Below, in pieces: positions 1-33,946 of a DNA stretch of 33,946 nucleotides. This DNA comes from Nitrospiria bacterium (GTDB taxonomy: Bacteria; Nitrospirota; Nitrospiria; JACQBZ01). The stretch's first letter is position 1, and each line of letters begins with the position of its first letter. The position numbers and the translations under genes were made by a program. The stretch covers positions 1 through 33,946 of the forward strand of contig DATKAN010000063.1 in assembly GCA_035498035.1 (NCBI GenBank), given 5' to 3'. Under the pieces are notes generated by a model that did not search any database, was not told the DNA's origin, and saw only the letters and a list, made by a program, of their open reading frames with translations.

Positions 1-1
1 G

Positions 2-1186
2 CTTGTTGAGCGACCCAAAGGTTCGGGCATTTGGTGGGTGAGATTGTATCACCTCGGCCGCGAGCACTGGTTTGGGCCGCAAACGAGCAAGACAGCAGCC
101 CGGACCTTTTATGAGCGGACCAAACGGGAACAGAGAGAGGAGCGATTCGACCCGGACCGGTATCACCGTCTTGCTCGAAAGACGACGCTAAAGGAATGGA
201 TCACGGAATATCTGGAGTCCATGACGGCCCGAAGCGAGCGCGAGCAGAATCGTTACGGGCGTTGGTGGATTAGGATATGGGGGCGAAAGCGGCTGGAGGA
301 AATCACGACCGGAGACCTGATCCGCTTACAAGCCAAACTATTCAACAAGGGGAAGAAAGCCCCCGGCACCATCAACCGCTACTTTGCGTATCTCAAGCAC
401 CTTTACTATCTGGCACTTCGGGAAGGGAAGGTCGATAAAAATCCGGTGGTGGGCGTGAAGTTTTTCAAGGAGCCCCAAGGCCGCCTTCGTTATCTTACCG
501 AGAACGAAGAACAACGCTTACGGGCGGTCATGAACCCGGAAGACTGGGCGCTCGTGGCCTTCGCTCTCAATACCGGGCTCCGGCGCTCCGAGCAATTCGG
601 GTTGAAGTGGCAACATATCGATCAGGAAAACGCCGTGTTGACCATTCCCCGATCCAAGTCCGGTGAAACCCGTCATGTTCCCATGAATGAGGCCGTTCTG
701 ACGATCCTCAATAGTCTAACTTCCTGGATGACCTCTCCCTGGGTATTTCCTTCACCGGGTAATCCGGGAAGGCCGATGGATTCACAAAACTTCTATAATC
801 GGGTTTATCTTCCGGCCCTAAAGGCGGCAAAAATCGAGGGAGCGGTCTGGCATACCCTACGGCATACCTTCGCTTCAAGGCTGGTCATGGCGGGGGTGGA
901 TTTAAGGACGGTTCAAGAATTAATGGGACATAAAGAAATCAAGATGACGCTTCGATACAGCCATCTGAGCCCTGGACACTTGAAAGAAGCCGTAGCGAGA
1001 CTTGTTAAACCAAAGGACAGTTTGACCGATAAAACCCCTCAGACCCCCATTCCAACCGTGACTAAAACCGGAAATCTTGAAGAGTTCCCATTCCCCGTGC
1101 ATCCGAACGTATTGAAAATAATGCGCGCCTGGAGGGAGTTGAACCCCCGACCTACAGATTCGAAGTCTGCCGCTCTATCCAGCTGA
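2..1186 (+). CDS. Tyrosine recombinase (phage/island integrase), 5' end outside window
   Basis: Site-specific recombinase that would integrate and excise a mobile element at the adjacent tRNA-Arg. The frame is open from base 2 and encodes a typical integrase start (ERPKGSGIWWVR), so the GTG at 38 is an internal Val codon and the true start lies off the left edge. Counting residues from that GTG, there is an N-terminal SAM-like DNA-binding domain at about 48-135, then the catalytic domain with the full set R182 (TGLRRSE), K207, H272 and R275 (HTLRH), H298 (LMGHKE) and nucleophile Y307 (LRYSHLS). The last 20 codons are antisense to the tRNA-Arg gene, giving the familiar tail RELNPRPTDSKSAALSS. 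The gene reads toward the tRNA 3' end, so the element itself should extend to the left, outside this window. The family call is secure; which kind of element it serves cannot be seen. Confidence 0.93.
   Translation, partial: LVERPKGSGIWWVRLYHLGREHWFGPQTSKTAARTFYERTKREQREERFDPDRYHRLARKTTLKEWITEYLESMTARSEREQNRYGRWWIRIWGRKRLEEITTGDLIRLQAKLFNKGKKAPGTINRYFAYLKHLYYLALREGKVDKNPVVGVKFFKEPQGRLRYLTENEEQRLRAVMNPEDWALVAFALNTGLRRSEQFGLKWQHIDQENAVLTIPRSKSGETRHVPMNEAVLTILNSLTSWMTSPWVFPSPGNPGRPMDSQNFYNRVYLPALKAAKIEGAVWHTLRHTFASRLVMAGVDLRTVQELMGHKEIKMTLRYSHLSPGHLKEAVARLVKPKDSLTDKTPQTPIPTVTKTGNLEEFPFPVHPNVLKIMRAWRELNPRPTDSKSAALSS
1124..1186. other. Probable attachment site (att) in the 3' half of tRNA-Arg
   Basis: The integrase coding sequence and the 3' part of the tRNA-Arg gene share these bases on opposite strands. 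Integrases next to tRNA genes usually recombine in the anticodon/T-loop to 3'-end segment, leaving an intact tRNA at one junction and a short duplicate at the other. The matching duplicate should lie beyond the left edge, so the exact core cannot be delimited. Inferred from position only. Confidence 0.55.
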
Positions 1187-1197
1187 GCTACAGGCGC
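1124..1197 (-). tRNA. tRNA-Arg (anticodon TCG)
   Basis: Read on the minus strand, the gene folds as a full cloverleaf. It has a perfect 7-bp acceptor stem (GCGCCTG with CAGGCGC), a D-arm starting TAGCTC, an anticodon stem GCAGA/TCTGT with loop CTTCGAA giving anticodon TCG, and a T-arm with loop TTCAACT. The discriminator base is G and CCA is not encoded. It decodes CGA and other CGN arginine codons. It overlaps the 3' end of the integrase gene on the other strand, which fits use as an integration site. Confidence 0.95.
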
Positions 1198-1287
1198 GTA
1201 TTCATAATCCGATCAATAGAGCAATGGAACATTAGACCGCATTGTGAGCCTTCCCCATTGTTCCAATGTCGAATGCTCCAATGCTCT

Positions 1288-1320
1288 GAATTTTTGTCCG
1301 CGACCGGCGGACAAAAATTC
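1288..1320 (-). terminator. Strong hairpin directly after tRNA-His, possible terminator or processing signal
   Basis: GAATTTTTGTCCGC pairs perfectly with GCGGACAAAAATTC, giving a 14-bp stem with a 5-nt loop. On the minus strand it begins immediately after the encoded CCA of tRNA-His. No U-run follows the stem, but the stem itself is A/T-rich at its base, so the A-tract/hairpin/T-tract arrangement could end transcription in either direction. The 80 bases between this hairpin and tRNA-Arg hold only short CCAATG-type near-repeats and no gene. Confidence 0.45.
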
Positions 1321-1397
1321 TGGGGCGAGTGAGGGGAATTGAACCCCCAACCCCTGGTGCCACAGACCAGTGCTCTAACCATTGAGCTACACTCGCC
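1321..1397 (-). tRNA. tRNA-His (anticodon GTG), CCA encoded
   Basis: On the minus strand the cloverleaf has the eight-pair acceptor stem characteristic of tRNA-His, GGCGAGTG with CACTCGCC. The extra G(-1):C73 pair is the main identity element for histidyl-tRNA synthetase. The anticodon stem-loop CTGGT-CTGTGGC-ACCAG gives anticodon GTG, and the T-loop is TTCAATT. The 3' CCA is encoded at 1321-1323, unlike the neighbouring tRNA-Arg. The two tRNA genes lie 123 bp apart on the same strand. Confidence 0.95.
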
Positions 1398-1500
1398 GTA
1401 TCATTTGAGAAGACTGTAAAAAGGAAATCCTAACCGCCGGCGGATCCGCGGAAACGCGAAAGCATTGTAACATAAACCTTCGCGCGCTGGGAAGGGGATA

Positions 1501-1529
1501 TTGACAGCCTCTGCTTAAAGTCCTAAAAT
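1501..1529 (+). promoter_or_regulatory. Sigma70-type promoter for the DUF2203 gene
   Basis: TTGACA at 1501-1506 is a perfect -35, a 17-bp spacer follows, and TAAAAT at 1524-1529 is a five-of-six -10. The predicted start of transcription is at about 1536-1537, on the first base of the DUF2203 start codon, so the mRNA should be leaderless. Confidence 0.7.
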
Positions 1530-1536
1530 AATCAAT

Positions 1537-1926
1537 ATGGATGAACGAATATTCACATTAGGCGAGGCCAACAGCCTCGTTCCGGATCTGGAGGTCCTGC
1601 TTCTCGAGGTCCAAAAGATGCGGCGTTTCATTCTTCAGATCCGCCCCGAAATACAGAAAGCGCGGGAGCACATCGCGGGAAACGGCGGCTCCCCCCAGGG
1701 TCCCGCTTATCTGAAGGCCCTGGAGTATATCATGAAGCGCGTGGAGCGGATTCAGCAGATGGGCGTTGTGATCAAGGATCTGGAGAAAGGCCTCTGCGAC
1801 TTTCCCTTCATGCTCGACGGCCGGATGGTCTATCTCTGCTGGAAGCTCGGAGAAGCGGAGATCGGGTGGTGGCATGAGACCGACACCGGGTATGGAAACC
1901 GAAAGCCCCTCGACGAAACCTCGTAA
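1537..1926 (+). CDS. DUF2203 family protein
   Basis: A 129-residue soluble protein of unknown function. It matches the DUF2203 pattern from end to end: the N-terminal FTLGEANSLVPDLEVLL, a central charged helix (about 30-80), then VIKDLEKGLCDFPF and the hallmark C-terminal block VYLCWKLGEAEIGWWHETD, ending in GNRKPLDE. The many Glu/Asp residues and the conserved CW-GE-WHE pattern suggest a small ligand or metal site, but no activity is established. There is no Shine-Dalgarno sequence before the ATG, and the promoter places transcription start at the ATG itself. The gene converges on phoU with only 18 bases between the stop codons. Confidence 0.9.
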   Translation: MDERIFTLGEANSLVPDLEVLLLEVQKMRRFILQIRPEIQKAREHIAGNGGSPQGPAYLKALEYIMKRVERIQQMGVVIKDLEKGLCDFPFMLDGRMVYLCWKLGEAEIGWWHETDTGYGNRKPLDETS

Positions 1927-1944
1927 TCCCCCGCGAAACGAAGC

Positions 1945-2600
1945 TCACGCTTCGGTGTGCCTTATAATCTTCCCCTCGACCAGGTAGACCACCAGCTCGG
2001 CGATGTTGGTGGCGTGATCGGCGATCCGTTCCAGGTATTTGGAGATGAAGCTGATCCGGATCGCCCGGGTCGTGGTCTGCGGGTCCTCGATCATGAAGGA
2101 CAGGAGCTCGCGAAAGATCTGATGGTTCAGATCGTCGATCACGTCATCCGCCTTGCAGACGCTTCGGGCCAGCTCGGAATTCCGGTTGACGAAGGCGTCG
2201 AGGGACTCCTTGACCATTCGCAGGGCCTCCTGGGCCATCCGCGGAATATCGATGTAGGGCTTGAGCTGCGGCTCCTCGTTCAACTCGATGGACCGCTCCG
2301 AGATGTTCTCGGCCAGATCGCTCATGCGCTCCAGCTCGGTCGAGATCTTCATCGCGGTCGTGAGAAAACGGAGGTCCCCCGCCATGGGTTGGTGGAGGGC
2401 GATGAGCCGCAGACAGTCCTCGTCGATCTGGACGTCCATGGCATTGACCCGGTGGTCGTTCTCGATCACGTGCCGGGCCAGATCGGTGTCCCGTTCCACC
2501 AGGGCCTTGATCGCGTTGGTGATCTGCTCCTCGACCATGGCCCCCATCCGGAGGATTTTCTCCTTGAGCGTCGCGAGTTCTTCGTCAAAATGGCGCTGCA

Positions 2601-2601
<1 letters not shown>
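1945..2601 (-). CDS. phoU: Phosphate-specific transport accessory regulator PhoU
   Basis: Cytoplasmic protein of 218 residues that links the Pst transporter to the PhoR sensor and keeps the Pho regulon off when phosphate is plentiful. It contains two tandem PhoU three-helix-bundle domains (about 8-95 and 110-200). Each has the acidic metal-binding signature of the family: ELERMSDLAENISE in the first and YLERIADHATNIAE in the second. The start at 2601 gives MQRHFDEEL, the standard PhoU start, and its ATG overlaps the TAA of pstB by one base, so the two are translationally coupled. A longer reading frame upstream is out-of-frame pstB sequence and was not used. It is the last gene of pstSCAB-phoU. 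Confidence 0.97.
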
Positions 2602-3362
<761 letters not shown>

Positions 3363-3373
3363 GAACCGGTTTT

Positions 3374-4222
3374 CTACCCTTTCAATTGGCGATGCAGCAG
3401 CAATCGGGACAGGATGTTGGCCCCCAGGACCAGCATCAGCAGAACCATCCCGGCCGCCCAGGCCTGACGGTGCCAATCGTCATAGGGCGCGATGGCGTAG
3501 GTATAGATCATGACCGGCAGGGAGGCGATCGGCTCAAGCCATCCGCGGCTCCAGAACCGGTTGCTGAAGGCCGTGAACAGCAACGGGGCCGTCTCCCCGG
3601 CGACACGCGCCAAGTCTAACATAATTCCGGTCACGATGCCACGGAAGGCGGTCGGGATCACGATGAAACTGACCACCTTCCATTCCGTAAGCCCCAGCGC
3701 CAGCCCGGCCTCGCGGATCGAGGCCGGAACCAGTTTTAAAAATTCCTCCGAGCTTCTCACCGCGATCGGGATCATCATGATTCCCAGGGCCACTCCCCCG
3801 GCCAGGGTGGAGAAATGGCCCATCGGCAGCACCACGACGGTGTAGGCGAAGATCCCCATGACGATCGAGGGGATGCCGTTTAAGATATCGGCGGCATACC
3901 GGATCAGAAAACCGGCGGTGTTTTTCCGGCCGTATTCCGAAAGGTAGACCCCGCCGAGAAAGCCGATCGGAACGCCGATCAGGCTCGCCAGAAGCAGGAG
4001 CTTCACGGTTCCCACGATCGCGTTGGCCATCCCCCCGCCCGTCTCCCCGACCGGCTTGGGCAGCCGGGTGAAGAAGTCCCAGTCCAGGGCCGCAAATCCG
4101 TTATAGGTAATGTAGCCGAGAATGAAAAACAAAACCGCCAGGACCAACGCGGTGCAGACGGCCGTCAGGGTAAGCATGACGATGTTGGTCAGCCGGCGAT
4201 GGGCCAAAAGGACGGAGTTCAT
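3374..4222 (-). CDS. pstA: Phosphate ABC transporter permease PstA
   Basis: Inner-membrane permease subunit of 282 residues that forms the phosphate channel with PstC. Six hydrophobic segments are visible. The EAA-type cytoplasmic loop that contacts PstB reads [24 protein letters not shown] at about 169-192, and the [14 protein letters not shown] stretch typical of PstA follows. The start ATG overlaps the pstC stop as ATGA (4219-4222), so translation is coupled. Confidence 0.96.
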
Positions 4223-5151
4223 TCCCTCACCTCGACCTTCGTGAAGACCTGGTAAATCATCAGTCGGGCCAGCGCATTGACCAGGATGGTGACGGCAAAG
4301 AGGACCAGTCCGATCTCGATCAGGGCCTGGAGGTACATGTCCGAGGTGGCTTCGGTGAATTCATTGGCGATGACCGCGGCCATGGTGTAGCCCGGCTCAA
4401 AAAGGGACAGCTTGATCTCGGGACGATTGCCGATCACCATGGTCACGGCCATGGTTTCACCCAGGGCACGGGCCAGCGCCAGAAAAATCGAGCCCATGAT
4501 TCCGGATCGGGCGTAGGGAAGCACCGCGATCCGGACCATCTCCCACTTCGTCGCCCCCAGCGAAAGGACCGCCTCCCGTTGGGCCAGCGGCACCGCCATC
4601 AAAATTTCCCGCGAGACGGAGACGATGAACGGGACCACCATGACGGCGAGCACGATTCCGGCCGTGAGCATTCCCACCCCGTAGGGGGCGCCCTGGAAAA
4701 GCGGCAAAAATCCGAGCGTGCCCGAAAGCGCCGGCTCCAGATGGTTGCGGACCCAGGGGACGAGCACGAAGATCCCGGCCAGCCCGTAGATCACGCTCGG
4801 AATCGCGGCCAGAAGCTCGACCAAAAACGTGACGGGGTCGGAAAGCCAACGGGGCGCGAGCTCGGAAAGAAAGATCGCGACCCCCAACCCGACCGGAACC
4901 GCGATCAGGAGGGAGAGCGCCGAAGTGACCAGTGTTCCGTAAAGAAACGGAAGGGCGCCGAACTGCTCCGCGACCGGGTCCCAGGTCGTCCCCCAAAGAA
5001 AAGACCATCCGAACTTCTGGATCGGCAGACGCGAATTCCAGAGCAATTCATAGGCGATGACGCCCGTGATCACCAGGACGGACAGGGCCACGGTCAACAC
5101 CGTGGCCCTGAAAAGACGGTCGGCCGGGCTGACGCCCGGCCGACCCGCCAT
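4219..5151 (-). CDS. pstC: Phosphate ABC transporter permease PstC
   Basis: The second permease subunit of the phosphate importer, about 310 residues with six predicted membrane spans. It carries the EAA-like loop QREAVLSLGATKWEMVRIAVLP and the PstC hallmark ALGETMAVTMVIGN. The start at 5151 (MAGRPGVSPADRLFR) lies 16 bases after the pstS stop. The longer frame that begins inside pstS encodes a basic stretch unlike any PstC N-terminus and is an artefact of the overlap. The ribosome-binding site is weak, consistent with coupling to pstS. Confidence 0.96.
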   Translation of the reverse strand: MAGRPGVSPADRLFRATVLTVALSVLVITGVIAYELLWNSRLPIQKFGWSFLWGTTWDPVAEQFGALPFLYGTLVTSALSLLIAVPVGLGVAIFLSELAPRWLSDPVTFLVELLAAIPSVIYGLAGIFVLVPWVRNHLEPALSGTLGFLPLFQGAPYGVGMLTAGIVLAVMVVPFIVSVSREILMAVPLAQREAVLSLGATKWEMVRIAVLPYARSGIMGSIFLALARALGETMAVTMVIGNRPEIKLSLFEPGYTMAAVIANEFTEATSDMYLQALIEIGLVLFAVTILVNALARLMIYQVFTKVEVRE

Positions 5152-5167
5152 CGTCAAACTGAAGGGA

Positions 5168-6208
5168 CTAATACTTGATCTTGCCAAGCGCTTTCTCCTC
5201 CATGGCCACCACTTCTTTCGGAAGCGGCGCATACAGAAGGCCCGGAGCAAACTTCTGGCCGTCCGTCATCATCCATTTCAGAAATCCCGTGATCGCCTTT
5301 CCTTTCTTCGGATCGTCGATCTTTTCCGGAATCAGGAGCCAGGTGAAGCTCGCGATCGGATAGGTCTCCGGACCCGGGGCGTTCGTGATCGAGACCCGGA
5401 AGTCGGCCGGCATTTCCTTGGCCGCACCGGCCGCGGCATGCGTCACCGACTCGAGACTGGCCTTGACGAACTTGCCCGCCGAATTCTGGACCACCCCGTA
5501 ATCGATCTTGTTCTGGGCGGCGTAGATCAGCTCGACGTAACCGATGGAGTAGGGGGTCTGCTTCACCAACCCGGACACCCCTTCGTTTCCCTTCCCGCCC
5601 AAGCCGACCGGCCAGTTGACCGAAGTTCCTACGCCGACCTTCTCCTTCCATTCCGGGCTGACCTTGGAAAGATAGTCGACCCAGATATAGGTCGTCCCGG
5701 AACCGTCCGAGCGGTGGACCACGACGATCTGTTTGTCCGGCAGATTCACGCCCGGGTTGATTCCCGCGATGGCGGGATCGTTCCATTTCGTGATCTTCCC
5801 GAGAAAGATATCGGCCAGGTTCTTCCCGGTGAATTTGAGCTCGGCGGTGACCCCAGGAATATTATAGGTGGGAACATCCGCGCCCATCACGGTCGGGAAA
5901 TGGAGCAGGAAAACCTTCGCCTTCTGGAGCTGTTCATCGGTCATGGGACCGTCCGACGCTCCGAAATCGACCGTCAATTCGGAGGCCTGCTTGATCCCCC
6001 CGCCGGAACCGATGGACTGGTAATTGATGTGAACATCCGGATGCATCTTGGCGTACTCGTCAAACCATTTTGAATAGATCGGATACGGGAAAGTGGCCCC
6101 CGCCGCGTTGATCAGCATCGTCTCGGCCCAGGCCGGCGCCGCCAGGCCGATCACCATAACTAGGATGACGGCCTTCATCCCGAATAATTTTTCCTTAAGT
6201 ATGCGCAT
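5168..6208 (-). CDS. pstS: Periplasmic phosphate-binding protein PstS
   Basis: Captures phosphate in the periplasm and delivers it to PstCA. It is 346 residues. The N-terminus is a signal peptide (basic MRILKEK, hydrophobic core, cleavage after AWA at about residue 28), so this is a soluble periplasmic form rather than a lipoprotein. Family landmarks are INAAGATFPYPIYSKW, the phosphate-loop region YQSIGSGGGIKQ, DFGASDGPMTDEQL, the VVHRSDGSGTTYIW block and GNEGVSGLVKQTPYSIGYVELIYA. A strong AAGGAGG lies just upstream of the ATG at 6208, and a four-unit Pho-box array with a -10 element lies just beyond that. First gene of pstSCAB-phoU. Confidence 0.97.
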   Translation of the reverse strand: MRILKEKLFGMKAVILVMVIGLAAPAWAETMLINAAGATFPYPIYSKWFDEYAKMHPDVHINYQSIGSGGGIKQASELTVDFGASDGPMTDEQLQKAKVFLLHFPTVMGADVPTYNIPGVTAELKFTGKNLADIFLGKITKWNDPAIAGINPGVNLPDKQIVVVHRSDGSGTTYIWVDYLSKVSPEWKEKVGVGTSVNWPVGLGGKGNEGVSGLVKQTPYSIGYVELIYAAQNKIDYGVVQNSAGKFVKASLESVTHAAAGAAKEMPADFRVSITNAPGPETYPIASFTWLLIPEKIDDPKKGKAITGFLKWMMTDGQKFAPGLLYAPLPKEVVAMEEKALGKIKY

Positions 6209-6222
6209 AATAGAACCTCCTT

Positions 6223-6277
6223 ATTATAAATATTCTCTTGTTACATCCATGTTACGTCCGTATCACATCCGCGTTAA
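6223..6277 (-). promoter_or_regulatory. Pho-box array and -10 region of the pstS promoter
   Basis: Reading toward pstS on the minus strand there are four adjacent 11-bp direct repeats (6267-6277, 6256-6266, 6245-6255, 6234-6244) starting TTAAC, GTGAT, GTAAC and GTAAC; three share a (C/T)GGA(T/C) tail. Eleven-bp head-to-tail repeats are the known binding pattern of PhoB-type winged-helix regulators. An A/T-rich stretch with TATAAT (6223-6228) follows, and no good -35 hexamer is present, as expected when PhoB replaces it. This is the clearest of six such arrays in the window. Confidence 0.8.
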
Positions 6278-6294
6278 ATCCAGTGGCCCACGGA

Positions 6295-7569
6295 CTAAAA
6301 CTTGACCGAAAAATCAAGCTGGATCCGGTTAAATGACGGATTGGGATTGCTCCCCGGAACCGCCGTCGTCGCCAGGTCCTTCTTGATCATCTTCGTGTTG
6401 AAATATTTCAGCTTTACCTGAGTCGCGCTCGTGAAATTATAGGCCGCCCAGAGGGTGTGCCCCTTCCGGTTGGTGCCGCCGTTCGGGCCGAAATCCGAAT
6501 CGTTCAGATCGGCCAATGTGGCATCCGCCTCAATCGCCCGATACTCGTAGGCCACCTCATAGGTGTTCGCGGCACTGGCGTTTCCGAGTTTAATCGCGGC
6601 TCCAAACCCCGTATCCTGGTTTTTGATACTGGGAGAGGTTTTCTGAACCGTGTCCTGTAGATTCTTTATCCCATCGAATGAAATCAGGATGGGAAGTCCG
6701 GCATTGAACTTGAGGGCGGCCGTCAAATCCACGACACTGAACGGATTGGCCAGGCAATTTGAAGATGCGGGAGTGGTATTGCACGCCCTTCGCGTGTTTC
6801 CATCCTGAAAAACCGCGGAGTTAAAATTCGTTTGTTGCCCGTTCGCAAGCGTGTATAGAAGCGCAGCCACATTAAATCCGATTTGGTCCATCTTCATCTC
6901 GGTTCCGATCTGCTCCCCGAGAAGCCATTGGCCATTCTTGCTGCCGGCATCGGAACTCTGGCCTCCGTCCAGGATGATCTGGCCCAGGTTTACAAAAACC
7001 TTTTGATTGTCCCCAAGCTTCAGGGCATACTGCTGGGCAAATCCTTCGGGATTGAGGTCGTCGTCAAATACGATCTCTCCGGTGGGCCAGTTGATAAAGA
7101 AAGGGTTGGTCATCTTCCCGCCCAGGACGTTGAGATCGGGAATCTGCTTCAGTTCGACATAGGCTTTGTCGATGAAGATGGCCTTTCCGGAAGAATTGCT
7201 CTGCATCGTCTGGTTGGTCGAGACCTGCTGCCCGGATCCCGAGGCCACCCGGAAATGCACGAAGGTTTTGCCTTCCTGAATATCCGCCCCGATCCGTAGA
7301 CGGAATCGCTGGCGATTGAGATCCTTCGAGTTGTTGGAATTTCCCGGATACCACATCGTCTCTTCCCGAAGGCGGATGTCGCCGTATAAGGTAATCTTGT
7401 CGATGAAGGGGACGATCTCCCGCTTCTGAAGCGAATCGGCCTCTTCCTTTGTAATGGTCCCTTTCTTGATCAACAAATCCGTCAGATCATCCGCGGCCTT
7501 CACGGGCAGCGGCAAAAGAAAACCAACAACGATTGCCAAAATCAGGCTCTTCAAATGGGACATCTTCAT
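6295..7569 (-). CDS. Outer-membrane porin, probable phosphate-regulated channel
   Basis: A 424-residue beta-barrel protein. It has a signal peptide (MKMSHLKSLILAIVVGFLLP, cleavage after VKA at about 25). A short helical segment follows (DDLTDLLIKKGTITKEEAD), the N-terminal module common in the putative-porin (Porin_5-like) family. The remainder is alternating hydrophobic/polar strands such as ITLYGDIRLREE, FVHFRVASGSG and LWAAYNF, ending in the aromatic outer-membrane insertion signature FSVKF. It ends 86 bases before pstS. Its own upstream region has a Pho-box array shared with a 28-residue ORF, so it is likely induced by phosphate starvation and may admit phosphate. Substrate is inferred from context only. 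Confidence 0.85.
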   Translation of the reverse strand: MKMSHLKSLILAIVVGFLLPLPVKAADDLTDLLIKKGTITKEEADSLQKREIVPFIDKITLYGDIRLREETMWYPGNSNNSKDLNRQRFRLRIGADIQEGKTFVHFRVASGSGQQVSTNQTMQSNSSGKAIFIDKAYVELKQIPDLNVLGGKMTNPFFINWPTGEIVFDDDLNPEGFAQQYALKLGDNQKVFVNLGQIILDGGQSSDAGSKNGQWLLGEQIGTEMKMDQIGFNVAALLYTLANGQQTNFNSAVFQDGNTRRACNTTPASSNCLANPFSVVDLTAALKFNAGLPILISFDGIKNLQDTVQKTSPSIKNQDTGFGAAIKLGNASAANTYEVAYEYRAIEADATLADLNDSDFGPNGGTNRKGHTLWAAYNFTSATQVKLKYFNTKMIKKDLATTAVPGSNPNPSFNRIQLDFSVKF

Positions 7570-7715
7570 ATAGTCTCCTTTCCTCCTTTTTAGGGTGAAC
7601 TTGGTTTTCAGTTCAGGTTTCTATTCTTGCGTGCTCTGTAATAATTCCGAATAATCGAAAGGTCCGTAATTGATTAATGCCGGATAAAATAATATGTATT
7701 AGGCCGGCGGAAGGC

Positions 7716-7802
7716 TCAGCCGATGGCCCGAGCCACTTCCCGTAGGATCGCCTTCATCAGACTGGGCTTGACCTTTTTTCCGGGTTTGTCTTTATGCGGC
7801 AT
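7716..7802 (-). CDS. Small basic protein, 28 residues, unrecognised
   Basis: The frame encodes MPHKDKPGKKVKPSLMKAIL followed by REVARAIG and a TGA. An almost perfect anti-16S Shine-Dalgarno (AAGGAGGTGAT) lies about 6 bases before the ATG, far stronger than chance. The first half is Lys/Pro-rich and flexible; residues 14-27 form a short amphipathic helix (LMKAILREVARAIG). No signal peptide. It lies between a Pho-box promoter (7841-7892) and the porin (147 bases downstream), so it is probably co-transcribed with the porin under phosphate control. It could be a small regulator or a translated leader peptide. I do not recognise the family. Confidence 0.55.
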   Translation of the reverse strand: MPHKDKPGKKVKPSLMKAILREVARAIG

Positions 7803-7840
7803 TGCGCATCACCTCCTTCTTCATTTTTGTTGAGCGAAAG

Positions 7841-7892
7841 ATTACAAAGCACAGATGAACGGTTTATGATGGCTATGTTACATGGAAGTTAA
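7841..7892 (-). promoter_or_regulatory. Pho-box array and -10 for the small-ORF/porin unit
   Basis: Reading toward the porin, adjacent 11-mers at 7882-7892 (TTAAC-), 7871-7881 (GTAAC-), 7860-7870 (ATCAT-) and 7849-7859 (TTCAT-) keep exact 11-bp phase. The first two match the pstS repeats well and the last two are degenerate. TGTAAT at 7841-7846 is a five-of-six -10 placed two bases after the array, close to the spacing seen at ppk. Confidence 0.6.
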
Positions 7893-7988
7893 TTTATGAT
7901 GGGGGGAAGGGTCGCGACAGGGGGCGGGCACGGCCCAAGAGGGAGCGGAAAGATCGCCTGATCGTTAGGCCTTCGGAAAAACAACCCG

Positions 7989-8261
7989 CTATTTAATGTC
8001 GATCAGTTTCGCTTGGGGAGCGGTTCTCGGCCTCAAGCTTAAGAAGGAACCGATCGCCTTAAGAAGATAATCCTGATAAAGGGGGCAACGGAGATGCTGT
8101 TCCGTCGCGCAGTATTCATCCGTCTCAAACTCGCTCGGGCTGTATCGGGGTTCAACGACGTCGCAGGAGTTGTCGTGGTGTATCATATGGGGACAATGCA
8201 TGTGTTTGATCTCCTCTCCTCCGGTCCTGGGCCGCATCTTGTTCTTTCGCAGGATGGCCAT
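7989..8261 (-). CDS. Small cysteine-rich protein, possible metal or Fe-S binding
   Basis: A 90-residue soluble protein with a good ribosome-binding site (GGAGGAGG) before ATG 8261. The centre carries regularly spaced Cys and His: HMHCPHMIHHDNSC, then EYCATEQHLRCPLYQDYL. The C-x9-C ... C-x7-C-P-x-Y layout resembles short proteins with four conserved cysteines ending in a CPxY motif, suggesting a bound metal or iron-sulfur cluster. The basic N-terminus is not a signal peptide. Downstream lies only the 28-residue ORF region. I cannot name the family; real-gene status is likely, function open. Confidence 0.7.
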   Translation of the reverse strand: MAILRKNKMRPRTGGEEIKHMHCPHMIHHDNSCDVVEPRYSPSEFETDEYCATEQHLRCPLYQDYLLKAIGSFLSLRPRTAPQAKLIDIK

Positions 8262-8454
8262 AGTTGAATCCTCCTCCCCGAAACCCCCGCCTTTTCTCCT
8301 GTACGTGAGCAGTCTAAACGGGATTTATTAACACCGGATCAAGGGTTTGTAAATCGCGTGTAAAATCTGCCGGGTCCCAAGGTCGACGAGGCCGCAGGTT
8401 TGGACGGCGACGATGAAATCGGTTCTGTCGATAGGCAAGTAATGAATGATCCAC

Positions 8455-8673
8455 TGGACACGGACCGTTTTTAAAAATATACTTCGGCTAGAGTAAGAAG
8501 GGCCTCTCTTCCGATCCGGTCGGTCGGGCCGATGGAACACCGAAGCAGATCTCCTCTACGCATCATTCCGTATTCCAAACGGCGAATCCTGCGCAAGACA
8601 GTCTGCACAAGTTGAAGGGGAATACATTCTTCAACACGAATCGTCTTTCAACACCAAACAAGGAGGATCAAAA
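8455..8673 (+). promoter_or_regulatory. Promoter and long leader of the metal/helical-repeat cluster
   Basis: TGGACA (8455-8460), a 17-bp spacer and TATACT (8478-8483) make a good sigma70 promoter, predicting transcription from about 8490 and a leader of about 180 bases. The leader includes a possible 27-codon ORF (8532-8615) without a ribosome-binding site, and ends in AAGGAGG before the DUF5132 gene. Two CAACAC copies 14 bases apart occur at about 8635-8656. I see no known riboswitch. The stretch 8262-8454 holds nothing I can support. Confidence 0.55.
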
Positions 8674-8964
8674 ATGGCACTCTTGGACAATGGTTTCAGG
8701 GGCAATCTGTTGACGGGGCTTGCGATCGGGATCGGGGCCGCCATTTTAGCGCCGGTCGTTATACCCGCGGTGGCTGCCGTGGCCAAACCCCTGGCCAAAG
8801 CCGCTCTTAAAGGGGGGATCCTGCTTTACGATCGGGGCAAGGAGGCCGTGGCCGAAGCGGGCGAGGTGATCGAGGATCTCATGGCCGAGACCAAGGCCGA
8901 AATCGCGGAGGCCCGTAAAGAAGCCGTCACTGTGGCGGAAACACAAAGCGGAACAAATAGCTGA
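8674..8964 (+). CDS. DUF5132 family membrane-associated protein
   Basis: A 96-residue protein with one long Gly/Ala-rich hydrophobic segment at about 10-40 (LLTGLAIGIGAAILAPVVIP), then a short basic linker and a charged alternating helix (AEAGEVIEDLMAETKAEIAE) likely to lie along the membrane or form a coiled coil. This matches DUF5132 proteins, which often sit beside HMA_2-type proteins and P-type ATPases. Function unknown. AAGGAGG lies 7 bases before the ATG. The TGA overlaps the next gene's ATG (TGATG), so the pair is coupled. Confidence 0.82.
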   Translation: MALLDNGFRGNLLTGLAIGIGAAILAPVVIPAVAAVAKPLAKAALKGGILLYDRGKEAVAEAGEVIEDLMAETKAEIAEARKEAVTVAETQSGTNS

Positions 8965-9515
8965 TGCTTCCTGAGGCTTACATCACCCATGCCACGAAAG
9001 GCCGGGTCAGGTTTAAGATCCCCTCAAAAAAAGGGAACCGGGCCTTTTTTTCGGCTCTGAAAGATAAACTGCCCCCTTCCGGCGAAATTCCAGGGGTTCA
9101 ACGAATCGAGATGAATCCGGCCACGGGAAGTGTCCTTATCGTTCATGATCTGGATTTCAAGGCGATGGATTTGACGATATTCTCCGGCCATCTTGAGCAG
9201 ATGGGTCTATTTAAACTCAGGGCGAACGGTATCCCCGGAACCCCCGTATCCCAGAATATCGCCAGGACGTTTAAAGGGGTCAATCAACAGATTAAGGATT
9301 TCACGAGCGGGGAGGTCGATCTCCAATCTCTGGCCTTGCTCGGCCTGCTTGGTCTTGGGCTCTATCAGATCAGCCGCGGGCAGTTCATGATCCCTGCCAT
9401 TTCAGCCTTTTGGTATGCCGCCACACTCCTGAAGGAAGGAGAGATACTTAAAGAAGAAGGAGAGATACTTAAAGAATTCAGGAAGGATCAACCGGCACAA
9501 AAAAGGAATCAATAA
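8964..9515 (+). CDS. HMA_2-like domain protein with membrane segment
   Basis: 183 residues. The N-terminal 80 form a ferredoxin-like fold of the HMA_2 type: THATKGRVRFKIP starts the first strand, GVQRIEMNPATGSVLIVHD gives the later strands. The CxxC metal motif of classical heavy-metal domains is absent, so copper-type binding is not expected. After a linker, residues 122-148 are hydrophobic (LALLGLLGLGLYQISRGQFMIPAISAFWY), probably a hairpin or one to two membrane spans. The acidic C-terminus contains a two-copy repeat (GEILKE) from a DNA duplication. It overlaps the DUF5132 gene by one base; the two products probably work together. Confidence 0.8.
   Translation: MLPEAYITHATKGRVRFKIPSKKGNRAFFSALKDKLPPSGEIPGVQRIEMNPATGSVLIVHDLDFKAMDLTIFSGHLEQMGLFKLRANGIPGTPVSQNIARTFKGVNQQIKDFTSGEVDLQSLALLGLLGLGLYQISRGQFMIPAISAFWYAATLLKEGEILKEEGEILKEFRKDQPAQKRNQ
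9435..9476 (+). repeat. Perfect 2 x 21-bp tandem repeat within the HMA_2-like gene
   Basis: Bases 9435-9455 and 9456-9476 are identical, in frame, and encode two copies of the heptad EGEILKE. Seven-residue units in a charged helix suggest the duplication lengthens a C-terminal amphipathic or coiled-coil helix without breaking the frame. Copy number may vary between strains. Confidence 0.9.
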
Positions 9516-9543
9516 TCAACAATCAAAAACCTGGAGGTCTAAG

Positions 9544-10203
9544 ATGTCAGCAGAACAGATCCAAAGTGGAGTAGAAGAAAAGATCGGCAAGGCCGGAACC
9601 ACGGTTAGAACAGGCATCATCGGCAGCCTGAAAGGACTCAATGACATCGAGACCGAGATCGTGAGTCTCGTCAGAAATACCGTATCCGACACCCTTAAAG
9701 CCACCGGAACGGTCGCGAACGAAGGCCTCGTTGTGACAAAGGACGTGATCAAGGGGGCCATCCAGGCCTCCGAAGAGGTCGGCACCGGTCTGATTTTGAG
9801 CACAAAGAGCGTGGCGAAAGGCGTGGTGATGGGGGTGAACGATGTCGGCGGCGACATTGTAACGGCCGCCGGGCATACTGTCAAAGTCGCCGTGAAGGGC
9901 GCGGCCGATGTCGGGGCGGACGTTTCCCAGGTTGCCCGAAAGGCCGTGGACGGAACCATTGAGGCCGCGAAGGAGATCGGCGGGGATGTCGAACATGTCA
10001 CGAAAGCGGCTGTCGGGGGAGCGATCGAGGCGGCCGGCTCAATTGGAAAGACCGCCGTCCGAACCGTCACGGATTTGCTCGTCGGCGTAGTGGAAGGGGT
10101 AAAAGAGGTGGCCACCGCCGCTTTACCGACAACCCGATCCAAACCCGCCGGAAAAGAGGGCCGAACGGGAGAGAGCGCCCCGAGAGCTCGTGGGAAAAGT
10201 TAA
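9544..10203 (+). CDS. Protein of 22-residue amphipathic helical repeats (apolipoprotein/phasin-like)
   Basis: 219 residues, cysteine-free, no signal peptide. From about residue 43 to 196 it consists of seven tandem 22-residue units in exact register, each close to the pattern (T/A)K.AV.GAIEAA..IG.DV..V. Successive units begin at about 43, 65, 87, 109, 131, 153 and 175. Such units, rich in Ala/Val/Gly with regularly placed Lys, Asp and Glu, are expected to form long amphipathic helices lying on a lipid or granule surface, as in apolipoprotein A-I, perilipin-like proteins or phasins. The N-terminus (1-42) is a separate helix; the C-terminus is basic and disordered (RSKPAGKEGRTGESAPRARG). A GGAGG sequence lies just before the ATG. 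Family not recognised; the resemblance is structural, not proof of homology. Confidence 0.8.
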   Translation: MSAEQIQSGVEEKIGKAGTTVRTGIIGSLKGLNDIETEIVSLVRNTVSDTLKATGTVANEGLVVTKDVIKGAIQASEEVGTGLILSTKSVAKGVVMGVNDVGGDIVTAAGHTVKVAVKGAADVGADVSQVARKAVDGTIEAAKEIGGDVEHVTKAAVGGAIEAAGSIGKTAVRTVTDLLVGVVEGVKEVATAALPTTRSKPAGKEGRTGESAPRARGKS

Positions 10204-10231
10204 GCCCAACCAATTTGAATAACGATAATCG

Positions 10232-13200
10232 ATGGGGGCCTGCGAGAACCCTGTGGTCCAAACCGTTCATACCGCGGTAAAAGGCCGGGCCAGGTTTAAG
10301 GTACTTGGGCTTTACCGCTCCGAGGCGCTTAAACGGCGGCTTGAATACAGCCTGTCAAATTTCGATGGGATCAGTCAGGTCTCCGCCAGCGCCCTCACCG
10401 GAAATGTTCTAGTCGTCTTCAATTCCGGCGCCACTCCCCTCCAGATCGCCTCCCTGATCGTTGCGATCGCCTCCTCGTCTCATCCAGATAAGAATCATCA
10501 AAGCCCGACTTCGACGGATCCTCCGGATCCGAAGGAAGGGGAGGCCCCGCCCTCGAATCAAAATCCACTGGCATCCGTCGGAAAGCGGCTGGCCGATCTT
10601 CTGCCTCATCGGAAGGAGATCGAGGCCCAGCCGTGGCATCTGATCGAAGCGGACCGGATTATCGTCTCGCTGAAGACATCCCGGTCCTCCGGCCTGTCCG
10701 AAGTAGCCGCGACTGACCAACTGCGTCAATACGGCCCGAACCTCCTTCCCGAAGCGGTTCCCCGGTCTGCGTTCGGCATTTTTATCGACCAGTTCAAATC
10801 GCTGCCCAACCTCCTTCTGGGCACGGCCGCCGGGCTATCGATCGTCACGGGGGGGGTGTCGGATGCGGTGATCATCCTGGGAGTGGTCATCATCAACGCC
10901 GCCATCGGTTACGCCACGGAAAGCCAGGCCGAAAAAACGATTCAGTCGCTCAAGGGCATGGTCCGACCGAGCGCGACCGTGATCCGGAACGGGAAATCAC
11001 GGGAGATCAAGGCCGAAAGCATCGTGATGGGAGATATATTGGTTCTCAGACCCGGCAGTTACATCGCCGCCGATGCGCGGCTGGTCGAGGCCCAGCAGAT
11101 GTACGTGGATGAGTCGGCGCTGACCGGCGAGAGCGTTCCGGTTCTCAAAACCTCCGCCCCGATGACCGCCGAAAATCTGCCCCTGGGTGATCGGCTCAAC
11201 ATGGTCTACATGGGGACCCTGGTGACCGGAGGCCAGGCACTGGCCGTCGTCGTCGCCACCGGAAAACAAACCGAGATGGGCCGCATCCAGATCTTATTAG
11301 GAGAGGCGGAGTCGCCCGAGACCCCGATGGAACGTCAACTCGGCCGGATGAGCAACCGGCTGGTCCTGATCAGCACCACCGTGTGCGGCCTGGTCTTCGG
11401 CATCGGCCTGCTACGCGGGCAAGGCCTGCTGCATATGCTCAAGACCGCCATTTCCCTGGCGGTCGCGGCCGTGCCGGAGGGGCTTCCCACCGTGGCCACG
11501 ACCACGCTGGCGCTGGGCATTCGCAATATGAAACGTCACCATGTCTTGATTCGCCACCTGGAGGCGGTCGAAACCCTCGGCGCCGTTCAGACGATCTGCC
11601 TGGACAAAACCGGAACGATCACCCTGAACCGGATGTCGGTGGTGGAGATCCATGTCGGCGAAAAGCGGATCCAGGTCTCGGACGGTCGATTCCGGTCGGG
11701 CGAGGAGGCCATCAACCCCTTCGCTTTGGATGAGCTGTTGAGGATGATTCACGTTTGCGCCCTTTGCAACGAGTCCGCGGCAGTCCTGCAAGGGGGAGAA
11801 TATCTTTTGCAAGGCTCACCCACGGAGAACTCCCTTCTCCAGATGGCGATCAGCTCCGGGGTGGATGTATTGAAACTGCGGGAACGGTATCCGATCCTTC
11901 AAGTGGGCCACCGTTCCGAAAATCGGAATTTCATGAGCACCCTGCATATCTCGGCCGATACCGAGGCCACGGGACCCCTCCATCTCCTGGCCGTCAAGGG
12001 AAACCCGGTCGAGGTACTGGGCCTGTGCCGCTACCGCATGAACAACGGGCAGATACTCCCGTTGACCGACGAGGACCGTTTGAAGATCCAGACGGAAAAC
12101 GAAGGCCTCTCGGGCCAGGCGCTTCGCGTTCTCGGGATTGCCTACGGCCTCTTGCATCCCGAGGAGGCGGGATACGGCAAGGGGCTGATCTGGCTGGGCC
12201 ATATCGCAATGGCCGATCCCGTCCGGAAAGGAGTCAAAGAACTTATCGGGGATTTCCACCGGGCCGGCATCGAAACCGCCATGATCACCGGGGACCAGAG
12301 CTCGACCGCCTACGCGATTGGAAAAGAACTGGCCCTCAGCGGCGATCGGCCGCTTTCGATCCTGGACTCGACCCACCTGACCGATGTCGCCCCGGAGGCG
12401 ATCATCGGGATTTCAAAACAGGTCCATGTGTTCGCAAGGGTCAGCCCCTCCCACAAACTCCAGATTGTTCAGGCCCTGCAGAAGGCCGGGAGGGTCGTGG
12501 CGATGACCGGGGACGGCATCAACGACGGGCCGGCCCTCAAGGCCGCCGACATTGGAATTGCCATGGGGCATTCCGGAACGGACGTCGCGCGCGAGGTGGC
12601 CGACGTGATCATCGAGGACGACAACCTGGAAACGATGATCCTCGCCGTCAGCCACGGCCGGACGATCTATAACAATATCCGGAAGTCGGTGCATTATCTT
12701 CTGGCGACCAACATGAGCGAGATTATGGTCGTCTCCGGAGCGATCTCGTTCGGACTGGGCGAGCCATTGAATTCCATGCAACTGCTTTGGATCAACCTGA
12801 TGTCGGACGTTTTCCCGGCCTTGGGGCTGGCGCTGGAACCGCCGGAACCCGACGTGCTGAGCCGGCCTCCGCGAAACCCCGAGGAGCAGATCGTTCAGTT
12901 ATCCGATTTTAAGCGAATCACCTCGGAAGCGGCCGTCCTTTCGGCCGGCGCCTTCGGTGCGTATGGCTATGGGATCCTACGATACGGGATGGGCCCGAAG
13001 GCCAGCACCCTGGCCTTCACGAGCCTGACGGTGGGACAGTTGTTGCACGCACTGAGCTGCCGTTCCGAAACACACAGCCTGTTCGATCCGATCCGCTCGA
13101 CCGAGGGGCCGCCCTTGCGGCCGAACCCGTATCTCTACTGGGCCATCGGCGGCTCCGTCGCGCTTCAGGTTCTGACCTTGACCATCCCGGGATTGCGGGG

Positions 13201-13348
13201 GCTGCTGGGCCTTACACCCGTCGGTCTTTTGGACGGGTTCGTGATCGGGGGGACCGCGGCCGTTCCCTTGCTCGTCAATGAAATGACCAAGGGGAAGACG
13301 ACCCGTTTCCCGCATCCGGAACCCGAGAAACCGGGAGGGGCTCCATGA
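10232..13348 (+). CDS. P-type cation-transporting ATPase (calcium-type, P2) with N-terminal HMA_2-like domain
   Basis: 1038 residues, an inner-membrane ATP-driven cation pump. The N-terminus (about 10-85) is an HMA_2-like domain (AVKGRARFKV ... LTGNVLVVFN) without CxxC. After a Pro/Asp-rich linker comes a standard P2 ATPase: cation-ATPase N domain (about 130-195), actuator loop with YVDESALTGESVPV, M4 motif AAVPEGLPT, phosphorylation motif CLDKTGTIT, nucleotide domain, and hinge MTGDGINDGPALKAADIGIAMG. M6 reads LLWINLMSDVFPALGLALEPPE, close to calcium pumps. PEGLP in M4 and the polar Asn/Asp in M6 suggest Ca2+ or possibly Mn2+, rather than Cu or Zn (no CPC). The C-terminus has four hydrophobic segments. 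The ATG has a poor ribosome-binding site. The stop overlaps the next start (ATGA). Confidence 0.93.
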   Translation: MGACENPVVQTVHTAVKGRARFKVLGLYRSEALKRRLEYSLSNFDGISQVSASALTGNVLVVFNSGATPLQIASLIVAIASSSHPDKNHQSPTSTDPPDPKEGEAPPSNQNPLASVGKRLADLLPHRKEIEAQPWHLIEADRIIVSLKTSRSSGLSEVAATDQLRQYGPNLLPEAVPRSAFGIFIDQFKSLPNLLLGTAAGLSIVTGGVSDAVIILGVVIINAAIGYATESQAEKTIQSLKGMVRPSATVIRNGKSREIKAESIVMGDILVLRPGSYIAADARLVEAQQMYVDESALTGESVPVLKTSAPMTAENLPLGDRLNMVYMGTLVTGGQALAVVVATGKQTEMGRIQILLGEAESPETPMERQLGRMSNRLVLISTTVCGLVFGIGLLRGQGLLHMLKTAISLAVAAVPEGLPTVATTTLALGIRNMKRHHVLIRHLEAVETLGAVQTICLDKTGTITLNRMSVVEIHVGEKRIQVSDGRFRSGEEAINPFALDELLRMIHVCALCNESAAVLQGGEYLLQGSPTENSLLQMAISSGVDVLKLRERYPILQVGHRSENRNFMSTLHISADTEATGPLHLLAVKGNPVEVLGLCRYRMNNGQILPLTDEDRLKIQTENEGLSGQALRVLGIAYGLLHPEEAGYGKGLIWLGHIAMADPVRKGVKELIGDFHRAGIETAMITGDQSSTAYAIGKELALSGDRPLSILDSTHLTDVAPEAIIGISKQVHVFARVSPSHKLQIVQALQKAGRVVAMTGDGINDGPALKAADIGIAMGHSGTDVAREVADVIIEDDNLETMILAVSHGRTIYNNIRKSVHYLLATNMSEIMVVSGAISFGLGEPLNSMQLLWINLMSDVFPALGLALEPPEPDVLSRPPRNPEEQIVQLSDFKRITSEAAVLSAGAFGAYGYGILRYGMGPKASTLAFTSLTVGQLLHALSCRSETHSLFDPIRSTEGPPLRPNPYLYWAIGGSVALQVLTLTIPGLRGLLGLTPVGLLDGFVIGGTAAVPLLVNEMTKGKTTRFPHPEPEKPGGAP

Positions 13349-14538
13349 AAGAAGATTTTATGTTCACATCCGAATCGGTGACCGAGGGTCATCCCGATAA
13401 GCTCTGCGATCAGATCAGCGACGCGATCGTGGATCGCTTCCTTCAGCAGGATCCTTACGCGAGCGTGATCGCGGAATGCGCCGTTTCGACGGCGATCGCG
13501 TTTGTCGCCGCCCGGTTTCGTTCGACGGCCACCGTGGATTTCGCCACCGTCGCCCGGGAAGTGATCAGCGGGGTGGGATACGAACACCACGCCTTCAACG
13601 GTCGAACCTGCAGCATCGTGACCAGCCTGGCGGAACTCCCGATGGCCGAGCGGAATTACAGGGACGAATCGGATCTCACCGAACAGGAGCTGGAGCGGAT
13701 GCCCGCCCGAAATCAAGTGACGGTTTTCGGGTTCGCCTGCCGTCAAACGCCGTCCCTGATCCCGCTCCCGATCTGGCTGGCCCACAAACTCGCACGGCAA
13801 CTGACTTCGGTCCGCGTCAAATCAACGCTCCCCTATCTCGCCCCGGATGGAAAAACCCAGGTGGGGATCGAATACCGGAAACGGCGGCCCTACCGGATTC
13901 ACAGCCTCACCGTGATCGCCAGCCAGAATCGGCCTTCGGAACCCGACCTCAAAAAGCTCACCGAGGACATCCGGGAGACGGTCATCGGGCCCGTCTTCTC
14001 CGACGAACCGATTCGCCCGGACGATCAAACCCGGATCTTCGTCAATCCGGACGGTCCCTTTATTGTCGGCGGTCCTTCGATCCATTCCGGTCTGACCGGA
14101 AGGAAGAACGCCATCGACACCTACGGAGAGTATTCCCGTCACAGCGGCGCGGCCCTGAGCGGAAAAGATCCGACCCGGATCGATCGCGTCGGGGCCTACG
14201 TGGCCCGATACGCGGCGAAAAATGTCGTGGCGGCCGGCATCGCGGAGGAGTGCGAGGTACAGCTCAGCTATTCGATCGGGTCGTCCCGGCCGGTCAGCAT
14301 CCAGGTCCAGACCTTCGGGACCGGGCGCGTCCCGGACTCCGAGATCTCCTCCCGGCTGGAAGAGAATTTCGATTTTCGTCCGGCCGGGATCATCCGGGCC
14401 TTCCGGCTCCGCCATCTCCCCTCGGCCTTCAAAGACGGGTTTTACAGAAAACTGGCGGCCTACGGCCACGTCGGAAGAACCGATATGGATCTTCCCTGGG
14501 AGCGGACCGATCGTACAAACGTTTTCAAAACCGCATGA
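13345..14538 (+). CDS. Divergent S-adenosylmethionine synthetase (MetK) paralogue
   Basis: 397 residues aligning over the whole length of bacterial MetK, which makes AdoMet from ATP and Met and hydrolyses the tripolyphosphate. Kept: SESVTEGHPDKLCDQISDAI (H16, D18, K19), the lysine of APDGKTQV (K160), SGLTGRKNAIDTYGEYSRH (R243, K244), SGKDPTRIDR (K264, D265), and the C-terminal AAYGHVGRTD and PWERTD. Changed: the signature GAGDQGxMFGYA is here MPARNQVTVFGFA, so the conserved Asp (E. coli D118) is Asn123 and both glycines are lost. The second signature GGGAFSGKD is SGAALSGKD. It lies in an operon of transport genes and overlaps the ATPase stop by 4 bases, which is not a usual place for housekeeping metK. 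It may be a specialised or altered-activity enzyme. GGGAGG precedes the ATG. Confidence 0.88.
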   Translation: MKEDFMFTSESVTEGHPDKLCDQISDAIVDRFLQQDPYASVIAECAVSTAIAFVAARFRSTATVDFATVAREVISGVGYEHHAFNGRTCSIVTSLAELPMAERNYRDESDLTEQELERMPARNQVTVFGFACRQTPSLIPLPIWLAHKLARQLTSVRVKSTLPYLAPDGKTQVGIEYRKRRPYRIHSLTVIASQNRPSEPDLKKLTEDIRETVIGPVFSDEPIRPDDQTRIFVNPDGPFIVGGPSIHSGLTGRKNAIDTYGEYSRHSGAALSGKDPTRIDRVGAYVARYAAKNVVAAGIAEECEVQLSYSIGSSRPVSIQVQTFGTGRVPDSEISSRLEENFDFRPAGIIRAFRLRHLPSAFKDGFYRKLAAYGHVGRTDMDLPWERTDRTNVFKTA

Positions 14539-14588
14539 CGGGTTTTCATTATAAAAAATAATAGCGGCTCCAAATGAAGGAGGACATC

Positions 14589-14846
14589 ATGGTGGCGATT
14601 GCGGTCTCGGAAAACGACTCGGAAGAATTTCAAAATCTCTCGAACATTGAGGACCTGGCCCGGGAACTCGGCGCCACCGTGGAGGAGATCCATTTCTATT
14701 ATGAGGCGGCCATGAAGGAATTAAAGCCCAATGCAAGGATCAAGGCCTTCCTGCCGATTCTCGCCGGCCGCCAGGTCCGGGAGATCGTTTTGGAAAAGAA
14801 GATTCGGATCAACGTTCCGGATACTCAGCCCGCTCCGAACGTTTGA
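14589..14846 (+). CDS. Small DUF3562-like protein
   Basis: About 85 residues, soluble, all helical. After an acidic N-terminus it reads NIEDLARELGATVEEIHFYYEAAMKEL and then NARIKAFLPILAGRQVREIV. This resembles DUF3562-type proteins, with a helix-turn-helix-like N-terminal half and the FLPxLxxRxVR motif. Start 14589 was chosen because AAGGAGG sits 5 bases upstream; the upstream in-frame ATG at 14574 has no such site. Role unknown; position suggests an accessory or regulatory part of the cluster. Confidence 0.7.
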   Translation: MVAIAVSENDSEEFQNLSNIEDLARELGATVEEIHFYYEAAMKELKPNARIKAFLPILAGRQVREIVLEKKIRINVPDTQPAPNV

Positions 14847-14858
14847 AGGAGGACCTCG

Positions 14859-15320
14859 GTGAATGGGGTAAACGAAGCGCAACAAACGGTCCCGCCGTCG
14901 GAGCAAACTCCCGCCCCGGAAAAATTGGTGATCAAAAACAACACCGGCGAACGGTCTGTGTTGGCCAAGTGGCTTCGCGGGGGGGCGATCGCGGCCCGAA
15001 TCGTTTTCTTCATCGCCTGCGGGGCCGCCGCCATCATCCTGGAACGACTCCTAGGCCTTTTAAAACCCGCGGACGGCGACCATGCCCGGAGTCTCTCCAC
15101 CCCTTCCGACGGCCGGAAGGTTCGAGGCGGCCCGGAAAGAATCAAAGTGCCGGTGTTCCCGATCGACAACTACAACCACCTGGACGCGAGCCAGGTGATG
15201 AGCCGACTGGCCGGGCTCTCCCGCGAGCAGCTTGGGATGATCCGGTCGCATGAAGCCCGTCAGAAAAACCGGGGAGATGTCCTGGAGGCCATCGACCGTC
15301 AACTCGCGGACGGGCGCTGA
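14859..15320 (+). CDS. Single-span membrane protein with C-terminal helical module
   Basis: 153 residues starting at GTG 14859, with AAGGAGG 5 bases upstream. A polar N-terminus (1-40) precedes one strong membrane span (IAARIVFFIACGAAAIILE at about 44-62). A charged linker follows, then a compact C-terminal module: VFPIDNYNHLDASQVMSRLAG and LSREQLGMIRSHEARQKNRG. That module matches the PI-x2-Y-x2-L-x-A-x-Q-V ... R-L-x-x-L-S-x2-E-L pattern of a short domain (DUF8129-like, name from memory) common in actinobacterial membrane and lipid-droplet-associated proteins. Its stop overlaps the ArsA-type ATPase start (TGATG), so the two are coupled and may interact. Confidence 0.72.
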   Translation: MNGVNEAQQTVPPSEQTPAPEKLVIKNNTGERSVLAKWLRGGAIAARIVFFIACGAAAIILERLLGLLKPADGDHARSLSTPSDGRKVRGGPERIKVPVFPIDNYNHLDASQVMSRLAGLSREQLGMIRSHEARQKNRGDVLEAIDRQLADGR

Positions 15321-16486
15321 TGCGCATCATCCTCTTCACCGGAAAAGGGGGCGTTGGAAAGACGACCCTGGCCGCGGCGACCGCCCTGAAGGCCGCCGCC
15401 TTGGGCCATAAGACATTGGTGATCAGTACGGATGTGGCTCACAGTCTCGCCGACTCTTTGGCCCTCCCCCTGTCCAACGATCCGAGGCCGGTCGGGCCGC
15501 CGGAACTGTTTGCGGCCGAACTCGACACCGGAGAAGAACTGGAACGATATTGGGGCAAAATAAAAAGGCGAATCGCCTCGCTTCTCCAGAGCTCCGGGCT
15601 GGAGTCCGCGATCGCCGGCGAAATGGCCATCCTTCCCGGGCTGGATGAAATCCTGAGTCTGGTTCGTATCAAGAAATATTTCGATGAAGGCCGGTTCGAC
15701 GTCCTGATCATCGACAGCGCGCCGACCGGCGCGGCGATGCGGCTGCTGGGCGCCCCGGATCTCGGCCGCTTATACATCAAAAACATCCTGGATTTTTCAC
15801 GGGGAATCGGCAACGTCTTCGTGCCCTTGCTTCAGGCCTTTCAGCGCAAGTCCGCCACCGAACACAGTGTCCCGGATCAAATCCAGAAGCTGTTCGACCA
15901 GGTCGAGGCCTTGCGGCGCATCCTGGCCGACCCGGCCCTGAGCTCCGTTCGCCTGGTCCTCAATCCCGACCGGATGGCCATTCTGGAAACCCAGAGGGCC
16001 TTCACCTTCTTCAGTTTGTACGGACTGACCGTGGATGCCCTCTTCATCAACCGGGTCCTTCCGCCCCAGATTTCGGACCCCTATCTGACCTCCTGGAAGG
16101 AGAAGCAATCCGATTACCGCCGGATGATCGCCGAGTCGTTCTCACCCCTGACCCCGTTTGAAGTTCCCTTGATGCCGGAGGAAGTGACCGGGATTCCGGC
16201 CCTGACGTTATTGGGCGACAATCTCTACGGCCAGAAAGACCCGGTTCAACGTTTCTCGGAAGCCCAACCCCTGACATTTGAATTGCGAAACGGCGAATAT
16301 ATTTTGTCCCTCCGGCTGGTCGGGGTTCAGGGAAGCGATATCGATCTGGAGAAATGCGGAGACGAATTGCGCGTTCAAGTCGGACGACACAAACGCGCCA
16401 TTGCCCTCCCCCAATACCTGGCCGGGCTGACCCCGACATCGGCCAGCCTGGACGGAGGGTATTTGAAAATCATCTTTAAGGAATAG
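15320..16486 (+). CDS. ArsA/Get3-family ATPase with C-terminal HSP20-like domain
   Basis: 388 residues. N-terminal deviant P-loop ILFTGKGGVGKTTLAAATA, switch I STDVAHSLADSL, and switch II IDSAPTGAAMRLL place it in the ArsA/Get3 dimeric ATPase family. The ATPase domain runs to about 300. The final 80 residues (PLTFELRNGEYILSLRLVG ... LDGGYLKIIFKE) form a beta-sandwich like small heat-shock proteins, the ArsA_HSP20 arrangement known in bacteria and chloroplasts. There is a single ATPase half, not the doubled form of arsenite pump ArsA, and no arsB or arsC nearby, so arsenic export is unlikely. A chaperone or membrane-insertion role is more plausible. The paired CxxC of eukaryotic Get3 is absent. 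Confidence 0.9.
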   Translation: MRIILFTGKGGVGKTTLAAATALKAAALGHKTLVISTDVAHSLADSLALPLSNDPRPVGPPELFAAELDTGEELERYWGKIKRRIASLLQSSGLESAIAGEMAILPGLDEILSLVRIKKYFDEGRFDVLIIDSAPTGAAMRLLGAPDLGRLYIKNILDFSRGIGNVFVPLLQAFQRKSATEHSVPDQIQKLFDQVEALRRILADPALSSVRLVLNPDRMAILETQRAFTFFSLYGLTVDALFINRVLPPQISDPYLTSWKEKQSDYRRMIAESFSPLTPFEVPLMPEEVTGIPALTLLGDNLYGQKDPVQRFSEAQPLTFELRNGEYILSLRLVGVQGSDIDLEKCGDELRVQVGRHKRAIALPQYLAGLTPTSASLDGGYLKIIFKE

Positions 16487-16581
16487 CTTTCCCCAGCCAA
16501 CCCCGCCGGGAGCCGTCCCGCGAGGAACGCGAGCGGAAGGGGGCGACGCGAGGCCCTCCCGGCGACAGGAGAACAGGATCC

Positions 16582-17145
16582 ATGGACGCCTTTCTGATAT
16601 CGATGGCGGTGATTGCCGCGGCGGAGTTCGGCGATAAAACCCAATTCCTCGCCTTGTTGTTCGGCGCACGTTTTCGACGCCCGCTCCCGATCATCCTGGG
16701 CATGCTGGGTTCCTCCATCGCCAATTACACCCTGGCCTGCACGCTTGGTCTCTGGCTCCGAAACCACCTGGACGGCTCGGTCCTTCACTGGATTCTGGGC
16801 GTTCTCCTCATCGCCGTCGCATTTTGGTTTCTGGTTCCGGATCGTTCGGAGGGGGAGCCGCGCATCTTCGGCCGGTTCGGCGCGTTCGGCACCGCATTCC
16901 TCACCTTCTTCCTGACAGAAATGGGCGACAAAACCCAGATTGCCGCCGTCATCCTCGCGGCGAAATTCAACGCGCTGATCCCCGTCATTATCGGGACTAC
17001 GGTGGGGGTGATGTTGGTCAATGCCCCCATTATCGTTTTGGGAAACGCCGTCGGAACCCGGCTTCCGGTCCGTGCCGTGCGCCTTATCGGGGCGGGCATT
17101 TTCGGGGGGCTGGGCGTGCTTTCCCTGAGCGGATTCAGTTTTTAG
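16582..17145 (+). CDS. GDT1/UPF0016 (TMEM165-type) cation exchanger
   Basis: 187 residues, about six membrane spans in two inverted halves. Each half carries the family signature E-x-G-D-K-T-Q: AAEFGDKTQFLALLFGARF at about 9-27 and TEMGDKTQIAAVILAAKF at about 112-129. These acidic motifs form the Ca2+/Mn2+ site of GDT1, TMEM165 and bacterial MneA-type exporters, which exchange the cation for protons. It follows the ArsA-type gene by 95 bases; AGGAGAA precedes the ATG at a long spacing. Together with the Ca-type ATPase upstream it argues that the cluster handles Ca2+ or Mn2+. It converges on the gene ending at 17264. Confidence 0.92.
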   Translation: MDAFLISMAVIAAAEFGDKTQFLALLFGARFRRPLPIILGMLGSSIANYTLACTLGLWLRNHLDGSVLHWILGVLLIAVAFWFLVPDRSEGEPRIFGRFGAFGTAFLTFFLTEMGDKTQIAAVILAAKFNALIPVIIGTTVGVMLVNAPIIVLGNAVGTRLPVRAVRLIGAGIFGGLGVLSLSGFSF

Positions 17146-17263
17146 GCGTGGGGTTGGCTCAGAATCCCCGGGCGCGGGACCGGGACCCTCGGAGCCGTCG
17201 GATTGAATAAGCGAGAAAGGGCGTTTGAAAACAGGCGGACGACGGAAGGAACGGCGCGGCGCG

Positions 17264-17635
17264 TTATATCAAGACGGCGAGGAACGACAAGGCGGAACCC
17301 TGAAAGGCCTGCTCGACGAGGAAACCGGCCAGCGCTTTCCAAAGGATCCCGCCGGTTCGGGCCGCCGCTTCATAAACGTGCTGATCGTTGGTGACGGCTT
17401 TGGAAAGGTCGAAATAGCCCGCCGCCACGAGCGAGTCCAGGATCGATTTCGAAGAAACCGTTTTCGGATCGTAATGGATCACGGCGCTGCCGGTCACCGT
17501 ATTGATCTCCGCGCTTTCGATCCCCTGGATCTCTCCCAAGAGTCTCTTGATCTCCCGAGCGGCCGGCAGGCTTCTCTTCATCAGGGGGGTCTTCACCCTC
17601 AATCGTCCCTGAACGTGGTGGATATAGTAGCTCAT
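17264..17635 (-). CDS. HMA_2-like domain protein (third copy in the locus)
   Basis: 123 residues. Residues 1-80 are an HMA_2-like ferredoxin fold: YYIHHVQGRLRVKTP, a helix, then IQGIESAEINTVTGSAVIHYD and a final helix ILDSLVAAGYF. No CxxC. The remaining 40 residues contain a hydrophobic segment (ILWKALAGFLVEQAFQGSAL), possibly membrane-associating. AGGAGG lies before the ATG at 17635. It follows the zinc-ribbon gene by 27 bases on the same strand and is presumably co-transcribed from the Pho-box promoter at 18009-18052. Confidence 0.82.
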   Translation of the reverse strand: MSYYIHHVQGRLRVKTPLMKRSLPAAREIKRLLGEIQGIESAEINTVTGSAVIHYDPKTVSSKSILDSLVAAGYFDLSKAVTNDQHVYEAAARTGGILWKALAGFLVEQAFQGSALSFLAVLI

Positions 17636-17662
17636 CCCGTTTTTCCTCCTGATGGGCGATCC

Positions 17663-17983
17663 CTAGGCGGGGATCAATAAGCGGAATCCCCCGGGTTCGG
17701 GTTCCTCAAGACGATCGATCTTTTTAAACGTCTTGCATGCCGGATAATCGGAACACCGGAACCGAACCAAACCGGCTTCTCTCTTATAGAGATGCATCGG
17801 CTCCCGGCAGACCGGGCAGTCGGGCCTGTTCATGACCTCGGCCCGTTTCGCCCCGACCGTGAATTGTCTCCCGCACATCAAACACTGAAGGCGTCGTTTA
17901 CCGGTCCACGCCCTCCCGTATCGATAATTCACCTTGGAGCCGCAGGCGGGACATTGGTTCTCGGATCGTTTGGTATAGGCCAT
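17663..17983 (-). CDS. Double zinc-ribbon protein
   Basis: About 106 residues, with two zinc-binding ribbons. The first, QCPACGSKVNYRYGRAW ... QCLMCGRQFT, resembles the InsA/IS1-type transposase N-terminal zinc finger. The second, CPVCREPMHLYKREAG ... RCSDYPACKTFKK, resembles the topoisomerase C4 type. Eight cysteines are present as CxxC pairs or C-x5-C. No catalytic domain and no inverted repeats nearby, so this is probably a stand-alone nucleic-acid-binding protein rather than an insertion sequence remnant. ATG 17983 was chosen; an in-frame GTG at 17992 is possible. Neither has a clear ribosome-binding site. Confidence 0.72.
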   Translation of the reverse strand: MAYTKRSENQCPACGSKVNYRYGRAWTGKRRLQCLMCGRQFTVGAKRAEVMNRPDCPVCREPMHLYKREAGLVRFRCSDYPACKTFKKIDRLEEPEPGGFRLLIPA

Positions 17984-18000
17984 ATTACGCACTTTACCAC

Positions 18001-18052
18001 TTTAAAGGAGCCTTGTTAAGTTTCTCTCAAGGCCCCGTTAAATCCGTGTTAA
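18001..18052 (-). promoter_or_regulatory. Pho-box array ahead of the zinc-ribbon/HMA_2 pair
   Basis: Reading toward 17983, four adjacent 11-mers (18042-18052, 18031-18041, 18020-18030, 18009-18019) begin TTAAC, TTAAC, TTGAG and TTAAC. The first 16 bases are identical to the ppk array (TTAACACGGATTTAAC). A TTTAAA element at 18001-18006 could be the -10. Its predicted start lies only about 10 bases before the ATG. Confidence 0.65.
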
Positions 18053-18087
18053 TTCCGCCCCGCGCCCCGAACGTAGAAGCCGCCGGG

Positions 18088-18831
18088 TCATCCCTTGTCC
18101 TCCCGCGCTTCCAGTTTGTACCCGACGCCGTGCACGGTCAGCAGAATTTGCGGACGGTCCGGATCCGGCTCGATCTTCTGCCTCAGCGCGTAAATATGCA
18201 CATCCAGGTTGTGTTCCTCGATAAACCGGTCTTTTTCCCAAAGCGCCGTGATGAGTTGGTCGCGGGTAAAAACCTTTCCGGAATGCTCCGCCAAATAAGC
18301 GAGCAGCGAAAATTCGATCGGGGTCAATGCGATCGGCCGGCCGTGCTTGCGCACCTCGTGCCGCTCCAGATCGATGGTCAAAGGTCCGAGCCTCCGAAGC
18401 GCCTTCGGCTTGTTCTCGCTGCTCATCTGGCTTCGCCGCAGCAGGGCCCGGACACGGGAGACCACCTCCTTCAGACTGAACGGCTTGGTCATGTAATCGT
18501 CCGCTCCAAGCTCGAGCCCGCGGAGGCGGTTTTCTTCCTGTCCAAGCAGGGTGAGAATGAGAAGGGGAATGGCCTTGGTCTTGGGATGGCTTTTGAGCGA
18601 TCGGCAAAGCGTCCACCCATCCAACTCGGGAACGATCAACTCTGAAATGATCAATGCGGGGGGTACGGATTGGGCCTCCGCCAATCCCCGCTTCCCGTCC
18701 AAGGCAATCCGCACCTGATAGTAATATTTTTCCAGCTCTTGCTTGAGAAGTCCTGCGGTGTTCGGATCGCTCTCGATGACCAGGATGTCTTTATGAGAAG
18801 AATCTATGTCGGCCGCAATCGGATTTTTCAT
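18088..18831 (-). CDS. Atypical OmpR/PhoB-family response regulator without phospho-acceptor Asp
   Basis: 247 residues: receiver domain (about 15-130) and winged-helix DNA-binding domain (about 145-240, with IALTPIEFSLLAYLAEH and TVHGVGYKL). In the receiver the acceptor position is Glu64 (LIISELIVPELDGW where PhoB has LDIMLPEMDG), and the second residue of the acidic Mg2+ pair is Ser21 (VIESDP for IEDEP). The signalling Thr (LILTLLG) and Lys116 (DYMTKPF) remain. Such a protein cannot be phosphorylated normally; the Glu may mimic phospho-Asp and lock it active. It follows phoB-phoR on the same strand after a 400-base gap with its own repeat array, and has no partner kinase. The ribosome-binding site is weak. 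Confidence 0.88.
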   Translation of the reverse strand: MKNPIAADIDSSHKDILVIESDPNTAGLLKQELEKYYYQVRIALDGKRGLAEAQSVPPALIISELIVPELDGWTLCRSLKSHPKTKAIPLLILTLLGQEENRLRGLELGADDYMTKPFSLKEVVSRVRALLRRSQMSSENKPKALRRLGPLTIDLERHEVRKHGRPIALTPIEFSLLAYLAEHSGKVFTRDQLITALWEKDRFIEEHNLDVHIYALRQKIEPDPDRPQILLTVHGVGYKLEAREDKG

Positions 18832-18852
18832 TTTTTGTAAGGAGCCTACCGA

Positions 18853-18896
18853 AAATTTGTTGCCGAGGAATCAAGATAACGTTAACTCGGCGTAAC
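18853..18896 (-). promoter_or_regulatory. Degenerate Pho-box array ahead of the atypical regulator
   Basis: Reading toward 18831, 11-bp units at 18886-18896, 18875-18885, 18864-18874 and 18853-18863 begin GTTAC, TTAAC, TTGAT and GCAAC. The phase is exact but the tails are poorly conserved. GTTAAC is itself a palindrome, so orientation is less certain here than at pstS or ppk. It could mediate PhoB control or autoregulation. Confidence 0.45.
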
Positions 18897-19225
18897 AAAG
18901 TCAACCCGTGAACGAACGCGGCCCAAGTCATCCTGGTCGGAGGAACAGGCCGCCTCGGCAGGCGGAGCAGTTCGAAACCGGACAACCTGGGCCGTGTCTT
19001 TTTATCCGTGATCGGGTCTGATTCAAGGGAACCGTAAGGCCAATGTACAGATCGACTGTTGCGGTCGGCTTACGCCAACGTTACGGGAAGGTAAATTTAT
19101 TCGGCGGGCGCGGCAAGCGAGGGGGGGAAAGTGGAATTTTGGGGGGTTGAGAATGATAAAATCGTAAATGGGGAATCCAAAACACCCGGAAGTTTTAATG
19201 AAACCGGCGACGCGAGCCCCTGTAA
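18897..19225. other. Intergenic region between phoR and the atypical regulator
   Basis: No gene is supported here. Apart from the adjacent repeat array, it contains a G-rich run around 19120-19150 and a further isolated pair of GTTAC/GTAAA-like 11-mers near 19080-19101. No convincing terminator for phoR was found. Confidence 0.4.
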
Positions 19226-20599
19226 TCAGGATACGGGAGGTTGCTTCGGAAGGGTCACAACGAACCGCGAGCCCTTTCCGACTTGGCTCTCGACAGACAC
19301 TTTCCCCCCGTGGGCCTCGACGATGTGTTTCACGATGGAAAGGCCCAGGCCGGTTCCCCCCATTTCCCGGGATCGCCCCCGGTCCACCCGGTAGAAGCGT
19401 TCGAAGATCCGGGGAATTTCCCTCGACGGGATGCCGATGCCCGAATCGCTGACCGCGATCTCGACGGTATCGTCCCTTGGGCGGGCCTCCACGGTGATTC
19501 GGCCTCCCCTCGGCGTGTATTTAATGGCGTTGTCGATTAAATTGATCATAACCTGGGTCAGTTTATCGGCGTCGCCGATCACGGACCCGCCCCCTTCGGC
19601 CGACACGACCGAAATCGCCTGCCCCATCTTCTCGGCCTGGGGTTGGAGCATATCGACGGCTTTATCAATCAGATTGGACACCGCGATCGTTCCCCGCCGC
19701 CACTGATATTGGCCCGATTCGATGGTCGAAAGCTGCAGAAGGTCGGCCAGCAAGGCGTTGAGCTGATCGGAATGTTTTTGAATGATCTCGAGAAACTCGT
19801 CTCGCTTTCGGGGATCGTCCTTCGCCCCGTCGATCAAGGCCTCGATATACCCCTTGATGGAGGTCAGCGGGGTGCGGAGTTCGTGGGAAACGTTGGCCAC
19901 AAAATCTTTTCGGATCCGCTCCAGCCGTTTCAAATTCGACACATCGTGGAAAACCAGAACGGCTGCAACGCCCCCCTTTTCGGAAATCGACGTCTGGACC
20001 GCGAAGACGCGTTCCTCCGGAATGGACATCACGATCTCCTCCGACTGGTCCGCCCCGCTTTCCAGCGCCCGTTGAACCAGCTGATGAAGCGGCCGATGTC
20101 GGAAGACTTCGATCAAGGGGCGGCCCAGAACCGCCGAATTCTCCAACCCGAACATCCGCGCGATCGCTGCGTTCATCAGCAGGATCTTGCGTTCCCGGTC
20201 CAGGACCAGCACCCCTTCCACCATGCTGGATAGGACGGCGTGGAGGCGCGCACGGTCTTCCGAAATTTCGGCCAACCGGGTTTCAAGGTCCGCGGCCATC
20301 CGGTTCACCCCCTGCCCCAAATCCGCCCACGCATCCCCGGACCGGACCGTTACACGCCGATCCAGTTTTCCCTCGGACAGCTCACGGACAACGGCCGTTA
20401 TTTCCCCCAAGGGTTTGGTTAGGTATCGGGCCAACATGCGACCGGTCATCCACACGGGCCAGAGAACCAAGAGGAGGGCGATCCCGAGAGCCGCACGGGG
20501 AGCCTGAATCCAGGACGTCAACGCGAATGCAAGACCCAGGGCAAATAATACAAACCCCAGCAAGACCAGCACGAACTTGGTCTGGAGGGTCGAGCGCAC
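19226..20599 (-). CDS. phoR: Phosphate-regulon sensor histidine kinase PhoR
   Basis: 457 residues, inner-membrane sensor kinase paired with PhoB. Two N-terminal hydrophobic segments (about 8-28 and 34-52) with almost no periplasmic loop, as in PhoR. A HAMP linker follows (about 50-105), then a PAS domain (about 118-215, [20 protein letters not shown]), the HisKA dimer domain with phospho-acceptor His in [18 protein letters not shown], and the ATPase domain with N box [12 protein letters not shown]1 [10 protein letters not shown] box [10 protein letters not shown] and G2 [19 protein letters not shown]. It starts at GTG 20599, three bases after the phoB stop. Signal reception likely depends on PhoU/Pst. 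Confidence 0.94.
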
Positions 20600-20602
20600 C
20601 GT

Positions 20603-21289
20603 TCACGGCTCCTCTTTGAGCTTGTATCCGAACGGTTTGACGGTCTGGATGCGGTCCTTCAGGAAGGGAATCTTTTCGCGCAGCCGGCGGATATGAACGT
20701 CGACCGTTCGACTGATCACATCGGCATCATAACCCCAGACCTTGTCCAAAAGGGAATCCCGCGTCAGGACGCGTCCCCGTTCTTTCAACAGGCGCTCGAG
20801 CAGACCGAACTCCTTGGCCGTCAGAACGACCTCCCGGTCTTTAAGACGCACCTCATGGCGGACCGGATCCAGGACCAGATCGCCGTAAACATACCGGTCC
20901 GGGGCTTCTTCACGCCGTTCGGCTCTTCGAAGAAGGGCCTTGACGCGGGCCACGAGCTCCTTGGGGCTGAAGGGCTTGGTGAGGTAATCGTCCGCCCCGA
21001 CCTCCAACCCCACCACGCGGTCGGTCTCCTCTCCCTTCGCGGTCAGCATGATGATCGGAAGCGCGGCCGTCTTGGAATCGGCGCGCACCCTCCGGCAGAT
21101 CTCCAGGCCGTCCATTTCGGGCAGCATAATGTCCAGGATCAGGAGATCCGGAGGCTCGGTCTTGATTTGATGGAGACCCTTGGCCCCGTCCCGGACCGCC
21201 GTGACGCGATAGCCTTCTTTTTCAAGGTAGTGCGTGACCAGACCGGTGATGTCCGGTTCATCCTCGATCATGACAATTTTCTTCGGCAC
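20603..21289 (-). CDS. phoB: Phosphate-regulon response regulator PhoB
   Basis: 228 residues. Receiver with acidic pair in VMIEDEPDI, phospho-acceptor in LLILDIMLPEMDGLE, Thr in MLTAKG and Lys in YLTKPFSP. C-terminal winged helix with VLTAKEFGLLERLLKERG and SRTVDVHIRRLREKI. It should bind the 11-bp repeats found at several promoters here. GTG 21289 was chosen as start: it gives the standard beginning (VPKKIVMIEDEP) and has AAAGGA upstream. The longer frame begins at a TTG that is the -35 of the promoter, so it cannot be translated from that transcript. First gene of phoB-phoR. Confidence 0.94.
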   Translation of the reverse strand: MPKKIVMIEDEPDITGLVTHYLEKEGYRVTAVRDGAKGLHQIKTEPPDLLILDIMLPEMDGLEICRRVRADSKTAALPIIMLTAKGEETDRVVGLEVGADDYLTKPFSPKELVARVKALLRRAERREEAPDRYVYGDLVLDPVRHEVRLKDREVVLTAKEFGLLERLLKERGRVLTRDSLLDKVWGYDADVISRTVDVHIRRLREKIPFLKDRIQTVKPFGYKLKEEP

Positions 21290-21316
21290 GTTCCGTCCTT
21301 TCCGTTCTTCTAAATC

Positions 21317-21346
21317 ATGGTAGGGGTTTGGACGATAACTTGTCAA
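21317..21346 (-). promoter_or_regulatory. Sigma70-type promoter of phoB-phoR
   Basis: TTGACA (21341-21346), an 18-bp spacer and TACCAT (21317-21322) on the minus strand. The predicted start is near 21310, about 20 bases before the GTG of phoB. No Pho-box array is visible here, suggesting constitutive basal expression. Confidence 0.6.
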
Positions 21347-21418
21347 CCGAAGGGACGGTGGTTACGCTGATGGAACGTCGAAGGGTAAGGGTCAAAAAAG
21401 GCCGGGGGGGCGTGGGGA

Positions 21419-21841
21419 TCAAGAGGCCGACCCCTGGAATCGGAGGACCTTGTTCACAAGGGCGCGCGCCTGGCGCAGAAGATCACGGTTGTAATCGGAC
21501 GAAAGAAGATCCAGCGCCTCATCATAGGAACACCAACGCCGTTTTCGGTCTTCTCCCGGACCCCCGTTCCGCTGAAAATGCATCAGAAAATACTCGGCGC
21601 GCGAATCCTGCCCGTCCTTTTTAAACTCGGTGGAGCCCACCGATTCCAGGGTCTTCGCTTCCACCCCGGCTTCCTCGAGCACTTCGCGCTCCGCGGCGGC
21701 CTCCGGCGTTTCTCCCGGGTCGATACGGCCTTTGGGAAAGACCCACCGCTCAAAATCGTTTTTTGCAGTGACGACGAGGTACCGGGGAGCATCCCCCTGG
21801 ATTTGTATTACAATACCTCCCGCATGCGTCAGTTCGGCCAT
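21419..21841 (-). CDS. Nudix hydrolase
   Basis: 140 residues. The Nudix box is complete: G-RIDPG-E-TPEAAAE-REVLEEAGV, matching G-x5-E-x7-REUxEExGU, with preceding WVFPKG typical of enzymes acting on dinucleoside polyphosphates or diphosphoinositol phosphates. It would cleave a nucleoside diphosphate linked to another group with Mg2+. The substrate is not certain; the FPKG motif and short length favour an Ap4A/Ap6A-type hydrolase. It is divergent from ppk and separated from it by 205 bases containing the ppk Pho box. Confidence 0.9.
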   Translation of the reverse strand: MAELTHAGGIVIQIQGDAPRYLVVTAKNDFERWVFPKGRIDPGETPEAAAEREVLEEAGVEAKTLESVGSTEFKKDGQDSRAEYFLMHFQRNGGPGEDRKRRWCSYDEALDLLSSDYNRDLLRQARALVNKVLRFQGSAS

Positions 21842-21948
21842 TATTCACCTCCCAGTTGCACATGGCTCAACAATCGTATTACAATTTAGACCATGTTTTC
21901 TTTCAGGTCAAGTGAAAGATGAAACTTTTTGTCAGTTTTTGCACGGTC

Positions 21949-21987
21949 TTAACACGGATTTAACGCGGGCGTGATTTATGGTATACT
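21949..21987 (+). promoter_or_regulatory. Pho-box array and -10 of the ppk promoter
   Basis: Three adjacent 11-mers at 21949-21959 (TTAACACGGAT), 21960-21970 (TTAACGCGGGC) and 21971-21981 (GTGATTTATGG) are followed directly by a good -10, TATACT at 21982-21987. A degenerate fourth unit may precede them. No -35 hexamer is present. This is very similar to the pstS arrangement and predicts induction of polyphosphate synthesis by phosphate limitation. Confidence 0.78.
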
Positions 21988-22046
21988 AAATTTCTTTAAA
22001 ATGATGAACCCGGGACCGTGACGAAGTTTCCCGTGGGGAGGCTTGG

Positions 22047-24245
22047 ATGGAAAAGGAAAAGAGTCCGACGATCAATCTGGACGCCCCGGAATGGTACCTC
22101 AACCGTGAGTTGACCTGGCTGGAGTTCAACCGGCGCATTCTCAACGAGGGGCTGGACGAACGCACCCCCCTGCTGGAGCGTGTGAAGTTTCTGGCGATCG
22201 TCGCCTCGAATCTGGACGAGTTCTTCATGAAACGGATCGGGGGCCTCAAACAGCAGGCCGGCGCGGGTGTATCGGAGCTTTCGGTCGACGGACGCACACC
22301 CGAACAGCAGATCAAGGAATGCCAGGCGATCGTTCTGGAAATGGAGGATCAACAACGACGCCTCGCCGTCGATCTATACCGCTTGCTGAACCAGGCCGGA
22401 ATTCAGATCAGCCGCTGGGCCGATCTGAGCCGGGAGGACTGCGACGCGGTCCGCGATCATTACGTCCGGAACATCTTCCCCCTGGTCACGCCGCTGGCGA
22501 TCGGACCCGCCCATCCTTTTCCGTTTATCTCCAACCTGTCGCTCAACCTCCTGGTCACGCTCCGGAATCCCGGCGCCGACAAGTCCGATCTGGTCCGGAT
22601 CAAGGTCCCGGTCGGCGGAGAAGTGCCGCGTTTTCTCCAGATCAAAGACCGCTTGCTCTTCGTCCCCCTGGAAGACGTGCTCGCCCAAAATCTCGACCTC
22701 CTCTTTCCCGGAATGCAGATCGAGTCCTGCGAGTTGTTTCGCGTGACCCGCAACGCCATCACCGAGATTCCCGGACATCAGGCCGAAGATCTGATGTCGA
22801 TGGTCGAATCCGAATTGAGGGATCGCAAATTCGCCCCGATCGTCCGACTTGAGATCTCGAAGGGGATGGATCCCACCCGGCGGGGCATGCTCGCGGCCGA
22901 GCTCGGACTGGACGAGGCCACGGACGTGTTCGAGGTGGAGGGACTCATGGCCAAGCGCGACCTCCTTCAGATCGCCTCGTTGAAGATACGGGAGCTCCAC
23001 GATCCGCCGCATCACCCCATCGACCATCCGTTGATCGCCGGCGCCTCGAACATCTTCCATCTGATCCGGGAGCAGGGCCCCATCCTTCTTCAGCACCCGT
23101 ACGAATCCTTCGTCACCTCGGTCGAGCGGTTCGTGAAGGAGGCCAGCCAGGATCCGAAGGTCCTCGCGATCAAAATGACCCTCTACCGTACGGCCGCGGA
23201 GTCCAAAATCATCGAGTACCTGATCGAGGCGGCGCAGAACGAAAAACAGGTGGCCGTGGCGGTGGAGTTGAAGGCCCGCTTCGACGAATCGTCCAACATC
23301 CGGTGGGCCCAGCGCCTGGAGCAGGCCGGCATCCATGTCTCCTACGGCCTGGTCGGACTGAAGACGCATTGCAAAATCATTTTCGTGTTGCGGCGCGACT
23401 ACAACGGGCTGCGCCGTTACGCCCATTTCGGCACCGGGAATTACAACGCGGACACCGCCCGCATCTACTGCGATCTGGGCCTGCTGACCTGCGACCCGGG
23501 CATCGGCGAGGACCTGACCGAGCTGTTCAACTATCTCACCTCCGGAAACGTCCCGGACCGGAAGTTTAGAAAACTGCTGCCCTCGCCCACGGTGTTCAAA
23601 CAGGCCCTCCTCTCCAAGATCGACCGGGAAATCGCGCAACATTCGGAGGGGTCGCCGGGTCTCATCCGCTTCAAAGTCAACGCGCTCGAGGACAAGGAGA
23701 TCACCCGGGCCATCTACCGCGCCTCGCAGGCCGGGGTCAAGGTGGACCTGATCGTGAGAGACACCTGCCGGTTGCGGCCGGGCATTGCCGGCTTGTCCGA
23801 AAACATCCGCGTGGTCAGCATCGTCGGACGCTTCTTGGAGCACGCCCGGATCTACTACTTTCGAAACGGCGGGAATGAAGAATATTATATCAGCTCGGCC
23901 GACTGCATGTCGCACAAACTGCAGCATCGCATCGAGGTGGCGGTTCCGGTGGAGGGATCGGATTTGCGGGAACAGCTCCGTCAAATTCTTGAAATCCAAC
24001 TGACAAACCGGGCGAGCCTTTGGACCATGCAGCCGGACGGAACCTATGTCCGGAGCCAACCCGAACCCGGCGGGGAGATGCGGGGGGTGCAGGAACTCAT
24101 GATCGAGCGGGCCCAAAAACGATTCCAGGCCACCCAACAATCCGGCAATCAAAATCATTCCGGAAAATCCGAGGCCCGAAACAAAGGGGGATCGCCGTCG
24201 CTTGCGGCCGGCGGGTTTAAACGGCGCAAGCGAAGAGGCGTTTAA
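22047..24245 (+). CDS. ppk1: Polyphosphate kinase 1
   Basis: Reversibly transfers the gamma phosphate of ATP onto long-chain polyphosphate. 732 residues, near the usual PPK1 length. N-terminal domain with YLNRELTWLEFNRRILNEG and FLAIVASNLDEFFMKRIGGL, head domain, then two phospholipase-D-like catalytic domains. The first carries the autophosphorylated histidine in VGLKTHCKIIFVLRR and the AHFGTGNYN motif; the second has ARIYYFRNGG and the ISSADCMSH region. The C-terminal 40 residues are polar and basic, beyond the family core. GGGGAGG lies 6 bases before the ATG. Controlled by the Pho-box promoter upstream; it converges on the CYTH-CHAD gene. Confidence 0.97.
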   Translation: MEKEKSPTINLDAPEWYLNRELTWLEFNRRILNEGLDERTPLLERVKFLAIVASNLDEFFMKRIGGLKQQAGAGVSELSVDGRTPEQQIKECQAIVLEMEDQQRRLAVDLYRLLNQAGIQISRWADLSREDCDAVRDHYVRNIFPLVTPLAIGPAHPFPFISNLSLNLLVTLRNPGADKSDLVRIKVPVGGEVPRFLQIKDRLLFVPLEDVLAQNLDLLFPGMQIESCELFRVTRNAITEIPGHQAEDLMSMVESELRDRKFAPIVRLEISKGMDPTRRGMLAAELGLDEATDVFEVEGLMAKRDLLQIASLKIRELHDPPHHPIDHPLIAGASNIFHLIREQGPILLQHPYESFVTSVERFVKEASQDPKVLAIKMTLYRTAAESKIIEYLIEAAQNEKQVAVAVELKARFDESSNIRWAQRLEQAGIHVSYGLVGLKTHCKIIFVLRRDYNGLRRYAHFGTGNYNADTARIYCDLGLLTCDPGIGEDLTELFNYLTSGNVPDRKFRKLLPSPTVFKQALLSKIDREIAQHSEGSPGLIRFKVNALEDKEITRAIYRASQAGVKVDLIVRDTCRLRPGIAGLSENIRVVSIVGRFLEHARIYYFRNGGNEEYYISSADCMSHKLQHRIEVAVPVEGSDLREQLRQILEIQLTNRASLWTMQPDGTYVRSQPEPGGEMRGVQELMIERAQKRFQATQQSGNQNHSGKSEARNKGGSPSLAAGGFKRRKRRGV

Positions 24246-24270
24246 AAAAACCCGCGGGCGGGCCGCCCGA
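24244..24270 (-). terminator. Rho-independent terminator of the CYTH-CHAD gene
   Basis: Immediately after the stop codon on the minus strand, CGGGCG and CGCCCG pair around a 3-nt loop; CGGG then TTTTTTT follow. The run of seven T's (plus strand 24244-24250) overlaps the end of ppk1. The G/C stem and T-run fit an intrinsic terminator, and an alternative CCCGC/GCGGG pairing abuts the T-run directly. Confidence 0.6.
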
Positions 24271-25731
24271 CTAAACCGAAGCCCAGGTCTTCTTTCCCCG
24301 CCGCTTCAGCTTTTTCCATTGCGATGTCAGCGCGCCCCTTGCGGCGTCCCGCCGTTGGCGCTGGCGCTCGACCATACGCCCGGCCACGAAGGCCGTTTGC
24401 AACCCCTTCGTCCGTTCCACAAACGCGCGAATGTAGGTCTCGGCCTGCACGGCATCCTGATGCATTCCCAGGAGATCCTGGAATTTCTGCGCCTGCTCCA
24501 CGAACCGGGCCGCCGGCTTTCCCATCGAGGCCAGGGCCAGCTCGGAGGCGTAGCGGGCGCGCTTGGTCTGGATCCGGATGCGGTGCAGCTCGGCGTCGGT
24601 CGGCGACCTTCGGATTTGTCTCATCGCCTTCCGGAGCCTTGTGAACTGACGGGCCGCAATGAGGCTCAGCGTCTGGTCGGAAGCCACGATCGGAAGCAGG
24701 CGCATGGCGCGCGCGAGGGTTGCGACCAATCCCATATATCGGGGGCTGCGCAGTCCGTCGACCAGAGCCCGCTGGGCGGCCTCTCTCTCCCGGCGAAGCT
24801 GCTCGATGAACCGCTCCAGCGGCCGCCGGTCGCGCGATTTCAATGTCGCGGCCTCCGATTGGAAGTAGGCCACCTGGACATCCAGATCGCGCGCGGGTCC
24901 GAGGAGTCCGCCCGCCCAGGCCAGCTCGGCCCGAAGCGGCTTGGTCCATTCCGGATTCAAAAGCGGCCCGGCCGCGCGAAGAAGCGCGCGCAGCCGCCGG
25001 ATCGCCACCCGCATTTGATGAAGATCCTCGATCTCCCCGCCCAGCCGGGTGCCGGGATCGTACGCGAGCAGCGCCTTCACGCGCCGCCGGAGTATGAAGA
25101 GGAGTTGCTCGGCGACCGGCGCATCCGCCTCGGGGACGGCGTTTGAAGCGGCCGTCCGGCCCAGGGCCTGAAACAATTTGGACCGGCCGTCATGATCGCC
25201 CGCCCCGGCCTTTCGGAGGAGCGCTTCCAGATACGCCTCGAGCGTTTTATCCCGGCCGAGCCATTCGATCTCCAGCTCCCGAAACCGGCGGACGGGGCGA
25301 CCGTCCTTCAGGACCGAGACGTTGTCGATCACCACGTCGGCTACGGGACCCGAAGCGCCGCGCACCCGAACGCCCGCTCGCTGGGTCCGCAGCCGGGCCA
25401 CCGGAACCACCTTGATCCCCCTAAGATTCGCCGCCAATAGATCCAGAATGACCTGCGGGGGACTGCCGGGTCCGCCGGCGATTTCCAATTCACGCCTCCC
25501 ATCGATCGCCGGCAGCTTGAGCTGCCACAGACCGCCGCCTCGCTCGACCCGGCGGCGGAGCGTGATGCCCACTTGGGCCAGCCGATGGTCCGGGGTGTCG
25601 TAATAGGTCGAGGTCAGAAGGCGCGGCGGGAGCGGTCGGCCGGGAAGTTTCGGCAAGCGGAAACCCAGATCGACGGCGAGCTTCGTTTCCCGCTCGATGG
25701 ACGATTTAAGCGCCGCGGGTGGTTTTTCCAT
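24271..25731 (-). CDS. CYTH-CHAD domain protein
   Basis: About 486 residues. The N-terminal CYTH (triphosphate tunnel) domain occupies about 10-205: ERETKLAVDLGFRLP carries the ExExK-type start, followed by STYYDTPDHRLAQVGITLRRR and LEIEW. The C-terminal CHAD domain (about 225-480) is all helical with conserved His and Arg: LHQMRVAIRRLRALLRAAG, LGPARDLDVQV and IRIQTKRARYASELA. CYTH domains bind or hydrolyse triphosphates; CHAD domains bind polyphosphate and can target granules. It converges with ppk1, supporting a role in polyphosphate metabolism. ATG 25731 was chosen; the longer frame would start at a TTG that is the promoter -35. An in-frame ATG at 25764 is an alternative. Confidence 0.92.
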   Translation of the reverse strand: MEKPPAALKSSIERETKLAVDLGFRLPKLPGRPLPPRLLTSTYYDTPDHRLAQVGITLRRRVERGGGLWQLKLPAIDGRRELEIAGGPGSPPQVILDLLAANLRGIKVVPVARLRTQRAGVRVRGASGPVADVVIDNVSVLKDGRPVRRFRELEIEWLGRDKTLEAYLEALLRKAGAGDHDGRSKLFQALGRTAASNAVPEADAPVAEQLLFILRRRVKALLAYDPGTRLGGEIEDLHQMRVAIRRLRALLRAAGPLLNPEWTKPLRAELAWAGGLLGPARDLDVQVAYFQSEAATLKSRDRRPLERFIEQLRREREAAQRALVDGLRSPRYMGLVATLARAMRLLPIVASDQTLSLIAARQFTRLRKAMRQIRRSPTDAELHRIRIQTKRARYASELALASMGKPAARFVEQAQKFQDLLGMHQDAVQAETYIRAFVERTKGLQTAFVAGRMVERQRQRRDAARGALTSQWKKLKRRGKKTWASV

Positions 25732-25771
25732 TGTGGAGGAAACCTTTTTGATCCGAGCAGCCATCGCGGCC

Positions 25772-25800
25772 ATTCTGACAAAGACGGCATGCCCTGTCAA
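25772..25800 (-). promoter_or_regulatory. Sigma70-type promoter of the CYTH-CHAD gene
   Basis: TTGACA (25795-25800), a 17-bp spacer and CAGAAT (25772-25777) on the minus strand; transcription would begin near 25765. This supports a start codon downstream of the longest reading frame. Confidence 0.55.
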
Positions 25801-25923
25801 GGCGCGCCGGCGACCCGGGTCGTGGCCCTGTATAACATCCGGGCGGAAGGTTCGGCAAAAGATCGTTCAGGACGGAAAAGAGGGCCGGCCGGTATTCCAC
25901 CCGACCGGTCGGAGCGGAACGGG

Positions 25924-26724
25924 TCAAGCTTGGCGGACGAGCCACAAAATCAGCAGGGCCACCACGATGCGATACCATCCAAACCCGTTCAGGGTGTAAC
26001 GTCCGAGGAGACCGATGAACCCTTTCACCGAAAGCCAGGCCGTGATGAAGGAGACGACGAAGCCGATGCCGAAGGTCGTCAGATCGGAGGCGTCCAGGAA
26101 CGACCGGCTTTTGTAAAGGTCGTAGGCGGTGGCGGCGAACATCACCGGGACGGCCGCCAGGAAGGAATATTCGGCCGCGGTCTTTCGTTCCACCCCGATG
26201 GCCATCCCGCCGAGGATCGTCGCCCCCGAACGGGAAACGCCGGGCCACAAGGCCAGGCATTGAAAAAAACCGATCGAGAGCGCCTCGCGCCAGCCCAGCG
26301 AATCGACCCCGCGCTTTTTAACCTCGGGAAGGAAGCGTTCGATCAGTAGGATGGCCACGCCCCCGACGCCCAGTCCCAGCGCGACCGTCTTCGAATTGAA
26401 GAGATGGTTTTTAATGAAGCCGTGGGTCAGGCCGCCGATCACCACCGCCGGAAGAGTCGTCAGGAACAAAAGGGTTAGTCCGTTGATTCCCGCGAGCCCT
26501 TTCTCCTTGTTAAAAGGATTGAGGCCGTAAAATCTTTCTTTATACAGAAAGACCACCGCCAGTATCGCGCCGAGCTGTATGACGACTTCAAAGGTGGAAG
26601 CCTTCTCCCCTTCATAGCCCAAGAGGTGGCCGGCGAGAATCAGATGACCGGTCGAGGAGACCGGAATGAATTCGGTCAGCCCTTCGACCACGCCCAAAAC
26701 AAAACTGTCCAGCCAGTCCGTCAT
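25924..26724 (-). CDS. uppP: Undecaprenyl-diphosphatase UppP (BacA)
   Basis: Inner-membrane enzyme of 266 residues that dephosphorylates undecaprenyl diphosphate to recycle the lipid carrier for peptidoglycan and other envelope polymers; extra copies give bacitracin resistance. The two family signatures are present: VVEGLTEFIPVSSTGHLIL near the N-terminus and LALWPGVSRSGATILGGM at about 158-175. About eight hydrophobic spans. It is monocistronic behind its own promoter and releases phosphate, which sits comfortably in this phosphate-rich neighbourhood, though uppP is usually housekeeping. Confidence 0.96.
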   Translation of the reverse strand: MTDWLDSFVLGVVEGLTEFIPVSSTGHLILAGHLLGYEGEKASTFEVVIQLGAILAVVFLYKERFYGLNPFNKEKGLAGINGLTLLFLTTLPAVVIGGLTHGFIKNHLFNSKTVALGLGVGGVAILLIERFLPEVKKRGVDSLGWREALSIGFFQCLALWPGVSRSGATILGGMAIGVERKTAAEYSFLAAVPVMFAATAYDLYKSRSFLDASDLTTFGIGFVVSFITAWLSVKGFIGLLGRYTLNGFGWYRIVVALLILWLVRQA

Positions 26725-26744
26725 CGATCACCGAAGTTTCGAGC

Positions 26745-26773
26745 ATGGTAAGGGTTGCGCGCGATAAAGTCAA
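26745..26773 (-). promoter_or_regulatory. Sigma70-type promoter of uppP
   Basis: TTGACT (26768-26773), a 17-bp spacer and TACCAT (26745-26750) on the minus strand, about 20 bases before the uppP ATG. The -10 is the same as at phoB. Confidence 0.6.
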
Positions 26774-26853
26774 CCGGATGTTCGCCTTCTGTCCTCCGTT
26801 CTATAAACCAATCGATGGGCAAAAAAGGAGCCTGTTTCCGTTTCCGTTCCGAT

Positions 26854-26897
26854 TTTACACAGGCGTAATTTCATCTTAAGTAAATTTTCATAGTCCC
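26854..26897 (+). promoter_or_regulatory. Candidate Pho-box array ahead of the 57-residue membrane protein
   Basis: Four 11-bp units in exact phase (26854-26864, 26865-26875, 26876-26886, 26887-26897) begin TTTAC, GTAAT, TTAAG and TTCAT. They are weaker than at pstS or ppk, and the -10 is not obvious (CTAATG at 26901-26906 is one option). Confidence 0.45.
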
Positions 26898-26944
26898 GGG
26901 CTAATGTTTAACTAATCATAACGGAATACAAAAGGAGGAATGTC

Positions 26945-27118
26945 ATGTTTTTACTGATTTTAGGTATCGCGGCGGCCTTTGGGACCATCGCTTGGATAGC
27001 GTTCGGTCTTATGAGGCTGGTCGAGGAAGATGTTCAGACGCCCTATGAAGCTTATCGGGAACCGGAAAATGAAGAGGGTTCCTTGACGGAGGAGGCGGTC
27101 TCAATCGAAGCTTATTGA
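26945..27118 (+). CDS. Small single-span membrane protein, 57 residues
   Basis: The frame begins MFLLILGIAAAFGTIAWIAF, one clear membrane span with the N-terminus probably outside or merely short, followed by GLMRLVEED and a strongly acidic tail (12 or so Glu/Asp, one Arg) ending in IEAY. AAAAGGAGGAATGTC before the ATG is an excellent ribosome-binding site, which supports a real gene. A Pho-box-like array lies about 50 bases upstream, and uppP is divergent. An acidic cytoplasmic tail could dock a partner or cation. Family not recognised. Confidence 0.72.
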   Translation: MFLLILGIAAAFGTIAWIAFGLMRLVEEDVQTPYEAYREPENEEGSLTEEAVSIEAY

Positions 27119-27225
27119 TCCATAGAGGCCCTCTGGAAATCTCCTCGTGTCCGACCCGCCACCCGGGATTCTTTAGGGAATAATTTTCCCCCGGTGTCCA
27201 CTGTTCTATTCTCCAGCCTTTCCCC

Positions 27226-27247
27226 CGCGCGCGAGGCCGGAGGGGAG
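27226..27247 (+). repeat. Dispersed boundary repeat, copy 1
   Basis: The core GCGCGCGAGGCCGGAGGGG follows a C-rich run (CCCCCG), making a partial hairpin. It sits 48 bases beyond the 3' end of the DsbA-like gene. Identical over 22 bases to copy 4. The remainder of 27119-27294 holds no gene. Confidence 0.75.
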
Positions 27248-27294
27248 ATCCCGGGGAAGAATTTCACTCTGAACCCCGCTTGTTCAGCGTTTTC

Positions 27295-27930
27295 TCAGTC
27301 ATCCGACGCGGACCTGAGCGCCTCCGTGAACAGCTCCACCGGTTGCGCGCCCGAAATAACATTCCTGCGATTGAACAGAAAGAATGGAACGCCCCTCACG
27401 CCGAGGGAAAAGGCCTCTTTCTCCTCCTGACGGACGTCCGAAGCGTACGCGTCGCCCTCCAGAACTTTTTTCACCTCCTCCGGATCGTGCCCCAGATCGA
27501 CGCCGATCCGGCGAAGCGTTTCCAAATCGTCGATCCGAAGGCCCTCTGTGAAATGGGCCGCGAAGAGGCGCTCGTGCGCCGCATCCTGGAGTCCGTGTTT
27601 CGCGGCCAGGTGAGCGAGACGGTGCGCATCGAAAGAGTTGGCCGGGACCACGCGGTCGAAATCGAATCGCAGCCCGACCGCGGCCGCCCGGCGGGCCACC
27701 TGCTCGGTCGATTGCCGCGCCTGTTCGAGGCTCATCCCGTATTTCTTCGACAACATTTCGTATTCGCTGGTGCGGCCCCCTCGTTCGGCGTTCCGGTCGA
27801 GTTCAAAACTTTTCCAGACCACCCGAACCCGGTCGCGGCGCTCAAACTTTTTTAACGCGGCCTCGAGGTGGCGCTTGCCGATATAACAAAACGGACAAAC
27901 GACATCGGACCAGATCTCCACACGTATCAT
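27295..27930 (-). CDS. DsbA-family thiol oxidoreductase, FrnE-like
   Basis: 211 residues, thioredoxin fold with a helical insertion. The active site is CPFC in EIWSDVVCPFCYIGKRHLE near the N-terminus, and the cis-Pro loop is GVRGVPFFLFN near 180. No signal peptide, so it is cytoplasmic, as is usual for FrnE/DsbA-like proteins related to 2-hydroxychromene-2-carboxylate isomerase; these act in oxidative stress or polyketide metabolism. ATG 27930 was used because the frame further upstream begins with TTG and matches nothing. A boundary repeat lies on each side. Confidence 0.9.
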   Translation of the reverse strand: MIRVEIWSDVVCPFCYIGKRHLEAALKKFERRDRVRVVWKSFELDRNAERGGRTSEYEMLSKKYGMSLEQARQSTEQVARRAAAVGLRFDFDRVVPANSFDAHRLAHLAAKHGLQDAAHERLFAAHFTEGLRIDDLETLRRIGVDLGHDPEEVKKVLEGDAYASDVRQEEKEAFSLGVRGVPFFLFNRRNVISGAQPVELFTEALRSASDD

Positions 27931-27980
27931 CGTTTCACTCGACAAATTTCAATCCATGCCCCCTTCCATCCCTCACGCCT

Positions 27981-28002
27981 TGCGCGCGAGGCCGAAGGGG
28001 AG
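27981..28002 (+). repeat. Dispersed boundary repeat, copy 2
   Basis: GCGCGCGAGGCCGAAGGGGAG, one mismatch to the other cores. It lies between the DsbA-like gene and the nuclease gene, beside sequence resembling REP-type flanks (GGGGACAGGCTGCC on the minus strand). Confidence 0.7.
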
Positions 28003-28038
28003 CTGGCAGCGCCAGAAAGGCAGCCTGTCCCCTATTCC

Positions 28039-28866
28039 TCAAGATGACTTCGACACATTCCGCGTGCCTTTGCATCCGGGAAATTTCACGCAGGACCAGA
28101 ACTCGCCGAACCTTCCGGTTCTGAGCTTCATCGGGCCGCCGCAAGTGGGACACGACGGGGAGCTAACCTCGGCCCCCCCGGATGCCGCGGCAGTCGCCTC
28201 CGGTTGACCCGTCCGCTTTCGATAGGCGCACCAGTCACAGTTTTGCGGTTCCATCGGCGGCATCGGGCCGTCGAGTAACCGGACGACTCCCTCGAGGAAT
28301 TTCATGAATGCAGCATCGTCACGCCGGATCCCGGTCCACTGCATCTTTCCCTCCAGGACCTGCCGGTCGGCACCGGGATGCTCGCAACGGTCGGGGGTGA
28401 AGTAAATCAGCCCGAGGCTGGTAATCGGGCTGAGCGAAAGTTCCCCCTCGGCCGGTTGTTCAAGAGCCAGTGCATAGGCATGAAGTTGGCGACCATACAT
28501 CTCGGCCTTCTCGTCGTTGGGGCTTCCGGTCTTGAAATCGAAGACGGCGTAGGACCCGTCGTCGAGCTCGGCCACGATATCGAAGCGGCCGCTGATGTAG
28601 CAGGTGCTCTCAAAGCCGGGGAATGTTATGGTCTTGGAGCGCACGGGCTTCTCGCCATGACTGACGATGCCGGGAGGAGGGCCGGGGCAAATCGACTCGG
28701 TCCGCTTTCCCGAATAAAACTCTTTCTGGAGGGCGGCGATTTTTGTGAAGATGGCCGGGAGAGGGATCGACGGCTGGGAAATGTCGTGCTTCACCCGTAG
28801 GACGAAGCAATGCTTGCAGCCGTCATAGAGGAAGGTCAGGTCCGAAGGACTCAACCGGTAATTCAT
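28039..28866 (-). CDS. PD-(D/E)XK nuclease with C-terminal topoisomerase-type zinc finger
   Basis: 275 residues. The nuclease core has the motif GRFDIVAELDDGSYAVFDFKTG (Asp of ISGRFD and the D-x-K of FDFKTG) at about 93-114, then a Gln in GRQLHAYALAL; this matches RecB/Cas4-like PDDEXK_1 domains. Cys residues at the N-terminus (GCKHCF) and in NCDWCAYRK might ligate a cluster, as in Cas4 and AddB-like enzymes. Residues about 235-270 form an added zinc finger of the topoisomerase I C-terminal type (CPTCGGPM ... FWSCVKFPGCKGTRN). No CRISPR array or cas1 is nearby. GGGAGG precedes the ATG. Likely DNA processing; partner unknown. Confidence 0.85.
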   Translation of the reverse strand: MNYRLSPSDLTFLYDGCKHCFVLRVKHDISQPSIPLPAIFTKIAALQKEFYSGKRTESICPGPPPGIVSHGEKPVRSKTITFPGFESTCYISGRFDIVAELDDGSYAVFDFKTGSPNDEKAEMYGRQLHAYALALEQPAEGELSLSPITSLGLIYFTPDRCEHPGADRQVLEGKMQWTGIRRDDAAFMKFLEGVVRLLDGPMPPMEPQNCDWCAYRKRTGQPEATAAASGGAEVSSPSCPTCGGPMKLRTGRFGEFWSCVKFPGCKGTRNVSKSS

Positions 28867-28893
28867 CCTTGTTCCTCCCTAACTTCTTCCCGC

Positions 28894-28915
28894 AGCGCGC
28901 GAGGCCGGAGGGGTA
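28894..28915 (+). repeat. Dispersed boundary repeat, copy 3
   Basis: AGCGCGCGAGGCCGGAGGGG followed by TA. It lies between the nuclease gene and the four-helix-bundle gene, in the same orientation as the other copies. Confidence 0.75.
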
Positions 28916-28934
28916 AATTCGTGTGACGTGCGGC

Positions 28935-29516
28935 CTACTTTGGTGTGTGCCTATCGGGTTTTCTCGCCTCGTTTCGCGCCCGGTAAAGCTTCTCGGTAAA
29001 TCCGCCCTCATCCAGAAACTGCTGCTCCAATTTCTGCAGCTGCCGTCCTAAAAGAAAACTGGCCTGGTTGATCAGGCAGATCAGCGTATTCGCCGCAACT
29101 TCCGGAGTGGCGCTGGAGATTCCGTAGCTGTCCGACTTGTCTGACCTGTCCGACTCGTCCGACTGGTAGCGCCTTCTCACCGCGAGAGCCTCCGGCGAAT
29201 CCTTGGCCCAGATTCGCAGTCCGCGCTGGCGGAGGAAATCCTCGTAATCGAGGAGCAGCTCTTCCAGACTGGCTCTCGCTACACTGGTCAGCTTGAGCTC
29301 GGTTTTCTTCGAGGTGGCCGAGGCCATGCTTCCCTCGGCGATGTTCTGCGCTCCGCTTCGCGCCGCCTGAACCATTTGGTCATGGGTGCGGGAACGTTTC
29401 TCGATGAAACGGTTGCAGAAGACCACGGTGGCGTCATACACCAATTGCGCGCACTGGAAACTCCGCAATTGGCGGTATCCGCCGTGCGGCGGAATCAATC
29501 GGCCTTCACCCGCCAT
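28935..29516 (-). CDS. Four-helix-bundle suffix-domain protein
   Basis: 193 residues. It begins RLIPPHGGYRQLRSFQCAQLVYD and continues with SRTHDQMVQAARSGAQNIAEG and TELKLTSVARASLEELLLDYEDFLRQRGL. This is the S23/four-helix-bundle type, in the variant with a suffix domain (VAANTLICLINQASFLLGRQLQKLE). The family is widespread, often near mobile or 23S-intervening sequences, and its function is unknown. Residues 118-129 (SDESDRSDKSDS) are a low-complexity insert encoded by a 9-bp repeat array. AGAGGAGA lies before the ATG. A boundary repeat lies on each side. Confidence 0.88.
   Translation of the reverse strand: MAGEGRLIPPHGGYRQLRSFQCAQLVYDATVVFCNRFIEKRSRTHDQMVQAARSGAQNIAEGSMASATSKKTELKLTSVARASLEELLLDYEDFLRQRGLRIWAKDSPEALAVRRRYQSDESDRSDKSDSYGISSATPEVAANTLICLINQASFLLGRQLQKLEQQFLDEGGFTEKLYRARNEARKPDRHTPK
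29131..29166 (+). repeat. 9-bp repeat array inside the four-helix-bundle gene
   Basis: Four units: TCCGACTTG, TCTGACCTG, TCCGACTCG, TCCGACTGG. In frame on the minus strand they encode a Ser-Asp-rich linker between the bundle and suffix domains. The nine-base period preserves the frame. Confidence 0.8.
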
Positions 29517-29552
29517 TGGGCTCTCCTCTTGTCCGGTGTCATGTCTTGCATG

Positions 29553-29579
29553 TCCAACTTGTCCGACTCGTCTGACCTA
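29553..29579 (+). repeat. 9-bp repeat array just upstream of the four-helix-bundle gene
   Basis: Three units of the same family as inside the gene (TCCAACTTG, TCCGACTCG, TCTGACCTA), in the same orientation, 37 bases beyond the start codon. It is followed 12 bases later by boundary repeat copy 4. Confidence 0.75.
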
Positions 29580-29591
29580 TCTTACTCCCTC

Positions 29592-29613
29592 CGCGCGCGA
29601 GGCCGGAGGGGAG
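29592..29613 (+). repeat. Dispersed boundary repeat, copy 4
   Basis: The same 22-base core as copy 1, here with a better hairpin: CTCCCTCCG pairs with CGGAGGGGAG around the CGCGCGAGGC centre. It lies upstream of the four-helix-bundle gene. Confidence 0.75.
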
Positions 29614-29683
29614 CCGAGAATTTCTTAGAGCACTCTTTTCAGGCTCGAAAAGACCCTTCTAAGGCCTAAAAACGAATTCTTTT

Positions 29684-29821
29684 TCAATGATACTTCTTAT
29701 TTTCCAATGCATTCTTTAGGTCCCACCCGACCCTGTCCTCTAATTTCCTAATACGACGCTCTTTATCCTTATTTGTTGACTTCATGTCTGATTGGATAAC
29801 GCGATCCGAAAGCTCGGAGTC
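29684..29821 (-). pseudogene. Possible C-terminal remnant of a lost gene
   Basis: On the minus strand an open stretch reads ELSDRVIQSDMKSTNKDK, then ERRIRKLEDRVGWDLKN, then ALENKKYH and a stop. It looks like the charged C-terminus of a real protein but has no start-side context: the frame closes just upstream, at a sequence (GTAAGGACCTGACTCC) resembling a REP/transposase-associated boundary. An internal ATG at 29785 without a ribosome-binding site could give 33 residues. A decayed fragment is more likely. The DNA here is also more A/T-rich than its neighbours. Confidence 0.35.
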
Positions 29822-29840
29822 AGGTCCTTACTTTGACATC

Positions 29841-29963
29841 AAATATTTTAATTGTTCTTGGTTCATATGGAATTTCAGTAATTGCCGATCGGATATTAGA
29901 AAGGTTTACTATGTGGATGATCATGAGGCCTCGATTTTCTCTCCAGCGGATGCAACCGCGTGA
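29841..29963 (+). pseudogene. Possible C-terminal remnant of a second lost gene
   Basis: On the plus strand the frame reads KYFNCSWFIWNFSNCRSD, then IRKVYYVDDHEASIFSPA, then DATA and a stop. The composition is protein-like (aromatic and acidic, no low complexity), but no start or upstream domain remains; it begins just after GGAGTCAGGTCC, the other side of the boundary next to the minus-strand remnant. The rest of this gap (29964-30145) holds nothing I can support. Confidence 0.25.
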
Positions 29964-30145
29964 AAATTAGTGCCGGCAGGAACGGCCCGCGCCGGAGGAA
30001 TGATTGGGCGGATTATATCGGTTTAGGGGAATCTCGTCAATACGCTGGTGAGGCATAAGAAGGGAAGAGTGAGGGGATGAGTCCAAACGGCCGTCCTTGA
30101 GAATGGCCGTATTGAATGGATTCGACGAAGGGATCGACCCGGGTA

Positions 30146-30174
30146 TTGACAGGCGGGACACGGGTTGGTATCCT
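30146..30174 (+). promoter_or_regulatory. Sigma70-type promoter of the Pal-like lipoprotein
   Basis: TTGACA (30146-30151), a 17-bp spacer and TATCCT (30169-30174). Transcription should start at about 30181, at the edge of a 20-bp palindrome. Confidence 0.7.
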
Positions 30175-30181
30175 ATGTTTC

Positions 30182-30201
30182 ATATTTTGTATACAAAATA
30201 T
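30182..30201. promoter_or_regulatory. Perfect 20-bp palindromic operator
   Basis: ATATTTTGTATACAAAATAT is its own reverse complement. It begins where transcription should start, so a bound dimer would block the promoter. The core GTATAC fits the general GT-N-AC operator pattern of GntR-family repressors; the regulator itself is not in this window. Confidence 0.65.
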
Positions 30202-30257
30202 TAATCCGTTCGTCCCCGGCGAGGGTCGGACGACACCGTTAAAAAAGGAGGACGGCC

Positions 30258-30797
30258 ATGATCCATACTCGACAACTCTTCTATGCAGTCGTTGTATTAT
30301 CGGCGGCAACCCTCGTGTCCGCCTGCGCGCACAACACCGCGGCGGTCAAGGCCGACGCTTCACCGGTCCGGACGGCAAACGGCCCCACGGCCCCCCTTCC
30401 GGCGGCGGCGTCCGGCCCCGCGGACGCTTCGCGTCCCGAAAAAGTCGCCGTTCCGGCGTCGTTTCAGGACATCTTCTTCGATTTCGAAAAAGCGCAGATC
30501 CGGGAGGACGCGAAACGGGCGTTGCAGGAGGACGCGAAAATCCTCCTGACGCAACGGGGGACGCCGATCACGATCGGGGGCTATTGCGACGAGCGGGGGA
30601 CGGACGAATACAACCTGGTCTTGGGAAACCGTCGCGCCGAGGCGGTGAAACACTATCTGGTTGCGCTCGGGGTCGACCCCGCACACCTGAAGACGGTCAG
30701 CTACGGCAAGGAGAAGCCGTTTTGCACGGAGCATACCGAAGCCTGCTATCAGGAAAATCGGCGGGGCCATTTCATCGGATCGATCGCGGGCCCGTGA
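30258..30797 (+). CDS. Pal/OmpA-type peptidoglycan-associated lipoprotein
   Basis: 179 residues. Lipoprotein signal peptide with lipobox LVSAC (Cys23), so the mature protein is anchored to a membrane, presumably the outer one. An Ala/Pro-rich linker (24-70) leads to an OmpA-like peptidoglycan-binding domain: DIFFDFEKAQIREDAKRAL, GGYCDERGTDEYNLVLGNRR and the final RRGHFIG. The Asp and Arg that bind diaminopimelate are kept. It resembles Pal, but no tolB or tolA is adjacent, so it may be a paralogue. AAGGAGG lies before the ATG. Confidence 0.9.
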   Translation: MIHTRQLFYAVVVLSAATLVSACAHNTAAVKADASPVRTANGPTAPLPAAASGPADASRPEKVAVPASFQDIFFDFEKAQIREDAKRALQEDAKILLTQRGTPITIGGYCDERGTDEYNLVLGNRRAEAVKHYLVALGVDPAHLKTVSYGKEKPFCTEHTEACYQENRRGHFIGSIAGP

Positions 30798-30806
30798 CAG
30801 GCTGAG

Positions 30807-31409
30807 ATGACGGCCCGTTCACCCGCACAGAAAGAACTCGCGGCATGGATCGGAATCATTCTGGCGGTCTGTTTGATCCTCTTCTTCCTCGCGGGTCTTT
30901 GGTGGTTGCCGGGGGAGTACCAGGTCCGGACGCAAGTCGCCGTATCGCGGACGCCGGAGCAAGCCTGGGCGTGGTTTGCGGACCCGGACCATTGGGGGCG
31001 GCGCTTCCCGATGGTTCAGGCGGACGAAAACGCCTCGAACGCGATGACGGGCGCGGGGGATCGGCGCCGGGTGACCCTGCATATTCCGGGAGGCAGCACC
31101 CTGGTTAGCGAAATCTTGATCACGGATTTCGTGAAGGGGCACCTTTATGCCGATCGGCATCTGGGCGACTGGATGGATGGAAAACCGCTCCCGATCGCAA
31201 ACGCGAGGGATCGGCTTGAGTTTGATCCGGAAGGGTCCGGGAAAACCCGGATCACGTTCAAGGGGGTTTTCGAAGTCAAAGGCCCTTTGAATAGATGGCT
31301 GGCTTTTCTGGTGCTAAAGCCGACGGCCGACCGGATCATCGCCCAGGCCCTGGAAGAATATGGCCGCTCTATCGGGATAGACCGCCCGAGCCCGACCACC
31401 CGCGGCTGA
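30807..31409 (+). CDS. SRPBCC-fold protein with N-terminal membrane anchor
   Basis: 200 residues. One membrane span at about 14-34 (WIGIILAVCLILFFLAGLWW), then a START/polyketide-cyclase-like domain: VRTQVAVSRTPEQAWAWFADPDHW is the typical first strand and helix, and RLEFDPEGSGKTRITFKGVFEV and the C-terminal long helix (RIIAQALEEYGR) complete it. Such domains bind hydrophobic ligands; the ligand here is unknown. It begins 9 bases after the lipoprotein gene and is probably co-transcribed. Confidence 0.85.
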   Translation: MTARSPAQKELAAWIGIILAVCLILFFLAGLWWLPGEYQVRTQVAVSRTPEQAWAWFADPDHWGRRFPMVQADENASNAMTGAGDRRRVTLHIPGGSTLVSEILITDFVKGHLYADRHLGDWMDGKPLPIANARDRLEFDPEGSGKTRITFKGVFEVKGPLNRWLAFLVLKPTADRIIAQALEEYGRSIGIDRPSPTTRG

Positions 31410-31444
31410 CGCGGCGGTGGATTCGTTCCGACGCCGATTCGGAT

Positions 31445-32902
31445 TCAAATCATCCTTCCGAACAGATTCGTCGCGGCGACCGAGATTTCGATGAAGGCCT
31501 TGGGGTAGATGCCGAGGAACAGTACCCCGCCGACGGCGGTGAAGAGGACCAGGCGCATCGGAAACGAGACCGGGATCGGGGTGTTTTCCTTGGGCATGTT
31601 GATGTAGACGCGCTTGATGACGACCAGGTAGTAATACATCGAAATGACGATGTTGATCCCGCCGATCACGACCAGCGCCACGAGGCCCTCGTTCATTGCC
31701 GCGGCGAAGACGTAAAGCTTGCCGATAAATCCGGCCAGCGGCGGGACGCCGGCCAGCGACAGGAAGAAGATCAGCAGCGCGAAGGCCAGCAGCGGCGAGC
31801 GGCGCGAGAGGCCGTCGTAATCCTCGAGCTGATCGCTGTTCGTCATGTTCGAGAAGATGATCACGACCGCGAAAGCCCCGACGTTCGCAAAGAGATAGGT
31901 CAGGAAGTAGAACAGTACCGAGTCGCCCCCCATCTTGCTGGCGGCCGCAAGGCCGATCAGCACGTTCCCGATCTGCGCGATCCCGGAATAAGCCAGGAGC
32001 CGCTTGATGTTCTTCTGAGCGATCGCCACGATGTTCCCGTAGGTCATCGAGATCGCCGAGACCCCGACGATCAGCCAGACCCATTCGTCCTTGATGTCTC
32101 CCACCGTCGCCATGAAGATGCGTAGCAGTATGGCGAAGGTCGCGGCCTTGGGTGCGATCGAGAGGAAGGCGGTCACCGGCGTCGGCGCGCCCTGCTAGAT
32201 GTCCGGCACCCAGGCATGGAAGGGCACCGCGCCGACCTTGAAGCCCAGCGCCACAAAAATCAACAGGAAGCCGATGATCATTCCGGGCGTCAGATGGCCG
32301 TGCATCTTGGCGAAGTCCGTGAACATGATGCTTCCCGTCTCGCCGTAGAGGAGGCTGATCCCGAAGGCGAGCAGCCCCGCCGCGAATACACCCAGTATGA
32401 AATACTTCAGACCCGCCTCGTTCGACTCCGCGTCGTCCCGCAGGTAGGCGACCAGAATATAGAACGAAAAGGTCGAGAACTCGAGCGTGATGAACATGCT
32501 CAGAAGGTCGTTCACCGAGACCATCAGCATCATTCCCAGCGCGGCGAGCAGTCCGAGAAAATAGTACTCGCCCCGGAAGTGCGGGACCTTTTTCAGGTAA
32601 TCCATCGAGGCCAGGAAGACGAGGATCGTCGTGCCCAGTATGAAGGCCTTGAAGAAGATCGCCAGCGGATCGACGATATACATCTCCTTGAACATCGTCC
32701 CGTGCCGGCCCTCGATAAAATAGTCCGCGAGCAGCGCGAAGATCCCTCCCATTCCGGCGATCGAAAGCCAGGCGAGCTGAGTCTTTCCGATCCGCGGAAA
32801 TAGAAAATCGAGGACGAGGATGACGCTCAAAAGCCCCGTCATTAAAATTTCGGGCATCAACAGCTCGACATCGGCCGGCGTCATCGTGAAGGTAAAGGGC
32901 AT
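31445..32902 (-). pseudogene. nuoN: NADH-quinone oxidoreductase subunit N, interrupted by an in-frame TAG
   Basis: Antiporter-like membrane subunit of complex I. The frame codes 485 residues of NuoN if read through, the usual length, but codon 236 is TAG (32195-32197). The flanks are perfectly conserved NuoN: GAVPFHAWVPDI before and QGAPTPVTAFLSIAPKAA after, where other NuoN proteins have Tyr (PDVYEGAPTPV). TAC or TAT to TAG is a single base change, and the frame is otherwise intact. So this is either a recent mutation, a sequencing error or programmed readthrough. It starts 2 bases after the nuoM stop. Without readthrough only 235 residues would be made. Confidence 0.93.
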
Positions 32903-32904
32903 GG

Positions 32905-33946
32905 TCAGAACGGTCCTCCGATCTGCGCGACGGACGCGTCGCCCTGAATGGCGGCGATCAAGGGAACGACGCCGGCCTTGATCACCTGGATAAACTGCGA
33001 CGGGAAGAGGCCGAAGTAGATGCTGGTCGCGGCCATCACCAGAAGCGGAAGTCGGTCGACGATCGGACTCGCGTCATGGACATGGGCGTAATGCGGATCC
33101 AGCGGGCCATAGAAGACGCCCCGCATCATCCGGAAGAGATAGGCCAGCGTCAGACCGATCCCCAGCACCGCGATGATCGTCTGGACCGGATAGATGTTCC
33201 AGCTTCCGACCAGGATCATCAGCTCGCCGATGAAATTCACCGTGAGCGGCAGCCCGAACGAGGCCGCCACCGCCACGATGAAGATTCCGGCGATGAAGGG
33301 CATTTTGGACGACAGCCCTCCCAGCGACGGGATATCCCGCGTATGGGTTTGATCGTAAACGTATCCGGCGATCGCGAACAGCATCCCGGTCGCGAGCGCG
33401 TGGGCGAACATATAAAGAACCGCCCCCGTCAGGCTGATGACGTTCAGCGCGGCCATCCCGAGAAAGACGTAGCCCATATGGCTGGATGAGGAATACCCGA
33501 TCACGTACTTGGTGTCCCGTTGGAAATAGGCCACGAGCCCGCCGTAGACGATGCTGAAGATACAAAGGATCGCGGCCAGCGGCATCCATTCTCGCGTCGC
33601 CTCGGGAAACAAGGTATACCCGACCCGGATGATCGAGAAATGGCCCAGCTTCATCAAGACGCCCGCATGGAGCATGCTGACCGCAGCCGGGGCCGCGGCA
33701 TGGCCGACCGGAGACCAGGAATGGAGCGGCCAGATCGGCGCGATCGAGGCGAAGCCGAAGAAGATCAGCAGGAAAAGAATCGAATGCAGGTATTTCGGGA
33801 CATGCCCGTGGGCCTGGAGCTCGACGATGTTGAAGGTGTGCAGACCGGAGGTCGCGTAGATGATCAGTATCGCGACCAGGGCCACGACCGCGCCGGCCGA
33901 AAGGAACAGCGTCAGCTTCATCGCGGCGTATTCCTTGCTGTTCGAG
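32905..33946 (-). CDS. nuoM: NADH-quinone oxidoreductase subunit M, 5' end outside window
   Basis: The last 346 residues of the NuoM proton-pumping subunit; the frame stays open to the right edge (SNSKEYAAMKLTLF), so the methionine at 33921 is internal. The antiporter signature region reads PLHSWSPVGHAAAPAAVSMLHAGVLMKLG, where most NuoM have LPDAHVEAPTAGS. The Lys of VLMKLG is kept. Further landmarks are YSSSSHMGYVFLG and the GxPLTVNFIGELMIL stretch. About ten hydrophobic spans. The order nuoM-nuoN is that of standard nuo operons. Confidence 0.93.
   Translation of the reverse strand, partial: SNSKEYAAMKLTLFLSAGAVVALVAILIIYATSGLHTFNIVELQAHGHVPKYLHSILFLLIFFGFASIAPIWPLHSWSPVGHAAAPAAVSMLHAGVLMKLGHFSIIRVGYTLFPEATREWMPLAAILCIFSIVYGGLVAYFQRDTKYVIGYSSSSHMGYVFLGMAALNVISLTGAVLYMFAHALATGMLFAIAGYVYDQTHTRDIPSLGGLSSKMPFIAGIFIVAVAASFGLPLTVNFIGELMILVGSWNIYPVQTIIAVLGIGLTLAYLFRMMRGVFYGPLDPHYAHVHDASPIVDRLPLLVMAATSIYFGLFPSQFIQVIKAGVVPLIAAIQGDASVAQIGGPF

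Follow-up and report, generated by a model that had tools for sequence, protein, structure and literature searches.

Ferrosome (fez) gene clusters bring together a P-type ATPase, an HMA-type protein and a small hydrophobic protein, and the ATPase concerned, FezB, is of class P1B-6. In mycobacteria, P-ATPases are clustered by PacL (PMC9374683, PMC13043812). Among lipid-surface proteins, perilipin 4 and Plin1-3 are built from 33-residue and 11-residue repeats, respectively (PMC5889406, PMC8064757), and the lysines of Plin4 sit on one side of the polar face (PMC5889406). The locus analysed here lies in a 33,946-nucleotide stretch of DNA from a Nitrospiria bacterium, which we refer to as the window, and encodes a 22-residue-repeat protein, REP, that invites comparison with all three.

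As in the fez clusters, genes for an ATPase, an HMA-type protein and a small hydrophobic protein are found together; the pump, however, is P2A/PMR1-like and not P1B-6, and a ferrosome assignment was rejected on that ground. The resemblance to the PacL1-3 and DUF1490 scaffolds associated with CtpC/G/V lies in the placement of small proteins beside a P-ATPase and in the architecture of one of these, a DUF5132 protein, in which a transmembrane segment with a Gly motif is combined with a Glu/Ala-rich helix (PMC9374683, PMC13043812). REP differs from PacL in having neither a transmembrane segment nor a metal-binding motif, the pump is P2A instead of P1B, and no DUF1490 or DUF6110 match was found in REP or its neighbours, DUF5132 included. 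With the perilipins, REP shares in-register repeats free of insertions and a 3-11 helix, and with Plin4 it further shares a near absence of aromatic residues, a composition rich in V, G, T, A and K (PMC5889406, PMC8064757) and the one-sided disposition of its lysines. It is set apart from Plin4 by its 22-residue unit, by repeats that are individually specialised, conserved across phyla and packed by AlphaFold2, and by a partner that is an ion pump and not lipid storage. No Perilipin Pfam match was obtained for REP or the homologues searched. The apolipoprotein A/E family (PF01442), in which proline separates the 22-mers, likewise has no match in REP, the repeats of which end without proline, and a long REP relative matches it only at E = 0.055. 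Phasins (PF05597, PF09361) are similarly small, amphipathic, aromatic-poor and free of a signal peptide, but REP falls under the family cut-off and belongs to a genome with no detected PHA synthase. Overall, REP is nearest to PacL in role and to Plin4 in chemistry and, by the tests made, is a member of neither family.

The operon and its pump

REP is encoded within a run of five co-directional genes (8674-14538) in which neighbouring genes overlap or are separated by gaps of 28 bp or less (Table 1). The order is DUF5132, HMA_2, REP, P-type ATPase and SAM synthetase.

Table 1. Features of the REP locus, in window coordinates
Feature	Coordinates	Strand	Basis
DUF5132 protein	8674..8964	+	PF17195 E=3.5e-14
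HMA_2 protein	8964..9515	+	PF19991 E=1.4e-19
REP (219-aa repeat protein)	9544..10203	+	Stop-free open frame, 22-residue period, purifying selection
Eight in-register 22-residue repeats (REP residues 21-196)	9604..10131	+	Autocorrelation, family alignment, AlphaFold2 helix breaks
REP C-terminal tail, Pro-containing, basic, predicted disordered, not conserved	10132..10200	+	pLDDT <50; homologue tail charge
P2A-type P-ATPase (SPCA/PMR1-like), N-terminal HMA_2-like domain	10232..13348	+	Model scores, SPCA1 alignment
Divergent second SAM synthetase	13345..14538	+	PF02772 123 bits, alignment
DUF3562 small protein	14574..14846	+	Recurrent neighbour, present in 11 loci
153-aa protein and ArsA/Get3-like ATPase	14859..16486	+	Co-directional; absent from other REP loci

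The arrangement recurs. Counting loci with enough flanking sequence, the ATPase gene lies immediately 3' of REP, in the same orientation, in 54 of 56 informative loci, DUF5132 and HMA_2 genes lie upstream in 47 of 51, and a SAM synthetase gene lies downstream in 23 of 25. DUF5132 is present in 29 of the 35 genomes with a strong REP match and in 18 of the 361 others (Fisher p = 6e-26; 396 genomes). REP and pump distances are correlated (r = 0.82), a correlation that shared ancestry alone would also yield. Several genomes (L105-L108, L110) have the cassette of DUF5132, HMA_2, P2A ATPase and SAM synthetase but no REP in it; REP therefore looks inserted between the HMA_2 and pump genes, and the pump does not need it. 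Conversely, REP occurs without the pump at loci L018, L040, L079 and L122, as do longer 22-mer relatives at L073 and L074. In Nitrospiria, DUF5132 and HMA_2 go instead with a heavy-metal P1B ATPase, from which we conclude that both small proteins are a general accompaniment of P-ATPases. Heavy-metal P1B ATPases were present in all 15 genomes of the presence/absence search.

Several further features of these neighbourhoods were recorded. At L102 and L104 (Nitrospiria genomes G061 and G090), the P1B ATPase beside DUF5132 and HMA_2 has N-terminal HMA_2 domains, and at L104 some 1.6 kb separate the cassette from PPK1. Several genomes have one more small HMA_2-like protein, of about 125 residues, encoded next to the cassette (L105:2399-2770, L106:6164-6571 and L082:10506-10892). 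The window has, beside the cassette, a phosphate-uptake (pst) operon and, farther away, genes for PPK1 and a CYTH/CHAD protein (1945-7569; 22047-25800); PstS is encoded upstream of REP in five other loci. The 153-residue protein (14859-15320) has a hydrophobic segment and weak, sub-threshold similarity (E=0.023) to the model of a lipid-droplet protein from mycobacteria, and the ArsA/Get3-like ATPase encoded after it carries an HSP20-like domain.

The best models for the operon ATPase are of the PMR1/SERCA type (596 bits), the P1B model TIGR01525 giving 250 bits, below its cut-off. Its closest solved relative is human SPCA1, and it retains the DKTGT motif (D458), the Glu of M4 PEGLP (E416) and the M6 Asn/Asp residues N855 and D859. 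On these sequence features, the enzyme is assigned to the P2A (SPCA/PMR1-like) class. The pumped ion would presumably be Ca2+ or Mn2+, the score lying under the curated equivalog cut-off of TIGR01522. A resemblance to HMA_2 extends over the first 80 residues of the ATPase. The free HMA_2 protein, whose gene overlaps that of DUF5132 by 1 bp, consists of a ferredoxin-like HMA_2 domain with a hydrophobic C-terminus. No conserved Cys and no CxxC was found among 27 HMA_2 sequences, so that a classical metal-chaperone role is unsupported; REP itself has no Cys/His motif, and we rejected metal chaperoning as the function of either protein. The DUF5132 protein, of which no mention was found in the literature searched, has one hydrophobic GxxxGxG segment (maximum 19-residue Kyte-Doolittle mean 2.4) beside its Glu/Ala-rich helix. 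The operon SAM synthetase scores lower against PF02772 than the two other copies in the genome (179 bits) and lacks the GAGDQG loop present in both, GHPDK and SGKDP being kept. The change in this loop is common to operon SAM synthetases from several phyla.

The repeats of REP and their predicted packing

Comparison of REP with its nearest same-genus relative reveals 16, 11 and 85 substitutions at codon positions 1, 2 and 3 over 195 codons, a pattern showing that the plus-strand frame is under purifying selection. Autocorrelation confirmed the 22-residue period that had been noticed in the sequence: against composition shuffles, z is 9.2, 6.1 and 5.9 at lags 22, 44 and 66, the 99.9th percentile of the shuffle maximum across all lags being 4.25, and lag 22 still stands at z = 6.4 if shuffling is confined to residues of the same class, hydrophobic or polar. 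The earlier note had read seven repeats, from residue 43 to residue 196, with an additional period of 11. The exact register and the absence of insertions hold, but the register begins at residue 21 and accommodates eight 22-mers; lag 11 gives a weak signal (z = 3.1) that is fully accounted for by the binary hydrophobic pattern, so that the 11-residue sub-period is a hydrophobic pattern only. The strongest component of the hydrophobicity spectrum is at 98.0-98.5 degrees, equivalent to 11/3 residues per turn, with an amplitude of 0.355, the 99% level of shuffles being 0.208. The moment of the whole core is 0.32 at 98.2 degrees and 0.05 at 100 degrees, and the hydrophobic face is coherent when REP is drawn as a 3-11 helix, a strict 22-residue repeat giving such 98.2-degree coherence for a continuous and a broken helix alike.

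REP contains no Cys, Phe, Trp or Tyr, and 31 of its 219 residues are Gly. There is no transmembrane segment (maximum 19-residue Kyte-Doolittle mean 1.2) and, by inspection, no signal peptide. The lack of cysteine and of a signal peptide noted previously is thus upheld for REP; most homologues are also without Cys, and some have it. The basic tail described at the same time is a property of this protein (+5 over the last 30 residues) and not of the family, in which tail charge ranges from -2 to +9.

Relatives of REP, 46-72% identical, are encoded in 32 named loci from MAGs labelled Nitrospirae/Thermodesulfovibrionales, Methylomirabilis, Syntrophorhabdus, Geobacteraceae, Brocadia and others, and within the phylum 41 of 396 genomes have a match at E<=1e-6, 35 of these being strong. 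No Pfam or NCBIfam family covers REP, and sequence searches of solved structures gave no meaningful match. A plasmid-borne gene was discarded for want of any plasmid match, and a phage origin because there were just two weak PHROG matches, one of them to a tape-measure protein, and viral fold matches all had E >= 0.19. Longer 22-mer relatives are found at L073:6566-7519 and L074:7109-8065 and in genomes G254, G264 and G307, with no nearby P-ATPase; they contain more 22-mers than REP and have about 317 residues where read, with frames of up to 420, and those at L073 and L074 have mechanosensitive-channel and ATP-grasp genes nearby. Orphan REP copies at L079 and L082 adjoin exopolysaccharide export/chain-length genes.

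The core of REP (residues 15-195) has no missing residue in 27 aligned homologues from several phyla. Each repeat is about 74% identical to the same repeat in other species and 22% identical to the other repeats of its own protein, and the units are therefore old and individually fixed. The best-conserved part in the 27 homologues is the hydrophobic/Gly face at 229-33 degrees, where entropy is 0.37-0.61, as against 0.74-1.02 on the polar face; Gly occupies position 6 in 75% of cases and Gly or Ala position 10 in 94%. Lys/Arg cluster at 98 degrees and Asp/Glu at 196 degrees, on opposite sides of the polar face. To judge from the alignment, this gapless, repeat-specific conservation goes beyond the needs of a loosely adsorbing helix, and REP is under much tighter constraint than a generic helix that adsorbs to lipid.

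In the AlphaFold2 model of REP (27 sequences; mean pLDDT 75.6, pTM 0.65), helices break roughly every 22 residues, most of them at a repeat boundary, with pLDDT of about 90 across residues 90-180 and the final two repeats merged into one long helix. The model of the Undibacterium homologue (L040, 46% identical; pLDDT 77.9, pTM 0.69) has eight separate helices, every one of which breaks at a repeat boundary. For both models, the designed protein DHR4 (5cwb) is the closest solved structure, with TM values of 0.56/0.61 and 0.55/0.64 and an rmsd of 3.3-3.7 over about 175 columns; DHR4 is artificial and 15-17% identical to REP, and the likeness is a fold analogy only. The models predict, with moderate confidence, a side-by-side antiparallel helical-repeat solenoid and not a single extended helix, close to the compact fold that the earlier note had named as counting against a lipid-surface protein.

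If the helices pack as a solenoid, the hydrophobic face would be buried and lipid contact would not be required. REP could then be a self-folding soluble alpha-solenoid, an adaptor or regulator that docks onto the HMA_2-like N-terminal domain of the pump, or onto the SAM synthetase, free of lipid. Both models and their designed match point this way, as do the gapless core, the contrast between same-repeat and cross-repeat identity and the strong conservation of the hydrophobic/Gly face. However, so much glycine with no aromatic residue is unusual for a stable solenoid, the composition is Plin4-like, homologues occur in lipid loci, and the models were built on 27 related rows only; we regard such an adaptor as the second most likely reading, though on balance unlikely. 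The prediction of packed helices may also be compatible with lipid binding, and amphipathic lipid-binding repeats may be modelled as packed too.

Lipid chemistry and storage granules

As a 3-11 helix, REP has a hydrophobic moment of 0.32-0.34, with hydrophobic, aromatic and charged fractions of 0.45, 0.00 and 0.22. The corresponding values are 0.257, 0.35, 0.002 and 0.15 for Plin4 and 0.35, 0.37, 0.01 and 0.23 for Plin3 (PMC5889406), a comparison that is approximate, the REP moments being on the Fauchere-Pliska scale. REP combines the attributes of a perilipin-like helix, namely a long 3-11 amphipathic character, few aromatics and asymmetric charge, and its biophysics fall approximately in the perilipin range. 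Gene context adds to this in two cases. The Undibacterium MAG homologue (L040:6131-9526) is encoded directly between a WS/DGAT gene and one for an acetoacetyl-CoA-reductase-like SDR; a phasin gene lies upstream, and patatin and acyl-CoA synthetase genes are near by. The other homologue, which belongs to the same order, adjoins genes for an acyl-CoA synthetase, a fatty-acyl-reductase-like protein, an aldehyde dehydrogenase and a lipase-like protein. A search of 399 genomes of the order gave no others beyond these two betaproteobacterial homologues, which lend real but thin backing to a possible lipid-surface binding. The earlier proposal of a lipid-surface protein is therefore chemically reasonable, the repeat-specific conservation and the packed predicted fold being set against it; its extension to the coat of an internal granule is not borne out by the conserved context, in which the partner is the P2A ATPase cassette.

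A phasin- or perilipin-like coat on PHA, neutral-lipid or polyphosphate bodies would be in keeping with the helix parameters, with the two lipid loci, with sub-threshold Phasin_2 and Senescence matches among REP members and with the PPK1 and CHAD genes 12-16 kb from REP in the window. Nevertheless, we consider it unlikely and rank it third, behind a pump scaffold and the soluble adaptor. In REP the Phasin_2 match covers a single 38-residue stretch at 19.1 bits against a cut-off of 24.9, a weak phasin match is seen in 5 of 27 members, and weak Pfam matches differ between members and include the unrelated GCIP_N and LacI. PhaC was undetected in 16 of 18 REP genomes, among them that of the window (PhaC_N not found; completeness 98.96%), and a PHA phasin was rejected on this and on the Pfam score. 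A TAG or wax coat was rejected because WS/DGAT, not detected in the window's genome, was found among the REP genomes tested in Undibacterium only, and a polyphosphate coat because PPK1/CHAD genes were not found beside REP in about 60 other loci, many with short flanks.

Repeats of 11/22 residues rich in A, G, T, K and E are also reminiscent of LEA group 3 and alpha-synuclein-like proteins, and several genomes have extra orphan REP copies, as might a general stress or membrane-protection protein that is a chance passenger of the operon; the strict operon linkage, the gapless conservation across phyla and the lack of any LEA or synuclein Pfam match for REP or the homologues searched make this very unlikely. 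That REP is a chance amphipathic pattern or non-coding artefact, the true gene being an overlapping open minus-strand frame of 208 aa, is already refuted by the codon-position pattern and by conservation of the plus-strand frame in more than 40 genomes.

A putative scaffold for a P2A-ATPase membrane domain

The repeat, the predicted fold class, the operon and the class of the pump are computational results. Beyond these, we tentatively favour, at somewhat less than an even chance, the reading that REP is a peripheral scaffold or coat for a membrane domain containing the P2A ATPase, for which we infer membrane binding, pump contact and lateral assembly. REP would be cytoplasmic, its eight amphipathic helices packing as a helical-repeat sheet or solenoid that lies on, or organises, a patch of membrane. 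The single-pass DUF5132 protein and the HMA_2 domains, both free and at the N-terminus of the pump, would concentrate pump molecules in the membrane; REP would bind this face of the membrane or the cytosolic HMA_2-like domain of the pump and assemble laterally via the conserved Gly/Ala face and the Lys/Glu edges of its repeats. The outcome would be a pump platform or a pump-bearing compartment. We prefer a scaffold because of the operon linkage, the association of REP with DUF5132, the correlated distances and the P2A assignment, and because of the Plin4-like amphipathy and charge, the homologues in lipid loci and the PacL-parallel architecture of DUF5132. The case is weakened because the cassette occurs without REP and REP without the pump, and the burial of the hydrophobic face expected of a packed solenoid also counts against it, as does the absence of a DUF1490/DUF6110 match for DUF5132.

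A more far-reaching version, which we think improbable, would make REP the coat or scaffold of an undescribed membrane compartment or raft holding a P2A Ca2+/Mn2+ pump together with its own SAM synthetase, ferrosome- or acidocalcisome-like but with another pump class and a perilipin-like repeat, and spanning, as part of the same claim, Nitrospirota, anammox planctomycetes, Methylomirabilis and deltaproteobacterial groups.

The five-gene cassette occurs widely among uncultured bacteria of the subsurface and of the nitrogen cycle. Should REP organise the P2A pump on the membrane, the idea of P-ATPase platforms that came from PacL would extend to a new pump class and to new phyla, with a concrete gene set for testing. 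If it binds lipid monolayers, to which the gene surroundings of the betaproteobacterial homologues point, it would be a bacterial perilipin-like helix naturally split between lipid-storage and ion-pump use.
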